Source: Draconibacterium orientale
GTDB taxonomy: Bacteria; Bacteroidota; Bacteroidia; Bacteroidales; Prolixibacteraceae
NCBI RefSeq assembly: GCF_000626635.1
Contig: NZ_CP007451.1
Coordinates: forward strand, 2,666,001-2,730,000
Direction of reading: 5' to 3'
Length of the DNA: 64,000 nucleotides
Below, piece after piece: positions 1-64,000 of the stretch. How positions within the stretch are numbered: position 1 is the first letter of the stretch; each line of letters begins with the position of its first letter. The position numbers and the translations under genes were made by a program. Below the pieces are notes generated by a model that made no database searches, was not told where the DNA came from, and saw only the letters and a program-made list of their open reading frames with translations.

Positions 1-597
1 ACCAAATTTGGGTTTGGTAGCTTTTACCGACTCGTACGGGTATTTTACAATGCTGGCCAGCGTTGAGTAAGTTAAGGCAAAACCACCCTCGCGTTTGCCG
101 TTAAACTGGTGGGTGAGTGTGCGAAAAGCGTTGGCATTTCCATCAAAACAGGTAAAATCTTTCCATTCGCCTTCCGAAAGTTGGTCTTTGAATTTCTGGC
201 CGCTTGCTTTGTTAAAATAGTTTGAAATGGCGGCTTCGCCCGAGTGTCCGAACGGCGGATTTCCCAAATCGTGGGCCAGACAAGCTGTTGAAACGATCGT
301 TCCAATTTCGTGGATCAGCGGGTTATCCTGATGGATTTCCAACAGGTATTCCGACAATAAATTACCGAGAGAGCGGCCAACACTGGCTACCTCCAGACTG
401 TGCGTAAGGCGGTTGTGCACAAAAATATGTTCGGGCAGCGGGAAAACCTGCGTTTTATTTTGCATCCGGCGAAATGGCGACGAGAAAATAATCCGGTCGT
501 AATCGCGCTGAAACTGCGTGCGGTCTTCGTTTGTTACGGGGCCTAAGGTGCCTTTGCTGCCCAGTCGTTTGGGCGAAAGTAGGGTGTTCCAATTCAT
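1..597 (-). CDS. dgt: Deoxyguanosinetriphosphate triphosphohydrolase-like HD-domain protein (partial, C-terminus outside window)
   Basis: About 199 codons are present; the gene reads in from ATG at 597 and leaves the window at its left edge. dGTPases hydrolyse dNTPs to deoxynucleoside plus triphosphate in the cytoplasm. Visible landmarks are the N-terminal R-x-x-[FY]-x-x-D-x-x-R-I-x-x-S-x-x-F-R segment (about residues 26-44), RLTHS (metal ligand His66), LAHDLGNPPFGH (His109-Asp110, His118) and FDGNANAFR near residue 151, all typical of the dgt branch of HD phosphohydrolases. The start is supported by the family-typical MNWNTLLSPKRLG opening. Only the missing C-terminus prevents a full check. 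Confidence 0.9.
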   Translation of the reverse strand, partial: MNWNTLLSPKRLGSKGTLGPVTNEDRTQFQRDYDRIIFSSPFRRMQNKTQVFPLPEHIFVHNRLTHSLEVASVGRSLGNLLSEYLLEIHQDNPLIHEIGTIVSTACLAHDLGNPPFGHSGEAAISNYFNKASGQKFKDQLSEGEWKDFTCFDGNANAFRTLTHQFNGKREGGFALTYSTLASIVKYPYESVKATKPKFG

Positions 598-688
598 AAT
601 CTCAAAAAATTCTTGCACGAATGTATAAGAAATTATGGTTCGCATGAAATTTTTGAAGGAGCAAGCATATAAAATGTTATCCAATTAA

Positions 689-1101
689 AAGAAACAAATT
701 TTTGTCTTATCAGACGGATTTTACTATTTGTCTTGACACAAATAGTAAACACAAAAGTCAAGGCTGCGTCCGCTTCTCTCGGAAAAGCTACGCGATGACT
801 GCTAAAATTCCTGAAACTCGTCGTACCTCCTCAAACAACAGTAATTTTTTAACGCCATCACCGCTTGTTTTCCGGCTCACCGGACGAGGCCAGGCTTCGA
901 TGTTACTGCAGTGGACGGCCTCTTTTGGTCGTTGCCTGGAGTTGAAGTGAAACCTTAATGAGAGCGGGAAGCTCCGAGGAATCGAGGAGATCACCCGTCC
1001 GAATTTAGGTTTTACAAAACGTAAGGGAAGGACTAAAAGCAGCCTTGAATTTTCTGCTTCGTCTTTGCTTCAAGGCAAAGATGAAGGCCGCCGGCAGGCA
1101 G
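689..1101 (+). repeat. Dispersed structured repeat, copy 1
   Basis: This noncoding stretch of about 413 bp matches 42645-43157 in the same orientation at roughly 80-85% by eye. It has two conserved halves (689 to about 950, and about 957-1101) joined by a variable middle. The left half carries a perfect 9-bp hairpin (723-731 with 738-746, loop CTTGAC). The right half carries a 12-bp hairpin (1057-1068 with 1075-1086, loop TTCAAG). The order hairpin then CAAGGCTGC on the left and GCAGCCTTG then hairpin on the right makes the ends imperfect inverted repeats. Short open frames inside it are not conserved as protein. It fills the gap between dgt and trkH. Confidence 0.8.
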
Positions 1102-1179
1102 AAAGTTCAATCGATTTGGAGGCGTTTCAAAATTATAATCCACCTGATTTTCCTATGGGGTAAAATTCTTGAACTCTCC

Positions 1180-2646
1180 TTAATCCAGCCAGAACGACGG
1201 AGTGAAAAGTACCAGCACCGAATAAATTTCCAAACGGCCAATCACCATTAGCGCGGTTAAGAAATATTTGGCACCATCGGGTAAATGCAGGAAGTTGCTC
1301 ACCGGGCCAACAGTTCCAAATCCCGGGCCAATGCCGGCCATACTTGTTGCCACGGCACCGAACGAGGTTTTCAGGTCGTTAGTCCACAGCATCATTATCA
1401 TGGTGCTTATAATGAGGATCAGGTAGTAAAAAAGAACAAAAGTGAAAACCCGGTTAATGAGCTCGGGGCGTACAATATTTTTGTTGTAATGAACCACACG
1501 TACCACTGCGCTTGAAGAAAAATATTCTTTATAAAGTGTGCGTATGTGTTTAAAAACTACCAGGTGGCGGATAACTTTTACACCGCCGCCGGTTGATCCT
1601 GACGAGGCCCCGATTAACATAAGTATCGCAATTATTCCGATAGATTGTAGGGGCCACTGTAAATAATCGGCAGTGGCAAAACCGGTTGCCGTAATGATGG
1701 AGATTACCTGGAAAAAGGCATGACGGAAAGCCGGTTCGAATCCCATATCCTGGTGATGAAAGAAAAGTGACAGGGTGATGATCGTTCCGGCAACCAAAAT
1801 AATTTTTAAATACAGCCGGAGTTCTTCGTTCTTAAAAGCCGTTTTAAAATCGCCGCGTAACCAGAAAACGTGCACCACAAAGTTGATTCCTGAAAGCAGC
1901 ATAAAAAAAGTTACCGTGTATTGTATAAATGGCGAGAAACCGGCCAGGCTGTCGTTTTTTGTGGAGAAACCACCGGTGGCAATGGTGGCAAACGAATGGC
2001 AAACGGCATCGAAAAGCGACATGCCCCCAAACCATAAAATGATGGTTTCGGCAACGGTTAGCCCCATGTAAATCAACCATAAGCGGCGCGCCACTTGGCG
2101 TATTCGTGTTGATACTTTTTCGGAGGCCACGCTCGACACTTCGGAGTAAAACAGGTAAATACCGTTAATTTTCAGAAACGGCATAATGGCCACCACTAAA
2201 ACAATAATTCCCATTCCACCAATCCAGTGGGTTTCGGCACGCCAAAACAGAATGCTTTTGGGCAGCGCTTCAATGTCGGCCAAAATCGACGATCCTGTTG
2301 TGGTAAACCCGGAAATCGATTCGAAAAAGGCGTTGGTAAAATTCGGGATACTGCCGGTTAGCAAATAGGGGAGTGTACCATCCAAAGCCATTACCACCCA
2401 GGCCAGCGTAACAATTATAAAACTCTCGCGCAACGAAGGTTCTACCTGCCGTTGTTTTTTGGTAAGCAGGTTTAAAACAACACCTAAAACAAATGTAATT
2501 AGAAAAGTGTGCGACAGATCGGCAAAAACGCTCTCTTTGTAAATAAATGAGACGATAAGCGCAAAGAGCATAAACAGACTTTCAAACGTAATTACGATCG
2601 AAATAATGTGTAAAATTAAAGCGATATTTATTTTAAAGTGCTTCAT
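1180..2646 (-). CDS. trkH: TrkH-family potassium uptake protein
   Basis: The 488-residue polytopic inner-membrane protein has the length and layout of TrkH/KtrB potassium transporters. These are built from four M1-P-M2 units, each contributing a selectivity-filter loop. All four loops are recognisable: GFTTTGSS (about residue 113), ATIATGGFST (about 220), ITATGFATAD (about 318) and AGIGPGFGTVG (about 445). The HWIGGMGI segment after the first loop is also typical. The gene stands alone; no trkA is visible on either side. The ATG at 2646 opens a hydrophobic helix, which suits the family. Confidence 0.95.
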   Translation of the reverse strand: MKHFKINIALILHIISIVITFESLFMLFALIVSFIYKESVFADLSHTFLITFVLGVVLNLLTKKQRQVEPSLRESFIIVTLAWVVMALDGTLPYLLTGSIPNFTNAFFESISGFTTTGSSILADIEALPKSILFWRAETHWIGGMGIIVLVVAIMPFLKINGIYLFYSEVSSVASEKVSTRIRQVARRLWLIYMGLTVAETIILWFGGMSLFDAVCHSFATIATGGFSTKNDSLAGFSPFIQYTVTFFMLLSGINFVVHVFWLRGDFKTAFKNEELRLYLKIILVAGTIITLSLFFHHQDMGFEPAFRHAFFQVISIITATGFATADYLQWPLQSIGIIAILMLIGASSGSTGGGVKVIRHLVVFKHIRTLYKEYFSSSAVVRVVHYNKNIVRPELINRVFTFVLFYYLILIISTMIMMLWTNDLKTSFGAVATSMAGIGPGFGTVGPVSNFLHLPDGAKYFLTALMVIGRLEIYSVLVLFTPSFWLD

Positions 2647-2839
2647 TGATTACAAAAGGATTTTAACGTGGCAATGATGTATAAAGTTGCTGCTTTGCAT
2701 TAGTTAAGTTCATGCTTAAAATGCGTATTGCATTCGAAATAAATGTGTTGCGATGGCTGTATGAATTTACAAAATGATAGAGTGATTAGCCAATCCAAAT
2801 CATCCCTTAATCGGCGGGATAATGCAACAATCTGAAATT

Positions 2840-3205
2840 TTATGCGATATACGCGGGCGGCGGGAGGTTGGTATAAAGTATAAGAATGGGCTTAAAAACA
2901 GCAGTTATTGCTCTTTTGTCTGAACTGTTTAAACTTTCGGGGAAGGTTTTGGAAGTTGCTCTTTGTACCGGAAATGCAAAGATTTTGTTGTGGTTATCTT
3001 CCTGGTATTCCAGTAAGGATTCGCACAAATCAATATCTGACGATACACTACATTCAACTTCTATCGTGTCCGTTTCTGCGGAAAAAGCAATGTCATTTAT
3101 CGGAAATGAATTGTCTCCGGTTATCTGTAGTATCCCTGTCAGAAAATAAATTAAAAGCAGTATGAATAATGCTCTCAAACCTTGGCTTTTAAAATTACAC
3201 GACAA
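2840..3205 (-). CDS. Small hypothetical exported or membrane protein
   Basis: I do not recognise this 121-residue frame. Residues about 11-29 form a strongly hydrophobic segment that could be a signal peptide or anchor. The rest is polar and acidic (an SSDIDLCESLLEYQED stretch) and ends in LPPPAYIA. Such small exported proteins with a proline-rich tail occur in Bacteroidota, but I cannot name the family. It is on the same strand as trkH and the YgjP gene, with about 95-190 bp on either side. A coincidental frame is possible, because the opposite strand is also open for 80-odd codons. Confidence 0.5.
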   Translation of the reverse strand: MSCNFKSQGLRALFILLLIYFLTGILQITGDNSFPINDIAFSAETDTIEVECSVSSDIDLCESLLEYQEDNHNKIFAFPVQRATSKTFPESLNSSDKRAITAVFKPILILYTNLPPPAYIA

Positions 3206-3299
3206 ATTTAGATTCTCTTTTTCAGTTGTGGAGCGCTACCGCGGTAATAGTGCCGAAAATTGAGGTTTATTTAACTCCGCTTTTGTGCTGATGTGTTGT

Positions 3300-3998
3300 T
3301 TACAGCGTGTAAGTGGAGTATTTTTTCACTTCGCGTGCCAGTTCGCGCGCCTTGCCATCGGTTATCTGGTTTAGCCGTTCCCAGAATTTTGGGCCATGAT
3401 TTTTAACTTCGGTATGCACCAACTCGTGCAGCAAAATATAATCGATCAGTTTTACGGGCAGTTTCATCATTTGCAAATTCAGGCTGATGTTGTTCTTTGA
3501 TGAGCAGCTTCCCCAGTTTCGACGGTTATTTCGGATGGTTACTTTGCTGTAGCTAAAACCGTGTTTTTTTGCCAGATCGGAAATTCTGACCGGAAGCAAA
3601 CGTTTGGCTTCATGGCGGTAAACAGCGGTTACAATTTGATCGATAAAAGCAATCGATTCTTCATTTTCAAAATCCGAAACCGAAATTATTATGCTATCGC
3701 CTTTTCGTTTAGCATCGTTTTTTTCGCCCTGAACAATGCGTATTTTATGCAGTTTTGTTTCAATTACGGTGCCCGGTTTTACGTTTGTTGAGCGGGCTTT
3801 CATCTTTTCCTGCTGCTTTAAAACCCATTGCTGGTTTTTCTCCACAAAAGCCATTGCCTCTTTTGGTGTAATAAAAAAAGGAAAAGAAACCAGCACCGAT
3901 TTGTCGGGTTTTACGCTAAGTTTAATATTTTTAGATCGCTGGTTTTGAGAAAATGTTACCTTGCCTATATGTGCGAATTGAACTACTTGGCTTGCCAT
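3300..3998 (-). CDS. YgjP-like (DUF45/WLM) zinc metallopeptidase
   Basis: The 232-residue protein has the YgjP signature: NWGSCSSKNNISLN (about 161-174) followed by LLHELVHTEVKNHGPKFW. In it His191, Glu192 and His195 form the HExxH zinc site and His201 is the probable third ligand. Family members are cytosolic SprT-like metalloproteins whose substrates are mostly unknown. The N-terminal half (strands plus a QQWVLKQQEKMK helix) matches the family's usual ~230 residues. The start at 3998 lies 38 bp from the divergent gene at 4037. No signal peptide is seen. Confidence 0.85.
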   Translation of the reverse strand: MASQVVQFAHIGKVTFSQNQRSKNIKLSVKPDKSVLVSFPFFITPKEAMAFVEKNQQWVLKQQEKMKARSTNVKPGTVIETKLHKIRIVQGEKNDAKRKGDSIIISVSDFENEESIAFIDQIVTAVYRHEAKRLLPVRISDLAKKHGFSYSKVTIRNNRRNWGSCSSKNNISLNLQMMKLPVKLIDYILLHELVHTEVKNHGPKFWERLNQITDGKARELAREVKKYSTYTL

Positions 3999-4036
3999 AC
4001 GTTATTGTTAAAAATAAAAAATCAAAGATATCAATC

Positions 4037-4741
4037 ATGGGAAATAAAAAGATGGAGGTATTCGTAAACCTCACAAAAAAAGATATGGTTGTTTCGGTTG
4101 AGGAAAAAATTCTTCCTGAAAGCCTGGTGTTCGAATCGTTAAATCCGTTTCCCGGATACTACCATAACCTGCCGACCGATCCGGGGTCGTTGTACATTTA
4201 CCTGGTGCTGGATAAACAATATCCGCTGGAGGAAGTTTTGAGAGCCACACAAGCGATTGAGAAAAAGTACAACTGGAATTTTGATGCCGGGAAAGCCTAC
4301 ATGTCTATCGGCTCAACTTTTCTTAATGCGATTCGGATAAAACACCTACCATCGCTTGATTTGTTGGTAAAGATTCAGGAAGCTTATGTGGATCAGGGGA
4401 TTCATTTTCTGATGAAAAAGAAACTAAAAGGAACGCTGGAAGCCAATGTTAAGATCGTTAAATTTCTTGAGCTGGAAAAACTGGCCGATGGAATTTTTCT
4501 GAATGCTCAGGATACTACTTTTGCTTATATTGAAGTGCCTAAATATCTCGACTCGGAGGAGTTTATAAAAGTTTCGATGGATGTGAAGTACAACTGGGAA
4601 GGGCATGAGTTTGATGCTGCCAATGCTTCGTTTTATATCGATGGTAAGCTTGTTGAAGCCGTTCGTATTTTCTCCGATAAGATGGATGTTGACTATTTAA
4701 GCGCCATTAAAAAATTATATGTTGAAAAGATTGACAAGTAA
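4037..4741 (+). CDS. Hypothetical protein with two related internal repeats
   Basis: I do not recognise a named family. The 234-residue soluble protein seems to be an internal duplication. Residues about 45-120 (YIYLVLDK..KKYNW..YMSIGS..AIRI..LDLLVKIQEAYVD) align with about 160-230 (FAYIEVPK..VKYNW..SFYIDGK..AVRIF..DYLSAIKKLYVE), sharing the KYNW, A[IV]RI and terminal helix positions. There is no signal peptide and no transmembrane segment. ATG at 4037 is chosen over the upstream in-frame ATG at 3953, which lies inside the divergent YgjP gene; ATG at 4052 is also possible. It is followed by a terminator at 4758. Confidence 0.75.
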   Translation: MGNKKMEVFVNLTKKDMVVSVEEKILPESLVFESLNPFPGYYHNLPTDPGSLYIYLVLDKQYPLEEVLRATQAIEKKYNWNFDAGKAYMSIGSTFLNAIRIKHLPSLDLLVKIQEAYVDQGIHFLMKKKLKGTLEANVKIVKFLELEKLADGIFLNAQDTTFAYIEVPKYLDSEEFIKVSMDVKYNWEGHEFDAANASFYIDGKLVEAVRIFSDKMDVDYLSAIKKLYVEKIDK

Positions 4742-4757
4742 TAAATTTTAAATAAAA

Positions 4758-4790
4758 GAAAAGGCAGCCGAATTAGTGCTGTCTTTTTTT
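4758..4790 (+). terminator. Rho-independent terminator
   Basis: AAGGCAGC pairs with GCTGTCTT (one G-U pair) around a short loop and is followed by seven T residues. It sits 17 bp after the stop of the gene ending at 4741 and separates it from the adaptor gene that starts at 4842. Confidence 0.8.
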
Positions 4791-4841
4791 GTGTCTGCAT
4801 TTTTGTACATTTGGTTAACTTTTTATAAAACTGGAATCATT

Positions 4842-6020
4842 ATGCATAACAGGTCCCGATTATTTGTTTTTGGCCTTCTGGCAATTTTGGCGAGCGTATT
4901 GTTTGCCTGTAAAGGGAATTCGGATAAATCAATTATTAAAACCGAAGTTGTTGACCGTGGCCCGGTGGTGGTTTCGTTTAAATGCCAGGGAAGTGTTCGT
5001 GCGGCCAATGTTGTATCGGTAATAAATCCCTTGCGAAACTCGGTGGTTACCGTGCATAAAATGCCCGGCGAGCGGGTTGAAAAAGGGGAACTTATTCTAC
5101 AGCTCAACAAAAACCAGATACAGGACGAAATTGCCGATCTGAATAACCAGATACAGCAAAAAGAAAATGCCCTTGAGAAAAACCGCTTAAATGTAAAAAG
5201 CATTCAGCTCGATCTTAATCAAGGTGAAGAGGCAAAAAAAGCACGCGTTCAGAATATGCGCCATTCGCTTGAACAGCAGGAAAAACTGTTGGAAGCAGGC
5301 GGCACATCGCAGGCGCGGGTTGATCAGATAAAACAAAACCTATTGTTGGCCGAGCAGGATTTAAACAACCAGGCAGAAAAGAATTCGATGCGATTGCAGC
5401 AGTTGGAAATGGATGAGCGGAACCTGGCCTTACAAATTCAGTCGTTTAAAAAGAGTGTGGCAACACAACGCGCTATTTTGCAAAAAACGGATGTAAAAGC
5501 ACCGGTTTCGGGTATTTTGCTGGAAGTTGCCGGGAATGTGGGCGATTATGTTGCACTCGACCAGGCGCTGGTAAAAATTGCCGATGAAAGCACCTCTAAA
5601 ATTATTGGAAGCGCCGGTAAAAATAAACTCGCACTAATTCAGCCCGGGGGAGAAGTGGAAGTTACCGTGAACAACGCAACTTTTATGGGAACCATTGGCC
5701 AGGTGTACGACGATGAAAATTCGGAGTCGGTATCGTTTGATGTTTTTGTTGATGAAAACAATCAGCAAAAACTGGCAGGGGGCGAAAATGTTGAGTTGCT
5801 GGTAAAAGCCAACGACAAAGAGAATGTGTTGCGCATACGAAAGTTGCCGGGAATGAAATTATCCCAACATTTTGATGTTTTGGTTCAGAAAAATGATGAG
5901 CTAATTCGCACCGAAATTGTTCTGGGGACCATTGGTAAAGACTACTGCGAAATTATTTCTGGAGTTAACGAAGGCGATATAATTCGGGTTGAGGATCCTT
6001 CTACCGCTCAGGTGCAATAG
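4842..6020 (+). CDS. HlyD/RND-type periplasmic adaptor lipoprotein
   Basis: The 392-residue protein has a lipoprotein signal (LASVLFAC, Cys22), then a biotinyl-lipoyl half (VINPLRNSVVTVHKMPGERVEKGELILQL). A long Gln/Glu-rich coiled coil follows at about residues 80-200, then the second lipoyl half (TDVKAPVSGILLEVAGNVGDYVALDQALVKI) and a beta-barrel/membrane-proximal tail. Such proteins bridge an inner-membrane pump and an outer-membrane channel. No permease or channel gene adjoins it, so its partner must be encoded elsewhere. ATG 4842 is chosen because the signal peptide starts there; an in-frame upstream extension to 4776 has no role. A TACATTTG box at 4806-4813 is a possible -7 element, but no well-spaced TTG was found. 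Confidence 0.85.
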   Translation: MHNRSRLFVFGLLAILASVLFACKGNSDKSIIKTEVVDRGPVVVSFKCQGSVRAANVVSVINPLRNSVVTVHKMPGERVEKGELILQLNKNQIQDEIADLNNQIQQKENALEKNRLNVKSIQLDLNQGEEAKKARVQNMRHSLEQQEKLLEAGGTSQARVDQIKQNLLLAEQDLNNQAEKNSMRLQQLEMDERNLALQIQSFKKSVATQRAILQKTDVKAPVSGILLEVAGNVGDYVALDQALVKIADESTSKIIGSAGKNKLALIQPGGEVEVTVNNATFMGTIGQVYDDENSESVSFDVFVDENNQQKLAGGENVELLVKANDKENVLRIRKLPGMKLSQHFDVLVQKNDELIRTEIVLGTIGKDYCEIISGVNEGDIIRVEDPSTAQVQ

Positions 6021-6051
6021 AACCTTGTCCTTTACTAATGGGAATAAAAAA

Positions 6052-6093
6052 ATCGGCAAGCTAAATGATTAGCAACTTGCCGATATTCTTTTT
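6052..6093. terminator. Bidirectional terminator between adaptor gene and polysaccharide operon
   Basis: ATCGGCAAG (6052-6060) pairs perfectly with CTTGCCGAT (6076-6084). The 15-base loop contains a further CTAA/TTAG pairing. An A run precedes and a T run follows, so it can end both the plus-strand adaptor gene (stop 6020) and the minus-strand operon that finishes with the sulfatase (stop 6112). Confidence 0.85.
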
Positions 6094-6111
6094 TAAGACC
6101 TTGGTAAATCT

Positions 6112-7725
6112 TTATTTTATCAGGCCTCTGTCTTTGTATTTTTGAATAAAAGCCTCATCAAGTTCCTCCGAGTCTTTGTATTGCACACGCAAATTCTGCA
6201 ATTGTTTGGTCAATGTAGTAACCACATCGGCATAAGCCGGGTCGTCGTACACATTATTCAGTTCCAACGGATCTTTTTTGCGGTCGTACAATTCCCACTC
6301 GTCAATATCGTAATAGAAATGTGCGAGTTTAAAATCGGTGGTTACAATTCCGTAGTGCCGTTTTACCATATGGAATCCCGGATATTCATAATAATGATAA
6401 TAAACAGCATCGCGTGTCCAGGCGGCCGTGTCGCCAACCAAAAGCGGCATCAAACTTTCGCCCTGCATATCCGATGGAGCATTAACACCCGCAGCCTCCA
6501 GAAAAGTTTGTGCAAAATCGAGGTTCTGCACCATTTCATCCGAAACCGATCCCGGAGCAATTTTTCCCGGCCACTTTACCAAAAGCGGTGTTTTAAACGA
6601 TTCGTTGTAAATAAAACGTTTATCGAACCAGCCGTGTTCGCCCAGATAAAATCCCTGATCAGAGGTATAAACGACGATGGTATTCTCATCCAATCCCTGT
6701 TTTTTCAAGTGATCGAGCAAACGGCCAACATTTTCATCAACCGATGCAATACAGCCCAGGTAATCCTGCATGTAACGCTGGTATTTCCAACGCATAAAAG
6801 CCGAGTCGTTCATTGTAGGGTACAGATTTGCAAACTCTTCGTTTATTGGGCCGTAAACCGCATCCCAACTGGCTTTTTGCTCATCGGTAAAACGGGCGTA
6901 TTTACTTTTAAAAACGTTAAATCCCCATTCCGACATTTCCTCAACGCCCAGCTCTTTGGCCAACTCGGGGTGAATTTTATTATCAGCCGAAACGGTCATG
7001 TGTTTTAACAGGTTCATTTCGGCCTCTTTCGCTGCTGTTCCCCGTCCTTTGTAATCGTCAAATAAAGTCTCTGGTTCGGGGAAAGTCTTTTGGGTAAACT
7101 CCTTATAATGGCGTTCAGCAGGGTACCACTCGCGATGAGGCGCTTTGTGCAGGTACATCATTAAAAAAGGTTTGTCTTCCTTTCTTCGGTTATCCATCCA
7201 GTCGATGGCAAGGTCGGTAATTACGTCGGTTACATAACCCTGAATGGTGGTGTCGCCGGTGTTGGTAATAAAATCGGGGTTGTAGTAATCGCCCTGTCCG
7301 GGAAGGATTTTAAACTCATCAAAACCTTTCGGATTGTTTCCGAAATGCAGCTTTCCAAACATAGCCGTTTGATAGCCGGAATTGTGCAGCAACTGCGGAA
7401 AAGTAACATTGGTTGTGTCGAAAGGAAAGTTATTGTCGATCTTTCCGTGAATGTGCGTGTGTTTTCCGGTTAGAATAGTTGCCCGCGACGGCGCACAAAT
7501 CGAGTTGGAAACACAGGCATTGGTAAACAACATCCCTTCGTCGGCAATCCGGTCGATATTTGGCGTCTGGATCAGTTTATCGTCGTAGGCGCTAATGGCC
7601 TGGTACGCATGATCGTCGCTCATAATAAAAATAATGTTTGGGCGTTGCAGATCACTTTCTTTTTGCGAACAAGCTTCCAAAAGCAGAACTGATGCAAAAA
7701 GTGTTAGTACTAATAAACTTCTCAT
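6112..7725 (-). CDS. S1-family sulfatase lipoprotein (N-acetylglucosamine-6-sulfatase-like)
   Basis: The 537-residue protein has a lipoprotein signal (LLLEAC, Cys19) and an alkaline-phosphatase-type sulfatase fold. RPNIIFIMSDDHA supplies the calcium-binding Asp37-Asp38. CAPSRATILTGK carries the C-x-P-S-R formylglycine site (Cys77 to Arg81). GKLHFG and TSDQGFYLGEHGWFDKRFIYNESF are further conserved active-site blocks. The DDHAYQAISAY pattern is what I associate with the S1_11 (GlcNAc-6-O-sulfatase) group, though the substrate is inferred. It is the last gene of the operon, 18 bp after GH3, and must be activated by a formylglycine-generating enzyme encoded elsewhere. Confidence 0.9.
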   Translation of the reverse strand: MRSLLVLTLFASVLLLEACSQKESDLQRPNIIFIMSDDHAYQAISAYDDKLIQTPNIDRIADEGMLFTNACVSNSICAPSRATILTGKHTHIHGKIDNNFPFDTTNVTFPQLLHNSGYQTAMFGKLHFGNNPKGFDEFKILPGQGDYYNPDFITNTGDTTIQGYVTDVITDLAIDWMDNRRKEDKPFLMMYLHKAPHREWYPAERHYKEFTQKTFPEPETLFDDYKGRGTAAKEAEMNLLKHMTVSADNKIHPELAKELGVEEMSEWGFNVFKSKYARFTDEQKASWDAVYGPINEEFANLYPTMNDSAFMRWKYQRYMQDYLGCIASVDENVGRLLDHLKKQGLDENTIVVYTSDQGFYLGEHGWFDKRFIYNESFKTPLLVKWPGKIAPGSVSDEMVQNLDFAQTFLEAAGVNAPSDMQGESLMPLLVGDTAAWTRDAVYYHYYEYPGFHMVKRHYGIVTTDFKLAHFYYDIDEWELYDRKKDPLELNNVYDDPAYADVVTTLTKQLQNLRVQYKDSEELDEAFIQKYKDRGLIK

Positions 7726-7743
7726 TTTAGTTGGTTTAGATTC

Positions 7744-10030
7744 TTATTCTAAAGTAAATTTTGTTGCCAGTGAGGCGTTCGAATCACCTCCCACATAAAT
7801 TTCAAATTCACCGGGTTCGGCATAAAACGACAAATCCGAATGATAAAATGCCAGATCGTCGTTGGTGATAGTGAATTCCACTGTTTTAGTTTCACCTTTT
7901 GGAACGAAAACTTTTTCGAATCCCTTGAGCAAACGCAACGGTGGCGTAATGCTGGCCACCATATCACGAATATACAACTGCACTACTTCTTCGCCATCAA
8001 AATCGCCGGTGTTGGTCACTTCAACAGACACTTTTACGTCTTCGTTATTGGCGATTGTGGCTTTGTCGATACTTAAGTTTTTAAACTCGAATGAAGTGTA
8101 GCTCAATCCATAACCAAAGGGGAAAAGCGGCGAGTTGGGCGCATCCAGGTAATTCGATTTGAATTTTTGAAAGGTATCGCCATCTTGCGGGCGACCGGTA
8201 TTTCGAACGCTGTAATAAATCGGCACTTGCCCAACATTTACAGGGAAAGTTGCTGTAAGTTTACCGGATGGATTGTAATCGCCAAACAAAACGTCGGGCA
8301 GCGCATTTCCACCTTCAACACCGGCATGCCACATTTGCACGAAAGCATCAGCCAGCTCTACTTCTTCGCTAATTTCCATTGGGCGACCACTCATATTTAC
8401 CACAACCAGTGGTTTTCCTGTTTTGGCCAGTTCCCGCAACAATTTCTTTTGACTCGGAGGCATGGTAATATCCGTGCGGCTTGATGATTCTCCCGTCATT
8501 TCAGTGGCCTCACCAACAACTGCAACAATCACATCTGCTTTTTCGCGACACAGATACAGCTTCGCGCAACATAGTTTCAGGCGAACGTTCGTCAATAAAA
8601 ATCTTCGGGCCAAATACATTTATTTTTTCTGCAAATGCAGGATCGTCGCTAATATTAGCACCTTTTGCATGAAGAATATTCACATCGTTGCCAACCACAT
8701 TCTGGAATCCTTCCAAAACGGTAACTGAAAGATTGAAGTCTCCTGTTGGTGCCCATGTTCCAAGCATGTTGCTACGACTGTCAACCAGCGGTCCGACCAA
8801 AGCCACTGTTCCTGTCTTTTTCAGCGGTAGCAACTGGTTTTCATTTTTCAATAGTACCATCGAACGGGCAGCTGCTTGTCGTGCCACCTGACGATGTTCA
8901 TCAGTTAGAATATCATTTTCGGGACGCGAGTTATCAAAATAAAGATATGGATCGTCAAAAAGTCCCAGTTTGTATTTTGCTTCCAGAATTCTACGGCACG
9001 CTTTATTAATATCTTCCTCGGTAACTTTGCCTTCTTCCAGCGATTTTTCCAGCGTGGTCAGAAATCCTTCTCCCACCATGTCCATATCCAAACCGGCTTT
9101 TAATGCCAGCGCCGAAACCTCTTGCAAATCGCCCAAACCGTGAGCGATCATTTCGTTTACCGAAGTGTAATCGGAAACCACAAATCCATCAAATCCCCAC
9201 ATATCGCGCAAAACGGTGGTAAGCAACCACTTGTTTCCACTGGCGGGCACGCCGTCAACATCGTTAAAAGACGACATTACGCAACCAACTCCGGCATCGA
9301 TTGCAGCCTTGTATGGCGGGAAATATTCGTTGAACATTCTCAGGTGACTCATATCAACCGAGTTGTAATCGCGGCCGGCTTCTGCAGCCCCATACAAGGC
9401 AAAATGTTTTACGGTTGCCATCATCGTTGTAGTTGAGGTCAGGTCGTTTTGTTGGTATCCGTTTACCATTGCCTTGGCAATTTCGGAACCCAGGTACGGA
9501 TCTTCACCGGCACCTTCAGAAATACGCCCCCAACGTGGATCGCGCGATACATCAACCATTGGCGAGAAGTTCCAGAAGATACCATCGGCGGTTGCTTCTT
9601 TCGCCGCAATCTGAGCAGTTTTTTCTATCAATTCCATATCCCAGGTGCTGGCTAGTCCAAGCGGTAGCGGGAAAGTGGTTTTGTATCCATGTATAACATC
9701 GGAACCAAAGATCATCGGAATTCCCAGGCGGCTTTCTTCAACAGCCAGTTGCTGTGCCTGGCGTGTTTTTTCCGGTCCGTAAACACCAAAAATACCGCCT
9801 ACTTTCCCGGTTTTTATTTTCTCCTCAACTCCGGTGCTTACAACCGATCCTGTTGGAATTCCACCTCCCGGCGTAATCAGGTTCAACTGACCAATTTTTT
9901 CCTGGACAGTCATTTGGGCCATCAGATCGGAAACAAAAACATCCATTTCGGAATCATCTGAGTTGCTCGTCGGTGTTCCACATCCGGCGAATAAAAATAG
10001 TACTGCAACAAATAGTAAAAAGCGTGACAT
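7744..10030 (-). pseudogene. bglX: GH3 beta-glucosidase (BglX-like lipoprotein), interrupted by a 1-base frameshift
   Basis: The gene would encode 761 residues, the normal BglX length. The N-terminal frame (10030 down to 8510) has a lipobox (FLFAGC, Cys17), KHFALYG (Lys208-His209) and GFVVSDYTS with nucleophile Asp287. The C-terminal frame (about 8550 down to 7744) has the alpha/beta sandwich (VIVAVVGEATEMTGE) and the FnIII-like domain (VEVTNTGDFDGEEVVQLY). The frames part at Lys497, where an A5 tract (T5 at 8539-8543 on the plus strand) has one base too many; with A4 the text reads SRK-ADVIVAVVGE, as expected. It may be a sequencing error or a real lesion. GH3 enzymes with GH144 partners cleave sophoro-oligosaccharides. 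Confidence 0.85.
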
Positions 10031-10051
10031 ATCTATAGTATTTAAAAGTTT

Positions 10052-11863
10052 CTAATTAATTCTAATGGGTTCCGTTTGTTCCGAAATTCCGTTTTCGTTA
10101 AATGCTTCAATCGAAAAATAGTAGGGCGTATTGCGGTCGAGGCAGCGCATAAAATGCTCAGTTGTATCGTATAGCTGCCACGACTGGTAGAGTTTGTCGG
10201 GTGCAATTCCCCAACGGATATTGTATCCCTGCGCACCTTTTACCGGTTTCCACGAGAAGGAAATATCCCGGCGGTCATCTTCACGATTTATCTGAAAATC
10301 TTTTACTTCGGCAGGTTTCTTCCCGAGTCCTAAACCAAATACCCGAATCTCGCTCATGGCAAAGTTTTTTCCCGGAACTTTGATGTTTTTATAGCGAACA
10401 AATTTTGCTTCCACCGGCTGATTCAGCACGATGTATGCATTCGGTGAATCTTTGTAACTGTTGCTACGGTCAACCGCCGTTTGCCAGTTTTTTCCGTCTG
10501 CTGAAACTTCGATTACAAAACGATGTCGTAAGCCTTCGGTGCGTGTATAAATACCCGTTTCATAATCGTGAAAATTCAGTTGAAAAGCATAAATATTTCC
10601 TGGATTTTGCATTTCAATAGTTATCCATTGTTTGTTGTCGTTGGCTTCGGCCACCCAAAATGTTTTCGGGTTTTCATCGGTCAGCACATTGGCGGTAATT
10701 TCACCTTTGTCATTCTTTTCAATCGGTAATTCGTGTACCTCCACCTCATCATTATTTGAGGTGAATTTCATGATCTGTTGTAACGACGATGAAACGGTAA
10801 CTTTTCCTTTGTACGACAACAACATCCAGCCGCAATGCTCGCCGGCTTTTGTGGGATGATCGGGGCCAAAACGCGGATAATCGCCATAAGCCGTATTCGA
10901 ATGCATCAAGCCTTCGTCATCGAAATAGGTGGGGAACATGCACAACCGACGTTCCCATTGAGCATTTGAAGCCAGTGCCATAGTAGCAAAATGCCAGTAT
11001 TGACCGTTGGTTTGTTTCACCGTAATTCCATGCCCTGCGCCGTTGGTAAAACCACCCGGTTTAAAGCTCATCGGGTTGTTTTTCATATAGGTGAACGGGC
11101 CCAGTGGCGATTCACCGATGTAAACGCCATCGGCATAAACATTAAATTGTGTTCCCGGTGCAGCGTACTGCAGGTAATATTTGCCGTTGTGTTTGGTCAT
11201 TGAGGCACCTTCCATGTAACCTTCTTTTAAAGTTGGATGAAAGTTATTCTCTCCAAAACGCTCCCAGCCGTGCTCTTCCTCCACCAGGTTTATCAGGTCT
11301 TTTTTCATTCCGGTTTCCAAAAAACGATCATCTTTGTTTAATTCTTTTACGCGAATCGGATACACATTCGATGATCCCCAATACAAATAGGTTTTGCCGT
11401 CATCATCAATAAAAAGCTCTGAATCCTGAATATTATTTGAAATAGATGGCGTTGGTGTCCATTTGCCGCTTTTGGGGTCGTCGGTGTAAAGAATACTCCC
11501 GTAACCCGCCGGATCGCCGGCAAAATACACCAACGAATCTTTGTAATTAAAAGCTGTTGGTGCGTTACAACCTTCGAAAAACCATTGCTGAGGTTTAATA
11601 AAATTCCAATGCACCAAATCGGTTGAGTGCCAGTAGCCAAACGAGCGGGTAACAAACATGTAGTATTCGCCGCGAAACTCGATAACTGCCGGATCGGCAC
11701 CCGATCGATAAGAAATATTCCGGGCCGAATTGTAAACCATGTAGGTGTAATCTATATCCAGCGGATTACAATAGGTTTTTGGAATGATAATTTGGGCCTG
11801 GCCGCTGCTAATGATTGACAGGGCTATTAAGAAAGTTCCAACAAGTTTTTTTAAGGTTTGCAT
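10052..11863 (-). CDS. GH43-type glycosidase with discoidin (F5/8 type C) and fibronectin III domains
   Basis: The 603-residue secreted protein begins with a signal peptide (about 1-23). A five-bladed beta-propeller follows with the GH43 acidic triad plausibly at Asp57 (RSGADPAVIEF), Asp147 (IQDSELFIDDDG) and Glu219 (GYMEGASM). Residues about 365-510 form an F5/8C carbohydrate-binding module (ENPKTFWVAEANDNKQWITIEM... through VRYKNIKVPG). The last about 90 residues are a fibronectin III domain. Such enzymes usually remove alpha-L-arabinofuranosyl or beta-xylosyl groups; the specificity here is not readable. The gene lies 18 bp from the GH144 gene before it and 21 bp from GH3 after it. Confidence 0.88.
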   Translation of the reverse strand: MQTLKKLVGTFLIALSIISSGQAQIIIPKTYCNPLDIDYTYMVYNSARNISYRSGADPAVIEFRGEYYMFVTRSFGYWHSTDLVHWNFIKPQQWFFEGCNAPTAFNYKDSLVYFAGDPAGYGSILYTDDPKSGKWTPTPSISNNIQDSELFIDDDGKTYLYWGSSNVYPIRVKELNKDDRFLETGMKKDLINLVEEEHGWERFGENNFHPTLKEGYMEGASMTKHNGKYYLQYAAPGTQFNVYADGVYIGESPLGPFTYMKNNPMSFKPGGFTNGAGHGITVKQTNGQYWHFATMALASNAQWERRLCMFPTYFDDEGLMHSNTAYGDYPRFGPDHPTKAGEHCGWMLLSYKGKVTVSSSLQQIMKFTSNNDEVEVHELPIEKNDKGEITANVLTDENPKTFWVAEANDNKQWITIEMQNPGNIYAFQLNFHDYETGIYTRTEGLRHRFVIEVSADGKNWQTAVDRSNSYKDSPNAYIVLNQPVEAKFVRYKNIKVPGKNFAMSEIRVFGLGLGKKPAEVKDFQINREDDRRDISFSWKPVKGAQGYNIRWGIAPDKLYQSWQLYDTTEHFMRCLDRNTPYYFSIEAFNENGISEQTEPIRIN

Positions 11864-11881
11864 TGCTTCTTAGTATATCAG

Positions 11882-13240
11882 TTACGGTGTTTCAAATCCC
11901 AATTTTGCCAATCCTTTCTTCACATCCTCGTTTTTCATGAATAGGTTCCACAAAAGTCCGCTGCGGTAATTTTCAATCATCACCGGAATTGGTCCCTGAT
12001 CGATGGCCAGGTAACGTGGCAAATACCAGTTTTCTGTTTGGCTGTATGCATCATACGGACCGTATTCTCCCACGAGTGAATCGGCTTCCAGGTATAAGTA
12101 TTTCAAAACGTTCATCGATTCTTTTGGCGTATAAGGAAACGATGAAAGTGCAGCGGTAGGAGAAATCACTCCAAGATCCGATTCCCCCGGATGATGCCCG
12201 GCATAACCGTTCATGGAATAACTTGACGTAAATCCCCACTGATTCTCGCCATATCCTTTATGATTTTTAGGATTATCAAGCGCGTAACGATAGTGAATCG
12301 TAGCATGATTTACATTTAGTTTCCAGTAGTCGGCATACTTGTCTTTTAACCCTTTCGGATTCAGACCAAGGTACGAATAATGTGCCCAAAAAAGTGGCCC
12401 GATCGGATCGTCGTTGTGTTCGTAAAAGTTAAGAACGGTACTCAGGCCGTAATAAATGGTGTCTTTTGCAATGTCTCCGTTAAGCGCCCAGCCTTTATCG
12501 TAAATGGCCGGAGAGATTGGATGCGTTGGCGATGAAGCTGCCAGAACGTACATGATCAGACATTCGTTGTAACCACCAACCGGGAAATTCATCTCCCAGC
12601 CGTAATTGGGCGACCAGTGCCAGTACAAAACATCTTTTCCTTGGGTGTACCAGTCCCATTCAACGGTTTCCCACAATTGCTGAATATCGGCAACCAGCTG
12701 CTGCTCCGCTTCATTTCCGTCTTTGTAGTATTCGGCAACCGCCAGTAATCCCTGGATCATAAAAGCAGTTTCCACCAAATCGCCGCCATCATCTTTTTTA
12801 CTGAATGGTTTTACTTTCCCAGTTGGCCCGTCAAGCCAGTGTGGCCACGCACCATGGAAACGATCGGCTTTTCCGAGATAATCTACGATTTTTTGAAAAC
12901 GTTCCAGCGCCTGCTCACGCGTAATAAATCCGCGTTCGATACCAACGAGAATGGCCATTACGCCAAATCCCGAGCCGCCAAGTGTAACCACATTCTGATC
13001 GTTTTGCGGATACACATTGTCCATATGAATGCGCTCGCGTGCCATTCCTGAAACCGGTTCTGCACCATCCCAGAAATACTGAAAGGTTTGGTATTGCACC
13101 AGATTCAGCAAAGAATCTTCAAGTGAAATTTCTGCTTTCTGCACCGTTTCAACCGGTTTTTTGTTTTTGGAATTGCATCCCGAAAAACCCATGCTGCTGA
13201 TCAGTGCGATTAATACTATTGGAAATATAATCTTCTTCAT
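11882..13240 (-). CDS. GH144-type (Glycoamylase fold) endo-beta-1,2-glucanase-like lipoprotein
   Basis: The 452-residue lipoprotein (MGFSGC, Cys22) is almost entirely the PF10091-type (alpha/alpha)6 barrel that defines GH144. Landmarks are QYQTFQYFWDGAEPVSGMARER, GGSGFGVMAILVGIERGFI, DDGGDLVETAFMIQGL (Asp150, Asp154, Glu157), WETVEWDWYTQG and DYWKLNVNHATIHYRYALDNP. From memory, an acidic cluster with this spacing lines the active site of the Chitinophaga enzyme that founded GH144. The family hydrolyses internal beta-1,2-glucosidic bonds. It is followed, 18 bp on, by GH43, and a longer paralogue lies 3 bp upstream. The two paralogues probably arose by tandem duplication. Confidence 0.85.
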   Translation of the reverse strand: MKKIIFPIVLIALISSMGFSGCNSKNKKPVETVQKAEISLEDSLLNLVQYQTFQYFWDGAEPVSGMARERIHMDNVYPQNDQNVVTLGGSGFGVMAILVGIERGFITREQALERFQKIVDYLGKADRFHGAWPHWLDGPTGKVKPFSKKDDGGDLVETAFMIQGLLAVAEYYKDGNEAEQQLVADIQQLWETVEWDWYTQGKDVLYWHWSPNYGWEMNFPVGGYNECLIMYVLAASSPTHPISPAIYDKGWALNGDIAKDTIYYGLSTVLNFYEHNDDPIGPLFWAHYSYLGLNPKGLKDKYADYWKLNVNHATIHYRYALDNPKNHKGYGENQWGFTSSYSMNGYAGHHPGESDLGVISPTAALSSFPYTPKESMNVLKYLYLEADSLVGEYGPYDAYSQTENWYLPRYLAIDQGPIPVMIENYRSGLLWNLFMKNEDVKKGLAKLGFETP

Positions 13241-13243
13241 CTG

Positions 13244-15229
13244 TTAATACGTAAAATCAAGTTTTGTTAATCCGGCTTGTACTTCAGGGCACGACATAAA
13301 CAGATCCCAAAGCAGGTTGGTCCGGTAATTTTCAATCATCACTACAATCGGCCCCTGATCGATGGCAAGGTAGGAGTCGGCCACCCAGCCGTTGGTAAAA
13401 TCAAAAGCGTCGTAAAATCCATATTCTCCCCACAATTTATCTCCAAGTGTGTAGTAGAAATAGCGTAAAGCTTCCATCGATTCCTCAGGCGTGTAAGGCA
13501 TCGACGACAGCGCCGCAGTAGGAGTAAGAACGCCCCGGTCGTTGTTTGGCGAGTGTGCCGAATAACCGGAATAGCCATCGCTGGCCGTAAGTCCCCAGCA
13601 CTCATCAGAATATGCCACATAGTTTTGCGGATTATCGGCACAGTAGGCCTGATTTATTTTTGAGTGCGTTACATTTTGCTCCCAGTAATTGGCATACTGA
13701 TCAGAAAGGTTTCGTGGATCGAGTCCCAAAAACGAATAGTGCGAAAAGAACAAGGGGCCGCCCATGTCGCTGCGCAATGGCAGGGTGTAGCCGTAATACG
13801 AATTATTATCTGTGTTAATCATGTCGCCATCACGCGCCCAGCCTTTGGTGTATACATCTCTGTCGATGGTGTGCGTTGGCGACGAAGCAGCGAGAATATA
13901 AACAATAAGAGCCTCATTCCAGCCCCTTATTTTCATGTTCATTGCCCAGTCGTTATTTTCCGACCAGTGCCAGTACAATACGTCTTGTCCGCCTTGTGTG
14001 TACCAGTCCCATTCAATGGTTTCCCAAAGTGTGTTGATTTTATCCTTTAAGGAAGATTCCTGTGAATTGCCGGAATTCAGGTACTGTCTCACAGTTAGTA
14101 ATCCCTGCATCATGAATGCGGTTTCAACCAGGTCGCCACCATCGTCGTTTGAGCTAAACGGAATGGTCTGTCCGGTTTCGCCGTTTAACCAGTGTGGCCA
14201 TACGCCATAAAAACGGTCGGCATCAGTTAAAAAATCGACAATGGTTTCCAGTCTGTCAACTCCTTGCTTACGCGTAATAAATCCGCGTTCGATTCCTACC
14301 AATATCGCCATTATACCAAAACCGGAACCACCTGTGGTAACCGTATTTCCTGATGTATTTCTTTCGCGTGCCAATCCTGAAACCGGATGTGCAAAATCCC
14401 AGAAATACTTGAAAGTTTGCCGTTGAACCAGCGTTAATAATTCTTCGTCTGAAATTTGCGGGAATTTAGGAGTGGTGTCGGCTTGCGTATAAAAGTTCAG
14501 TTCCAGCCCGTCGAAAGGCTTGCCAATCCGATTTTCAATGTCTGATGAAATGGAAAAAACGGTTTTACTAAAACCTTCCAGTTCCTGCGAAATTTCAACA
14601 GAAATTGTTTGTTCGTTTACCTGGTTAACAGTTGAAGCTACTGATGCTCCATTGCTTGAATACGACGAATAAAGGGAAATGTCGTCTTTTGACACGGCTG
14701 AATTAAATTGTAGCTGGATCACCGGTTTTCGGTTAATATCCAGAATTCGCGACAGCGGATTGTAGGTTACTTCATCTATTTGCACACTTTCTAAAACCAG
14801 TGGTGTTGTGAGTGTAGAGAAGGTATACGATTGCCCATTAAAAGGCTCCTCGTTTGCTCCTTTCAAGCCGGATGAAATCGTCAATGTATAAGTTGCATTT
14901 TCATCCAGATCCTGATGATCGATTTTTACCAATTGATTGGAGTTGAAATAGGAAAATGTTAATGCCAGAGGATTATTATCTGCGTCGAATAAATTAATAT
15001 TTGCCTCGGCAGAAACTGTATTTATCGCAGTATTAAAACGGATTTCAATCGTTTCGTCGATGGCAACATTTGAATTGGCGCCACTTGCAGAAAGTGCTGT
15101 TTCGCCAATATAAGCGTACGTGATTGCCAGGTTTTCCGTCGGTTGTTCTTCCGCCGGATCATCCTTACTGCAGGAAACAATCATTCCTGTTACAAAAAAA
15201 AGCAATAGTAATTTATGGAATATGCGCAT
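13244..15229 (-). CDS. GH144-type enzyme with two N-terminal Ig-like (Big_5/SbsA) domains, surface lipoprotein
   Basis: The 661-residue protein starts at ATG 15229, where a lipoprotein signal begins (VTGMIVSC followed by SKDDPAEEQ). An upstream in-frame ATG at 15304 would bury that signal. The acidic tail after Cys resembles surface-export signals of Bacteroidota lipoproteins. Residues about 35-250 form two Big_5-like domains (IDETIEIRFNTAIN, KPVIQLQFNSAVS). Residues about 265-660 form the GH144 barrel (FKYFWDFAHPVSGLARER, GGSGFGIMAILVGIERGFI, DDGGDLVETAFMMQGL, EWDWYTQGGQDVLYWHWS). It is probably the surface endo-acting member of the pair. It lies 3 bp before the shorter paralogue. Confidence 0.85.
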   Translation of the reverse strand: MRIFHKLLLLFFVTGMIVSCSKDDPAEEQPTENLAITYAYIGETALSASGANSNVAIDETIEIRFNTAINTVSAEANINLFDADNNPLALTFSYFNSNQLVKIDHQDLDENATYTLTISSGLKGANEEPFNGQSYTFSTLTTPLVLESVQIDEVTYNPLSRILDINRKPVIQLQFNSAVSKDDISLYSSYSSNGASVASTVNQVNEQTISVEISQELEGFSKTVFSISSDIENRIGKPFDGLELNFYTQADTTPKFPQISDEELLTLVQRQTFKYFWDFAHPVSGLARERNTSGNTVTTGGSGFGIMAILVGIERGFITRKQGVDRLETIVDFLTDADRFYGVWPHWLNGETGQTIPFSSNDDGGDLVETAFMMQGLLTVRQYLNSGNSQESSLKDKINTLWETIEWDWYTQGGQDVLYWHWSENNDWAMNMKIRGWNEALIVYILAASSPTHTIDRDVYTKGWARDGDMINTDNNSYYGYTLPLRSDMGGPLFFSHYSFLGLDPRNLSDQYANYWEQNVTHSKINQAYCADNPQNYVAYSDECWGLTASDGYSGYSAHSPNNDRGVLTPTAALSSMPYTPEESMEALRYFYYTLGDKLWGEYGFYDAFDFTNGWVADSYLAIDQGPIVVMIENYRTNLLWDLFMSCPEVQAGLTKLDFTY

Positions 15230-15328
15230 CAGAATCAGCAATAAGAGTTTTTGAAAATTAAAGAAAAAGTTTGAATTGACCCACCGCAGATTACGGTGGG
15301 CCAATTCTTAAAACTACCTTATAGTGCT

Positions 15329-17071
15329 CTATAAACCGTCTTGCATCATTAAAGCAACTTCGTCAGCCGAAAGTGCTTTTTTGAACAAGTATAATTCGTC
15401 CATCAGACTTTCGTCCGAGTTGTGGTTCCAGCCATTAAAACGTGGAGCGCCTGACATAATTGAAAGCAGGTCGCAGCCGGTCCAGTCGATTCCAGAAAAA
15501 TCACCTTGTTTAACCTCAACTCCATCTATATAAACGCGCGCCTCGGTACCCGAAATGGCAAATGCCATGTGCACCCAGTTGCCAGTTGTTGGGTCAACAT
15601 CGGCGGCAGTACCACCATCAAACCACGAGTCTGCAGTTCCGTTACCGGCATTAAGTTTAAAGCGTTGCATTCCACCTGCATTTTCGCGGAAGAAACGGAA
15701 ACCACTTGTTCTGTCGTTTTGCGCGTCAGGATTGGCAGTGTCTTCTGGTCCCATAACCAAAATACCAGCTCTGTCTGGTGTTGCATTAACATTCAACCAG
15801 AAACTTGCACTGAATTCTTCTCCCTGAACATCAACATCAGCAGTTGAGAAAGTGAGGTACGAATCAGCCGCTCCCTGGTAGGCATCGCCTTCAACACCGG
15901 CGCCATAATCAATTGATGGATTGCCAACAACTGTAGCATCTGCGGTACTGATGGCTTCTTTAAAATCGCCGTTAAAATCCATGTAGAAAGAAGCTTGTTC
16001 TTTCAGCATAATGGTGTGAATTTCTTCCTGTGTAAGCGCAGTATTGAAAATACGTAACTCATCCATTAAACTACCGTCAGAAAGGTGGCTCCAGCCGGTC
16101 CAGTTCGGAGCACCCGACATAATTGAAATCACATCACAATCGGTCCAGTCGATTCCTGAGAAATCACCGTCACTAACCAATTCTCCGTTAATGTAAACAG
16201 CGGCGCTGGTTTCTGAAATACTAAATGCAAAGTGTGTCCACTCACCTGTATTTGGTTCAACATCGGCAGCAGCTCCACCATCAAACCACGAGTCTGATTC
16301 TCCATTACCAACATTCAATTTAAAACGCTGCATACCGCTTGCATTTTCGCGGAAGAAACGGAAACCTTTTGTACGGTCGTTATCGTTGTCAGCCGGAGGT
16401 GATACCACTAAAATTCCCGCTCTGTCCATGCTGGCATCAACTTTCAGCCAGAAACTTGCACTAACTTCGGTTGCTCCCTGCAGAATTGTAGCTGGGAATG
16501 TTAGGTACGAATCAGCAGCTCCGCTGTATGCAGTACCTCCCTGGATACCATCGGTAAAACCAGGACTTCCTACTGCAGTTGCCAGGTTAAGGCTGTTCAT
16601 TTCGCGGAACTCGTTATTAAACGGCATGTAGAAAATTTCGCCTTCGTATTGCGGTACGTATGGCGGCGATTTGGCAAAGTTTACGGTTGCTGTTGTTGTT
16701 TTGCCATCAAGATCGGTGGCAGTAACACTTAACACATGCGAACCAGTTGTTACATTGTCGTAAGTGTAGGTTCTCATTGCCACGCGGTAGTCCATAAAGT
16801 CAGAGTAGCTCACAATTTCGGTGCCGTCGATATTCACCGAAATGGACCCGATTTCAATATCGTCACGCACTTCAAAGTCGATATTTACCGAAGCAACAGC
16901 ATCGTTTGTTTGAATTTCATAACCTTCGGGTGGAAAGTTAATCGTAACCTGTGGAGCTGTTTCATCCGCTCCCGGGGCTACAGCCGATATTCCATCGATG
17001 TAGTTCTGATCGCATGCATTGAAAGCAAACAGTATCAATGCAAGTATAAATAATTTATTATAAGTCTTCAT
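15329..17071 (-). CDS. Surface glycan-binding lipoprotein candidate: Ig-like domain plus two LamG (ConA-like) domains
   Basis: The 580-residue lipoprotein (FAFNAC, Cys20) occupies the SusE/F position right after susD. Residues about 40-135 are an Ig-like domain (VTINFPPEGYEI, FEVRDDIEIGSISVNIDG). Two LamG_3-type jelly rolls follow (about 145-360 and 365-580). Their cores are nearly identical: GFRFFRENA[SG]GMQRFKLN, DSWFDGG[AT]AADV, GDFSGIDWT-CD and SIMSGAP. That suggests a recent domain duplication. There are no catalytic residues I can point to, so binding of the operon's glycan is the likely role. Spacing to susD is 11 bp. Confidence 0.8.
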   Translation of the reverse strand: MKTYNKLFILALILFAFNACDQNYIDGISAVAPGADETAPQVTINFPPEGYEIQTNDAVASVNIDFEVRDDIEIGSISVNIDGTEIVSYSDFMDYRVAMRTYTYDNVTTGSHVLSVTATDLDGKTTTATVNFAKSPPYVPQYEGEIFYMPFNNEFREMNSLNLATAVGSPGFTDGIQGGTAYSGAADSYLTFPATILQGATEVSASFWLKVDASMDRAGILVVSPPADNDNDRTKGFRFFRENASGMQRFKLNVGNGESDSWFDGGAAADVEPNTGEWTHFAFSISETSAAVYINGELVSDGDFSGIDWTDCDVISIMSGAPNWTGWSHLSDGSLMDELRIFNTALTQEEIHTIMLKEQASFYMDFNGDFKEAISTADATVVGNPSIDYGAGVEGDAYQGAADSYLTFSTADVDVQGEEFSASFWLNVNATPDRAGILVMGPEDTANPDAQNDRTSGFRFFRENAGGMQRFKLNAGNGTADSWFDGGTAADVDPTTGNWVHMAFAISGTEARVYIDGVEVKQGDFSGIDWTGCDLLSIMSGAPRFNGWNHNSDESLMDELYLFKKALSADEVALMMQDGL

Positions 17072-17082
17072 GTTTTATCGTT

Positions 17083-18615
17083 TTAGTCAATTCCTTCTTC
17101 CAAATGTGGTAATTCAGCAACCTGATCGGCCGGAAATGGCAAATAGGCTTTGTCCATTGTAAATGTTCGGCCTCCATACGAAAGGGCGCTTGTGTTTTCG
17201 GTACGTACCATGTCGTAAAAACGTGTTCCCCATTCCATCGCCAGTTCGGCAAATTTCTCGTCCAGTACATCTTGGGTTGTAACCCCCGATAAGTTGGTTA
17301 ATCCGGCACGGGCACGAACCATGTTCACGGCATCGTCGGCACTCATTGAAATATTACTTGATGCTCCACGTGTAAGCGCTTCTGCATAGGTAAGGAGCAT
17401 TTCGGAGTAACGGATAACAATAAAGTTCTTGTTACTTCCGTATGATGTTCTCCCGGGAATCAACTCAGTAGAAGGTTGACTGTGTTTGCCACTCACAAAA
17501 TTCAAACGTGCGTTATTGTTAAAAATGTCGCCTTCGCGGTTGGTGTTATCAATCCACTCGGGTAGTTCACCGTAATCGTTTTGCAACTCGGTAATTCCAT
17601 CGGGAGTGAAAATAACACTGGTTTCCAGTCGTTCCACTTCGCCTCTGTCGAGCATAAATTCAATGTATTTCAATGTAGGCTCATAGAATCCCCAACCGGC
17701 ACCGGCGCCTGTTACAACGGGTGTCCATCCGCCAATTCCAAATGGTGCCCACAAGAAATTGGAATTATCGCCTTCTCCCTGGTAAAAATCAGAATATTGG
17801 AATTCCATAATGTTTTCATCATTCAGTTTACCTGCCTTTTTAAACAGGTGGTAAAAGTCGTCGGATAATCTAAACTCTCCCGAATTAATAATTTGCGAAG
17901 TTGCATTTACCACTCCCTGGTAATCTTCCATTTCCTGGTAAGCCAATGCCTGAATTGCGTAAGCTGTGTAAGTAGTCATTCCTCCAGGAATATCAGAACG
18001 TTTGTTTGGATGCATATCAGGAAGGTTTGGAATTGCATCGGTCATTTCGTCAACAATATATTGCATTACCTGAGCTTTATTGCTCACTGGTGTATTCTGA
18101 ATATTGTCAAGTTCGTCGATAACAATACAACCACCAAAAGTACGGGCAATGTTCAGGTAAAGGTAACCACGCATAACACGGCATTCGGCAATGTACTGAT
18201 CGGCCATTGCATCGTTACCTGATGCTTCGCGGTACTTATTAATTTCTTCGATAGCCGTAAAAACATTCACGATATCGTTGTAGTGCAGCTGCCATACTGA
18301 GTTTGGATTCCAGTGGCTGGCCTGGTACATATAATTATCCTGTTCCTGCATAGGAACCTGGTCGCCTGCAGCATTTACATCATCGCCACGAATTCCCAGC
18401 GTTAACGGCTCTTCCCACGAGCGTGTGTATAATCCCTGATAGGCTCCCATTAACGGTAATACCATATTTTCGCTAATGGTATAATCCACGTCGCTGGTAA
18501 ACGATTCGTTCTCAAAAGGTTGGTCGAGTTTGTCGGTACATCCGATTACTGACACCAATAGCAGCCCGACTAACATTACGGGTGCAAAATATTTTATTAA
18601 AAGTTTCTTCTTCAT
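17083..18615 (-). CDS. SusD/RagB-family nutrient-binding outer-membrane lipoprotein
   Basis: The 510-residue lipoprotein (LLVSVIGC, Cys26) forms the lid of the SusC channel. SusD landmarks include the N-terminal TPR region (VFTAIEEINKYREASG, AECRVMRGYLYLNIARTFGGCIVID), NTPVSNKAQVMQYIVDEMTDAIPNLP and the C-terminal FIVIRYSEMLLTYAEAL..VNMVRARAGL..VLDEKFAELAMEWGTRFYDMVRT..FPADQV. The start is the ATG at 18615, 12 bp after the susC stop, which indicates translation from the same operon mRNA. Confidence 0.95.
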   Translation of the reverse strand: MKKKLLIKYFAPVMLVGLLLVSVIGCTDKLDQPFENESFTSDVDYTISENMVLPLMGAYQGLYTRSWEEPLTLGIRGDDVNAAGDQVPMQEQDNYMYQASHWNPNSVWQLHYNDIVNVFTAIEEINKYREASGNDAMADQYIAECRVMRGYLYLNIARTFGGCIVIDELDNIQNTPVSNKAQVMQYIVDEMTDAIPNLPDMHPNKRSDIPGGMTTYTAYAIQALAYQEMEDYQGVVNATSQIINSGEFRLSDDFYHLFKKAGKLNDENIMEFQYSDFYQGEGDNSNFLWAPFGIGGWTPVVTGAGAGWGFYEPTLKYIEFMLDRGEVERLETSVIFTPDGITELQNDYGELPEWIDNTNREGDIFNNNARLNFVSGKHSQPSTELIPGRTSYGSNKNFIVIRYSEMLLTYAEALTRGASSNISMSADDAVNMVRARAGLTNLSGVTTQDVLDEKFAELAMEWGTRFYDMVRTENTSALSYGGRTFTMDKAYLPFPADQVAELPHLEEGID

Positions 18616-18627
18616 GTTTTAAAGTGT

Positions 18628-21600
18628 TTAGAATTTTAGATTTACCCCAATTGTGTAAACGGCCGGTACCGGATAAAACTGTCGGTCGATACCGTTGTTA
18701 ACTTCCGGATTAAATCCGTTGTACTTAAATACTGTAAGCGGCTTTTCTGCAGTTACAAATACTCTGGCATCGGGCATTCCCGCGCCAAACAGCTTTTCGC
18801 CATCAATGTTGTAGGCCAGCTGAATGTTCTGGATGCGGAAGAAGTTTCCGTCTTCAACCAGGTAATCGCTAAAGTTCTGGTTCCATCCGCGGCGAAGTGC
18901 CGAAGCCGATGGATATTTATTTGAGGTGCCTTCGCCGGTCCATAATCCCTTGGCCAAATCGGCGTCGATGTTGGTATCGTTTGTCCAGATGATCTCACCA
19001 CGTTTGCGGTTAAGGATTTTATTACCTGTTTGGCCCATAATGTTCATCGAGAATTCGAAGTCTTTATAGTTCAGACCGATAAACCCACCGTATGTAAATG
19101 TTGGAATGTATGAACCCAGGAATACTTTGTCGTCGTCGTTGATCACATCGTCGTTGTTCTGATCCACATATCTGAAATCGCCCGGAACCAAAGAATTGTC
19201 AACGGCTACCGGATCAGCGCTGATTTCAGCTTCGTTTTGGTAAATGCCTGCCACTTCGTAACCATAAAACGAAAGCAGTGGTTCACCAATCTGTGAACGT
19301 TGTCTGAACTCGGCCGAACCGCCGTTAATGTAGGTTTGTCCGTAAAGGTCGCGCACTTCGTTTTTAAGTGTTGAAATGTTCACGCCAAGGTTGTAGCTAA
19401 AATCTCTGTTAATTTCGTTTCGCCAGCCTACTGCAAGTTCCAATCCCGAGTTACGGATAGTACCAACGTTACGCAAAACACTTCCCGATTGCAATTTCAA
19501 ACTTACCGGGATAGCCGCATCTTCCGTGTCGCGGATAAAGTAGTCGGCATCAATGGTTAAACGATTACCAAGCAATTCGGCGTTCAAACAACATTGGTCC
19601 CGGTTACGGTTTCCCAACCCAAATAACCAAATGTGCTTGTTGTGGTTGTTCCGTCAACCTGCATATCGTCGATAGCCAAATAAACCGGATTGGTAGTATT
19701 TGCTCCATCCTGGCGGGCAATTTTATCGTTACCCAGTTTTCCCCAGCCACCTCTCAGTTTCAGGTAGCCGAGAAAACCAACATTTTCCATAAAGCTCTCT
19801 TCGGTAACTACCCATCCTAAACCAAAGGCAGGGAAAGTACCCCATTTCTCCTGGTACTTCTGTGTTCCTTCCTGGCGAATGGTGAAATAAGCAATGTATT
19901 TATTATTGTAGTTGTACGATACTCGTCCGAAATAAGAGATGCCGTATAAACGCTCGCCATCGTCATAAACTTGTTTTGACGACTCGGACTGCGACTGGTC
20001 AATGTACCATCCATTTTCATTCAATGGAATATCTTCAGCATTTCCACGCAGGTAATCATACCATTCGTCCCGGTATGACATACCGGCCATTGCGGTGATG
20101 TTATGGTCGCCAAAACTGTCGGTGTATGTTAATGTGTTATCAAAGAAATGGTTTACATCAGTTGTCCTAATTGATTCAATTGAGGACAAGGTACGTTTTG
20201 TTGAATTGGTAATGTAATACGGTATTCCAACACTACGCTCTTTCAAAAACATCATTGAAGAATTGTAGGTACTCTTAAACTTTAGCAGGTTTGGAAGTAA
20301 GTCAGCCTCGGCATAAACGCCGGCCAGTACTTTCCGAATATTTTGTCGTTTTTCATTGTAAGCGAGACTTAAAAACGGGTTTTGCGAACCGCGGTAATCT
20401 AATAATTGTGCACTCGAATAATTACTTGGGTAATCAATTCCTTGTGCTACCAAATCGTCGTAATTTTGTTGGTCGAAAACCGGAAGGATTGGAACAGCAT
20501 GATAAGCACTAAACCAGGCTGCATCGTCAGCAATATCGCGGGTGCCGTTACTTACATTAAAGTTTACCCCGGTTTTTAACCAGCTGTTTGCCTGGTGATC
20601 GATTGATGCCCGAATATTCATTCTTTTGTATCGATCGTCAGCTTCCAGTAAACCTTCCTGGTCGTAGTAACTCACTCCCATCGAGTATGAAGTTTTATCG
20701 TTACCACCCAAAACCGAAACCGAGTGGTTTTGCTGGCGGGCATGCGATTTCATAATCTCGGCATACCAGTCGGTATTAACGTTGGGTACGTTCGGGTTTA
20801 CGCGGCTGCGGCCGTAGCGCTGCATGGCATTTTCTACAAAGCTAATGTCGGCTGCCGATCCGGTTTGGTAAACGTAATCAACGAATTGTTCGGCGTTGGC
20901 CATTTGCATCACGTTCTGCGGAACCTGGATACCATAGTATCCTTCGTAGGTAATACTGGTTTGTGTGTTTAACGAACCTTTTTTTGTGGTAATAAGTACC
21001 ACGCCGTTTGCTGCCCTAACACCGTAAATCGCCGATGCCGATGCATCTTTCAAAACCGATAAGGTTTCGATATCCGATGGGTTAAGGAAATCGATGTCGT
21101 TGAAATACATTCCGTCAACAACATACAAAGGTGATGAATCACTGCTTCCCGGAAACGATCCGATACCACGAATACGAACTGTTGGTGAACTACCCGGCGA
21201 CCCGGAATTTACAATTTGTACACCGGCAACTTTTCCCTGTAACGACTGCATTGCCTGTCCGGCAGGTGTTTTTACCAGTTCGTCTGCTTTAACTGTGGAA
21301 ATTGAAGAGGTAAGATCGGCCTTTTTCATCGATCCGTAACCAACTACAACCACTTCCTCAAGGCCAACTACATCTTCCTGTAACTGAATGTTGATTGTGC
21401 CTGATTGTTGTGGATTTATTTCCTGAGATAAAAAACCAATGTAACTAAAAACTACAGTGGCTCCCTGTTTTACCGACAATGTATAATTGCCGTCAATGTC
21501 TGTAACAACTCCGTTAGTTGTTCCTTTTTCCAAAACGGATACTCCCGGCAGAGTTATTCCGTCTGCATCAACCACCGAGCCGGAGATAGAAATTCTATCC

Positions 21601-21659
21601 TGCGCAAACAGGGTTGAAATCGAAAAAAGGAGAAATACAATAAAGAATGTTTTTCGCAT
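18628..21659 (-). pseudogene. SusC/RagA-family TonB-dependent receptor, interrupted by a 1-base frameshift
   Basis: Restored, this would be 1010 residues, the normal SusC length. It has a signal peptide (MRKTFFIVFLLFSISTLFAQ), a carboxypeptidase-regulatory-like domain (GSVVDADGITLPGVSVLEKGTTNGVVTDIDGNY in pieces), the EEVVVVGYG TonB-box region and the plug (PLYVVDGMYFNDIDFLNP..LKDASASAIYG). The long barrel ends ..YTIGVNLKF. The first frame stops near 19584 after WETVTGTNVV; the remainder continues from CLNAELLGNRLTIDADYF. Adding one G (GTTGGTTTG instead of GTTGTTTG) gives TNVGLNAELL, the usual SusC text. Uptake by this operon depends on whether the lesion is real. Confidence 0.88.
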
Positions 21660-21687
21660 AACTTCAAAATTTGAATTAGTTTGAGTT

Positions 21688-21719
21688 CAAAGTTACGGCG
21701 ACAGCATGGCGCAAAGCAA
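21688..21719 (-). promoter_or_regulatory. Promoter of the susCD operon
   Basis: On the minus strand TAACTTTG (21695-21688) matches the Bacteroidota -7 consensus TAnnTTTG. A TTG lies 21 bases upstream (21719-21717), with a second TTTG 16 bases upstream. The start codon of susC follows 28 bases later, at 21659. The 300-bp divergent gap is the obvious target for the neighbouring regulator, but I saw no clear palindrome in it. Confidence 0.65.
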
Positions 21720-21966
21720 TCAAATAAATACACTATTGATACTTTGGGGCAAAGTGAATCGCTTTAACAACCTCATTATTACCTCATCCTGTATAATAAA
21801 CAATAATCATAAGTAGTTGTAAAACAGAGTTTAAAATGGTGTTCGGTATATAAAAACTTTTTATTTTTTTATACATTTAATTTTATTTATTTCGCAAAAA
21901 ATGGGGTTTGGAGTAGAAAATGCAGGAACTCGATCCTTTTATTAGCTGTTAAATCAAAAACATTTG

Positions 21967-24801
21967 ATGTTTAGAACCGGAACAAAATCGATGATTGTAA
22001 CCATCTTTTTGGTGGTTTGGGCGATCACTTCTATGGCTTTGGAAGAGGAAACGGGAGTGGTGAAATTTGACCAGACAATCTATAAAGGAGCCCGGCAAAA
22101 CTGGGGCGTTGGTATTGCCGGCGATGGTATGGTTTATTTTGCCAATCACTCGGGGCTTCTTTCGTTCGACGGAACTAACTGGATGATGAACCGGCTGCCC
22201 AACAATACCATTGTGCGCTCGGTAAAAGCTGTTGCCGACTCGGTTGTTTATACCGGTGGTTATATGGAGCTGGGTTTTTGGAAAACGAATCCAACCGGAG
22301 AACTGGTTTACACTTCGCTCAACCCAAAAGCGGAAGAGTTTTTTGAAGAAAATCCCAATCTGGAGTTTTGGAACATTGCTGTTAAAAACGATTATGTCTA
22401 TTTTCAATCGTTTGGCAATATACTCACCTATCATAGCGACAGTATATATTCCTTGCTTCTTGGTGGTGGCATTTCGGTCATGAACCAGGTAAACGATCGG
22501 GTATTGGTGGCGATCAGAGACAATGGAATATGGGAAATTGAAAACGATGAGGTAATTCGAATTATTTTCGACGATGCCCTGATAGGTACAACCGTTAAAT
22601 TTATTATACCCGGAGCTAATGAGACCCTGCTGATTGGTACCGCCGACAGAGGAATTTTTCTTTGGGATGGAATAAAACTAAAGCAATGGAATGATGAATG
22701 GACATCATATTTTATTGAGAACGAATTAAACCGGGCTTGTCGTAACAAAAGCGGACAATATATTATTGGTTCGCTGGTTGACGGAATTGTTGTTTTTGAT
22801 CGGTTTGGGAAACTGATAACAAAAGTAAATTCGAGAAATGGTTTGCCTAACAATACGGTATTGGGCATTGCTACCGATGAACGCGGGAATACCTGGCTGG
22901 CACTTGATATTGGAATTGGTTTTGTAGCCGACAACCCCAACAAAAGTTTTGTGGTTAAAAACTTACCGGGTGCGGGTGCGATTTACTCAACAGCCATTTT
23001 CGAGGATAAACTATACCTCGGTACCAACCAGGGTTTGTTTGAAGCATCGCTTGATTTGGATAACGATGAAATTCAACTTGTTCAGGGCACGCAAGACCAG
23101 ATATGGGATTTGAAAGTAATTGACAATGAACTATTAATTGGTCACAACCAGGGAAGTTTCGCTTTAAAAAAAGGGAAGAAAAGAGTAATCTCGAACGAAG
23201 GCGGAGCTTTCAATTTTGTACAGGATCCGCTTCATCCCGAATTGCTTTTGCAGTCAACTTACAACCGAATTATTGTTTACAATAAAACCAATGAGGGTAT
23301 AGAGTTCCGAAATTATATCGAAGATTTTACGAACCTTATTCGATATATTGAATTTGATCATTTAGGAAATATATGGGCCAGCCACATGCACCGCGGAATT
23401 TTTAAAATTCAGGTGGATGAAGAACGCACAAAAGCGGTGGGAGCACCCGAATATTTTGGAGAAGAGACTTTCGGGAAAGACCACTCCATACATGTATTTA
23501 AAATTGAAAAGCGCATTGTATTTACTACCGGCGAAAAGTTATATACCTTCGACGATCTTACCAATTCCATTCTTCCGTACGATACATTAAACGCCAGTTT
23601 GGGAAAGTATGCAGCCGCCAGCCGAATAATAAAAGCGCCCAATAATTATTATTGGTTTATCGAGCCGACATCAATTGGTCTGTTCTCCATTGTACAAACC
23701 GATGTTAAACTGGTTAAAGAGTTTCCAACAACGTTGTTTAACGATCCGTTGTTGGTTGAAGGTTTCGAAAATTTACTTCCGGTAAATCAATACACCAGTA
23801 TTTTGTGCCTGCAAAATGGTTTAGCTTTTCTTGATGCTTCGGTAAGCGACTCTGCCACAAGTACGGTTGGACGGTATGCGCCAGAGGTAAGAAGTATTGA
23901 GCTGCAAAGCAATGGTGGGAGATCGGTATTTTTACCTCTTAACACCAATGACCCCGAAATTAAAAACACGCTGAACAACGTGAAATTCCGCTTTTCTTTT
24001 CCTATGCTCAACGAATTTCCGGTATCATACAAGTATTTTTTGCAGGGCTTACATCAGGACTGGTCGGACAGTGTGACCGAGCCTGAATTTCAGTTTGAAC
24101 GATTGCCACGCGGTGAGTACCAGCTACAGGTAAAAGCAGTTGACATCTGGGGTAACGAAAGCCAGATTTATACTTTCGATTTTAAAATATTGCCACCGCT
24201 GTTGGCTACCAAACTGGCCATATTTCTGTATATGTTTATTTTAATCGGAGCGCTTTTGCTGTTCCGGCGGTGGGGGGTAAAACAAACCCAAAAGAAAGAA
24301 CAACTGCAACACGAAAAACGTGAACAGGAACTTATTCGCCTGCGAAACGATAAACTACGAAGCGAAGTGCGATTTAAAAGTAAAGAACTGGCAAACTCTA
24401 CCATGGCCATTATTCGTAAAAACGAGTTTCTGATCGACCTGAAAAATATTGTACGGAAACAAAAAGAAGAGCTGGGATCGCGTTACCCCGACAAATATTT
24501 TAATTACCTGAACAACAAAATTGATGAGAATATATCGAGCCGCGACGACCGCCAGATTTTTGAAAACAATTTCGAGCGCGCACACGAACAGTTTTTCCAA
24601 AAGATGAAAAACAAATATCCCGACCTTACCTCTAGCGACCTGCAATTGTGTGCGTACCTGCGAATGAATTTATCGTCGAAAGAAATTGCTCCGTTATTGG
24701 GAATCTCCATCCGTGGCGTTGAAAACCACCGTTACAAATTAAGGAAAAAGCTGAACCTCCAGCCCGAGGATTCGCTTACTGATGTTATGCTTTCGGTGTA
24801 A
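21967..24801 (+). CDS. SusR-like membrane-spanning transcriptional regulator (beta-propeller, Y_Y_Y, LuxR-type HTH)
   Basis: The 944-residue protein has a signal anchor and two runs of Reg_prop-type beta-propeller blades (for example GVGIAGDGMVYFANHSGLLSFDG and TVLGIATDERGNTWLAL). A Y_Y_Y domain follows at about 650-740 (YKYFLQGLHQDWSD, LPRGEYQLQVKAVDIWGN) and one transmembrane helix at about 746-766. A cytoplasmic coiled coil leads to an HTH at about 885-930 (LTSSDLQLCAYLRMNLSSKEIAPLLGIS..VENHRYKLRKKL). There is no histidine kinase or receiver, so it is SusR-like rather than a hybrid two-component sensor. It is divergent from the operon and probably activates it on sensing a glycan fragment. 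ATG 21967 is used; ATG 21991 is an alternative. Confidence 0.88.
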   Translation: MFRTGTKSMIVTIFLVVWAITSMALEEETGVVKFDQTIYKGARQNWGVGIAGDGMVYFANHSGLLSFDGTNWMMNRLPNNTIVRSVKAVADSVVYTGGYMELGFWKTNPTGELVYTSLNPKAEEFFEENPNLEFWNIAVKNDYVYFQSFGNILTYHSDSIYSLLLGGGISVMNQVNDRVLVAIRDNGIWEIENDEVIRIIFDDALIGTTVKFIIPGANETLLIGTADRGIFLWDGIKLKQWNDEWTSYFIENELNRACRNKSGQYIIGSLVDGIVVFDRFGKLITKVNSRNGLPNNTVLGIATDERGNTWLALDIGIGFVADNPNKSFVVKNLPGAGAIYSTAIFEDKLYLGTNQGLFEASLDLDNDEIQLVQGTQDQIWDLKVIDNELLIGHNQGSFALKKGKKRVISNEGGAFNFVQDPLHPELLLQSTYNRIIVYNKTNEGIEFRNYIEDFTNLIRYIEFDHLGNIWASHMHRGIFKIQVDEERTKAVGAPEYFGEETFGKDHSIHVFKIEKRIVFTTGEKLYTFDDLTNSILPYDTLNASLGKYAAASRIIKAPNNYYWFIEPTSIGLFSIVQTDVKLVKEFPTTLFNDPLLVEGFENLLPVNQYTSILCLQNGLAFLDASVSDSATSTVGRYAPEVRSIELQSNGGRSVFLPLNTNDPEIKNTLNNVKFRFSFPMLNEFPVSYKYFLQGLHQDWSDSVTEPEFQFERLPRGEYQLQVKAVDIWGNESQIYTFDFKILPPLLATKLAIFLYMFILIGALLLFRRWGVKQTQKKEQLQHEKREQELIRLRNDKLRSEVRFKSKELANSTMAIIRKNEFLIDLKNIVRKQKEELGSRYPDKYFNYLNNKIDENISSRDDRQIFENNFERAHEQFFQKMKNKYPDLTSSDLQLCAYLRMNLSSKEIAPLLGISIRGVENHRYKLRKKLNLQPEDSLTDVMLSV

Positions 24802-24814
24802 CATTTGCATAAAA

Positions 24815-24844
24815 AAAGGAGCAATCCTTTCGAACTGCTCCTTT
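24815..24844. terminator. Bidirectional terminator between regulator gene and tRNA-Ala
   Basis: AAAGGAGCA (24815-24823) pairs perfectly with TGCTCCTTT (24836-24844), with an A run before it. It can end the regulator transcript (stop 24801) and, on the other strand, the tRNA transcript, whose 3' end is at 24848. Confidence 0.8.
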
Positions 24845-24845
24845 A

Positions 24846-24905
<60 letters not shown>

Positions 24906-24921
<16 letters not shown>

Positions 24922-25078
24922 AAAATATTTTTGAACTTTTTATCTTCGCAGATAAGTCTTTTAAGTTCTAGCCAATCCCGAAAAACTTAAATCTTTGATT
25001 TTTTAGTTTTTCGAGGATCCTCGGGTTTTATGAAAATTATAATTTTCTAAAACTCGGGACTGAGCTAATCCCCCAAAA
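24906..25078 (-). repeat. 20-bp direct repeat of the tRNA-Ala 5' end flanking a 133-bp hairpin-rich insert
   Basis: The first 16 bases of the tRNA plus four flanking T (24906-24925, read on the minus strand) recur perfectly at 25059-25078. Between them lies a 133-bp insert with two hairpins: an A/T palindrome of 16 bases flanked by CTCGGG-type arms (about 25018-25057), and CGAAAAACT/AGTTTTTCG (about 24980-25015). A third, degenerate tRNA-like fragment (TTGGCTAGAA, minus strand) sits near 24970. The canonical promoter lies beyond the outer copy, so the insert separates promoter from tRNA. Confidence 0.85.
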
Positions 25079-25086
25079 CGTGGCTG

Positions 25087-25118
25087 CAAATATAAAAATA
25101 TTTTTTAGAAACAATCAA
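25087..25118 (-). promoter_or_regulatory. Promoter of the tRNA-Ala transcription unit
   Basis: On the minus strand TATATTTG (25094-25087) is a perfect TAnnTTTG box. TTG triplets lie 17 and 21 bases upstream (25114-25112 and 25118-25116). Transcription would start just before the outer tRNA 5' fragment at 25078 and run about 155 bases before reaching the intact tRNA. Confidence 0.6.
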
Positions 25119-25218
25119 ATATTTTTTTGGTAAAGTTTTTGCTATTATTAATGTAACTGCAGAAAACAAGAAGCCGGCGTTCTTTGATTTATTAAACAAT
25201 CCAATAAAATTTAAACCC

Positions 25219-25905
25219 ATGAAATCTAAAAAAACAAAGAAAGCTGATCTTGAAAGTAAAAAAACTACCTTGTTCCTGATTGGTTTGGTAGTAGCGCTTG
25301 GTTTTATATTGTTTGCATTCGAGTGGAAACAACCCGCACGAAAAGCACTGATTGTTCAGGGAAGTCGGGATTATATGCCTCCCGAATACCTGGTTATTCC
25401 AAGTACGCCACCTGAAAAAAATGAGCCCGAAAAACCAATCATCAAAGTACCTGTTTTTAAAGTTATTGATGATGGTGAAAAGCCAGTTGATGAATTAATA
25501 TGGGAAGGAGAAGAACCGGAAGAACCTGTAGTTATTGATTTGGGAGAAATAATGGATTACGGCAAAGATGAGGGCGAGGAGGAGTTGAGTGCAATTTTAG
25601 ACTTTGCGGAAACGATGCCCGAATTTCCGGGAGGACAGGCTGCTTTGTTAAGCTTTTTATCGAAAAACGTTAAGTACCCGTTAATTGCGCAGGAAAATGG
25701 AATTAAAGGCAAGGTATTTGTAGCCTTTGTAGTTGATGAAAATGGGGACATTTATGACGTTACTCTGGCTCGGGGAGTCGATGCATCGCTTGACCGCGAA
25801 GCACTTCGCGTAGTGAAATCGATGCCACAGTGGAAGCCCGGGAAACAGGGCAACAAGGCAGTGAAAGTGCGCTATACTGTACCCATTAATTTTATATTGC
25901 AATAG
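25219..25905 (+). CDS. Energy transducer TonB-family protein (paralogue 1)
   Basis: The 228-residue protein has a short basic N-terminus (KKTKKADLESKK), one membrane anchor at about 17-37 and an acidic/proline periplasmic linker. A C-terminal TonB domain follows (FPGGQAALLSFLSKNVKYPLIAQENGIKGKVFVAFVVDENGDI..ALRVVKSMPQWKPGKQGNKAVKVRYTVPINF). TonB couples the proton-motive force to outer-membrane receptors such as SusC. The linker lacks the usual long Pro run. No exbB/exbD is nearby. It is followed 109 bp later by a close paralogue, so a tandem duplication is likely. Confidence 0.9.
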   Translation: MKSKKTKKADLESKKTTLFLIGLVVALGFILFAFEWKQPARKALIVQGSRDYMPPEYLVIPSTPPEKNEPEKPIIKVPVFKVIDDGEKPVDELIWEGEEPEEPVVIDLGEIMDYGKDEGEEELSAILDFAETMPEFPGGQAALLSFLSKNVKYPLIAQENGIKGKVFVAFVVDENGDIYDVTLARGVDASLDREALRVVKSMPQWKPGKQGNKAVKVRYTVPINFILQ

Positions 25906-25931
25906 AAAATTGAAATGAAATTAAAATTCAC

Positions 25932-25960
25932 TTGCATGTGAAGATTATTTTTTATCTTTA
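25932..25960 (+). promoter_or_regulatory. Promoter for the second TonB gene
   Basis: TTG (25932-25934), 18 bases, then TATCTTTA (25953-25960), one base off TAnnTTTG. The start codon is at 26015. This implies that the second paralogue has its own transcription start. Confidence 0.55.
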
Positions 25961-26014
25961 AGCCCCGATTTTGAAGGGCAAAAAAATCAAATAAAACAAA
26001 TAAAATAATTAAGT

Positions 26015-26704
26015 ATGGAACTTAAAAAAACACCAAAAGCTGATCTGGAAGCCAAAAAAAATATGTTTTGGCTGATTGGATTAGTTGTCGCGTTGGGGCT
26101 TTCGCTGCTGGCTTTTGAGTGGACTACGAAACCATCAAAAGCTGCTGACCTTGGTCAGATCCAAACCGCGGAAGTTGAAGAAGAGATTATCCCTATTACT
26201 CGTGAGCAAGAGGTTAAACCACCTCCACCACCTCCACCACCAAAAGTTATCGAGGTGTTGAACATTGTTGACGATGATGTAGAGATTGAAGACGAGCTGG
26301 AAATTGAAGATACAGAAGCCGACGAAGAAACTGTAATCGACGTTGCTCCTGTTATCGAAACAGTTGAGGAAGAAGAAGAGGAAGAAGCTCAGGTATTCTT
26401 TATTGTAGAAGATATGCCGGAATTCCCGGGTGGAGACCTTGCATTGCGTAAATATATTGCCAATGCTATCAAGTATCCTGTAATTGCACAGGAAAACGGT
26501 ATTCAAGGTAAAGTATATGTAACTTTCGTAGTAAGTAAAACAGGAAAAGTTACCGATGCTAAAATCGCAAGGGGAGTTGACCCTTCGTTGGATAAAGAAG
26601 CCCTTCGTGTGGTAAATGCGCTTCCTGCATGGAAGCCAGGTAAACAGCGAGGAAAACCGGTTAACGTATCGTACACGGTACCAATTAACTTCGTGTTGCA
26701 GTAA
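26015..26704 (+). CDS. Energy transducer TonB-family protein (paralogue 2)
   Basis: The 229-residue paralogue of the preceding gene has anchor residues about 17-37 (MFWLIGLVVALGLSLLAFEW). The linker carries a classical KPPPPPPPPK run and a very acidic stretch (about 80-125). The TonB C-terminal domain (FPGGDLALRKYIANAIKYPVIAQENGIQGKVYVTFVV..ALRVVNALPAWKPGKQRGKPVNVSYTVPINF) is close to that of paralogue 1. The linker differences suggest different reach or partner choice. A strong terminator follows at 26728. Confidence 0.92.
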   Translation: MELKKTPKADLEAKKNMFWLIGLVVALGLSLLAFEWTTKPSKAADLGQIQTAEVEEEIIPITREQEVKPPPPPPPPKVIEVLNIVDDDVEIEDELEIEDTEADEETVIDVAPVIETVEEEEEEEAQVFFIVEDMPEFPGGDLALRKYIANAIKYPVIAQENGIQGKVYVTFVVSKTGKVTDAKIARGVDPSLDKEALRVVNALPAWKPGKQRGKPVNVSYTVPINFVLQ

Positions 26705-26726
26705 CAAATAAAAAACAATATTTTTG
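26696..26726 (+). promoter_or_regulatory. Candidate promoter for hflX
   Basis: TTG (26696-26698), 20 bases, TATTTTTG (26719-26726), a full TAnnTTTG match. The expected start (about 26733) falls inside the left arm of the tonB terminator, so hflX transcripts beginning there could not form that hairpin completely. Confidence 0.5.
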
Positions 26727-26727
26727 C

Positions 26728-26761
26728 ACTCCTGTTTCGTTAGAAGCAGGAGTTTTTTTTT
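26728..26761 (+). terminator. Rho-independent terminator after the TonB genes
   Basis: ACTCCTG (26728-26734) pairs with CAGGAGT (26747-26753) and runs into an uninterrupted T tract of about nine bases. It lies 24 bp after the stop of the second TonB gene. Confidence 0.9.
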
Positions 26762-26775
26762 GAAAAAAATAAAGT

Positions 26776-27990
26776 ATGATAGAAACAGCACCTATTACAG
26801 AAAAAGCGGTTATTGTGGGACTGATCAACCAGGATCAGGATGAACGTCAGGCAAAAGAGTACCTCGACGAGTTGGAGTTTTTGGCCGATACTGCGGGTGC
26901 GCAAGTATTAAAAAAATTCACCCAAAAACTGGATATTCCCAATAAAGCAACTTTTGTTGGCCCGGGAAAACTCGATGAAATAAATCAGTACATAAAGGTT
27001 GTTGAGGCCGATACGGTAATTTTCGACGACGAGCTTACTCCAACGCAATTGCGAAATATTGAACGCGAATTGGAGTGTAAAATCCTCGATCGTACCAACC
27101 TGATTCTCGATATCTTTGCAAAACGGGCAAAAACGGCTCACGCAAAAACACAGGTAGAGTTGGCGCAGTACCAGTATTTGCTGCCGCGATTAACCCGAAT
27201 GTGGACTCACCTCGAGCGTCAGCGCGGAGGTATTGGGATGCGTGGCCCGGGTGAAACGCAGATTGAAACCGACCGCCGTATTATTCTTGATAAAATAAGC
27301 CGATTAAAAACTCAGTTGGTAAAAATCGACAAACAAAAAGCCACCCAGCGCAAAAACCGAGGTAAAATGGTGCGCGTGGCTTTAGTGGGTTATACCAACG
27401 TGGGTAAATCAACCATTATGAATATGATGGCCAAATCGGAAGTGTTTGCCGAGAACAAACTTTTTGCCACACTCGATACTACTGTTCGAAAAGTGGTAAT
27501 CGGGAATCTGCCTTTCTTTTTGGCCGACACCGTTGGTTTTATTCGCAAATTGCCACACGGATTGGTTGAGTCGTTTAAATCAACACTCGACGAGGTGCGC
27601 GAGGCAGATATTTTGCTGCACATTGTTGATATTTCGCACCCGGGTTTTGAAGAGCAGATTGAAACCGTTGACAGCACGCTTGAAGAGATTGGTGCAGGAG
27701 ACAAACCTGCTTTCTACATCTTTAATAAAATTGATGCTTTTACTTACGAGGAAAAAGAAGAGGATGATCTCTCGCCACGAACAAAAGATAATTTTACTCT
27801 TGAAGAATGGAAAGGCTCGTGGATGGCAAAAAGTAATACGCCGGCCTTGTTTATTTCAGCTAAAGAAAAAACGAACATCGAGGAGTTCAAAATCGAATTG
27901 TACGAAAAGGTGAAGGGAATTCATTCGCAACGTTTTCCGTATAACGATTACTTATACGATTCAGACTGGACGCAGGGAATTCAGGAGTGA
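26776..27990 (+). CDS. hflX: GTPase HflX
   Basis: The 404-residue cytoplasmic GTPase binds the 50S ribosomal subunit and splits stalled ribosomes. The N-terminal HflX domain has FVGPGKLDEI and DELTPTQLRNIE. The glycine-rich ERQRGGIGMRGPGETQIETDRR block is at about 147-168. The G domain has GYTNVGKST (G1, about 205-213), DTVGFIRKLPHGLVESFKSTLDEV (G3 region) and NKID (G4). Length and order are normal. The C-terminal region is short, with no extra domain. Confidence 0.97.
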   Translation: MIETAPITEKAVIVGLINQDQDERQAKEYLDELEFLADTAGAQVLKKFTQKLDIPNKATFVGPGKLDEINQYIKVVEADTVIFDDELTPTQLRNIERELECKILDRTNLILDIFAKRAKTAHAKTQVELAQYQYLLPRLTRMWTHLERQRGGIGMRGPGETQIETDRRIILDKISRLKTQLVKIDKQKATQRKNRGKMVRVALVGYTNVGKSTIMNMMAKSEVFAENKLFATLDTTVRKVVIGNLPFFLADTVGFIRKLPHGLVESFKSTLDEVREADILLHIVDISHPGFEEQIETVDSTLEEIGAGDKPAFYIFNKIDAFTYEEKEEDDLSPRTKDNFTLEEWKGSWMAKSNTPALFISAKEKTNIEEFKIELYEKVKGIHSQRFPYNDYLYDSDWTQGIQE

Positions 27991-28073
27991 TCGTGATTAT
28001 TTTATACTACGTACAAAATTGTATATGTAATTTCTGTTGTTTCTCGTGTAATGTAAAGTTTTAAATTACAGGA

Positions 28074-28140
28074 ACGTCATTCGAACTTGTTTCGGAATCG
28101 CTATTTCTTTGCGGATACTGAAATAAATTCGGAATGACGT
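28074..28140. repeat. Imperfect palindromic intergenic repeat
   Basis: About 27-base arms begin and end with ACGTCATTC and GAATGACGT and agree at about 22 of 27 positions, around a short middle. The form resembles common Bacteroidota intergenic palindromes. It lies between hflX (stop 27990) and convergent folK (stop 28256), so it could help end transcription. Nothing else recognisable is present in that 265-bp gap. Confidence 0.65.
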
Positions 28141-28255
28141 AACCACGTTAGATGGTTGACTTAATACTGGTAATTAAGGCAAAATGAGGTAGATGCGCCG
28201 ATGACAGTGGAGTGATTTTCCCAATCCGCAATCAAAAATCGTTAATCGAAATTCA

Positions 28256-28759
28256 TCATTCAGTTTTTTCGTCCATTTCAACTTTTTTAATCACCGATTT
28301 GTCGAGGCAGTTTTCCAGCATTTCAATGCTGGTTAAACGCCGAAGCGGGTGTTTCATTTTCGGGGCAATTTCAACCAGCGGAACCAGTACAAACCGTCGT
28401 TCGTGAATGCGCGGATGAGGAACGATCAGGTCTGGCGACTCCATAAACTCGTCGTTAAAATACAGGATGTCAATATCCATTTCGCGCGACGAGTAGCGTT
28501 CGTTGCCACGTTTTCGGCCAAAATCGGCTTCAATTTCATGGATGCGCCATAAAAGTTCTTCCGCTTCAAGTTTGGTTTCAATAACTAAAACCTGGTTCCA
28601 AAACACATCTTCGCTATGAAAACCCCACGGTGGTGTTTCATAAATCGATGACTTTTCAATTATTTTTCCTAGTTTTATCTCAACTAGTTCAAGGATGCGT
28701 TTAAAATTTTTATGCTTGTCGCCAATATTTCCGCCTATTCCAAGAAACACCTTGTTCAT
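28256..28759 (-). CDS. folK: 2-amino-4-hydroxy-6-hydroxymethyldihydropteridine pyrophosphokinase
   Basis: The 167-residue HPPK enzyme transfers pyrophosphate from ATP to hydroxymethyl-dihydropterin in folate synthesis. Signature blocks are LGIGGNIGDKHKNF, SSIYETPPWG, FWNQVLVIET, the RKRGNERYSSREMDIDILYF metal-binding DxD region and PHPRIHERRFVLVPL. It is the single-domain form, not fused to folP or folB, and of normal length. It is divergent from sppA, 77 bp away. Confidence 0.96.
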   Translation of the reverse strand: MNKVFLGIGGNIGDKHKNFKRILELVEIKLGKIIEKSSIYETPPWGFHSEDVFWNQVLVIETKLEAEELLWRIHEIEADFGRKRGNERYSSREMDIDILYFNDEFMESPDLIVPHPRIHERRFVLVPLVEIAPKMKHPLRRLTSIEMLENCLDKSVIKKVEMDEKTE

Positions 28760-28836
28760 TGTATCTTATATTTGTAATTCCTTGCTTAAAATGGTACTCA
28801 TTCTCTAAACTGGAATATTAATAAAATTACAAAAAT

Positions 28837-30624
28837 ATGAAAGAATTCTTCAAATACGTATTAGCAACCATTGTTGGTTTCCTGGCCATATCGTTAATTG
28901 GTATTTTTCTGATGTTTATCGTTTTTGGGGCAATTATTGCCTCGGCCGATAAAGAAATTACAGTAGCCGACCAATCGATGCTGGTTATCGATCTGAGCAG
29001 AAGTATTGTCGATCGTGCTCCAAATGATCCTTTTGAAGATTTGGAACTACCCGGAATTTTTAGCTCGATAAAAACAATTGGGCTGGATAACATTAGCGAG
29101 TCGTTAAAGAAAGCGGCCAACGATGATCGAATTAAAGGTGTTTACCTGAAACTGTCGGTTACAAATGGCGGTTTTGCCTCGGTTGAAGAGATAAGAAATT
29201 ATTTAATCGCTTTTAAAGACAGTTGCGATAAGCCGATTTACGCCGTTGCCGACCAGATGATGTTGGACCAAAAAGGGTATTATGTGGCCACAGTTGCCGA
29301 TCAAATTGTTTTGCACCCTGAAGTTTTTCTCGATTTTCGTGGCTTGAGCAGCGAACTGATGTTCTACAAAAATGCCCTTGAAAAACTGGGGGTTGAAATG
29401 CAGATTATTCGTGGGCCGAACAATAAATTTAAATCAGCTGTTGAGCCCTTTATGCTGGATAAAATGAGCGAGGCCAACCGCGAGCAGCGACTGGTTTACA
29501 TGAATAGCCTGTGGAATCATATGTTGAAAGGAATTTCGGAAACCCGCAATATTTCGGTTGAAAAACTAAATGCGCTGGCCGATGAAGCACAGACCTACAA
29601 AAAAGCCAATGATATGGTGGCAAACGGGTTGATTGATGCGGCAAAATACCGCGACGAAGTGCTTGACGATATGCGCGAAATTACCGGCATTGAGGGAACA
29701 GAAGCAATTCCGGTGGTGAGCGTGAAAGACTATGTTAAAGTTCCGGTAAAAGGACAAAGCAAAAAGTACAGCCGAAATAAAGTTGCGGTTATTTATGCCA
29801 GTGGCGAGATAGGAACTTCTGTAAGTGCCGACGAAGGAATTAGCGGCGATAAACTGGGTAAAGAAATTCGTAAAGTACGCCAGGATAGTTCGTATAAAGC
29901 GATTGTGTTGCGTGTTAATTCTCCCGGCGGTGCCGTGTTCGATTCAGAAACCATTTGGCGCGAAGTGAAACTGGCTGCCGAAGAAAAAACATTGGTAGTT
30001 TCGTTTGGCGATGTGGCAGCATCGGGTGGTTATTATATTTCGTGCCCGGCCGATAAAATTGTTGCCAGCCCGAATACAATCACCGGCTCGATCGGTATTT
30101 TTGGTCAGGTTCCAAACTTTGGCGAACTGATGAACGACAAACTTGGAATTACTACCGATGCTGTTGGCACCAACGAACATTCGAACTTTGTTTCGTTAAT
30201 GCGCCCAATGACTCCGTACGAAAAGCAACGAATGACAAATTATATTTCAATTGGTTACGATACTTTCCTTTCGCATGTTGCCGATGGCCGGGGCATGACC
30301 AAAGAGGATGTGGATAACATTGGACAGGGCCGTGTTTGGAGTGGCGAAAATGCTAAGGAAATTGGTTTGATCGATGAGTTCGGTGGTTTGGAAGACGCCA
30401 TAAAACTGGCTGTTGAAATGGAAGGATTGGAAGATTATCGTACCGTTTCACTACCTGCATTATCCAATCCGTTTGAAGAAATGTTTAAGCTGGGCGGAAA
30501 CGTAAAAGTACGCATTCTAAAAAGCGAATTGGGTGAGAAATACCGCTATTATGAGCACCTGAAAAAAGCTTCGGAAATGAATGGTATTTACGCTCGTATG
30601 CCTTACGATATTTATCTGAATTAA
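28837..30624 (+). CDS. sppA: Signal peptide peptidase SppA, long (67K-type) form
   Basis: The 595-residue inner-membrane serine protease of family S49 has an N-terminal anchor at about 9-33 and two tandem S49 domains. The Ser/Lys dyad is visible: Lys199 in FKSAVEPF and Ser396 in GDVAASGGYYIS, matching the E. coli long-form arrangement. VNSPGGAVFDSE and TGSIGIFG are further conserved blocks. It clears cleaved signal peptides. It ends at a terminator and does not look co-transcribed with folK. Confidence 0.96.
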   Translation: MKEFFKYVLATIVGFLAISLIGIFLMFIVFGAIIASADKEITVADQSMLVIDLSRSIVDRAPNDPFEDLELPGIFSSIKTIGLDNISESLKKAANDDRIKGVYLKLSVTNGGFASVEEIRNYLIAFKDSCDKPIYAVADQMMLDQKGYYVATVADQIVLHPEVFLDFRGLSSELMFYKNALEKLGVEMQIIRGPNNKFKSAVEPFMLDKMSEANREQRLVYMNSLWNHMLKGISETRNISVEKLNALADEAQTYKKANDMVANGLIDAAKYRDEVLDDMREITGIEGTEAIPVVSVKDYVKVPVKGQSKKYSRNKVAVIYASGEIGTSVSADEGISGDKLGKEIRKVRQDSSYKAIVLRVNSPGGAVFDSETIWREVKLAAEEKTLVVSFGDVAASGGYYISCPADKIVASPNTITGSIGIFGQVPNFGELMNDKLGITTDAVGTNEHSNFVSLMRPMTPYEKQRMTNYISIGYDTFLSHVADGRGMTKEDVDNIGQGRVWSGENAKEIGLIDEFGGLEDAIKLAVEMEGLEDYRTVSLPALSNPFEEMFKLGGNVKVRILKSELGEKYRYYEHLKKASEMNGIYARMPYDIYLN

Positions 30625-30645
30625 GATTTTATAGCAATAAAATTG

Positions 30646-30680
30646 AAGGATGTGTCATTATTTATGGTGCATCCTTTTTT
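30646..30680 (+). terminator. Rho-independent terminator after sppA
   Basis: AAGGATG pairs with CATCCTT; the stem extends to 13 pairs with three G-U wobbles and is followed by six T residues. TATCTTAG at 30683-30690 may be the -7 box of the following lpxK gene. Confidence 0.8.
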
Positions 30681-30712
30681 ATTATCTTAGCCACCTATTT
30701 TGAATAACATTT

Positions 30713-31819
30713 ATGATAAAAATTTTGTTATATCCGTTGTCCTGGTTGTACGGAATTGTTGTTTTTCTGCGTAACCGCGCCTACGATCTTAAAATATTCA
30801 ACTCAAGGGAGTTTGATGTGCCCGTAATTTCAATCGGGAATATTACTGTTGGAGGAACCGGAAAAACGCCACATGTTGAGTACCTGGTAAGTTTATTAAA
30901 AGAAAAGTACGAGGTGGCTACCTTAAGCCGGGGCTACAAACGTAAAACAAAAGGTTTTCGTTTGGTTGAAACTGATTCAACAGCGCAGGAAGTGGGCGAC
31001 GAGCCGCTGCAAATAAAGAATAAATTTCCGGAGGCTACTGTTTCGGTATGCGAAAACCGTGTTTCGGGTGTGGAAAAACTGCTCGAAGCCAATAACGAGA
31101 AAACACCGGATGTGGTGTTGCTCGACGATGCTTTTCAGCACCGAAGGATTACCCCGGGGATAAACATTTTGCTTATCGATTACAATCGTCAGATAAAAAA
31201 CGATTCGTTGCTGCCGCTTGGTCGGTTGCGCGAAGGTGCTTCGCAAATGCGCCGGGCCAATATTATCCTGTTTACCAAATGCCCCGAAGAGGTAACGCCA
31301 ATAATGCGCCGGATCTTGGGGAATGATGTAAACCTGTTGCCTTATCAGAGTTTGTATTTTACGCGCCTGGTTTATGGTACTTTGCAGCCCGTGTTTGATG
31401 CGCCAGAAATTGATGAAGCAAGTTATAAAGACGTAGCCTGCCACATGTTGGTGGTTACCGGAATTGCCTGGCCAAAACAAATGCATTCCTTTATTCGTAA
31501 GATGGGAACAAATATGGAAACATTAACTTTTCCCGATCATCATTCCTACAGTATAGCCGATATTCGCGAGATTGAGAAGAAATTTAGTGAAATAAAATCA
31601 GAAAGAAAGTTAATTGTTACAACCGAAAAGGATGCTATGCGTTTTAAAGACATCGGCGAGCTAAGTGATGAGTTGAAAAAAGCCATGTATTATCTGCCGG
31701 TAAAAATTGATTTCCTTGAAGAAGAAAAAAAATCGTTTAACAAGAAGATATTAAATTATGTTGGAGAAAATAAAAGCAACCGCGAGCTTCATAAAAGAAA
31801 GAATTCAGGCAAGTCCTGA
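30713..31819 (+). CDS. lpxK: Tetraacyldisaccharide 4'-kinase
   Basis: The 368-residue lipid A enzyme phosphorylates the 4' position of the tetraacyldisaccharide at the inner face of the inner membrane. It has an N-terminal amphipathic/membrane segment (LSWLYGIVVFLRN), the P-loop-like ISIGNITVGGTGKTPHVEYL, LSRGYKRKTKG, DEPLQI and VVLLDDAFQHRRI. The last 62 bp overlap the start of the next gene in another frame. Confidence 0.96.
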   Translation: MIKILLYPLSWLYGIVVFLRNRAYDLKIFNSREFDVPVISIGNITVGGTGKTPHVEYLVSLLKEKYEVATLSRGYKRKTKGFRLVETDSTAQEVGDEPLQIKNKFPEATVSVCENRVSGVEKLLEANNEKTPDVVLLDDAFQHRRITPGINILLIDYNRQIKNDSLLPLGRLREGASQMRRANIILFTKCPEEVTPIMRRILGNDVNLLPYQSLYFTRLVYGTLQPVFDAPEIDEASYKDVACHMLVVTGIAWPKQMHSFIRKMGTNMETLTFPDHHSYSIADIREIEKKFSEIKSERKLIVTTEKDAMRFKDIGELSDELKKAMYYLPVKIDFLEEEKKSFNKKILNYVGENKSNRELHKRKNSGKS

Positions 31820-32570
31820 GGTAGGAATTATTTTGGGAACCGGTCTTGGCGGGTTGGTAAACGAAATCGAGATTATCGATTCAATTCCGTACACCGAAAT
31901 TCCAAACTTCCCGGTATCAACCGTCGATGGCCATGCCGGACGATTGATATACGGGAAACTGGGCGATAAGGAAATTCTGGCCATGCAGGGCCGCTTTCAT
32001 TATTACGAAGGTTACGACATGAAAGAAGTAACTTTTCCGGTGCGTGTGATGAAGTTTATGGGCGTAACTAACCTATTTGTATCGAACGCCAGTGGTGGTT
32101 TAAATCCCGATTGGCATGTTGGCGAAATTGTGCTGATTACCGATCATATTAACTTTTTCCCCGAGCATCCTCTGCGCGGAAAAAACAATAACGAACTCGG
32201 CCCGCGTTTCCCCGATATGAGCAAGCCGTATAGCCAACGCCTGCGCAACAAAGCCAAACTGATTGCGCTGCAAAATAATATCGATGTAAAAGAAGGTGTT
32301 TACGTTGGCGTATCAGGACCGACTTTCGAAACGCCTGCCGAATACAAGATGTTCCGCATTTTAGGTGGCGATATTGTGGGCATGTCAACCGTGCCCGAAG
32401 TAATTGTGGCCCGCCACATGGGTATGCGCGTTTTCGGAATTTCGATTGTTACCGACAGCGGCGTTCCCGGCGAGATTGTAGAAATTTCGCATGAAGAAGT
32501 TCAGGAGGTTGCCATGAAAGCCGAACCTAAAATGACGCTTATTATGCGCGACCTGATTAAAAGTATTTAG
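31758..32570 (+). CDS. punA: Purine nucleoside phosphorylase
   Basis: The 270-residue trimeric PNP-type enzyme phosphorolyses inosine and guanosine. Blocks are IILGTGLGGLV, the phosphate-binding and substrate loops MQGRFHYYEGYD and VSNASGGLNP, the purine-site loop GPTFETPAEYKM and MSTVPEVIVARHMGM. The start at 31758 lies inside the 3' end of lpxK (62-bp overlap). It is kept because the family begins with a helix like LEKIKATASFI. Translational coupling to lpxK is likely. Confidence 0.95.
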   Translation: MLEKIKATASFIKERIQASPEVGIILGTGLGGLVNEIEIIDSIPYTEIPNFPVSTVDGHAGRLIYGKLGDKEILAMQGRFHYYEGYDMKEVTFPVRVMKFMGVTNLFVSNASGGLNPDWHVGEIVLITDHINFFPEHPLRGKNNNELGPRFPDMSKPYSQRLRNKAKLIALQNNIDVKEGVYVGVSGPTFETPAEYKMFRILGGDIVGMSTVPEVIVARHMGMRVFGISIVTDSGVPGEIVEISHEEVQEVAMKAEPKMTLIMRDLIKSI

Positions 32571-32616
32571 TAAATTTGGGTGATGTAGAACGCCGATAAC
32601 CGGAAAACCAATAATT

Positions 32617-33561
32617 ATGAAGCATTCCGTTTTATTTCTTTCAATCGTATTGTTGCTGTTTAGCTGTTCAGAACCAAAAACAAAACAAGCTGAATTAGTG
32701 CTGGATACACAATCAACTCTTGGCGAAGGTTCGATCTGGAATTATAAAAGCGGCGAATTGATGTGGGTTGATATTAAAAAGGAAATCCTGAACGTTTACA
32801 ATCCGGCCACGGGTTACAACAAGGAAATGTTTACGGGGCAAATGATTGGTACGGTAGTGCCCACAGAAAGTGGCAATGCGCTGGTTGCCCTGCAAAACGG
32901 AATTTATCATTTTAATATGGAAACCGGGGCGAAAAAATTGTTGGTTGATCCCGAAGCTGATTTGCCCGATAACCGTTTTAACGACGGGAAATGCGATCCT
33001 TCAGGGCGTTTTTGGGCAGGCACTATAAGCCTGAGTGGCGACAAGGAAGTGGCTGCTTTGTACCGTTTCGATCCGGATACAACCATTCATAAAATGGTGG
33101 ATAAGGTGAGCATTTCGAATGGTATTGTTTGGTCGGCCGATAAAACAAAAATGTACTACATCGATACGCCTACACAAAAAGTTATGGCTTACGATTACGA
33201 CGATGCCACGGGCGAAATTTCAAACCCGGAGGTGGCCGTAAATGTGCCCTCGGAATTGGGTTCGCCCGATGGAATGACCATCGACGAAAACGATAACCTG
33301 TGGGTGGCTTTGTGGGGCGGTTCGGCAGTTGGCTGCTGGAATCCTGCTTCCGGCGAGCTGATCGATAAAATTGAAGTACCTGCCAAAAACATTACCTCGT
33401 GTGCTTTTGGCGACGAAGATATGGGAACGCTCTATATCACTTCGGCAAGGGAAGCTACCAGTAAAGAGGAACTGGAGAAATGGCCACATGCCGGAGGCGT
33501 TTTTAAATACCGTCCGGGAGTAAAAGGTGTGCAGGCTTTCTTTTTCAACGATGTAAACTAG
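32617..33561 (+). CDS. SMP-30/gluconolactonase/LRE-family lipoprotein
   Basis: The 314-residue protein has a lipobox (LLLFSC, Cys17) and a six-bladed SMP-30 propeller. STLGEGSIWNYKSGELMWVDI supplies the metal-binding Glu, NRFNDGKCDPSGRFWAGT the second site, SNGIVWSADKTKMYYIDTPTQKVMAYDYD the third, and SPDGMTIDENDNLWVAL the fourth. Relatives hydrolyse sugar lactones. The exported form is common in Bacteroidota, with substrate unknown. It is 6 bp upstream of prsW. Confidence 0.9.
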   Translation: MKHSVLFLSIVLLLFSCSEPKTKQAELVLDTQSTLGEGSIWNYKSGELMWVDIKKEILNVYNPATGYNKEMFTGQMIGTVVPTESGNALVALQNGIYHFNMETGAKKLLVDPEADLPDNRFNDGKCDPSGRFWAGTISLSGDKEVAALYRFDPDTTIHKMVDKVSISNGIVWSADKTKMYYIDTPTQKVMAYDYDDATGEISNPEVAVNVPSELGSPDGMTIDENDNLWVALWGGSAVGCWNPASGELIDKIEVPAKNITSCAFGDEDMGTLYITSAREATSKEELEKWPHAGGVFKYRPGVKGVQAFFFNDVN

Positions 33562-33567
33562 CAAGCT

Positions 33568-34275
33568 ATGAATCTCCTGGTACTTTCGCTGGCTCCTGTG
33601 GTTGTTATTGCGGCTTATATTTATTTTCGCGACAAATATGAAAAAGAACCCTTGCGTTTGTTGCTGTTTGCGCTGCTTGTAGGAGGATTAACCGTAATTC
33701 CCATATTATTTCTCGAACGTTTTTTAGACCGCTTTACGGTGTTGTTTCCGTGGTTGTTTGCCGCGGCATGGAAAGCATTTGCCGTTGCCGCTTTTTCGGA
33801 AGAGCTGTTTAAATACCTGGCGTTGTATCTCCTGATCTGGAAGAGCCCGGAGTTCAATGAAAAGTTCGACGGAATTGTTTATGCCGTTTATGTTTCGCTG
33901 GGATTTGCCGCCGTTGAGAATATACTTTACGTAATGGATGGCGGATTGAGTACCGGAATTATGCGGGCAATAACTGCTGTACCGGCTCATGCTATTTTTG
34001 GAATTACAATGGGCTTTTATTTTGGGCTGGCAAAGTTTTACGAAAAACAACGCCAAAGCCTGAAACAAAAGGCGCTGCTGTTTCCCATCCTGCTGCATGG
34101 TATTTACGATTTTATCCTTTTTACTGAAATTGGCTGGTTAACCATTGTTTTTGTGGGCTTTGTGGTTTACCTCTACATTTCGGGATTAAAGCGTTTGCGC
34201 GAATTGTCGAGGCAGTCTATATACAACACCGACTACGATTTGTTAAATGAAAAACTGAGCAATACCAAACCATGA
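33568..34275 (+). CDS. PrsW-family intramembrane metalloprotease
   Basis: The 235-residue polytopic membrane protein has about seven hydrophobic segments. The family motifs are FSEELFKYLALY (EExxK-type metal/catalytic motif, about 72-83), GFAAVENILY, PAHAIFGITMGF and the C-terminal LLHGIYDFILF with a conserved His. PrsW in Bacillus cleaves an anti-sigma factor; the substrate here is unknown. It overlaps the following gene by 4 bp (ATGA), which implies coupling. Confidence 0.9.
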   Translation: MNLLVLSLAPVVVIAAYIYFRDKYEKEPLRLLLFALLVGGLTVIPILFLERFLDRFTVLFPWLFAAAWKAFAVAAFSEELFKYLALYLLIWKSPEFNEKFDGIVYAVYVSLGFAAVENILYVMDGGLSTGIMRAITAVPAHAIFGITMGFYFGLAKFYEKQRQSLKQKALLFPILLHGIYDFILFTEIGWLTIVFVGFVVYLYISGLKRLRELSRQSIYNTDYDLLNEKLSNTKP

Positions 34276-35216
34276 ATATTCCGAATTATTCCGACGTTGA
34301 GCGAGCACACAAAATCGTACAAAAATACGCACACCGAACACCGGTTTTATCATCGGTGAGTATCAATCAAATTGTTGGTGTCGAACTGTTTTTTAAGTGT
34401 GAGAACCTGCAAAAGGTTGGAGCTTTTAAATTTCGTGGGGCGTGTAATGCCGTATTTTCGTTAAGTGAGGAAGAGGCACAAAAAGGAGTGGCAACACACT
34501 CTTCGGGAAATCATGCGGCAGCACTGGCGCTGGCAGCGCGAATGCGTGGAATAGCAGCACATATTGTAATGCCCGAAAACTCACCCGAGATAAAAAAGAA
34601 AGCCGTTGCCGGTTATGGCGCGAAAATTACCTTTTGCCAGCCTACCTTGCAGGCGCGCGAAAGTACGCTGGCGCAAGTGATTGAAGAAACCGGCGCTACC
34701 GAAATTCATCCCTACAATAATTTTTATGTAATTGCCGGGCAGGGAACAGCGGCTAAAGAATTAATTGAAGACCAGGGCGAATTTGATGTGATGATGGCGC
34801 CCGTTGGTGGGGGAGGTTTGTTAAGCGGAACAGCTATTTCATCCAAACATTTGCTGCCTGGCTGTAAAGTAATGGCAGCCGAACCTGCCGGAGCAGATGA
34901 TGCTTATCGTTCGTTTCATTCTAAAAAGTGGGTACCTTCAGAAAATCCGAAAACGATTGCCGATGGTCTTTTGACTTCTTTAGGAGAAAGAAACTTTGCA
35001 ATCATACTGGAAAAAGTAGATGATATCGTAACCGTTTCGGAAGAAAGTATAGTGGGAGCTATGCGTATGATCTGGGAGCGTATGAAAATTATTATCGAAC
35101 CATCATCTGCAGTGCCGCTGGCTGCTATCCTTGAAAAGAAAGTGGATGTGCAGGGCAAAAAAGTGGGTATTATTCTTTCGGGTGGTAACCTGGATTTAGG
35201 GAAGCTGCCGTTTTAG
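34272..35216 (+). CDS. Threonine/serine dehydratase-like PLP enzyme (fold type II)
   Basis: The 314-residue enzyme has the PLP lysine in KVGAFKFRGACNA (Lys53), SSGNHAAALALAA, the phosphate-binding APVGGGGLLSG and the closing SGGNLDLGKLPF. It lacks the ACT regulatory domain of biosynthetic IlvA. It therefore resembles catabolic threonine dehydratase or serine racemase. Most relatives have SSGNHAQ; here Gln is replaced by Ala. It overlaps prsW by 4 bp. Its last 19 codons are repeated at 37822-37877 with only synonymous changes. Confidence 0.9.
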   Translation: MNIPNYSDVERAHKIVQKYAHRTPVLSSVSINQIVGVELFFKCENLQKVGAFKFRGACNAVFSLSEEEAQKGVATHSSGNHAAALALAARMRGIAAHIVMPENSPEIKKKAVAGYGAKITFCQPTLQARESTLAQVIEETGATEIHPYNNFYVIAGQGTAAKELIEDQGEFDVMMAPVGGGGLLSGTAISSKHLLPGCKVMAAEPAGADDAYRSFHSKKWVPSENPKTIADGLLTSLGERNFAIILEKVDDIVTVSEESIVGAMRMIWERMKIIIEPSSAVPLAAILEKKVDVQGKKVGIILSGGNLDLGKLPF

Positions 35217-35232
35217 TCGTTGATGGTCTCAC
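35161..35232 (+). repeat. Duplicated gene 3' end, copy A (functional gene end)
   Basis: The last codons of the dehydratase-like gene plus 16 noncoding bases match 37822-37893 at 65 of 72 positions. The four mismatches inside the coding part are all synonymous third-base changes (ATT/ATC, TCG/TCC, GGT/GGC, GGT/GGA). The pair bounds a 2.66-kb segment that contains the IS element and small lipoprotein genes. Confidence 0.85.
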
Positions 35233-35697
35233 CCTGCGATAAGGCAAAAGTTGAAAGGCAAAAGGTAAAAGTTCTGAGCAATGAGTTTGGACTATCAAGT
35301 ATATCCCGCAACGAATATCCAATAAGCAATTTCGAATAACCAATATCCAACGATCCAGTATCTGGAATCTGATGATCGGAATGTTCAGTATTCCGCGTCC
35401 CGCATAGAATAACCAATGACAAACAAATCTGTTACTAAACATAAGCCTAAAAACTTGTTTAAACGCAACCCTTTTTTACCTTTAAGCATCTTAAATCCAT
35501 AAACATCAAAATAAAACCAATCATGAATACCTCGTAAAACTCAAAAAAACAAACCGTTTGTACAGTAAACCACCCACACTGCCGCAAACTCCAGGTTGTC
35601 AAAGCAACAGAACCCGAACTTTTTAATGCGCTCTTTTTCGGTTCTTAATCCTAAAGAACCTATTTAAGTACTCTGTACTTTATTCAAGTTATACAAT
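35233..35697. other. Intergenic stretch, low-complexity repeats, no gene
   Basis: The first part is a run of AAAGGCA/AAAGGTA-like units (similar to 37992-38016). It is followed by ATCCAATA/AACCAATATCC-like short direct repeats up to about 35420. The remainder is AT-rich without a credible open frame. It may hold the original promoter of the lipoprotein gene at 37120, now displaced by the IS. Confidence 0.6.
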
Positions 35698-37099
35698 CAT
35701 TGTTGTCCGGGAAACCGGATCTAGTTTAAATTCATATCTCTAACTTCTTGATATTCAAGTCAGGTATTTTTATTTTTCAAAAGTAAGCCCCCTGTACTTC
35801 TGGGAATAGCGAATGTTGGTATTTGTATTTGTCTTGCTTTATCAATATGAGCCAGCTTTTCTCAGGATTTTCCAGGAAAGCATATATGTTAATGTAGTTC
35901 ATCAGTTGCTGCCTGATAATGGATACCATGTTGGAAAAAGCCCAATTTCGCTTCAGTTTGCTCTTTACCAAAGTAATCAGCAGGTTGGCAAGCATAGCAG
36001 CCCATATCTGTATCTCAATGGCGTTCTCATTGTCACCAAGAAAATATTTTAATGGGAAGTTCTGTTTTAGCTGTTTGAAAAGCAGTTCTATTTGCCAACG
36101 TTTTTTGTAAATCCAAGCTATCTTTTCGGCAGCTAGTTCAAAGTTATTGGTTATAAACTCAAATAACCGTTCGTTTTCATTATCCCAATAAGCAATTCTA
36201 CGAGCCTTGTGTTCTTTCGTTTTATTTTCTCCATACAGAAGCACCACTTCTTCGTCTTTTAGGACACCAGAATCTGCGTCATCCGGTATATCAAACTCTT
36301 TTCCTGCTGTATAACGTGCATTGTCTTTCAATCGGGTTACATACCAAATTGACTTTTCCGAAAAAATTTCATATTGCGCATAGTCAACATATCCTTTATC
36401 AAAAGTTATAATCGAGCCTGCTGGCAAAGCTTCCACTTCTTGCAAAAACATATGGTCGTGCCTTGCAGCTTCGCTATACCTAACTAAACAAGGGACGTTT
36501 TCACTGGCTTTGATAATTGTATGAGCCTTAATCCCGCCTTTCTTTTTGCCACTTTTAGGATTACGACCAACTCCTTTTAGAATGTCCTTGAACAAAGATA
36601 TGGTAGATGAATCCATGATATAAAGCCGTTTCAAATCCTTATCTGTTAACCGGCTGTCCGCTAAAAAACGAGAATGCTTTTGGTAAACGGTCATATAAAT
36701 ATCCTCGAACACCTTGCTACTCCGACGTTTATTAGCTTCTGAAAAAGTACTTCGCCGTACCAGATAACTTAAACCTAAATGGGACAGTTTGTGGGCATTG
36801 GCAAGTAAACCAAGAATAACCTCCCTGATGGAATGATATCCTTCAAAGACTACGAAGAGCATAACTACTAAGTGATTATAAGTAGTAAACTTCTTGACAT
36901 AGTAATCACTGCCGTGTTTCTTCGCTATTTTTCTAATCTCACTCTTGTCAATGAACGTTAACAGCTGATTAAATATAGGCTGTCCGCTAAAAATTGTATT
37001 TTTACCCATGTCTAACTTTTTGGTGTGGTAACTCAAAAGTAGACATACCGGGTGGTTCTTTAAAATGTACTGCCCGGTAAATTTTTACCGGACACTAAT
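35698..37099 (-). mobile_element. Complete IS4-family insertion sequence
   Basis: The element is 1402 bp. Its ends are imperfect inverted repeats around TGTCCGG (left ATTGTTGTCCGGGAAA; right, inverted, ATTAGTGTCCGGTAAA). It is flanked by an exact 10-bp target duplication, GTTATACAAT, at 35688-35697 and 37100-37109. It contains one intact transposase gene. The perfect flanking duplication indicates simple, probably recent, transposition. Confidence 0.88.
35777..37009 (-). CDS. IS4-family DDE transposase (DUF4372 N-terminal domain)
   Basis: The 410-residue transposase starts at ATG 37009 (MGKNTIFSGQPIFNQLL, the typical DUF4372 opening); an in-frame ATG at 37036 would add nine residues. DDE landmarks are YIMDSSTISLF (first Asp), ITFDKGYVDY (second Asp) and the IS4 Y-x2-R-x3-E-x6-K signature in YKKRWQIELLFKQLKQNF. 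KGGIKAHTII is also typical. No internal stop or frameshift is seen, so it may be active. Confidence 0.95.
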   Translation of the reverse strand: MGKNTIFSGQPIFNQLLTFIDKSEIRKIAKKHGSDYYVKKFTTYNHLVVMLFVVFEGYHSIREVILGLLANAHKLSHLGLSYLVRRSTFSEANKRRSSKVFEDIYMTVYQKHSRFLADSRLTDKDLKRLYIMDSSTISLFKDILKGVGRNPKSGKKKGGIKAHTIIKASENVPCLVRYSEAARHDHMFLQEVEALPAGSIITFDKGYVDYAQYEIFSEKSIWYVTRLKDNARYTAGKEFDIPDDADSGVLKDEEVVLLYGENKTKEHKARRIAYWDNENERLFEFITNNFELAAEKIAWIYKKRWQIELLFKQLKQNFPLKYFLGDNENAIEIQIWAAMLANLLITLVKSKLKRNWAFSNMVSIIRQQLMNYINIYAFLENPEKSWLILIKQDKYKYQHSLFPEVQGAYF

Positions 37100-37119
37100 G
37101 TTATACAATACTATTTATT

Positions 37120-37518
37120 ATGAAACCAACAATTTTAAAACTAAGCTTATTTGCCCTGCTCCTGTTATTCGCAGGCGTAGGCTGTGAAGATGATGACCCT
37201 ACTTGCGCCTGCGGGATTGAAAATCCGCAGGAAAATTTAGAATGGCTCAACCATATCCTGCAAAAAAGATTTTACACCGAGGTATATTCTATCCAATACT
37301 TGGGGCAGGAATTTATTGGTGTTTATGATGGCCCTGATGTTATTGATGGTGCTGCTGTTATTTATGCCTGCGATGGCGAACAGTTTTGCGCTTACTGGGG
37401 CGAAACTGGGAAATGGACTTGCGATGACATCAATTCCGAAGAATTCTTAACAGCCCTCAACAACAAAGAACTAATATATAAGCAAGAAACAAATCCTTAT
37501 TGGGAAGAAAATGAATAA
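37120..37518 (+). CDS. Small hypothetical lipoprotein with CGxENPxENLxWL motif
   Basis: The 132-residue lipoprotein (FAGVGC, Cys22) is followed by an acidic EDDDPTCACGIENPQENLEWLNHIL. I recognise the ENP-x-ENL-x-WL motif as widespread in small Bacteroidota lipoproteins of unknown function. Several further Cys residues (CAC, YACDGEQFCAYW, WTCDD) could form disulfides. It begins 10 bp after the IS target duplication, so its native promoter has been separated by the element. The next gene is 24 bp downstream. Confidence 0.75.
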   Translation: MKPTILKLSLFALLLLFAGVGCEDDDPTCACGIENPQENLEWLNHILQKRFYTEVYSIQYLGQEFIGVYDGPDVIDGAAVIYACDGEQFCAYWGETGKWTCDDINSEEFLTALNNKELIYKQETNPYWEENE

Positions 37519-37542
37519 AATAAAACAACAAAACAGTTTATT

Positions 37543-37860
37543 GTGAAAAATAAATACATAATTTTTGGTTTAATCCTTTCTTTAACCTGTTCATTTGCCC
37601 ATGCACAGCAAGTTATGGTTAAGGAAAAGAAAATAGGGAGCAATGGCACCCCTACATTCCTGCTTTTTGATATCGACAGTACACAATACCAAAAAGGTAA
37701 CGAAAAGGCAATGTGGAAAGATTACCTGGATATTACTTCCTACGATCAGCTTAAAAAAGTAAAAAGCCATACAGACAAACAAGATGTGGGACACGATGTT
37801 TACCAGCAATATTATAAAGGCAAGTGGGTATTATCCTTTCCGGCGGAAACCTGGATTTAG
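37543..37860 (+). CDS. Hypothetical exported protein, probably 3'-truncated at a recombination junction
   Basis: The frame opens at GTG 37543 with a clear signal peptide (KNKYIIFGLILSLTCSFAHAQ in pieces) and about 80 mature residues of unknown family. At about 37821 it runs into the duplicated dehydratase 3' end in a different reading frame, and stops at the TAG formed there. The last about 13 residues (WVLSFPAETWI) are therefore foreign, and the true C-terminus seems lost. It probably belonged to the same cassette as the lipoprotein at 37120. Confidence 0.6.
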   Translation: MKNKYIIFGLILSLTCSFAHAQQVMVKEKKIGSNGTPTFLLFDIDSTQYQKGNEKAMWKDYLDITSYDQLKKVKSHTDKQDVGHDVYQQYYKGKWVLSFPAETWI

Positions 37861-37893
37861 GGAAGCTGCCGTTTTAGCAGGTGATGGTCTCAC
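37822..37893 (+). repeat. Duplicated gene 3' end, copy B (orphan remnant)
   Basis: This is a second copy of the dehydratase C-terminal codons (VGIILSGGNLDLGKLPF and stop are still encoded) without the rest of the gene. The flank downstream also resembles copy A's flank (ATAAGGCAAAAG at about 37991), with about 91 extra bases that include a hairpin. Because all coding differences are silent, this end came from a functional orthologue rather than from a decayed duplicate. Confidence 0.85.
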
Positions 37894-37939
37894 TTCAAGT
37901 GAGGCTATCACTAAATGGCATAAGTATCAGGCAACTCAG

Positions 37940-37980
37940 GGATGTCATCTTTATATACGTAAAAAATAAAGATGACATCC
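37940..37980. terminator. Perfect 15-bp hairpin, terminator-like
   Basis: GGATGTCATCTTTAT pairs exactly with ATAAAGATGACATCC around an 11-base loop. It resembles the hairpin at 38169-38211 with a compensatory change in the stem. There is no long T tract, so it may be a small mobile palindrome rather than a terminator. Confidence 0.6.
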
Positions 37981-38017
37981 TTCTAAGTACCATAAGGCAA
38001 AAGGCAAAAGGTAAAGG

Positions 38018-38106
38018 TTCAGCTTTATCTCAAAACTTCTTACTTCGCTTTGTAGAATTTTCCCCTCGTGAGGGGAAATGGCAACAGCCAAAGGGGTAAA
38101 GCTGAA
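38018..38106. repeat. Nested palindromic element
   Basis: TTCAGCTTTA (38018-38027) pairs with TAAAGCTGAA (38097-38106). They enclose a CCCCTCGTGAGGGG hairpin and an AGGGGT segment that could pair alternatively. There is no credible protein: the frame across it reads SPREGKWQQPKG, typical of translated intergenic palindromes. Confidence 0.5.
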
Positions 38107-38168
38107 GGTTTACATCTTGTCAACTACCTGTTTACCGCAAAAGCGTCAGCTCTTCAGGAGTTCCTTAG

Positions 38169-38211
38169 GGATGCCATCTTTATCAGTTCTATGTAGAGAA
38201 AGATGGCATCC
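38169..38211. terminator. 13-bp hairpin related to 37940-37980
   Basis: GGATGCCATCTTT pairs perfectly with AAAGATGGCATCC. Compared with the 37940 hairpin, T-A in the stem has become C-G on both arms. Confidence 0.6.
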
Positions 38212-38665
38212 TTCTTTTCCTCTCCACAAAATATGTTATTAATAACGTTAAGCTGAATTATGCTATTTAACATAGGCTCATAATTTTGAAGTTGACCAAA
38301 GAAAATATACTTTATTGATTATCCGTTCTATGTCATAATTATTATTTAGCAAGTCATGCTGTCCATCAGCTGACGGATTCAGCATCTCTCGCATCTAATA
38401 ATCAACTATTTGCAAGAAAGACCCTGAAACAAGTTCAGGGTGACGTGCTGGTTGTGACCAATTGCGGACATCCAATTATACTTTTAAAACACCAATTTAT
38501 TATATAAACCATTAAGCAGATTACCATGCCACGAGCCCTTTAATTTCATCTTTAAATTCAATCATTAACTAAATTTTGTTCATTAAATAATTGAACAGGA
38601 AATTGTATAATAAGTTAATACTGCCTCAAGCATTATTAATCATTAAATCAAAAAAATGTAAAGAA
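38212..38665. other. Intergenic AT-rich stretch with a degraded palindromic repeat
   Basis: At about 38351-38443 there are GTCATGCTG... and ...CCTGAAACAAGTTCAGGGTGAC segments resembling the arms of the repeat at 28074-28140, but strongly decayed. The rest is AT-rich leader DNA before the gene at 38666. I see no gene. Confidence 0.45.
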
Positions 38666-39310
38666 ATGGAAAACAAAAAAATTGCCTTATTTATTGGTAT
38701 ACTATGTTTAATTTTTACGGATATTACCAATAGTATAGCTCAAAACTCAACTACAGTTACAAACAAATATGAAATAGCTGTCGACCTTCAGAACTTCTTT
38801 TCCGATGGTACCCCCGATAAAGTGTTGTTTAAACTAAACAATATTAAAGATAACCAAATAAAAGGGGCTTATCGCTTTGGGTTGGGTTACGGATATTATT
38901 CCTATGAAAGAAAGGGAAAATACGGTGAAGAAGAATATGAAACATGGGACGAAAATAAAAGGAAAAGATTTCAATTAGTATTTGGTTATGAAAAACAAAA
39001 AAGGTTAAACACACTTGTTTTGTATTATGGAGTTGATTTTAAAACAATAATTAATTTTTATGAGGAAGTTCCCGAACAATCAGTAGATCTAATGGGAGAA
39101 GACAATTATTACGAGCTAGGCCTTAATCCCTTTGTTGGTCTTACTGTGCCGTTAGCTCCTCATCTCTCTACATCCTTTGAAGCCGGCCTTGAGAATTATT
39201 TTTATCGCTTTAAAGCCGATGTCGGCAAGGATAATAATTATACAAAAGATTATGTATTTAACTCTTCACTTCGTCTTCCCTATAGTTTAACCATAAATTA
39301 TTTTTTTTAA
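38666..39310 (+). CDS. Hypothetical exported protein, possibly a small outer-membrane beta-barrel
   Basis: The 214-residue protein has a signal peptide (MENKKIALFIGILCLIFTDITNSIAQ in parts, cleavage after AQ). Alternating aromatic strands follow (GAYRFGLGYGYYSYE, FQLVFGYEKQ, NTLVLYYGVDF, YYELGLNPFVGLTVPL, LSTSFEAGLENYFYRF). It ends in a C-terminal Phe (SLTINYFF), features of outer-membrane beta-barrels. I do not recognise the family. ATG 38666 is preferred over 38591 because the signal peptide begins there. The gene is more AT-rich than its neighbours outside the island. Confidence 0.65.
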   Translation: MENKKIALFIGILCLIFTDITNSIAQNSTTVTNKYEIAVDLQNFFSDGTPDKVLFKLNNIKDNQIKGAYRFGLGYGYYSYERKGKYGEEEYETWDENKRKRFQLVFGYEKQKRLNTLVLYYGVDFKTIINFYEEVPEQSVDLMGEDNYYELGLNPFVGLTVPLAPHLSTSFEAGLENYFYRFKADVGKDNNYTKDYVFNSSLRLPYSLTINYFF

Positions 39311-39322
39311 AATACACAGAAT

Positions 39323-39643
39323 ATGAATAACAAATTGTATTTAACAATTATATGTTTCTTATTCGCAAGTTATTTTGCAAAATCAGAAACAATCACAATA
39401 TCTAAAGGCTCTAATACCCCGCTGCCGCGCGATTGTATCGCGTGGTTTTCAAACAATAGCGAGGAATCCGGAGAAACTGTTACCAAACATCAAATTAGTT
39501 CGATGACAGCCGTGCGCAGCGATTTGGAACAGGCAATAAAAGACCTGCTCGAAATCCTTCCGGGTTACTACCGAATGACCAACAACGAAGCGCTTGGAAC
39601 AGTGCTTCCGAAAATAAAAGAACTGATCGACCGCACGGTATAG
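39323..39643 (+). CDS. Small hypothetical exported protein
   Basis: The 106-residue protein has a signal peptide (NKLYLTIICFLFASYFAKS) and a short mature part ending in an amphipathic helix (SDLEQAIKDLLEILPGY). It has one Cys and no family I recognise. It starts 12 bp after the previous gene and ends at a strong hairpin terminator, so the two are probably one transcription unit. Confidence 0.6.
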   Translation: MNNKLYLTIICFLFASYFAKSETITISKGSNTPLPRDCIAWFSNNSEESGETVTKHQISSMTAVRSDLEQAIKDLLEILPGYYRMTNNEALGTVLPKIKELIDRTV

Positions 39644-39673
39644 TAATCAGGCACAGTATTCAGTTTTCAGTAA

Positions 39674-39709
39674 AAAAGATTCCATCTCTGCAAAAAGATG
39701 GAATCTTTT
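39674..39709 (+). terminator. Rho-independent terminator
   Basis: AAAAGATTCCATCT pairs with AGATGGAATCTTTT over 14 bp around an 8-base loop, followed by a T-rich tail. It closes the two-gene unit 38666-39643. Confidence 0.85.
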
Positions 39710-39771
39710 GTTTTTAGTAAAATTTTCAATCGTTTTAAAGACCTTGAAGCGTTTATTTTCCTGGATATCAA

Positions 39772-40148
39772 TTCGTTTATCCCTTCTCAAAAGCTACGGT
39801 GTACACGCAACTATTTTAGGGGGCCTGCTTTACAATCGACTTTTAATATGCGGCGCAAGGTAGCGGTGTATTTCAAAAACCGGCAGCAGTTGCGCCTTTG
39901 TCATTTTTCTCTTCTCTCCCCCGGGCTGCGCTCCCTGCGGGTGCTTCCCCCGGGCTATTGATTACGCACCCTTGGTGCTTAAAGCCCCGAAGCGGGCGCC
40001 GGGTAAAAGATCGATAAAAAAAATCGTTCGGCGTCTAAAATTGATTAGAATTGGTCAGCTTGTTCCGAACGAAAAATCGTTACAAATTCATTTGAAAATG
40101 GGAATATTTAAGTTGTGTGTACACCGTAGTTCCCAAAAGGGAGCGAAT
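39772..40148. mobile_element. MITE-like element with inverted ends
   Basis: CTACGGTGTACACGCAACT (39794-39812) recurs inverted at 40111-40129 with one mismatch. The flanks also match as inverted ATTCG...CCCTT blocks (39772-39785 against 40136-40148). The 377-bp interior has no transposase. It has two direct CCCCCGGGCT blocks at about 39920-39955 and is locally GC-rich. A short noncoding, inverted-ended element is typical of a MITE. Confidence 0.55.
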
Positions 40149-40189
40149 AGATTTTCTCTGCTATAATCGCGGGTTGATCGTTACTTTCC

Positions 40190-40222
40190 AGACCTTAAAG
40201 GTTTTTAAAACCTTGAAGGTCT
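40190..40222. terminator. Long near-perfect palindrome, terminator-like
   Basis: AGACCTTAAAGGTTTT pairs with AAAACCTTGAAGGTCT (15 of 16) with almost no loop. A T-rich tail (CTTTGTTTTT) follows. No gene directly precedes it, so it may be another mobile palindrome. Confidence 0.5.
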
Positions 40223-40272
40223 TTGTTTTTGTAATAAACCGTAAGACGCTGAAATATAAGCTCTGGTAAATC

Positions 40273-40490
40273 TGCGGCTAACAACTTTTTCCGTCAGATT
40301 GCCAGCTGCAACTCAGCGAGAGCTTACTTTTCCCTTAAGAAATGCTCTTGCAACTTAGCGAGAGGGAAATTTTCGCAAAAGATTTGTCCCTGCAGTTCTG
40401 CGACTACTAACTTTTTATGTAAGGTAAGCCCCCGCCACTCTGCAACTGGCAACTTTTCACGCCGGATAACTCCGCACAAACCTGCACGGA
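40273..40490. repeat. Degenerate tandem array, period about 42 bp
   Basis: Anchors TGCAACT or TGCAGTT/TGCACGG occur at 40307, 40349, 40391, 40441 and 40483, giving spacings of 42, 42, 50 and 42. Each unit carries a GCGA-like block and an ACTTTT block. A partial unit starts near 40273. There is no open frame. The strongly diverged units exclude a CRISPR. From 40540 to 40605 there is a further run of CAGTATC/GAGCATC-like 10-mers up to the cls stop. Confidence 0.6.
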
Positions 40491-40607
40491 ATAATCAGAT
40501 GTGAAATTTTATTGGTTGCCGTCAACCAGTTTACAGTTTACAGACGCAGTTTCCAGTATCCGGCATCGAATATCAAGCATCCAGTATCGAGCATCCCGCA
40601 TCTCTTC

Positions 40608-42059
40608 TTAAAACATCGGGCTAATAATATGCGCCAACGATTCGCGAATTTTATCAAAGAGTGGTCGTTTGCGCCATTCCCGGTATCGTACTTCGCGGCA
40701 GTATTGTAAATCCGATAAAAAGTGTTCTTCCAGTTCGTTGGTGAATTCTTTTTGGTAGATAAAAGCATTGGCTTCAAAGTTGGTTTCGAAACTGCGGAAG
40801 TCGAAATTACTGGTTCCTACACTCGATATACTATCATCAACCAGCAGGTATTTACTGTGAATAAACCCTTTCTGGTAAAGATAAATGCGCACACCGGCTT
40901 CAAGCAACTCTTCCACATACGAAAACGAGCACCATCTGGAGAGCGAAGCATCCGATTTTTCGGGAATAATAATGCGCACATCAATCTGGCTGAGTGCTGC
41001 GGTTTTCAGCGCTTCTTTTAATTCCGGCGGAGGCATCAGGTAGGGCGTAACTATATGAATTCGTTTTCGTGCCGTAGTAATGGCAGCAAAAAAGCCCTGT
41101 TCAATACTCTTCCAGCTGTAATCGGGGCCACTTGCCGATACCTGTACCGGAACGCCCGGGGCATCGGAAAGGGGAGGAAAGTACCGGTAGCCGTAAAGGT
41201 TTTGTTTGGTAATGAAATACCAGTCGGCAGCAAAAATAACCTGAAGCGTGGTGGCTGCATCGCCGCCAATTTGCAGGTGAGTATCGCGCCAGTGCCCCAG
41301 TCCTTTCATGCCCTCAACGTAGCGGTCGGCAATGTTTATACCACCAATAAATCCCGTTTTCCCATCAATAACAATAATTTTTCGGTGGTTGCGGTAATTC
41401 ACCCGCGAGGTAAACCGGGGAAAACGAACTTCCATAAAAGGGTAAATTTCTATGTCGTTAGCCTGCAATTCGCGAAAAAACTTCCGGGTTAGTCCCCAGC
41501 TGCCCACATCGTCAACAATAATGCGGACTTCAACACCTTCCTTCCTTTTTTTAATCAGAATATCCTTTATTTTATTCCCGATTTTGTCATCGGCAAAAAT
41601 GTAATATTCCATGTGAATATGGTGCCTGGCTTTTTCAATGGCCTCAATAATTCTGTCGAATGTTTGCTGCCCGTCAACCAGTAAATGCAGCTTGTTTCCG
41701 GTGGTAAGCAACGAGTCGGAATTATTTAGTAAAAGCCGGATAAGTGGGGCCTGATGCTGCAATCCGGCCTGCGAAATAAGCTTGTTTTGTTCGATGTTTT
41801 TTAACTGCTCGGCACTTAGCCGGCGCATAGCTTTCAGGCTTTTTATTCCGCGCCGCGAAAACATTTTTCGTTTGCGGTACTCCTGCCCGAAAACGAGGTA
41901 GAAGATCATTCCAAGAATGGGGATCAGAATCAGCACTAATATCCAGGCGGCGGTTTTAAATGGCGATCTTTTTTCCAAAATAATCATCAGGGCAACCGGA
42001 ATTGCCGTAATAAGAAAGATCAGATAAAACCAGTTCCAGAATTCACTCCAATCAGACAT
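40608..42059 (-). CDS. cls: Cardiolipin synthase (bacterial Cls, phospholipase D family)
   Basis: The 483-residue membrane enzyme condenses two phosphatidylglycerols into cardiolipin. It has two N-terminal transmembrane helices (about 8-26 and 38-55) and a basic linker. Two PLD half-sites follow, with HKD motifs HRKIIVIDGKTGFIGGIN (about 229) and HSKYLLVDDSISSVGTSNFD (about 408). The RSFETNFEANAFIY tail is also typical. The length is normal. Confidence 0.95.
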   Translation of the reverse strand: MSDWSEFWNWFYLIFLITAIPVALMIILEKRSPFKTAAWILVLILIPILGMIFYLVFGQEYRKRKMFSRRGIKSLKAMRRLSAEQLKNIEQNKLISQAGLQHQAPLIRLLLNNSDSLLTTGNKLHLLVDGQQTFDRIIEAIEKARHHIHMEYYIFADDKIGNKIKDILIKKRKEGVEVRIIVDDVGSWGLTRKFFRELQANDIEIYPFMEVRFPRFTSRVNYRNHRKIIVIDGKTGFIGGINIADRYVEGMKGLGHWRDTHLQIGGDAATTLQVIFAADWYFITKQNLYGYRYFPPLSDAPGVPVQVSASGPDYSWKSIEQGFFAAITTARKRIHIVTPYLMPPPELKEALKTAALSQIDVRIIIPEKSDASLSRWCSFSYVEELLEAGVRIYLYQKGFIHSKYLLVDDSISSVGTSNFDFRSFETNFEANAFIYQKEFTNELEEHFLSDLQYCREVRYREWRKRPLFDKIRESLAHIISPMF

Positions 42060-42143
42060 ATTTTGTTTATTTGTACTGGTAAATTTCGAAAATTAATTTG
42101 AGTAAAAACAATATTCACTTCATATTCGTAGTTAAAGGTAGCG

Positions 42144-42575
42144 ATGAAAAAAACAAAATACATATTACTGTGGATATTCGTTGGGGGAGCCGTGTTTTTG
42201 TATGCCTGTTCGGGTACAAAACAAGTTACTGAAAGCCAGAACTCAAGTGTTGAGGTAACGGGAACAGACAGTGTAGAGTATGATGTGGAAACATTTAATG
42301 CGAATTTCGATATTTGGTATCAGCGGCAAAATACACTGGCCAGCTATCGGTCGCAATCGTATTACGAAACCTGGAACCGGCAATATGTGAGTGCGTGGAA
42401 TGCAAAATGTGCATCACCATCGCCAAACTGGAATTTTGAACCTGTTGTTGGCTACGATCCTGCCGAGGATTACGGTTTTGAGATGAACCATAAATTGTTC
42501 TACTACTTTATGTACGTGGAAAACGTGCTGAAAAAGCAGATTATGCCCGGAGGCCCGCACGTAACGTTTAACTAG
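42144..42575 (+). CDS. DUF6146-family lipoprotein
   Basis: The 143-residue lipoprotein (AVFLYAC, Cys22) has YDVETFNANFDIWYQRQ, YYETWNRQYVSAWNAKC and FEMNHKLFYYFMYVENVLKK. I associate this pattern with the Bacteroidota family DUF6146, of unknown function. It is divergent from cls, 84 bp away. No motif suggests catalysis. Confidence 0.7.
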   Translation: MKKTKYILLWIFVGGAVFLYACSGTKQVTESQNSSVEVTGTDSVEYDVETFNANFDIWYQRQNTLASYRSQSYYETWNRQYVSAWNAKCASPSPNWNFEPVVGYDPAEDYGFEMNHKLFYYFMYVENVLKKQIMPGGPHVTFN

Positions 42576-42644
42576 CAGGATTCATTAGGTTCCCGCAGAG
42601 AACCAAATGAAATGGTTCTTTCCATAAATATTCTTGACAAGCAT

Positions 42645-43157
42645 AAGAAACAGGCTTTTGCCCTATCGGACGGATTTTACTCTTTGGCTTAGCCCAAATA
42701 GTAAACAGAAAACCCAAGGCTGCGCCTGCCTCACTCGGAAAAGCTACGCGATGCCGACTAAAATTCCTGAAACTCGTCGTACCTCCTCAAACATCAGTAA
42801 TTTTTTAACGCCGTCACCGCTTGTTTTCCGGCTCACCAGCCGAGGCCAGGCTTTGATGTGGCTGACGATACGTTTGTGGACGGCCTCTTTTGGGCTTTGC
42901 CCGAAGTTGAAACGAGCAAAGCAAAAACTTGCATTGTATGTAAGGCAATCATTTTGCGAGTTAAATCGAATGCCTTAAAAATTAACAATATAATGAGATA
43001 AATAAAACTTTAGTGAGAGCGGGAAGCTCCGAGGGATCGAGGAGATCACCCGTCCGAACTTAGGTTTTATAAAAACGTAGGGTGAAGACAAAAAGCAGCC
43101 TTGCCTTTTTTGCTTCGTTTTTGTGGTAAGACAAAAATGAAGGCCGCCGGCAGGCCG
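42645..43157 (+). repeat. Dispersed structured repeat, copy 2
   Basis: This matches copy 1 (689-1101) in both halves, with about 100 extra bases in the middle (about 42915-43010). The left hairpin is 42679-42687 with 42694-42702 (one mismatch; TTTGG/CCAAA where copy 1 has TTTGT/ACAAA). The right hairpin is 43113-43124 with 43131-43142. Its loop GGTAAG can pair with CTTGCC at 43100-43105, as the copy 1 loop TTCAAG pairs with CTTGAA. It fills the gap between the DUF6146 gene and ribD. Confidence 0.8.
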
Positions 43158-43217
43158 CAAATCATTATATTTTTAGTGTCGCCCCATAATTGTAATTCCC
43201 TACAATCTCAGGTGATT

Positions 43218-44267
43218 CTAACCAGCCGTATTTCGGTAAACGACCAGTTTGTCTTTCCCGATTGATTCCGATTGCCCGGATGTTGCCGGCAGCGATGGAG
43301 CTTTTATGCCGCTGCCAAATTGTGTATGCCCGGTATAAACATGCGCTTCGTCCCACAACCCTGCATCGATAAAAGTTTTAAGCAGTTGTTCTCCGCCTTC
43401 AACAATCAGCGAGAGTATATTTTTTTGATGAAGCACTTTCAAAATTTGTGGAAGAAGCTGATCGGTGAAATCAATTTTAATGAATTCAGTGTTTTTATAG
43501 CTGTGATTTTCAAGTCCGTTAAAAACAATTGTTTCGGTTGAATTGTCGAACAAGTTCAGTTTTTTATTCAAACGTAGCTGGCGGTCTAACACAATACGCA
43601 TGGGGTTTTTCCCTTTTATCAGTCGTACGGTTAGCGACGGATTATCTTTCTCAGCCGTATTGGTTCCCACCATAATGGCATCTTCTTCGGCCCGCATTTG
43701 ATGCACCCGCAACAATGCCCGCGGCCCGGTAATCCAGGTCGGTTCGCCGTAGTCTTCGGCACTTCGGTCTTTATCAATAAAGCCATCAGAGGTTTGCGCC
43801 CATTTCAGCAAAATGTATGGCCGTTGTTTTTGATGAAAGGTAAAAAAGCGGCGGTTCAACTCGTCGCACTCGTTTTTCAGAACACCTGTTTTTACTTCAA
43901 TACCGGCATTTTTTAGTCGTTCAATTCCTTTTCCGGCCACTTTGGCAAACGGATCGATACTGCCAATTACCACGCGCGGAATTTGTTTCTGAATGATCAG
44001 ATCGGAACAGGGTGGTGTTAACCCGTAATGAGCGCAGGGTTCCAACGAAACGAAAATGGTACTTTCTTTCAGTTTTGCTGCATCGGTAACCGAGTTTATG
44101 GCGTTTACTTCGGCATGCGCCTGCCCGTGTTTCTGGTGAAATCCTTCGCCGATAATCCGGTCGGAATGAACAATAACGCAGCCAACCATCGGGTTTGGCG
44201 AAACATGTCCGGCACCCATTCGGGCCAGCTCGATACAACGAGCCATGTATTTTTCTTCGGTTGTCAT
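43218..44267 (-). CDS. ribD: Bifunctional riboflavin biosynthesis protein RibD (deaminase/reductase)
   Basis: The 349-residue enzyme starts at ATG 44267 (MTTEEKYMARCIELARMG); the in-frame extension to 44306 would cover the promoter. The N-terminal deaminase domain has zinc ligands in HAEVNAI and SLEPCAHYGLTPPCSDLI. The C-terminal reductase domain has LKWAQTSDGFIDKD, EDAIMVGTNTAEKDNPSLTVR and LIVEGGEQLLKTFI. It catalyses steps two and three of riboflavin synthesis. ribF lies 2 kb downstream in this window, on the same strand. Confidence 0.96.
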   Translation of the reverse strand: MTTEEKYMARCIELARMGAGHVSPNPMVGCVIVHSDRIIGEGFHQKHGQAHAEVNAINSVTDAAKLKESTIFVSLEPCAHYGLTPPCSDLIIQKQIPRVVIGSIDPFAKVAGKGIERLKNAGIEVKTGVLKNECDELNRRFFTFHQKQRPYILLKWAQTSDGFIDKDRSAEDYGEPTWITGPRALLRVHQMRAEEDAIMVGTNTAEKDNPSLTVRLIKGKNPMRIVLDRQLRLNKKLNLFDNSTETIVFNGLENHSYKNTEFIKIDFTDQLLPQILKVLHQKNILSLIVEGGEQLLKTFIDAGLWDEAHVYTGHTQFGSGIKAPSLPATSGQSESIGKDKLVVYRNTAG

Positions 44268-44289
44268 TTTAAAGGAAAGACTAAATTTG
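44261..44289 (+). promoter_or_regulatory. Promoter of prmC
   Basis: TTG (44261-44263), 18 bases, then TAAATTTG (44282-44289), a perfect TAnnTTTG box. The predicted start at about 44295 is 13 bases before ATG 44308. The -33 element lies within the first codons of divergent ribD. Confidence 0.7.
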
Positions 44290-44295
44290 CAGCAA

Positions 44296-44325
44296 CAAAA
44301 GTACACAATGCAGAAAACTATTCAA
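44296..44325 (-). promoter_or_regulatory. Promoter of ribD
   Basis: On the minus strand TTG (44325-44323), 19 bases, then TACTTTTG (44303-44296), a perfect TAnnTTTG box. The -33 element lies within the prmC coding start, so this promoter and that of prmC overlap back to back. Confidence 0.7.
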
Positions 44326-45147
44326 TATATCCGGGCAGAATTGGCGCCGTTTTATCCCGAAACCGAAATTGCCGGGTTTGTACAAATGATAATGAATAGC
44401 GTGTTGGGTTTGTCATATACGCAAATGATTCTGGAAAAAGACCGGGTGTTGGAAAACTCTGAATCCGACCAAATAAAAGCGATTGTTGAGCGGTTGAAAA
44501 TCCACGAACCCATTCAATACATTTTGGGTGTGGCCGAATTTTGTGGATTAGAGTTGAACGTACAACCGGGCGTTCTGATACCGCGACCGGAAACCGAGGA
44601 GCTGGTCGATTGGATCTGTAAAACTGAAATTCCTGCTTCTGCAAAAATCCTGGATATTGGCACGGGAAGTGGCTGTATTCCGCTGGCACTAAAAAATGAG
44701 CTTCCCGCAGCGGAGGTGATGGCTGTTGATGTGTCGGAAAAGGCATTGTCAATCGCTGCCGAAAACGCACAAAAACATCAGCTGGAGGTGGCATTTGAGC
44801 TCGCCGATATTTTAAAGTGGGAGGAACGCTCGTGGCCGCTGTTTGATGTGATTGTGAGCAATCCGCCCTATGTGATGGAACGCGAAAAAAAGCTAATGGA
44901 AGCCAATGTGTTGGAGCACGAACCCGAATTAGCTTTGTTTGTAAGCGATACCGACCCGTTGATTTTTTACCGCGCCATTGCACAGTTTGCTTCAAAACAA
45001 TTAAACGAAAGTGGCTTTCTGTTTTTCGAGATCAACGAAAACCTGGGAGACGAAATGGTGGACTTGGTTAAGCAGTTGGGATTTAAGTCGATAGAATTGC
45101 GCCGCGATTTGAACGGAAAAAACCGTATGCTCCGATGTCAAAAATAA
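44308..45147 (+). CDS. prmC: Peptide chain release factor N5-glutamine methyltransferase
   Basis: The 279-residue SAM-dependent enzyme methylates the GGQ glutamine of release factors. It has the N-terminal helical domain and the RPETEELVDW block. SAM motif I is ILDIGTGSGCIPLAL, motif II is VMAVDVSEKALSIAAENA, and the catalytic site is VSNPPYVM. ATG 44308 is chosen because the promoter box and family alignment start there; an in-frame extension to 44245 runs into ribD. Confidence 0.95.
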   Translation: MQKTIQYIRAELAPFYPETEIAGFVQMIMNSVLGLSYTQMILEKDRVLENSESDQIKAIVERLKIHEPIQYILGVAEFCGLELNVQPGVLIPRPETEELVDWICKTEIPASAKILDIGTGSGCIPLALKNELPAAEVMAVDVSEKALSIAAENAQKHQLEVAFELADILKWEERSWPLFDVIVSNPPYVMEREKKLMEANVLEHEPELALFVSDTDPLIFYRAIAQFASKQLNESGFLFFEINENLGDEMVDLVKQLGFKSIELRRDLNGKNRMLRCQK

Positions 45148-45230
45148 ACGGTTTCTGCATCATGAAAATGAATTTTTAGCGTTAAATATTGCGAACGATT
45201 TTTTATTTTGCAGTTAACTAAATCAACATT

Positions 45231-46298
45231 GTGAGAAAAGCACTCCGTAACATATTGTTTCTTGTTAATAGTCTTTTGGCGCTGGCCCTGGAGGTATCGT
45301 ACCTTTCGGTGTACATCGCGCCCGATAAGTATTGGCTGCCGTCCTTATTCGGAATGGCTTATCCGTTTTTGCTGGGTGGAAATCTTCTGTTTATTGTACT
45401 CTGGATTTTATTTAAACCGCGTTACGCCTTGTTATCGGTGGCAATGGTGTTGATTGGTTGGGGCTATTTTACGCGTTTTATGCAGCTAAAGGGCAAAAGT
45501 AGCGAAGAGGCCAACATTAAAGTTGTTTCGTATAATGTTAAACATTTTGTGGCCGATACCAGCGGAACGCAGAAAGAAAATGCAACAAAGATCATCTCAT
45601 TTTTGGCCGGTCAGAAAGCTGATATTATTTGTTTGCAGGAAGCCCGTTTGCGTAAGAACAGCATTTTTAATCTTGCCCAAACCGTACAAGACCTGGAATC
45701 GATAAAACACTACCAGTTTGCACGGTCGAGCACAACTTACGGTTCGGTTACCATGACCCGCTATCCGATTATTGATATGGGCGAAATACGATTTGAAAAT
45801 TCAAGAAATATTACCATTTATACCGATGTTTTGATCGACTCGGACACGGTTCGTATTTTCAATATTCATTTACAATCGTATCATATCGACCCATCGAAGT
45901 ATTCAATTATTGAATCGCCGGGAATAAACGAGGAAAAAGATATTGAAGAGGTGAAAGAAATGAGCGCCAAGTTTCGCGAGGCTTTTCAGTTGCGTGCCGA
46001 GCAGGTGCGCGAAATTCGTAAATACATCAATGAGTCACCTCATAACGTAATTGTTTGCGGCGATTTTAACGATACCCCGGTTTCTTTCTCGTACCATACT
46101 TTAGCCGATGGTTTAAGCGATGCATTTGTTAATTCGGGGCGGGGGATAGGACGTACCTACATCGGTAAGTTGCCTTCGTTTCGTATTGATTATATTTTGC
46201 ATGGCGACCGGTTTGAGTCGTACAATTTTGAAACACTCGATTACCGCATGTCCGATCATTTGCCAATAAGCTGTAGTTTGTTAATGAAAGATCAGTAG
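45231..46298 (+). CDS. Membrane-anchored endonuclease/exonuclease/phosphatase-family protein
   Basis: The 355-residue protein starts at GTG 45231 and has three N-terminal hydrophobic segments (about 8-30, 38-62, 65-84). An EEP domain follows with VVSYNVKHF, CLQEAR (metal Glu), the IFNIHLQS region, VCGDFNDTP and the final MSDHLPISC (catalytic Asp-His). The domain would face the periplasm. Substrates of this Bacteroidota subgroup are unknown. Its 3' end overlaps convergent ribF by 7 bp. Confidence 0.9.
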   Translation: MRKALRNILFLVNSLLALALEVSYLSVYIAPDKYWLPSLFGMAYPFLLGGNLLFIVLWILFKPRYALLSVAMVLIGWGYFTRFMQLKGKSSEEANIKVVSYNVKHFVADTSGTQKENATKIISFLAGQKADIICLQEARLRKNSIFNLAQTVQDLESIKHYQFARSSTTYGSVTMTRYPIIDMGEIRFENSRNITIYTDVLIDSDTVRIFNIHLQSYHIDPSKYSIIESPGINEEKDIEEVKEMSAKFREAFQLRAEQVREIRKYINESPHNVIVCGDFNDTPVSFSYHTLADGLSDAFVNSGRGIGRTYIGKLPSFRIDYILHGDRFESYNFETLDYRMSDHLPISCSLLMKDQ

Positions 46299-47227
46299 TG
46301 GGAAAGAAGTTTTTGAGCTACTTGTTTGTCTGATTTCAGTTGCTCCACCAAAGCGTCAACACCGGCGAATTTCTGCTCTTCCCTGATTTTGTCGATAAAA
46401 ATCAGCGTAACATCATCGCCATACATATCGCCCGAAAAATCAAAAATATTCACTTCTATACTTCGGTTGTCGGCATTGTTGTTAAAGGTAGGGCGCGTGC
46501 CTATGTTCAGCATACCTTTATACTGTTTGTCTTCCATTTCAACTAAAACAGCATAAACGCCGTAGCCCGGAATAATTTTGTATTTATCTGAAGCCTCAAT
46601 GTTTGCCGTGGGGAAACCCAGTTTGCGGCCCAGTTGCATGCCTTTTACAACGGTTCCGTGCAAAGTAAACGCGTAACCCAGGTATTGGTTGGCCTTTTTT
46701 ATATCGCCCGATTGCAGTGCAGCCCTTATTTTTGTTGAACTTACTTTTTCGGCTTCAACCGAGAGTGCATCGGTTTTTTTAACCGTAAAATTGTTCTTTT
46801 CGGCACAGGCCAGCAGGTACTCGTAGCCGCCCTCGCGGTTTTTGCCAAAGCGGTGGTCGTAGCCCACAACCAAACAACGGGTGCCAATTTTATTCACCAA
46901 AATATCTTTTACAAAATCGGTGTACGATAGCTCGGCAAATTCTTTGTTAAAGGGATAAATAATCAGGTGATCGACTCCAAACTTTTCGAATAACTTAATT
47001 TTCTCCTCCTTGGTGGTCAGCAACCGCAGGCTTTTTTCGTTGGGCGAAGTAACAATTCGCGGATGCGGGTAAAAAGTAAAGATCACCGTTTCGCCATTCA
47101 TTTCTTTGGCCAGTTGCTGCAGTTCTTCAACAACCGATTGATGTCCTTTGTGCAGCCCATCGAATGTACCAATGGTTACTACAGGGTTGGTGGCATTAAA
47201 ATCGTCGAGCGAATAATGGATCTTCAC
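46292..47227 (-). CDS. ribF: Bifunctional riboflavin kinase/FAD synthetase
   Basis: The 311-residue enzyme makes FMN and then FAD. The N-terminal FAD synthetase domain has VTIGTFDGLHKGHQSVVEEL, the FTFYPHPR region and VVGYDHRFGKNREGG. The kinase domain has GMQLGRKLGFPTANIE, GYGVYAVLVE and LNIGTRPTFNNNADNRSIEVNIFDFSGDMYG. A possible -7 box TAGGTTTG lies upstream at 47261-47254 (minus strand), without a clear -33 element. Confidence 0.96.
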   Translation of the reverse strand: MKIHYSLDDFNATNPVVTIGTFDGLHKGHQSVVEELQQLAKEMNGETVIFTFYPHPRIVTSPNEKSLRLLTTKEEKIKLFEKFGVDHLIIYPFNKEFAELSYTDFVKDILVNKIGTRCLVVGYDHRFGKNREGGYEYLLACAEKNNFTVKKTDALSVEAEKVSSTKIRAALQSGDIKKANQYLGYAFTLHGTVVKGMQLGRKLGFPTANIEASDKYKIIPGYGVYAVLVEMEDKQYKGMLNIGTRPTFNNNADNRSIEVNIFDFSGDMYGDDVTLIFIDKIREEQKFAGVDALVEQLKSDKQVAQKLLSHY

Positions 47228-47576
47228 TGGTTTTGTATAAATGTTTTGCGCTACAAACCTATTGAAAATTTTAAAGCTATTAAAGTGGGTACGCCGAATC
47301 GGAGTAAAATTATAGACCGCAGAATGTTTTTTTAACGATTATGCAAGAAATTCTATAAAACCGCCTGGAGGTAAAAAATTTTGTAATTGCCTTTATATCG
47401 CATTGAAACGATAAAAATTGTTATTTTCTTTGATTGCTATTTTCGATGAAAGCAAAATTGTTAATTTTACGGCCTTTATACAATACGGGCATCGTTGGTA
47501 TATTACTTAAGTTTAAAACCAATTAGTCCGTTTAAAATACCTTTTAGTAGAGGTTAATTAATCAGATTTAAAAAAC
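47228..47576. other. Divergent intergenic region, no gene seen
   Basis: This AT-rich 349-bp gap lies between ribF and the thioredoxin-fold gene. I find no open frame, repeat or hairpin of note; promoters for both genes must lie here. The start of the plus-strand gene has no strong TAnnTTTG match. Confidence 0.5.
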
Positions 47577-48725
47577 ATGACGTACAGAGTTTTATTTGTT
47601 TTAGTAGCTGTCCTGCTTGTGCTGGGAGGGTGTAAGAAAGACAAGGAGTTTACAATCCGTGGTAAAATTACGCACGCCGAAGACCAAACAATTGTTCTGG
47701 AAGAATTGCACACTTCTTCGCTAAAAAAGATCACAGAAACAAAAATCAATAAAAAAGGTGAGTTCGAGATTTCGGCAATGACCGGCATTCCAACATTTTA
47801 CCTTCTGAAACTTAACGATCAGAGTTTTATCACGCTGCTGGTTGACTCGGCAGAAACCGTTACTGTTGAAGCCGATGCTGCTAATTTCGATCGAGAGTAT
47901 AATGTTGAAGGTTCGCCGGGTTCGGCCCATGTGAAATTATTGGATTCGAAATTAAAAGAAACCCGGCATAAACTGGATTCTATCCGATCGTTGGATAATT
48001 TGTACAAAGGAAATCCGGAGTACGATAGTGTACGACCTCGCTGGGCTGAAGAATACGATAATATTGTGAAGGAACAAATAGAGTTCTCTACTCAATTCGT
48101 ACGGGATAATCCTTTTTCAATGGCAAGTGTTTTAGCCTTGTATCAAAAATTGGATAACAATTTTATTGTGCGCGATTTGCAGGTAATGAAAACGGCTGCT
48201 TCGGCCTTAAATTCGATCTACCCAAAATCGGAACAAGTACAGGCACTATATAACAATGCACTACAGATTGTTCGCGATAAACAGTCGGCCGATATGAAAA
48301 AATTTATTCAGGAACAAGGCGAAAACAGTCCTGAAATTACTTTGCCCGCTCCTGATGGAACCGAAGTAGCGCTGTCGTCGTTACGCGGAAAAGTTGTTTT
48401 GGTGCAGTTTTGGGCAGCCGTTGATCGTGCTTCCCGAATTCAAAACCCGGTGTTGGTTGAAGCTTACAATAAATACAAACGCAAAGGTTTCGAAATTTAC
48501 CAGGTAAGTGTAGATGTTAACCGTGCCGAGTGGGTGGATGCCATCGACAAGGACAAACTGCGCTGGATTAATGTTGGCGACATGGAAGGAAGTAAACTGG
48601 CGGCGGCTGTTTACAATATTCAAAGTGTTCCGTTTAACTACTTGTTAAACGAAGAAGGCGAAATTGTGGCCAAAAATCTTAGAGGACCGGCTTTGGATAA
48701 AGCGCTGGCTCAACTTCTTGACTAG
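47577..48725 (+). CDS. Thioredoxin-fold (TlpA-like) lipoprotein lacking the CxxC cysteines
   Basis: The 382-residue lipoprotein (VLGGC, Cys19) has an N-terminal DUF4369-like beta domain (FTIRGKITHAEDQTIVLEEL), a helical linker and a C-terminal AhpC/TSA-Redoxin domain (about 245-382: PEITLPAPDGTEVALSSLRGKVVLVQFWA). Where redox members have WCxxC, this protein has AAVDRASR, so neither catalytic Cys is present. VPFNYLLNEEGEIVAKNL keeps the cis-Pro loop. It cannot be a disulfide oxidoreductase; a binding or structural role is more likely. It is 15 bp upstream of lpxH. Confidence 0.85.
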   Translation: MTYRVLFVLVAVLLVLGGCKKDKEFTIRGKITHAEDQTIVLEELHTSSLKKITETKINKKGEFEISAMTGIPTFYLLKLNDQSFITLLVDSAETVTVEADAANFDREYNVEGSPGSAHVKLLDSKLKETRHKLDSIRSLDNLYKGNPEYDSVRPRWAEEYDNIVKEQIEFSTQFVRDNPFSMASVLALYQKLDNNFIVRDLQVMKTAASALNSIYPKSEQVQALYNNALQIVRDKQSADMKKFIQEQGENSPEITLPAPDGTEVALSSLRGKVVLVQFWAAVDRASRIQNPVLVEAYNKYKRKGFEIYQVSVDVNRAEWVDAIDKDKLRWINVGDMEGSKLAAAVYNIQSVPFNYLLNEEGEIVAKNLRGPALDKALAQLLD

Positions 48726-48740
48726 TATAAAAACGGTAAT

Positions 48741-49502
48741 TTGGCACAAAAACGGAAAATATATTTCATTTCCGATGTACATCTTGGTGCACCGGCATTG
48801 AATAACAACCGGGAGCGTGAGTTATTATTCGCGTCGTGGCTCGACGATATTAGTGATGATGTTGAAGAGTTGTATCTGATGGGCGATATTTTCGATTTCT
48901 GGTACGAATACAAAAAGGTTGTTCCCCGCGGTTTTACACGTATTCTGGGCCGGCTTGCCGATCTTACCGACAAAGGAATTCCGGTGCATTTTTTTACCGG
49001 AAACCACGATATGTGGGTGTGCGATTACCTGGCCGAAGAAACAGGAATTAAAGTTCATCACGATTATATCATACGCGAAATACACGGAAAACGATTTTTT
49101 CTGGCACATGGCGATGGTCTCGATGCTTCGGATAAAGGCTACATTTTTCTGAAAAAGATCTTCACCAATAACACCCTGCGGTGGTTTTTTTCGAGGTTGC
49201 ACCCTAATTTTGCATTCAATATTGCACATAAGTGGTCTGCATCCAGTAGGTTATCAAATGCGGATTATGACGATGATTTTATGGCAAATAGGGATGGAAT
49301 GTATAAATTTGCCGCGGATTTTTTAGCAACAAATCCAATTGATTATTTTATAATGGGCCATCGACATCAGTTGGTGAATGAAAAGATGAATGAAAAAACC
49401 CGATTTGTGCTGCTTGGCGATTGGATAAAATCATTCTCGTATGGTGTTTTTGATGGTGAAAAATTTGAATTAAAGACATATAAAGACAGAGTGAAAGCTT
49501 AA
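48741..49502 (+). CDS. lpxH: UDP-2,3-diacylglucosamine diphosphatase (LpxH-type metallophosphoesterase)
   Basis: The 253-residue enzyme probably starts at TTG 48741 (AQKRKIYFISDVHLGAP); no ATG is available before the first motif. It has the five metallophosphoesterase blocks SDVHLGA, MGDIFDFWYEY, FTGNHDMW, LAHGDGLD and MGHRHQ. The length and FFSRLHPN region match Bacteroidota LpxH-type proteins, which cleave UDP-diacylglucosamine to lipid X in lipid A synthesis. It sits between the thioredoxin-fold gene and the FabH-like gene (9 bp), probably in one operon. Confidence 0.88.
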   Translation: MAQKRKIYFISDVHLGAPALNNNRERELLFASWLDDISDDVEELYLMGDIFDFWYEYKKVVPRGFTRILGRLADLTDKGIPVHFFTGNHDMWVCDYLAEETGIKVHHDYIIREIHGKRFFLAHGDGLDASDKGYIFLKKIFTNNTLRWFFSRLHPNFAFNIAHKWSASSRLSNADYDDDFMANRDGMYKFAADFLATNPIDYFIMGHRHQLVNEKMNEKTRFVLLGDWIKSFSYGVFDGEKFELKTYKDRVKA

Positions 49503-49511
49503 TAAAGGATT

Positions 49512-50594
49512 ATGGCAAAGCAAACTTATACAAGAATTATTGGTACCGGAAGCGCGCTTCCAACTCAAATAATCAAGAATACACACTTTTTGAATAATGA
49601 GTTTTATACTCCTTCGAAGAAAAAGATTGAGGATAAAAGTAATGAGGAGATTATTCAGAAGTTAAAAGAGATTACCAATATTGAAGAACGCCGCTACATG
49701 GAAAGCAATTTGGTAACATCGGATATTGCAGCATCGGCAATTGCAGATGCCTGTAAAACGGCCGAAGTTTCGATGGAGAGCCTCGATTTTATTATTGTAT
49801 GCCATAATTTTGGCGATATCCCGGATGGTAGTTTCAGAACCGATGCGCTGCCAAGTTTAGCCAACAAGGTTAAAATGAAGCTGAAGATTAAAAATCCGGC
49901 TTGTTTTTGCCACGATGTTATATCGGGCTGCCCGGGATGGACACAAGGAATGATAACCGCCAACGCCTACATTAAAAGTGGCATGGCAAAACGCGGTGTT
50001 GTTGTTGGAGCCGATGCGCTATCGCGTATTTCCGATCCGCACGATCGCGATTCAATGATTTATGCCGATGGTGCAGGAGCAACTGTTGTTGAAGCCGTTG
50101 AAAGCGAAGAGCCTGTTGGAATCCTGTCTCACTCAAGCCGTTCAGATTCGGTTAAATATGCCAATCTGCTGATTTTCGGAGAATCAAGCAATCCGGATTA
50201 TGAAGGCGATGAGTTGTTTATTAAAATGGATGGCCGTAAGTTGTACGTTTATGCCATTACAACAGTGCCGGGAGTTGTAAAAGACAGCATCGAAAAAGCA
50301 GGTCTGGATTTGTCCGACATAAAAAAGATATTTATTCATCAGGCCAACGAAAAAATGGATGAGGCCATTCTTGCCGGTGTATTAAAGTTGTACGGCCAGA
50401 AAGAAGTGCCCGAAGGAATTATGCCAATGAGTATTAATAAGTTGGGGAACTCGTCAACGGCAACCGTACCAACATTGGTTGATTTGGTAGCCAAAGGAAA
50501 AATGGAAGGCCATGAAGTGAATGAAGGCGACTACACCATTTTCTGCTCGGTGGGTGCCGGAATGAACATCAATTCCATTGTTTATAAGTGGTAA
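49512..50594 (+). CDS. 3-oxoacyl-ACP synthase III (FabH)-like protein
   Basis: The 360-residue thiolase-fold enzyme retains the condensing triad. Cys lies in CHDVISGCPGWTQGMITANAY, His in IFIHQANEKMDEA and Asn in INKLGNSSTATVP. The first block deviates from the FabH text (usually GACSGF), so it may belong to a divergent KAS III group, not the housekeeping initiator of fatty acid synthesis. It follows lpxH by 9 bp. A terminator follows at 50621. Confidence 0.88.
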   Translation: MAKQTYTRIIGTGSALPTQIIKNTHFLNNEFYTPSKKKIEDKSNEEIIQKLKEITNIEERRYMESNLVTSDIAASAIADACKTAEVSMESLDFIIVCHNFGDIPDGSFRTDALPSLANKVKMKLKIKNPACFCHDVISGCPGWTQGMITANAYIKSGMAKRGVVVGADALSRISDPHDRDSMIYADGAGATVVEAVESEEPVGILSHSSRSDSVKYANLLIFGESSNPDYEGDELFIKMDGRKLYVYAITTVPGVVKDSIEKAGLDLSDIKKIFIHQANEKMDEAILAGVLKLYGQKEVPEGIMPMSINKLGNSSTATVPTLVDLVAKGKMEGHEVNEGDYTIFCSVGAGMNINSIVYKW

Positions 50595-50620
50595 GGATTT
50601 GCGGTTTTTAAGCAGAATAA

Positions 50621-50653
50621 AAGGCTCCGATCACTCGAAGGGATCGGAGCCTT
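50621..50653. terminator. Bidirectional terminator between the FabH-like gene and ung
   Basis: AAGGCTCCGATC (50621-50632) pairs perfectly with GATCGGAGCCTT (50642-50653), with A-rich and T-rich flanks. It separates two convergent genes. Confidence 0.88.
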
Positions 50654-50659
50654 TGGTTT

Positions 50660-51322
50660 TTACCACTTTATCGGTTCCAGTCCTTTTGAAACCAGAAATT
50701 CGTTGGTGCGGCTAAAATGTTTGTTGCCAAAAAATCCGCGGCTTGCCGAAAGCGGCGAAGGATGCACCGATGTTAACACAAAATGTTTCTCCTGGTCGAT
50801 AAATTTACTTTTGCTAATGGCATAGTTTCCCCATAGCAGGAAAACCACATTTTCTTTCTCTGCACTTATTTTTTTAATTACGGCATCGGTAAATTGCTCC
50901 CAACCTTTTTTCTGGTGCGAAGCTGCCTGATGCGCACGAACCGTTAAAGTGGCATTTATTAATAAAATGCCCTGCCTTGCCCAATCCGTTAAATCGCCAC
51001 TCTCCGGAATGGGTTTACCCACATCGCTGTTCAGCTCTTTAAAAATATTACGCAAACTTGGAGGAAATTTTATGCCCTCGTTCACCGAAAAGCAAAGTCC
51101 GTGTGCCTGCCCCGGTCCGTGATACGGATCCTGACCGATGATTACTACCTTTAGTTTTTCAAAGGGGCACTTATCGAACGCGTTAAAAATCAACTTACCG
51201 GGAGGATAAATCCGCTGTGTTTTATATTCGTTACGAACAAACGCGCTTAACTCCGAAAAATAATCCTTTTCAAACTCTTCTTTTAACTGTTTTCTCCAGC
51301 CTTCTTCAATTTTAACCTCCAT
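50660..51322 (-). CDS. ung: Uracil-DNA glycosylase (family 1)
   Basis: The 220-residue base-excision repair enzyme has GQDPYHGPGQAHGLCFSV (catalytic water-activating Asp), the SLRNIFKELNSD region, LLINATLTVRAHQAASH, LLWGNYA and HPSPLSASRGFFG (catalytic His loop). ATG 51322 is chosen: the family starts about there with VKIEEGWRKQLKEEF. An in-frame extension to 51379 lies inside the upstream promoter region. Confidence 0.97.
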   Translation of the reverse strand: MEVKIEEGWRKQLKEEFEKDYFSELSAFVRNEYKTQRIYPPGKLIFNAFDKCPFEKLKVVIIGQDPYHGPGQAHGLCFSVNEGIKFPPSLRNIFKELNSDVGKPIPESGDLTDWARQGILLINATLTVRAHQAASHQKKGWEQFTDAVIKKISAEKENVVFLLWGNYAISKSKFIDQEKHFVLTSVHPSPLSASRGFFGNKHFSRTNEFLVSKGLEPIKW

Positions 51323-51401
51323 AAAATGCGTGTAATTTTCTCCTAAAAATAGAAAAATTAACTGCCCTGAAAATTCCATAAACCATTTTTATCGTCAGCC
51401 C

Positions 51402-51430
51402 TTGGGCTTCTTTGCATTTTTGTATTTTTA
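51402..51430 (+). promoter_or_regulatory. Candidate promoter of rmuC
   Basis: TTG (51402-51404), 18 bases, TATTTTTA (51423-51430), one base off TAnnTTTG; ATG 51450 follows 19 bases later. Confidence 0.5.
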
Positions 51431-51449
51431 AGACTCAAATAAAATCAAA

Positions 51450-52799
51450 ATGGAAATTATTTATCTGGTTGCAGGAGTGGTTGTTGGCGGAATTGTGGCA
51501 TTTATGTTTCTGAAATTGCAAGCGCAAAGTGGGCAGGCCGATGCCGGCAAATTGCTTTTTGAAAAGGAAAGTGAGTTTTTGGCACAAAAAGCTGAAATTG
51601 AAAAACAGGGGCTGGTTTGGCAGGAGCGTTACAATGCGCTGAAAACCGAAGCCGATGAGTGGAAAAGCGAGTTGCATGATTACCGCGAAGAAAACATGGT
51701 GTTGAATGTGCGTCTCGAGAATGCCAGAGTGCAGTTTGAAAATCAGGAGCAAAAATTAAACGAGCAGAAAGAGGAACTGGAAAAAATTCAGAAGAAACTA
51801 ACAGTGGAGTTTGAAAATGTAGCCAATAAAATTCTGGAGAAAAACAGCGAGAAATTTACCGCCGCCAACCAGAAAAATATCAGCGAGGTATTAAACCCCT
51901 TGAAAGAAAAGATTCAGCTGTTTGAGAAAAAAGTTGACGATACCTACAAACAAGGTTTAAAAGACCAGACTGACCTGAAAGCTGAGCTAAAAAAACTTTA
52001 CGACCTGAACAACAAAATTAGCGAAGAGGCCAACAACCTGACCAAAGCGCTGAAAGGTGATGTGAAAAAACAAGGAAACTGGGGCGAAGTGGTTTTGGAA
52101 CGTATCCTTGAGCGATCAGGGTTGAACGAAGGAGAACAGGGCTACCAAAAACAATTCAGCGATACTACTGAGGACGGCAAACGAATTCAGCCCGATATTG
52201 TAATCAACCTGCCGGATAACAAACATATTATTGTTGATTCGAAAGTTTCGATGATCGCTTACGAACGCGCCGTTAATGCCGAAAGCGATGAGGAACGGGT
52301 GAAGTTTGTAAAAGAACATCTTTTGAGTTTAAGAACTCATATTAAAGGCTTGAGCGAAAAACATTATCAAACGGGCAGCATGTTAAATTCGCCCGATTTT
52401 GTGTTGCTGTTTATTCCAATCGAAGCGTCGTTTGGTGTGGCAATTCAGGAAGACCAGGAGTTGTTTACTTATGCCTGGGATCAGAAAGTGGTAATCGTAA
52501 GTCCATCAACTTTGCTGGCAACGCTGCGCACCATCTCCTCCATCTGGCAGCAGGAAAACCAAACCCGTAACGCCATTGAAATTGCCAAACAGGGTGGGGC
52601 GCTTTACGATAAATTTGTGGGCTTTATTACCGATATGGAAACCATAGGAAAAAACCTGTCAACCACTCAGAAAACCTACGATTTGGCTGTTAATAAACTA
52701 CACACTGGCGCGGGCAACCTGGTGCGTCGTGCCGAGAATATTAAAAAGCTGGGTGCCAAAGCCACCAAAGAATTACCGCTGAAAATGCTGGAAGAGTAG
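51450..52799 (+). CDS. rmuC: DNA recombination protein RmuC homologue
   Basis: The 449-residue protein has an N-terminal membrane helix (IIYLVAGVVVGGIVAFMFL). A long coiled coil follows (about 25-190, rich in Glu/Lys/Gln), then the RmuC nuclease-like core: GDVKKQGNWGEVVLERILERSGL, QPDIVINLPDNKHIIVDSKVSMIAYE and FVLLFIPIEASFG. RmuC limits recombination at inverted repeats; its biochemical activity is poorly known. The length is normal. Confidence 0.95.
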   Translation: MEIIYLVAGVVVGGIVAFMFLKLQAQSGQADAGKLLFEKESEFLAQKAEIEKQGLVWQERYNALKTEADEWKSELHDYREENMVLNVRLENARVQFENQEQKLNEQKEELEKIQKKLTVEFENVANKILEKNSEKFTAANQKNISEVLNPLKEKIQLFEKKVDDTYKQGLKDQTDLKAELKKLYDLNNKISEEANNLTKALKGDVKKQGNWGEVVLERILERSGLNEGEQGYQKQFSDTTEDGKRIQPDIVINLPDNKHIIVDSKVSMIAYERAVNAESDEERVKFVKEHLLSLRTHIKGLSEKHYQTGSMLNSPDFVLLFIPIEASFGVAIQEDQELFTYAWDQKVVIVSPSTLLATLRTISSIWQQENQTRNAIEIAKQGGALYDKFVGFITDMETIGKNLSTTQKTYDLAVNKLHTGAGNLVRRAENIKKLGAKATKELPLKMLEE

Positions 52800-52981
52800 C
52801 GTTTTTAAGCAGGTTATACTGAATTAGGCAGAAAAGAAAATTCGTAAACGGAATAAGGTGATTCCAATGAAGAAACCACCTTATGAATGTGTGACCTATT
52901 TAACGAATAAGTCGTACAGCCATAAACGTATAATTTCGAAATAGGTTTATGTGGTGGAATATTTTAGAACGATTCTACGGA

Positions 52982-54325
52982 CTATAGATTAAACGTAACT
53001 GCCTGCCCGTAATTTGGGTGAATAATCCGGTTATTGTGGTAAACCTTCAGTCCGTTTACAAAAGTGCTTACTACCTGGTTCGAAAACTCGGTTCGCTCGA
53101 ACGGCGCCCAGCCACATTTGTACAAAATATTCTCGGGAGCCACAATCCAGCTTTTGTTCGGATCAACCAAAACAAGGTCGGCAAAATACCCTTCGCGAAT
53201 GTATCCCCGCTTGTTTACCCGGAAGAGATCGGCCGGAGTATGGCACATTTTTTCAATCACTTTTTCTATGGTAATAAATCCTTTTTTGCTCAGTTCGAGC
53301 ATGGCAACCAGCGAATGCTGAACCAGTGGCCCGCCCGATGGCGCTTTAAAATACGAGTTATTTTTTTCCTCCAGGGTATGTGGCGCATGGTCGGTGGCAA
53401 TCACGTCAATTTTATCGGCCAGCAGGGCTTCCCAAAGTGCTACTTTGTCTTTTTCGCATTTTACTGCCGGATTCCATTTTATGCGGGTGCCGTAATCGAT
53501 GTAGTCGCGCTCGTCGAACCACAGGTGATGCACACAAACTTCGGCGGTAATTTTTTTATCGCTAACTTTTCCAGGCGAAAAAAGGCTCATCTCTTTTGCC
53601 GACGAAAGATGGAGAATATGCAAGCGTGTATCGAATTTCGAGGCCAGTTCAACCGCTTTCGACGACGATTTATAACAGGCCTCGTCGCTGCGTATGTGGC
53701 AGTGGCGCGAAATAGGAACGTTTTCGCCATATCGATGGCGGGCAATTTCGGTATTGGCTTTTATTGTTGCTTCGTCTTCGCAATGGGTAGCAACCAGTGT
53801 TGGGGCATTTTTAAAAATTTCAGACAGCGTTTTATCATCGTCAACCAACATATTTCCGGTTGAAGAGCCCATAAAAACTTTAATCCCACACACTTTTGTA
53901 GGGTCGGTTCTCAGCACTTCGGGCAAATTATCGTTGGTGGCACCCATGTAAAACGAATAATTAACTGCCGAAACTTCAGCAGCCCGGTCGAATTTTTTCT
54001 GCAATTCTTCCTGCGTAACGGCTTGCGGATTGGTGTTGGGCATTTCCATGTAAGTGGTAACTCCACCGGCTGCCGCAGCTTTGCTTTCGGTGGCAATTTC
54101 GCCTTTGTGGGTTAATCCTGGCTCACGAAAATGTACCTGGTCGTCAATTACTCCGGGAATCAGCAAAAGCCCTGTAGCATCAATAACTTCGGTGTGGCTG
54201 GTATCAAAATCGGCGGGAACCGTGTGAGGAAAGACTTTTTCTATTTTTTCACCATCAATTAAAACACTTCCTTTAAATTTTAATCCTTCGTTTACTATCG
54301 TTGCGTCTTTAATCAGTGTTCTCAT
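52982..54325 (-). CDS. pyrC: Dihydroorotase (type I)
   Basis: The 447-residue amidohydrolase catalyses the third step of pyrimidine synthesis. Metal and catalytic residues are visible: PGVIDDQVHFREPG (HxH-type site with Gln-Val-His-Phe-Arg), GIKVFMGSSTG (carbamylated Lys), THCEDE, LHILHLSS and IDVIATDHAPHTLEEK (catalytic Asp). The DDQVHFREPGLTHKG text matches Bacteroidota PyrC. A TAACTTTG box at 54357-54350 (minus strand) is a likely -7 element, with no clear TTG upstream. Confidence 0.95.
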   Translation of the reverse strand: MRTLIKDATIVNEGLKFKGSVLIDGEKIEKVFPHTVPADFDTSHTEVIDATGLLLIPGVIDDQVHFREPGLTHKGEIATESKAAAAGGVTTYMEMPNTNPQAVTQEELQKKFDRAAEVSAVNYSFYMGATNDNLPEVLRTDPTKVCGIKVFMGSSTGNMLVDDDKTLSEIFKNAPTLVATHCEDEATIKANTEIARHRYGENVPISRHCHIRSDEACYKSSSKAVELASKFDTRLHILHLSSAKEMSLFSPGKVSDKKITAEVCVHHLWFDERDYIDYGTRIKWNPAVKCEKDKVALWEALLADKIDVIATDHAPHTLEEKNNSYFKAPSGGPLVQHSLVAMLELSKKGFITIEKVIEKMCHTPADLFRVNKRGYIREGYFADLVLVDPNKSWIVAPENILYKCGWAPFERTEFSNQVVSTFVNGLKVYHNNRIIHPNYGQAVTFNL

Positions 54326-54464
54326 TTCCCCTCGGTTTTTGATTTATAACAAAGTTACTAAAATACGCCGAAACCCTTCTTGTCTGTACGCCACGAAATT
54401 TCGGTAACCCTTTGTCAAACGTTGTTTGTTGCTCATTGTTCACATTGGGGGAGAATTGTACGCA

Positions 54465-54490
54465 CAAAAAAGACTGCACGTGGCAGCCTT
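54465..54490 (-). terminator. Rho-independent terminator of the glycosyltransferase gene
   Basis: On the minus strand AAGGCTGC (54490-54483) pairs with GCAGTCTT (54477-54470), with one G-U pair, and runs into T residues (54470-54465). It lies about 30 bp after the stop at 54521 and before pyrC's start region. Confidence 0.8.
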
Positions 54491-54520
54491 GAATTATCCT
54501 TAAGCCTTCATCATTAATCC

Positions 54521-55255
54521 TTAATTTTTCCTTTCGTATTTTCGAACAAAGCTGATTAACTTCATTTTTAAAACGCCCCAAAGTGCTTCGTTAAAAATAC
54601 CACCGCTCATTTTCGATGTTCCTTCCTGGCGATCGGTAAACACAATGGAAACTTCCTTGATGTTAAATCCAAATTTGTGGGCTGTAAATTTCATTTCAAT
54701 CTGAAATCCGTAGCCAATCAGTTTTATTTTGTCGAGGTCGATGGTTTCCAGTACTTCCCGTTTCCAGCAAACAAAACCAGCGGTAGTGTCGCGCACATTC
54801 ATGCCGGTAACAATACGCACATACATCGATGCAAAATACGACATCAGTACACGGCCAAGCGGCCAGTTTACCACATTTATTCCGGTAATATAGCGCGAAC
54901 CAACAGCCACATCGGCACCATGTCCAATGGCATCAAAAAGCCTTAGCAAATCATCGGGATTGTGCGAAAAGTCGCAGTCCATTTCGCAAATCGCTTGGTA
55001 ATCTCTTTCCAGCGCCCACTTAAAGCCTGAAATGTAGGCTGTGCCCAAACCCAGTTTCCCTTTTCTTTCCAAAATATGGAGTTTGTCGGGAAACTCTTTC
55101 ATCAGGCCTTTTACAATTTCGGCAGTTCCATCAGGCGAATTATCTTCTACAATCAGCAAATGAAAAGGCATTTCCAAAGAGAAGACCTTGCGGATCATCT
55201 TTTCAACATTCTCCTTTTCATTGTATGTTGGAATGATTACTAAATTCTTTGACAC
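54521..55255 (-). CDS. Polyprenol-phosphate mannosyltransferase-like GT2 glycosyltransferase
   Basis: The 244-residue GT2 enzyme resembles DPM1. It has LVIIPTYNEKENVEKMI, LLIVEDNSPDGTAEIV, LGLGTAYISGFKWALE, the DxD-type CEMDCDFSHNPDDLLRL, DVAVGSRYI and DTTAGFVCWKREVLE. There is no C-terminal membrane domain, so it is the short cytosolic-face form. It transfers a hexose (mannose in characterised cases) from a nucleotide sugar to a polyprenyl phosphate for cell-envelope glycosylation; the sugar is not determined here. Confidence 0.92.
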   Translation of the reverse strand: MSKNLVIIPTYNEKENVEKMIRKVFSLEMPFHLLIVEDNSPDGTAEIVKGLMKEFPDKLHILERKGKLGLGTAYISGFKWALERDYQAICEMDCDFSHNPDDLLRLFDAIGHGADVAVGSRYITGINVVNWPLGRVLMSYFASMYVRIVTGMNVRDTTAGFVCWKREVLETIDLDKIKLIGYGFQIEMKFTAHKFGFNIKEVSIVFTDRQEGTSKMSGGIFNEALWGVLKMKLISFVRKYERKN

Positions 55256-55572
55256 TTTATTGAATTATTAGAATAAAAAACGAAAATACAGTTTTTGAAT
55301 GAATTCTAAATTCAATCCCAATCAATTATTCGAATAACGATGAAGAGTGTTTTCGATAAATTATATAATTGAATGGTTTTCAGGATAAGGAATAAATGCG
55401 ATTGGGGGTGTTAAAAAGACTAAGGCTTACGCTTGTTTGTTTTGTTTGGCAAATGTGTGGCATGCTCCCGATAAGAATGAAACTGATGTAAAGCAGTACA
55501 AGGCTTGATGCAATATTTGAATATCGGAGGATTAGAATGTTGAATACAAAATGACTAATTTTAACCATTAAA
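55256..55572. other. Intergenic region, no gene accepted
   Basis: This AT-rich stretch contains short ATTAGAATGTT-like words (about 55500-55550). A 70-codon minus-strand frame here begins in the tandem repeat and has no credible coding character. No terminator or strong promoter was identified. Confidence 0.5.
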
Positions 55573-55620
55573 CCATTAACGCATTGAACCATTAACGCAT
55601 TGAAGCATTAACGCATTGAA
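55573..55620 (+). repeat. Three tandem 16-bp repeats abutting the GNAT start codon
   Basis: Units of CCATTAACGCATTGAA at 55573-55588 and 55589-55604 are identical; the third (55605-55620) differs only in its first base. The ATG of the next gene is at 55622. The array occupies the 5' leader and ribosome-binding region, so copy number would alter spacing or leader structure. Confidence 0.9.
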
Positions 55621-55621
55621 A

Positions 55622-56089
55622 ATGGAAAAAAAACTCATTCAAGTTGATTTGCAAAATCCCGTTCATTGCAAGCAAGTGCTTCATCTTTTAAATGATTACA
55701 TGGAAGATGAAATGGGAATTCGCGAACCGATGCCCGAAGGACTTGGCCCAAAAATTATTGAAGGCCTGAAACGACATGTGGCGTACATGGGCTTTTTTGT
55801 TTGTATTGGCGACAATTTTGCAGGGCTTGCCAATTGTAACCTCAATTTTTCTACCTGGAAAGCGAGTCCACTAATCAATATTCACGATTTAATTGTATCT
55901 CCCGGTTTCCGCCAACAGGGAGTTGGCCTGTTTCTGTTAAAAGGCATTGAGAAATTTGCCGAAGAAAATGGCTACTGCCGGATAAACCTGGAGGTGCGAC
56001 ATGATAATATTAAAGCCCAAAACCTTTACCGCAAAGCCGGATTTAAAGAATGCGAACCCAATAATTTCTTTTGGGAAAACCGGCTTTAG
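55622..56089 (+). CDS. GNAT-family N-acetyltransferase
   Basis: The 155-residue acetyltransferase has the acetyl-CoA binding motif A in LIVSPGFRQQGVGLFLLKGIEKFAEENG (R/Q-x-x-G-x-G/A form) and motif B in INLEVRHDNIKAQNLYRKAGFKE. The substrate is unknown; the LEVRHDN-KAQ-LYRK-GF text resembles small-molecule or protein amine acetylases. ATG 55622 follows directly on the tandem repeat. An in-frame TTG at 55616 lies inside the repeat and is not preferred. Confidence 0.9.
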   Translation: MEKKLIQVDLQNPVHCKQVLHLLNDYMEDEMGIREPMPEGLGPKIIEGLKRHVAYMGFFVCIGDNFAGLANCNLNFSTWKASPLINIHDLIVSPGFRQQGVGLFLLKGIEKFAEENGYCRINLEVRHDNIKAQNLYRKAGFKECEPNNFFWENRL

Positions 56090-56307
56090 GAGTGTTAGAA
56101 TGTTTGAGTATTGGAATATTAGAATGTTGGAATGGGGTGATTCGGGATACTTGATTCCGTTTACTTAACAAAGTGCTCCCCTTTAACTGCAAGAATATAC
56201 ATTTCTTTTCACATAATTTTATGGAAATTGCCGTTAAATTTCGTCCGGAAGAACCAATTAACTTCGATCATTTATTCTTCGCTGGACGATTTAAATCAAA
56301 TTATCTT

Positions 56308-56446
56308 GCCCTGGGCTGTAATAAATCGCACTTTCAGCGCTCTTCTTAGGCTACAATCCAACAAATATAATATAGGGCTGAAAGTCCGCAGTAATTTAGC
56401 CCCGGGCAAACGAACCGCCGGATGGCGGAAAGTGTCGCCCGGGGTT
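56308..56446. repeat. Structured palindromic repeat with two competing hairpins
   Basis: GCCCTGGGCT (56308-56317) and ACTTTCAGC (56330-56338) pair with GCTGAAAGT (56377-56385) and AGCCCCGGGC (56398-56407). The same AGCCCCGGGC can instead pair with GCCCGGGGTT (56437-56446), enclosing CCGCC-GGAT-GGCGG. The two folds exclude each other. Sequences of this look recur between Bacteroidota genes and may be REP elements. A frame across it (56228-56461) is not accepted as a gene. The flanking 56090-56160 holds short GAATATTAGAATGTT-like direct words. Confidence 0.55.
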
Positions 56447-56645
56447 AATGTTAAGTATTAGAAAAGGCGCAAATGCAAAAGTACATTGAAAATGAAACGT
56501 GTCATGCGCCTCATATACAAGCCTTTTGTCGAAGATAAGGCGTAAAATATTTGTGTATAGAGGGTAACTACAATAGCGAGGCACAATGAGGGTGAGTCAA
56601 TAAATGTTGAACCAGATTTAACAATGATTTGCAATAGACTAACAG

Positions 56646-56674
56646 AAAAAGGGCCATCCGTTTCCGGACGACCC
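56646..56674 (-). terminator. Rho-independent terminator of the efflux operon
   Basis: On the minus strand GGGTCGTCCG pairs with CGGATGGCCC (two G-U pairs) closed by a GAAA tetraloop and followed by five T residues. It lies 35 bp after the stop of the outer-membrane factor gene. Confidence 0.85.
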
Positions 56675-56708
56675 CCTTCAGGTTATGAATCTACTTGTTT
56701 TACAAATT

Positions 56709-58097
56709 TTATTGCCAACCACCGCCTAATGCGCGATACAGCGAAACCACCGCATTCAGTTGCTGAACCTGGTCGTTAACATCGCTCAATTGTGCATTCA
56801 GCAAACTTTGCTGTGCATTCAAAACTTCGGTGTAAGTTGCCGAACCGTAAATCAGCAACTCTTTGGTGTAATCAACCGATTTTTCCAGGGCATCCAATTG
56901 TTTGTTGCGCAGCTCTATCTTTTGCATCGATGCATCGTACATGCTAAGGGCATCGTTCACTTCGGCACCTGCATTCAATAATGTACTTTTGAAATTTAAC
57001 AAAGCTTCTTCCTGTTGTGCTTTGGCAACTTCTAAACGTGTTTTGTTGGCCCGCTTGTTAAAAATTGGTTGAACTAAACCTCCCACAATATTGGCGGCAA
57101 ACGATGCCGGATCAAACAAATCTTCAAACTCCAGCGATTCCAAACCTGCACTTGCGGTAAGTGTTACCGACGGGTAAAAGTAAGCTTTCGCGCTGTTGGT
57201 TATGTGGTAAGCACTTATAACGTTGTACTCGGCTTGCATTACATCGGGGCGCTTATCTAACAATTCGGCCGGAACACCAACTTCCAACAGTTCGTGCGCC
57301 TGCTGCTCTTGCAGTTTGCCGCGTTTTACTTTTCCCGGAGTTCGGCCCAACAGAATACAAAGTGTATTTTCGTTTTCACGTATTTGCTGTTCGATGTCGG
57401 GAATGGTAACTTCTGCTGCGTAACGTGCAGCTTCACTTTGTACTACTGCCGCTCCGGTAACGCTGCCACTTTCTTTTAATGCTTTTATGGTTTCAACCAG
57501 TTCGGCACTGTTTTTAACCGTGGCCTTTGTAATTTCAAGGTTCGCGTCGAGTGCCAGTAAGCGGTAATACACCGAAGCAATATTGGCAATCAGTCGTGTT
57601 TGCACTGCTTTTTTTGCTGCATCGGTAGCCAGGTAATTGGCGTAGGCCGATTTTTTGGCGTTGCTCAGTTTTCCCCAGAAGTCGATTTCCCAGCTACTTT
57701 GCAACGCTATTTGCGATGCGTTGTAATGGTCCGGTCCATTAGGAGTGGTTGATTCTGAGTTTTTAACGTAAGTATGTCCGGCTTGCCCCGTTAGCGAGGG
57801 GGCCAGTGCTGCTTTGCTTTGTAAGAAATTCGACTCGGCAGCAACAACGCGCTGAACCGCAGCCTGCAAATCAAAGTTGTTTCTCAATCCTTCGGCGATT
57901 AAACTGTCCAAAATCGGGTCGTTAAACAGGTTTTGCCAGCTTTCGTTTGCCAGGTTGCTTTCGGCCGTTTTTGCTGCTCCGTATAATCCGTCGGTTGAAT
58001 CCTGGCTGCGCTGGTATTGATTGGTTGTACTACACGAAACAATCAATACCGAAACAAGGGCAATAAGTAGTATGTTTTTTATTGAATTTGTCTTCAT
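56709..58097 (-). CDS. Outer-membrane efflux lipoprotein (OprM/NodT family)
   Basis: The 462-residue lipoprotein (VLIVSC, Cys22) has the two TolC-type halves of the outer-membrane factor fold: NLANESWQNLFNDPILDSLIAEGLRNN.. with SWEIDFWGKLSNAKKSAYANYLA, and the C-terminal VGLVQPIFNKRANKTRLEVAKAQQEEALLNFKSTLLNAGAEVNDAL. The channel completes the tripartite pump encoded just upstream (20 bp from the RND gene). Confidence 0.94.
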   Translation of the reverse strand: MKTNSIKNILLIALVSVLIVSCSTTNQYQRSQDSTDGLYGAAKTAESNLANESWQNLFNDPILDSLIAEGLRNNFDLQAAVQRVVAAESNFLQSKAALAPSLTGQAGHTYVKNSESTTPNGPDHYNASQIALQSSWEIDFWGKLSNAKKSAYANYLATDAAKKAVQTRLIANIASVYYRLLALDANLEITKATVKNSAELVETIKALKESGSVTGAAVVQSEAARYAAEVTIPDIEQQIRENENTLCILLGRTPGKVKRGKLQEQQAHELLEVGVPAELLDKRPDVMQAEYNVISAYHITNSAKAYFYPSVTLTASAGLESLEFEDLFDPASFAANIVGGLVQPIFNKRANKTRLEVAKAQQEEALLNFKSTLLNAGAEVNDALSMYDASMQKIELRNKQLDALEKSVDYTKELLIYGSATYTEVLNAQQSLLNAQLSDVNDQVQQLNAVVSLYRALGGGWQ

Positions 58098-58117
58098 ATC
58101 TAATCTTTTCTAGCGGA

Positions 58118-61100
58118 TTAATCCAAACTGTTCATTTCTGAAATTTCTTGTTGCTCCTTCGGTTTTGTTACTTTTTCTTCCAAAATCTGGAAAACCACGA
58201 ACATGGCCGGAATAACCAAAATTCCAATCAGCGTACCAATCAGCATACCACCCACAGCGCCGGTCCCGATGGAGCGGTTACCGTTGGCACCAACTCCTGT
58301 TCCGATAACCAGCGGAATTAATCCTACAATAAATGCGAAGGATGTCATCAAAATCGGGCGAAGTCGGGCAGTGGCACCTTCAACGGCAGCCTCAATAATC
58401 GACATGCCCGATTCCCGTCGTTGCCGGGCAAACTCCACAATCAGAATGGCATTTTTGGCCAGAAGCCCGATAAGCATTACCAGCGAAATTTGCAGGTAAA
58501 TGTTGTTTTCAACGCCCAAAATGCGGGCGAAAATAAACGAGCCGGCAATACCAATGGGTAACGACACAATAATCGATAGCGGCATAATGTAACTCTCGTA
58601 CTGTGCTGCCAGCAAGAAGTACACAAAAATCAAACTTAAAATAAAGATGATGATGGTTTGGTTACCTGCACTAACTTCTTCGCGGGTAAGCCCCGAGAAT
58701 TCGTAAGCATAGCCGGTTGGTAACATTTCGGCAGCTACTTCGCGTACGGCATCAATGGCGTCTCCGGAGCTATAACCGGGATTTGGGCTGCCGTTTACCG
58801 AAATTGCGGTGTACATATTAAAACGGTTAATTGTTTCGGGGCCATACACTCTTGTAAGTGTAATGAATTCCGAAATAGGAGCCATTTCGCCGGTTGCAGT
58901 GCGTACTTTAATCGTGTTTAAATCTTCAGGGTTTCCGCGGTATTTGGCTTCTGATTGTACCATAACCCGGTATTGTTTACCAAAGCGGTTAAAATCGGAT
59001 GCATAATAGCCACCAATGTAGCCTTGCATAGCCGAAAGCACTGAGCTTACCTGTAACCCGGAGCGCATACAGCGGGCCGCATCAACATCAATACGGTATT
59101 GCGGGAAGTTGGTATTAAAAGCAGTACGTGCATATTGAATTTCGGGACGTTGATTTAATGCGCCTAGGAAATTATTGGCCACTTTTTCAAAGTCGTGAAT
59201 ATCGCCACCGGTTTTATCTTCCAGTTGTAATTCGAAACCGCCGGTAACACTAAATCCTGGAACCATTGGTGGTGAGAAGATAATAATACGGGCACCTTTG
59301 ATTTGCGAAGTAAGCATGTACAATTTCTGCACAACACTGTTCAAATCCTGTCCTTCGCCTTTTCGTTCGTTAAAAGGTTTTAGTCCTGCAATTACCATCG
59401 CATACGGACTTCCTTGTCCGCCCATAAATGAAAATCCTGTTACAACTGTCCGTCCGTTAATTTCCGGTATTGTTTCTAAAAGGGCATCAACTTGTTTTGC
59501 AACTTCTGCTGTTCTTTCTGATGAAGAAGCCGGAGGCATGGCGATATCAACAAACATCCGCCCTGTGTCTTCGGACGGAACAAAGCCTGTTGAGGTTGTT
59601 TTCATAAGGTAACCAAGAAGAGCAACAAAAATTATAATCAAGGTTCCGGCCACTAATTTTTTGTTGATAAAGAAGTGAGTTACCTTTTTGTATTTTCCGG
59701 TCATGCTTTCAAATGCGGTGTTAAATGCAATATAAAAGCGTTTCATTACCCCCTTCTTTTCTTTTTCTTCTTCGCTGTGTGGTTTTAGGAACAGCGCACA
59801 CAACGCCGGGCTGAGTGTAAGCGCATTAACAGCTGAAAGTATAATGGCTACCGTAAGTGTTATTCCAAATTGCTTGTAAAACACTCCGGTGGTTCCGGTT
59901 ATAAATGTTACCGGAATAAACACCGCCGCCATTACCAGTGTAATCGAAATAATGGCTGTAGAAATTTCGTTCATCGCCGAAATAGCAGCGTTTTTAGCAC
60001 TTCGTGCCCCCGAGTCGAGTTTGGCGTGAACCGCTTCCACCACCACAATGGCATCGTCGACCACAATACCAATGGCGAGCACCAGCGCAAACAGGGTAAG
60101 TAAGTTTATGGTAAAGCCAAATAAATTCAGGAAGAAGAAAGTACCAATAATGGATACAGGAACGGCGATTGCCGGAATAAGTGTTGCCCTGAAATTTTGC
60201 AGGAACACAAAAACAACGATAAATACCAGCACAAAAGCCTCGAGTAAGGTGTGCAGTACTTTTTCGATCGAGGCATCGAGGAATTCGTTGGTATTCATGA
60301 GCTCCATATAATCAACTCCCGGAGGAAATGACTTGGACGCTTCTTCCAGTGTACGTTCGATTTCCAGAATTACTTCGCGGGCGTTCGATCCGGCCGATTG
60401 AAAAATCGCCATACTAATACCCGGTTGTCCCTGGGTTTGTGTCATTGCAGTGTAATCCAGCGAGCCAAATTCAACGCGGGCTACATCTCCAAGCCGTAAA
60501 ATATTCCCGTCTTCATCCGATTTTATTACAATGTTTTCGAACTCTTCGGGTTGTGTAAGTTTTCCACGATAGCGAATAACATACTCGAAACTCTGACCAT
60601 TTTCGCTACCAAAACGTCCGGGAGCTGCCTCCAGGTTTTGTGCATTTAGTGCAGCAACCACATCGGCAGGTATTAAGTTATAGTTCGACATGATATCCGG
60701 TTTTAACCAAATACGCATCGAGTAATCTTTGCGGCCGAATACCATGGCTTCGCCTACACCGTTAATACGTTGTACTTGTGGCAGCAGGTTAATTTTCGAA
60801 TAGTTCTGAAGGAAAGTTTCGTCGTATCTTCCATCTTTACTGTAAAGCGAAAATACCATTAACATGTTGTTCTGGCGCTTGGCAGTAAGCACTCCGGCAC
60901 GCGTAACTTCAGCCGGCAGCAGTGCATTGGCACGTGCCACACGGTTTTGAACGTTAACGGATGCCATATCCGGATCGGTTCCTTGTTTAAAGTACACCTG
61001 AATTGTACCCGATCCGTTGTTGCTCGCTGTTGAGCTCATGTAAATCATGTCTTCAACACCGTTAATCTGTTCTTCGAGCGGAATAACCACACTGTTCAGA

Positions 61101-61270
61101 ACGGTTTGCGCATCGGCACCGGTGTAGTTGGCCGATACCCGAATGGTTGGCGGAGCAATATCGGGATACTGCTCGATGGGTAAAGTAGTAATTCCCAGCA
61201 CTCCGAGAATAACCAGTATGATTGAAATAACCGTTGAAAGTACCGGCCTTTCTATAAATTTTCTAAACAT
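58118..61270 (-). CDS. HAE1-family RND multidrug efflux permease (AcrB-like)
   Basis: The 1050-residue inner-membrane pump has the normal AcrB length and twelve-helix plan. It has FIERPVLSTVISIILVILG, the GVEDMIYMSS and NVQNRVA porter segments, and the proton-relay GIVVDDAIVVVEAVH (Asp-Asp of helix 4) with its partner LLAKNAILIVEFA (Lys of helix 10). The second porter half is also complete. Hydrophobic-amphiphilic drugs are the usual substrates. It lies 20 bp from both its neighbours, forming a marR-adaptor-pump-channel operon. Confidence 0.96.
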   Translation of the reverse strand: MFRKFIERPVLSTVISIILVILGVLGITTLPIEQYPDIAPPTIRVSANYTGADAQTVLNSVVIPLEEQINGVEDMIYMSSTASNNGSGTIQVYFKQGTDPDMASVNVQNRVARANALLPAEVTRAGVLTAKRQNNMLMVFSLYSKDGRYDETFLQNYSKINLLPQVQRINGVGEAMVFGRKDYSMRIWLKPDIMSNYNLIPADVVAALNAQNLEAAPGRFGSENGQSFEYVIRYRGKLTQPEEFENIVIKSDEDGNILRLGDVARVEFGSLDYTAMTQTQGQPGISMAIFQSAGSNAREVILEIERTLEEASKSFPPGVDYMELMNTNEFLDASIEKVLHTLLEAFVLVFIVVFVFLQNFRATLIPAIAVPVSIIGTFFFLNLFGFTINLLTLFALVLAIGIVVDDAIVVVEAVHAKLDSGARSAKNAAISAMNEISTAIISITLVMAAVFIPVTFITGTTGVFYKQFGITLTVAIILSAVNALTLSPALCALFLKPHSEEEKEKKGVMKRFYIAFNTAFESMTGKYKKVTHFFINKKLVAGTLIIIFVALLGYLMKTTSTGFVPSEDTGRMFVDIAMPPASSSERTAEVAKQVDALLETIPEINGRTVVTGFSFMGGQGSPYAMVIAGLKPFNERKGEGQDLNSVVQKLYMLTSQIKGARIIIFSPPMVPGFSVTGGFELQLEDKTGGDIHDFEKVANNFLGALNQRPEIQYARTAFNTNFPQYRIDVDAARCMRSGLQVSSVLSAMQGYIGGYYASDFNRFGKQYRVMVQSEAKYRGNPEDLNTIKVRTATGEMAPISEFITLTRVYGPETINRFNMYTAISVNGSPNPGYSSGDAIDAVREVAAEMLPTGYAYEFSGLTREEVSAGNQTIIIFILSLIFVYFLLAAQYESYIMPLSIIVSLPIGIAGSFIFARILGVENNIYLQISLVMLIGLLAKNAILIVEFARQRRESGMSIIEAAVEGATARLRPILMTSFAFIVGLIPLVIGTGVGANGNRSIGTGAVGGMLIGTLIGILVIPAMFVVFQILEEKVTKPKEQQEISEMNSLD

Positions 61271-61290
61271 AACTGTTGTCTTCTATATGA

Positions 61291-62466
61291 TTAATTGTTT
61301 GAAGGTTCATTGCTTTTGGCTACTGCTTGTCCGGCTAATTTGGGTTTAATTTGCATGCCATCTCGAAGGGTTGTAATTCCTTCAACTACAATTTTATCTC
61401 CGGCCTTAAGTCCTGAGGTAACCACAAAAACATCTTTCAAATCGCCGGCAATTACCTGAATTTCGGTATTTACAATTTTATTCTCGCTGTTGGTAACGTA
61501 AACAAAATGTTTTCCCTGAATTTCGTAACTGGCCGGTTGCGGCACAAGCAAAACATCATTCAGGTAATTGGGCAAACGTATATTTCCGCTTCCTCCCGAG
61601 CGAAGGTTTCCTTCGGCATTGGGGAATGAAGCACGCATATTAATGGCACCGGTTTGCGGATCAACAATTCCGCTGGCAATTTCAATTTTACCTTTTTGCG
61701 GATAAACCGATTGATCGGGCAAAATCAGGTCAACTTCCGGCAGGTTGGCCAGCTTTTCGCCGGTAGTAGCACCTTCCAGATTTTTAGTAAGTTGCAAAAA
61801 TGCTTTCTCGTTAACGGAGAAATAGGCGCGCATGCTCGATGTATTCGAAACAGTGGTAAGTGGCTGTGCAACAGAGCTGCTTACCAAACTTCCAACGCGG
61901 TACGGGAAAGTTCCGATAAAGCCGTTTGTTGGGCTGCTTATCATGGTATATTCAAGGTTGGCTTTGGCATTGGCGAAATTAGCCTGTGCCTGCGCCAACT
62001 GTGCCTGCGCCGATTGTAAATGGGCTTTTACCGACTCGAGCTGAAACGCACTGACAATGTTTTTCTCCACCAGCGGCTCGGTTTTCTCCAATTCAATTTT
62101 TGCGGTGGCTACCTGCGATTCGGCAACTTTTATCTGCGCTTCGGCCGATCGAACCTGAGCACGAATATCGTTGGCATTTAACTGAAAAAGAACTTGTCCT
62201 TTTTGTACGTAGTCGCCTTCGTCAACAAAAATTTTCTCAATGTAACCTGCAACTCTGGGACGGATCTCAACGGTTTGTTCGCCTTCGAGTGTGGCCGGAA
62301 AAGCCTGATAAAGCGTAATGTTTTGCGGTGTAACCTCTTGTACAAGGTACTCAGCAACCTGTCCGCCCATCATGGGGTTACTTCCCTGTTGTTTGTTCGA
62401 ACAGGAAGAAAAAAGTAAAAGAATGGCAACTGTGGCCACGCTTGTAAATTGTGCAATTGTTTTCAT
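61291..62466 (-). CDS. RND efflux periplasmic adaptor (AcrA-like lipoprotein)
   Basis: The 391-residue adaptor starts at ATG 62466, where a lipoprotein signal begins (LLLFSSC, Cys22). The in-frame extension to 62595 overlaps marR and is rejected. Domain order is QTVEIRPRVAGYIEKIFVDEGDYVQKGQVLFQL (lipoyl half), an Ala/Gln-rich coiled-coil hairpin (about 85-150), YTMISSPTNGFIGTFPYRVGSLV (second half) and the beta-barrel and membrane-proximal domains. It lies 37 bp downstream of marR. Confidence 0.95.
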   Translation of the reverse strand: MKTIAQFTSVATVAILLLFSSCSNKQQGSNPMMGGQVAEYLVQEVTPQNITLYQAFPATLEGEQTVEIRPRVAGYIEKIFVDEGDYVQKGQVLFQLNANDIRAQVRSAEAQIKVAESQVATAKIELEKTEPLVEKNIVSAFQLESVKAHLQSAQAQLAQAQANFANAKANLEYTMISSPTNGFIGTFPYRVGSLVSSSVAQPLTTVSNTSSMRAYFSVNEKAFLQLTKNLEGATTGEKLANLPEVDLILPDQSVYPQKGKIEIASGIVDPQTGAINMRASFPNAEGNLRSGGSGNIRLPNYLNDVLLVPQPASYEIQGKHFVYVTNSENKIVNTEIQVIAGDLKDVFVVTSGLKAGDKIVVEGITTLRDGMQIKPKLAGQAVAKSNEPSNN

Positions 62467-62503
62467 GTTTTCGTATCTATAATTTTTAATTTTCAATATC
62501 ATG

Positions 62504-62953
62504 TTAGCAACCCGACAGGCAATCTTTAAAACCGGTATTCTGCTGAATTTTAAAAAGAACATTTTCGAAATTGGCCAGTTCCTTTGCCGAAACATCTTTT
62601 AATAATTCTTCCGAAATCTCAGCCGACAGTTCTCTGGTGAGTTCCAAAAACTCTTTACCTTTTGCTGTTAAATGCAGGTTTTTTTTGCGCTTATCGTTTT
62701 CGTCCTGCGTACGTTCTACGTAGTCAAGATCGATCAATGTATTCATCTGGCGAAGAATAATGGACTTGTCGCGCATAAAATGATTGGCCAAATCTTGTTG
62801 CGTTGGTGAATTGTTTTCGTTGATATAGTGCAGAACGATATATTGTTCCGCATTCAATTCGATTTTTTTCTCTTTAAATTTTTCACCCAACCTAAACTTT
62901 ACCAATTTCATGGTTTGTCCAAGAAGGTATGTTAATGTCTTTTGCGAATTCAT
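62504..62953 (-). CDS. MarR-family transcriptional regulator
   Basis: The 149-residue winged-helix protein has the MarR core: LNAEQYIVLHYINENNSPTQQDLANHFMRDKSIILRQMNTLIDLDYVERTQDENDKRKKNLHLTAKGKEF in continuous order. The wing has the expected D-x-R/K-basic pattern. It ends in a Cys-containing tail (FKDCLSGC), a possible redox or ligand sensor. As the first gene of the efflux operon with a palindrome at its promoter, it is probably an autorepressor. ATG 62953 is used; the adjoining TTG at 62956 would add one residue. Confidence 0.93.
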   Translation of the reverse strand: MNSQKTLTYLLGQTMKLVKFRLGEKFKEKKIELNAEQYIVLHYINENNSPTQQDLANHFMRDKSIILRQMNTLIDLDYVERTQDENDKRKKNLHLTAKGKEFLELTRELSAEISEELLKDVSAKELANFENVLFKIQQNTGFKDCLSGC

Positions 62954-62976
62954 CAATAAGTCTTGTTTTCGTGTCG

Positions 62977-63008
62977 CAAAACTATAATTAATTAGTTGCA
63001 GAAGTCAA
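62977..63008 (-). promoter_or_regulatory. Promoter of the marR-efflux operon
   Basis: On the minus strand TTG (63008-63006), 21 bases, TAGTTTTG (62984-62977), a TAnnTTTG match. ATG 62953 follows 23 bases later. Confidence 0.65.
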
Positions 63009-63012
63009 CTAA
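62992..63012. promoter_or_regulatory. Likely MarR operator
   Basis: A perfect inverted repeat TTAGTTG-N7-CAACTAA overlaps the -33 element of the marR promoter. Size and position suit binding by a MarR dimer and autorepression. Confidence 0.65.
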
Positions 63013-63249
63013 ATTTCGAGAAACAACATTAAAAAAACACAAAATGGTATTAAATGTCTGATTGATAGTTGGATAATGAAAATTGTAATGTTAAGTAAAC
63101 CTGAAACGGATGGCTGTTTTTGCGAAATGCAAGAGATAGTTCTCAGGGGCCATTGAGATACTGGTGGTTTTAACGAACGAAAACCAGGTTAACCTTTTAG
63201 CATGAATAGGAGGAGTTGTGGGAATGGAGCCGAAGTGAAAAGAAATATT

Positions 63250-63281
63250 TTGTCGTTGATTCTGCAAAATGAATAACTTTA
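63250..63281 (+). promoter_or_regulatory. Candidate promoter of the modA-like gene
   Basis: TTG (63250-63252), 21 bases, TAACTTTA (63274-63281), one base off the -7 consensus; ATG 63293 follows 11 bases later. The rest of the 336-bp divergent gap to marR holds only the marR control sites. Confidence 0.45.
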
Positions 63282-63292
63282 GCAGTCGAAAA

Positions 63293-64000
63293 ATGATAAG
63301 AAAATATACCATATATATAGTACTGCTTTTTCTTCTGGTTGGATGTGCCCAAAAAGCACAGAAAAAGCAGTTGAATGAGCTGTTGGTTTTTAGCGGGGCC
63401 GGTTTAACAAACGTGGTTGCCGAGCTGGCTGAAATATACGAAGCTGAAAATAATATAGATATTAAGTTGAATTTTGCCTCGTCGGGAACGCTTGCCCGAC
63501 AAATTGAACAGGGAGCACAACCGGCAGTTTTTATTTCAGCCAACGAAAAGTGGGTGGATTACCTGATTCATCTGGATCTGGTTGTTCCTGAATCAAAAGA
63601 GAACGTTGTTGGCACGTCGATGGCGGTGATTGTTCCTTCCGATAGTGAAACGGACACCATTACATTTTTGGATCATTTCCCGGAGCAGTTTAACGGACGC
63701 TTGTCGATAGGCGACCCAAAACATGTGCCGGCCGGCGACTATGCCTGGAAAGCGATCGAGGGCGGTGGTTATGCCGATGCTTTATCCGACCGGATGCTTC
63801 CTGCAAAAGATGTGCGCTCGGCATTAATGGTGGTAGAATTGGGCGAAGTGGAAATGGGTATTGTATATAAAACGGATGCCCTGAAATCGAAAAAAGTAAA
63901 GATCGTTTCCGTAGTTCCCGATGAGCTGCATCCACCAATTGGATTCTATGCCTCCATTTTAAAGAACAAAAACAACGAACAAACCAGGCTTTTTTATAAT
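63293..64000 (+). CDS. modA: Molybdate ABC transporter substrate-binding lipoprotein, ModA-like (partial, C-terminus outside window)
   Basis: 236 codons are present, and the gene leaves the window at its right edge. A lipobox (LFLLVGC, Cys18) precedes a periplasmic binding fold with ModA features: LLVFSGAGLTNVVAELAEIYE, NFASSGTLARQIEQGAQPAVFISANEKWVDYL, LSIGDPKHVPAGDYAWKAI and VELGEVEMGIVYKTDA. These include the Ser/Ala/Gly oxyanion-binding positions. It delivers molybdate (or tungstate) to a ModBC importer, probably encoded just beyond the window. In a Gram-negative the lipid anchor is a common Bacteroidota variant. Confidence 0.9.
   Translation, partial: MIRKYTIYIVLLFLLVGCAQKAQKKQLNELLVFSGAGLTNVVAELAEIYEAENNIDIKLNFASSGTLARQIEQGAQPAVFISANEKWVDYLIHLDLVVPESKENVVGTSMAVIVPSDSETDTITFLDHFPEQFNGRLSIGDPKHVPAGDYAWKAIEGGGYADALSDRMLPAKDVRSALMVVELGEVEMGIVYKTDALKSKKVKIVSVVPDELHPPIGFYASILKNKNNEQTRLFYN

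Follow-up and report, generated by a model that had tools for sequence, protein, structure and literature searches.

Draconibacterium orientale belongs to a marine-type group of the Bacteroidota. Its genome contains a polysaccharide operon in which two GH144 enzymes and a GH3 stand together with a sulfatase and a GH43, and the question is which glycan such an enzyme set would serve. The operon lies in a stretch of 64,000 nucleotides (contig NZ_CP007451.1, positions 2,666,001 to 2,730,000), hereafter the window. The original prediction proposed a sulfated, pentose-decorated glucan or, alternatively, a GH144 branch with new specificity, and regarded both the sulfatase and the GH43 as foreign to known beta-1,2-glucan systems.

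For the sulfatase this view does not hold in the light of the published record. Marine GH144 loci with susCD were reported to add a sulfatase, from which an unknown sulfated marine polysaccharide, otherwise terrestrial-like, was inferred (Lapebie et al. 2019, PMC6499787); the passages describing these loci name neither a GH43 nor a sulfatase subfamily. Furthermore, Maribacter dokdonensis 62-1 possesses a cluster of one GH3, two GH144, susCD and sulfatase genes, with no GH43 named in the description of the cluster, and two GH144 were present in all Maribacter and Zobellia examined in the same work (PMC8072126). It should be added that GH144 was found enriched in deep water (PMC10405439). Because such loci are described in these two reports, at least in the parts that concern them, the central idea of the original prediction was already known. 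No report on the isolation of the underlying glycan was found in the sections of the open-licence literature covered. The remaining interest lies in the identity of the marine glycan inferred in 2019 and in a dedicated GH43 lineage; what is added here is the linkage of this GH43 to GH144, its tracking of the sulfatase and an occasional GH172-type neighbour, and we do not claim the linkage to be unpublished.

Samples of loci and phylogenetic tree

Three sets of loci were compared with the operon: 20 loci from the family, 80 named loci of GH43 orthologues (L163-L242; stretches of up to about 10 kb on each side, some of them short) and 80 GH144 loci from the phylum. For the latter, PF10091 was detected in 98 of 296 genomes, 65 of them with at least two copies (hand count), and 80 of the 98 each contributed a single stretch, 20 kb long at most; the D. 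orientale genome itself and 17 others were left out, the latter being mainly further members of one over-represented genus, short contigs and sites outside the list of matches. The GH144 tree was calculated with FastTree from 213 rows, which remained of 278 (274 rows drawn from 156 loci, both operon proteins and two fragments of PDB chains) after removal of near-copies above 85% identity.

Organisation of the operon

The operon occupies positions 6112-21659 of the window on the minus strand. Gene order (susC-susD-LamG-GH144-GH144-GH43-GH3-sulfatase), strand and domains agree with the original prediction, as the list of open reading frames and the domain search confirmed:

21964..24801, plus strand: SusR-like regulator; Y_Y_Y domain, membrane helix by eye, LuxR-type HTH below cut-off, no kinase domain matched
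18628..21659, minus strand: susC (TonB receptor), split into frames 19584-21659 and 18628-19617
17083..18615, minus strand: susD lipoprotein, from the domain search
15329..17071, minus strand: Laminin_G_3 lipoprotein (LamG; domain in two stretches), a probable surface glycan-binding protein
13244..15304, minus strand: GH144 long form (GH144L); Big_5 domain and GH144 domain (PF10091)
11882..13240, minus strand: GH144 short form (GH144S), CpSGL-like; PF10091
10052..11863, minus strand: GH43 with F5/8C and fn3, the fn3 just below cut-off
7744..10030, minus strand: GH3, split into frames 8510-10030 and 7744-8619
6112..7725, minus strand: S1 sulfatase, S1_11-like; CAPSR motif

The gaps between the operon genes measure 12, 11, 24, 3, 18, 21 and 18 bp, in agreement with the 3-25 bp stated originally; the longer gap of about 100 bp announced before GH144L is recovered as 99 bp if the first ATG (15229, 25 codons inside a listed frame that opens with TTG) is the start. 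Inspection of signal peptides and lipoboxes by eye gave GH144L (lipobox IVSC), SusD and the sulfatase the look of lipoproteins, to which GH3, GH144S and the LamG protein probably belong as well, while GH43 looks like a plain secreted protein. The divergent SusR-like regulator is present, with a Y_Y_Y match of 35.6 bits (cut-off 26.6) and, where expected, a GerE (LuxR-type HTH) match of 22.4 bits, just below the cut-off of 23.5. Its homologue occupies the equivalent place in most of the 20 family loci. Since 16 of these loci carry the functions of all eight operon genes, the gene set is not a product of chance, and it contains the susCD, GH144 and sulfatase genes that characterise the marine GH144-plus-sulfatase loci. 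Elsewhere in the window, a transposase (DUF4372 and DDE_Tnp_1) was located at 35777-37036 and an AcrB-type RND pump gene at 58118-61270.

GH144 enzymes

Both enzymes fall firmly within GH144 by PF10091 (263.8 and 260.6 bits), by their matches to the endo-beta-1,2-glucanase CpSGL and by the tree. GH144S scored 619 bits against CpSGL (5gzk), and GH144L 595 bits against 4gl3 and 537 bits against CpSGL (5gzh/5gzk). All seven CpSGL residues considered, D135, D139, E142, E211, F268, Y330 and D400, are retained in both proteins, among them D139, the general acid E211 and the candidate base E142; D400 is reported to tolerate mutation (PMC12102758, in the part dealing with these residues).

In the tree, GH144S was placed with CpSGL and 4qt9 in a clade of 58 of the 213 tips (support 89), and therein in a marine subclade of 26 rows (support 97), 22 of which come from loci with a GH43 of more than 50% identity to that of the operon. 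GH144L belongs to a clade of 39 rows (support 98), of which 13 come from loci with such a GH43, 19 from loci without GH43 or S1_11-like sulfatase and six from loci with a distant GH43. Sulfatase-bearing loci do not group apart: their rows intermix with those of the other loci, the sulfatase label requiring 27 changes on the tree. Eight substitutions separate the marine subclade from the 10-row group of CpSGL, only one of which, Asn to His, introduces a new basic residue. Despite this subclade, neither tree nor residues lend support to a GH144 branch with new specificity, and this alternative was set aside.

Sulfatase and GH3

The sulfatase (PF00884, 189.8 bits) bears the formylglycine motif C-x-P-S-R as CAPSR. 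Its nearest solved relatives are 5g2v (534 bits), 9s03, 7p24, 7ebp and 9s8y, followed by the exo-L-galactose-6-sulfatase 7lha, by virtue of which it looks like a member of subfamily S1_11, the exo-6-O-sulfatases. The GlcNAc-6-sulfatase 5g2v, which we take to be BT4656, is alike over residues 21-527 and in the Cys-type motif, but aligns poorly in a part of the middle (about 245-285); no N-acetyl site was recognisable. The D-K-R stretch of 5g2v (D361/R363) and two nearby His are retained and presumably form the triad recognising O3 and O4.

Enzymes of S1_11 cleave 6-O-sulfate from non-reducing ends of D-GlcNAc; aquatic members often are without the N-acetyl region, and the same triad is used for L-Gal (PMC10154612, as far as its account of this subfamily goes). 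A 6-O-sulfated glucose would fit a D-gluco triad of this sort. Across the D. orientale genome SGSH_C gave 14 match rows, some being two rows of one gene, and one of them (G000:C1:1094005-1094466) is as strong as that of the operon sulfatase. As to maturation, seven rows matched FGE-type proteins, and the best match to a radical-SAM sulfatase maturase, 30.6 bits, was below cut-off.

The GH3 lies near 3u48, 5tf0, 9urf and 5xxl, the last of which is, we assume, a sophorose-preferring enzyme.

GH43 lineage and its linkage to GH144

The GH43 (PF04616, 94.5 bits) has D57, D147 and E218 invariant in 35 sequences, and these residues, placed by GH43 motifs, we take to be the D, D, E catalytic triad. 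Its best profile match to known relatives reached 70 bits, and in the comparison of models many specificities appeared at similar Z, with identities of 18-24% to 4qqs, beta-xylosidases, alpha-L-arabinofuranosidases and BT_3662 in those rows. The model built from 35 sequences (pLDDT 81.6) yielded only the generic GH43 fold; a poor one from nine sequences (pLDDT 55.3) was discarded.

The gene neighbourhood is more telling. A GH144 gene was situated within 15 kb of the GH43 in 23 of 25 close family orthologues vs none of 20 distant GH43 matches, and the linkage drops with GH43 identity (23/25, 6/8, 13/17, 13/50 and 0/20). One of the two close orthologues without a nearby GH144 belongs to a genome where no GH144 was found. 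Among the 80 GH43-orthologue stretches, some of which are short, 61 contain a GH144, 73 a GH3 and 50 an S1_11-like sulfatase, with GH144 absent in 19 and this sulfatase in 30. One of these loci, L164 from the cultured relative Draconibacterium sediminis, contains the genes from susC through to the sulfatase within a single stretch. Other neighbours in these loci were an alpha/beta hydrolase (42/80), a BD-FAE-type esterase (37/80), GH2 (32/80), an endonuclease/exonuclease/phosphatase-family gene (28/80) and a sugar MFS transporter (23/80).

The 80 phylum stretches, sampled by GH144, contain at least two GH144 genes in 57 cases, a GH3 in 46, any GH43 homologue in 18 and an S1_11-like sulfatase in four (matches in nine at a looser cut-off of 70 bits). 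Fifteen of the 18 GH43 homologues are 36-40% identical to that of the operon, 14 of them nearly full length, and none of these 15 loci has the S1_11-like sulfatase. All three loci with a GH43 above 50% identity have it, vs one of the other 77 (Fisher 4.9e-5, uncorrected for kinship). The lineage to which the GH43 belongs thus shows a tight linkage to GH144, and in the phylum sample its form of more than 50% identity tracks the sulfatase; far from being foreign to such systems, GH43 recurs as a partner of GH144.

GH172-type neighbours

A clue to the side chain comes from DUF2961 (GH172-type) genes. One is inserted between GH144S and GH43 in two of the 20 family loci, L038 (6880-9763) and L040 (12726-13961). 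Such genes are rare, as they were met in three of the 80 GH43-orthologue loci (L165, from the same genome as L038; L174, 3667-5724; L197, near 8718-9902) and in none of the 80 phylum loci; the gene adjoins GH43 in L197 and is 4.3 kb away in L174. The nearest solved relatives of one DUF2961 protein include an exo-alpha-D-arabinofuranosidase (8ic8) and alphaFFase1 (7v1v), for which reason furanose side groups are favoured, rare as these genes are. Both enzymes are members of GH172 (PMC10509167).

Predicted substrate and proposed working of the locus

With family membership, residues, gene set and linkage as observed above, the locus is best read as one more of the marine GH144-plus-sulfatase loci already known for polysaccharide utilisation, the substrate of which, as predicted from the enzyme families, would be a sulfated beta-1,2-linked glucan with a side sugar; we give this reading a probability of roughly 0.6. 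The likeliest candidate, in which sulfate position and side sugar are both predicted, would be a 6-O-sulfated beta-1,2-glucan with furanose-type side groups. The sulfated, pentose-decorated glucan proposed originally thus persists as the best reading, although the sulfate component had been published before (PMC6499787 and PMC8072126, in the passages on these loci).

To judge from enzyme families, which suggest both cell locations and order of steps, the LamG lipoprotein and SusD would retain the beta-1,2-linked glucan at the surface of the cell, where the lipoprotein GH144L would cut it, and SusC would import the oligosaccharides. In the periplasm GH144S would cut further, GH43 would remove the side sugar (most likely a pentofuranose or xylose), the S1_11-like sulfatase would take 6-O-sulfate off the non-reducing end and GH3 would release glucose. 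The SusR-like protein may sense a product and turn the operon on.

Alternatively, the target could be a common beta-1,2-glucan of bacteria, either linear or of the cyclic periplasmic type, with substituents varying by producer and with sulfatase, GH43 and esterases as optional tools. The 76 of 80 phylum GH144 loci without S1_11-like sulfatase would agree with this, as would the frequency of esterase-like genes in both sets (26/80 phylum and 59/80 GH43-orthologue loci). The sulfatase, however, is present in 50 of 80 GH43-orthologue loci and travels with one form of GH43, and no report of sulfate on periplasmic glucans of marine bacteria was found in the open-licence literature; we consider such a target unlikely. 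A heteropolymer, in which GH144 would cut short beta-1,2-glucosyl or related stretches, appears quite improbable. The gene beside a GH144 in Bacteroides xylanisolvens encodes a beta-1,2-galactosidase inactive on beta-1,2-glucooligosaccharides (PMC11739564, in its part on this enzyme), so a GH144 locus need not target pure glucan, and the GH2, BD-FAE-type esterase and endonuclease/exonuclease/phosphatase-family genes near GH43 orthologues point in the same direction. Against this, both GH144 enzymes keep the seven CpSGL residues, and GH144S shares a clade with CpSGL.

Within the preferred reading of a sulfated beta-1,2-linked glucan with a side sugar, a bolder and rather unlikely possibility is that the GH43 lineage may be dedicated to GH144 loci as a hydrolase of side chains, and that its marine form might mark an undescribed, widespread 6-O-sulfated beta-1,2-glucan with furanosyl groups, D-arabino- or fructofuranose-like if the GH172-type partners are a guide. 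The gene set (CpSGL-like GH144, dedicated GH43, S1_11-like sulfatase and occasional GH172-type) points to linkages to be sought and to intact orthologues to be assayed.

Frame breaks in susC and GH3

The original prediction described the genes correctly for the most part; this gene set is of a published kind and is here a copy with two broken genes, both breaks having been missed. In the D. orientale assembly susC and GH3 each consist of two overlapping frames, for which reason this copy of the operon may not work. In alignments with six relatives, taken one by one, either break shows up as a length change of a single base, and one falls in a short run of A. When stop-to-stop frames of the 20 family loci were screened by motif, this recovered susC-like frames of 1008-1060 aa in 18 (including a 41% homologue in L049), the exceptions being L034, cut by the end of the stretch, and L047, with only 560 aa; GH3 frames of 763-779 aa were recovered in 16, the other four being undetected by the motif.

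Breaks of this sort are rare among the SusC-like and GH3 genes of the genome: a hand count gave 14 further GH3 genes and 39 further SusC-like genes, the latter with frames no shorter than 900 aa, all of them unbroken, besides five weak TonB-type matches with shorter frames, one with a TAG. The pair can be explained by recent decay or by a local error. That the locus is decaying, with susC and GH3 as real pseudogenes and the glycan no longer used, comes near to an even chance without reaching it, and is separate from the question of substrate. Two breaks in a single operon, next to the unbroken SusC-like and GH3 genes counted elsewhere in the genome, speak for decay; the other seven genes are intact, however, the pieces of the broken proteins are still 94-97% identical to those of the relative L033, so that any loss would be very recent, and a short A run is a usual site of sequencing error, which favours a fault of the assembly. 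An attempt to estimate the rate of frame breaks from the flanks of the relative G069 (L272, L033, L273 and L274) was unusable, as only nine of its 48 frames, two being the broken genes, matched the 400 kb of D. orientale compared; only operon genes matched, and the operon seems to lie elsewhere on the G069 chromosome. The 560-aa frame of L047, near 13048-16062, is possibly another broken susC.
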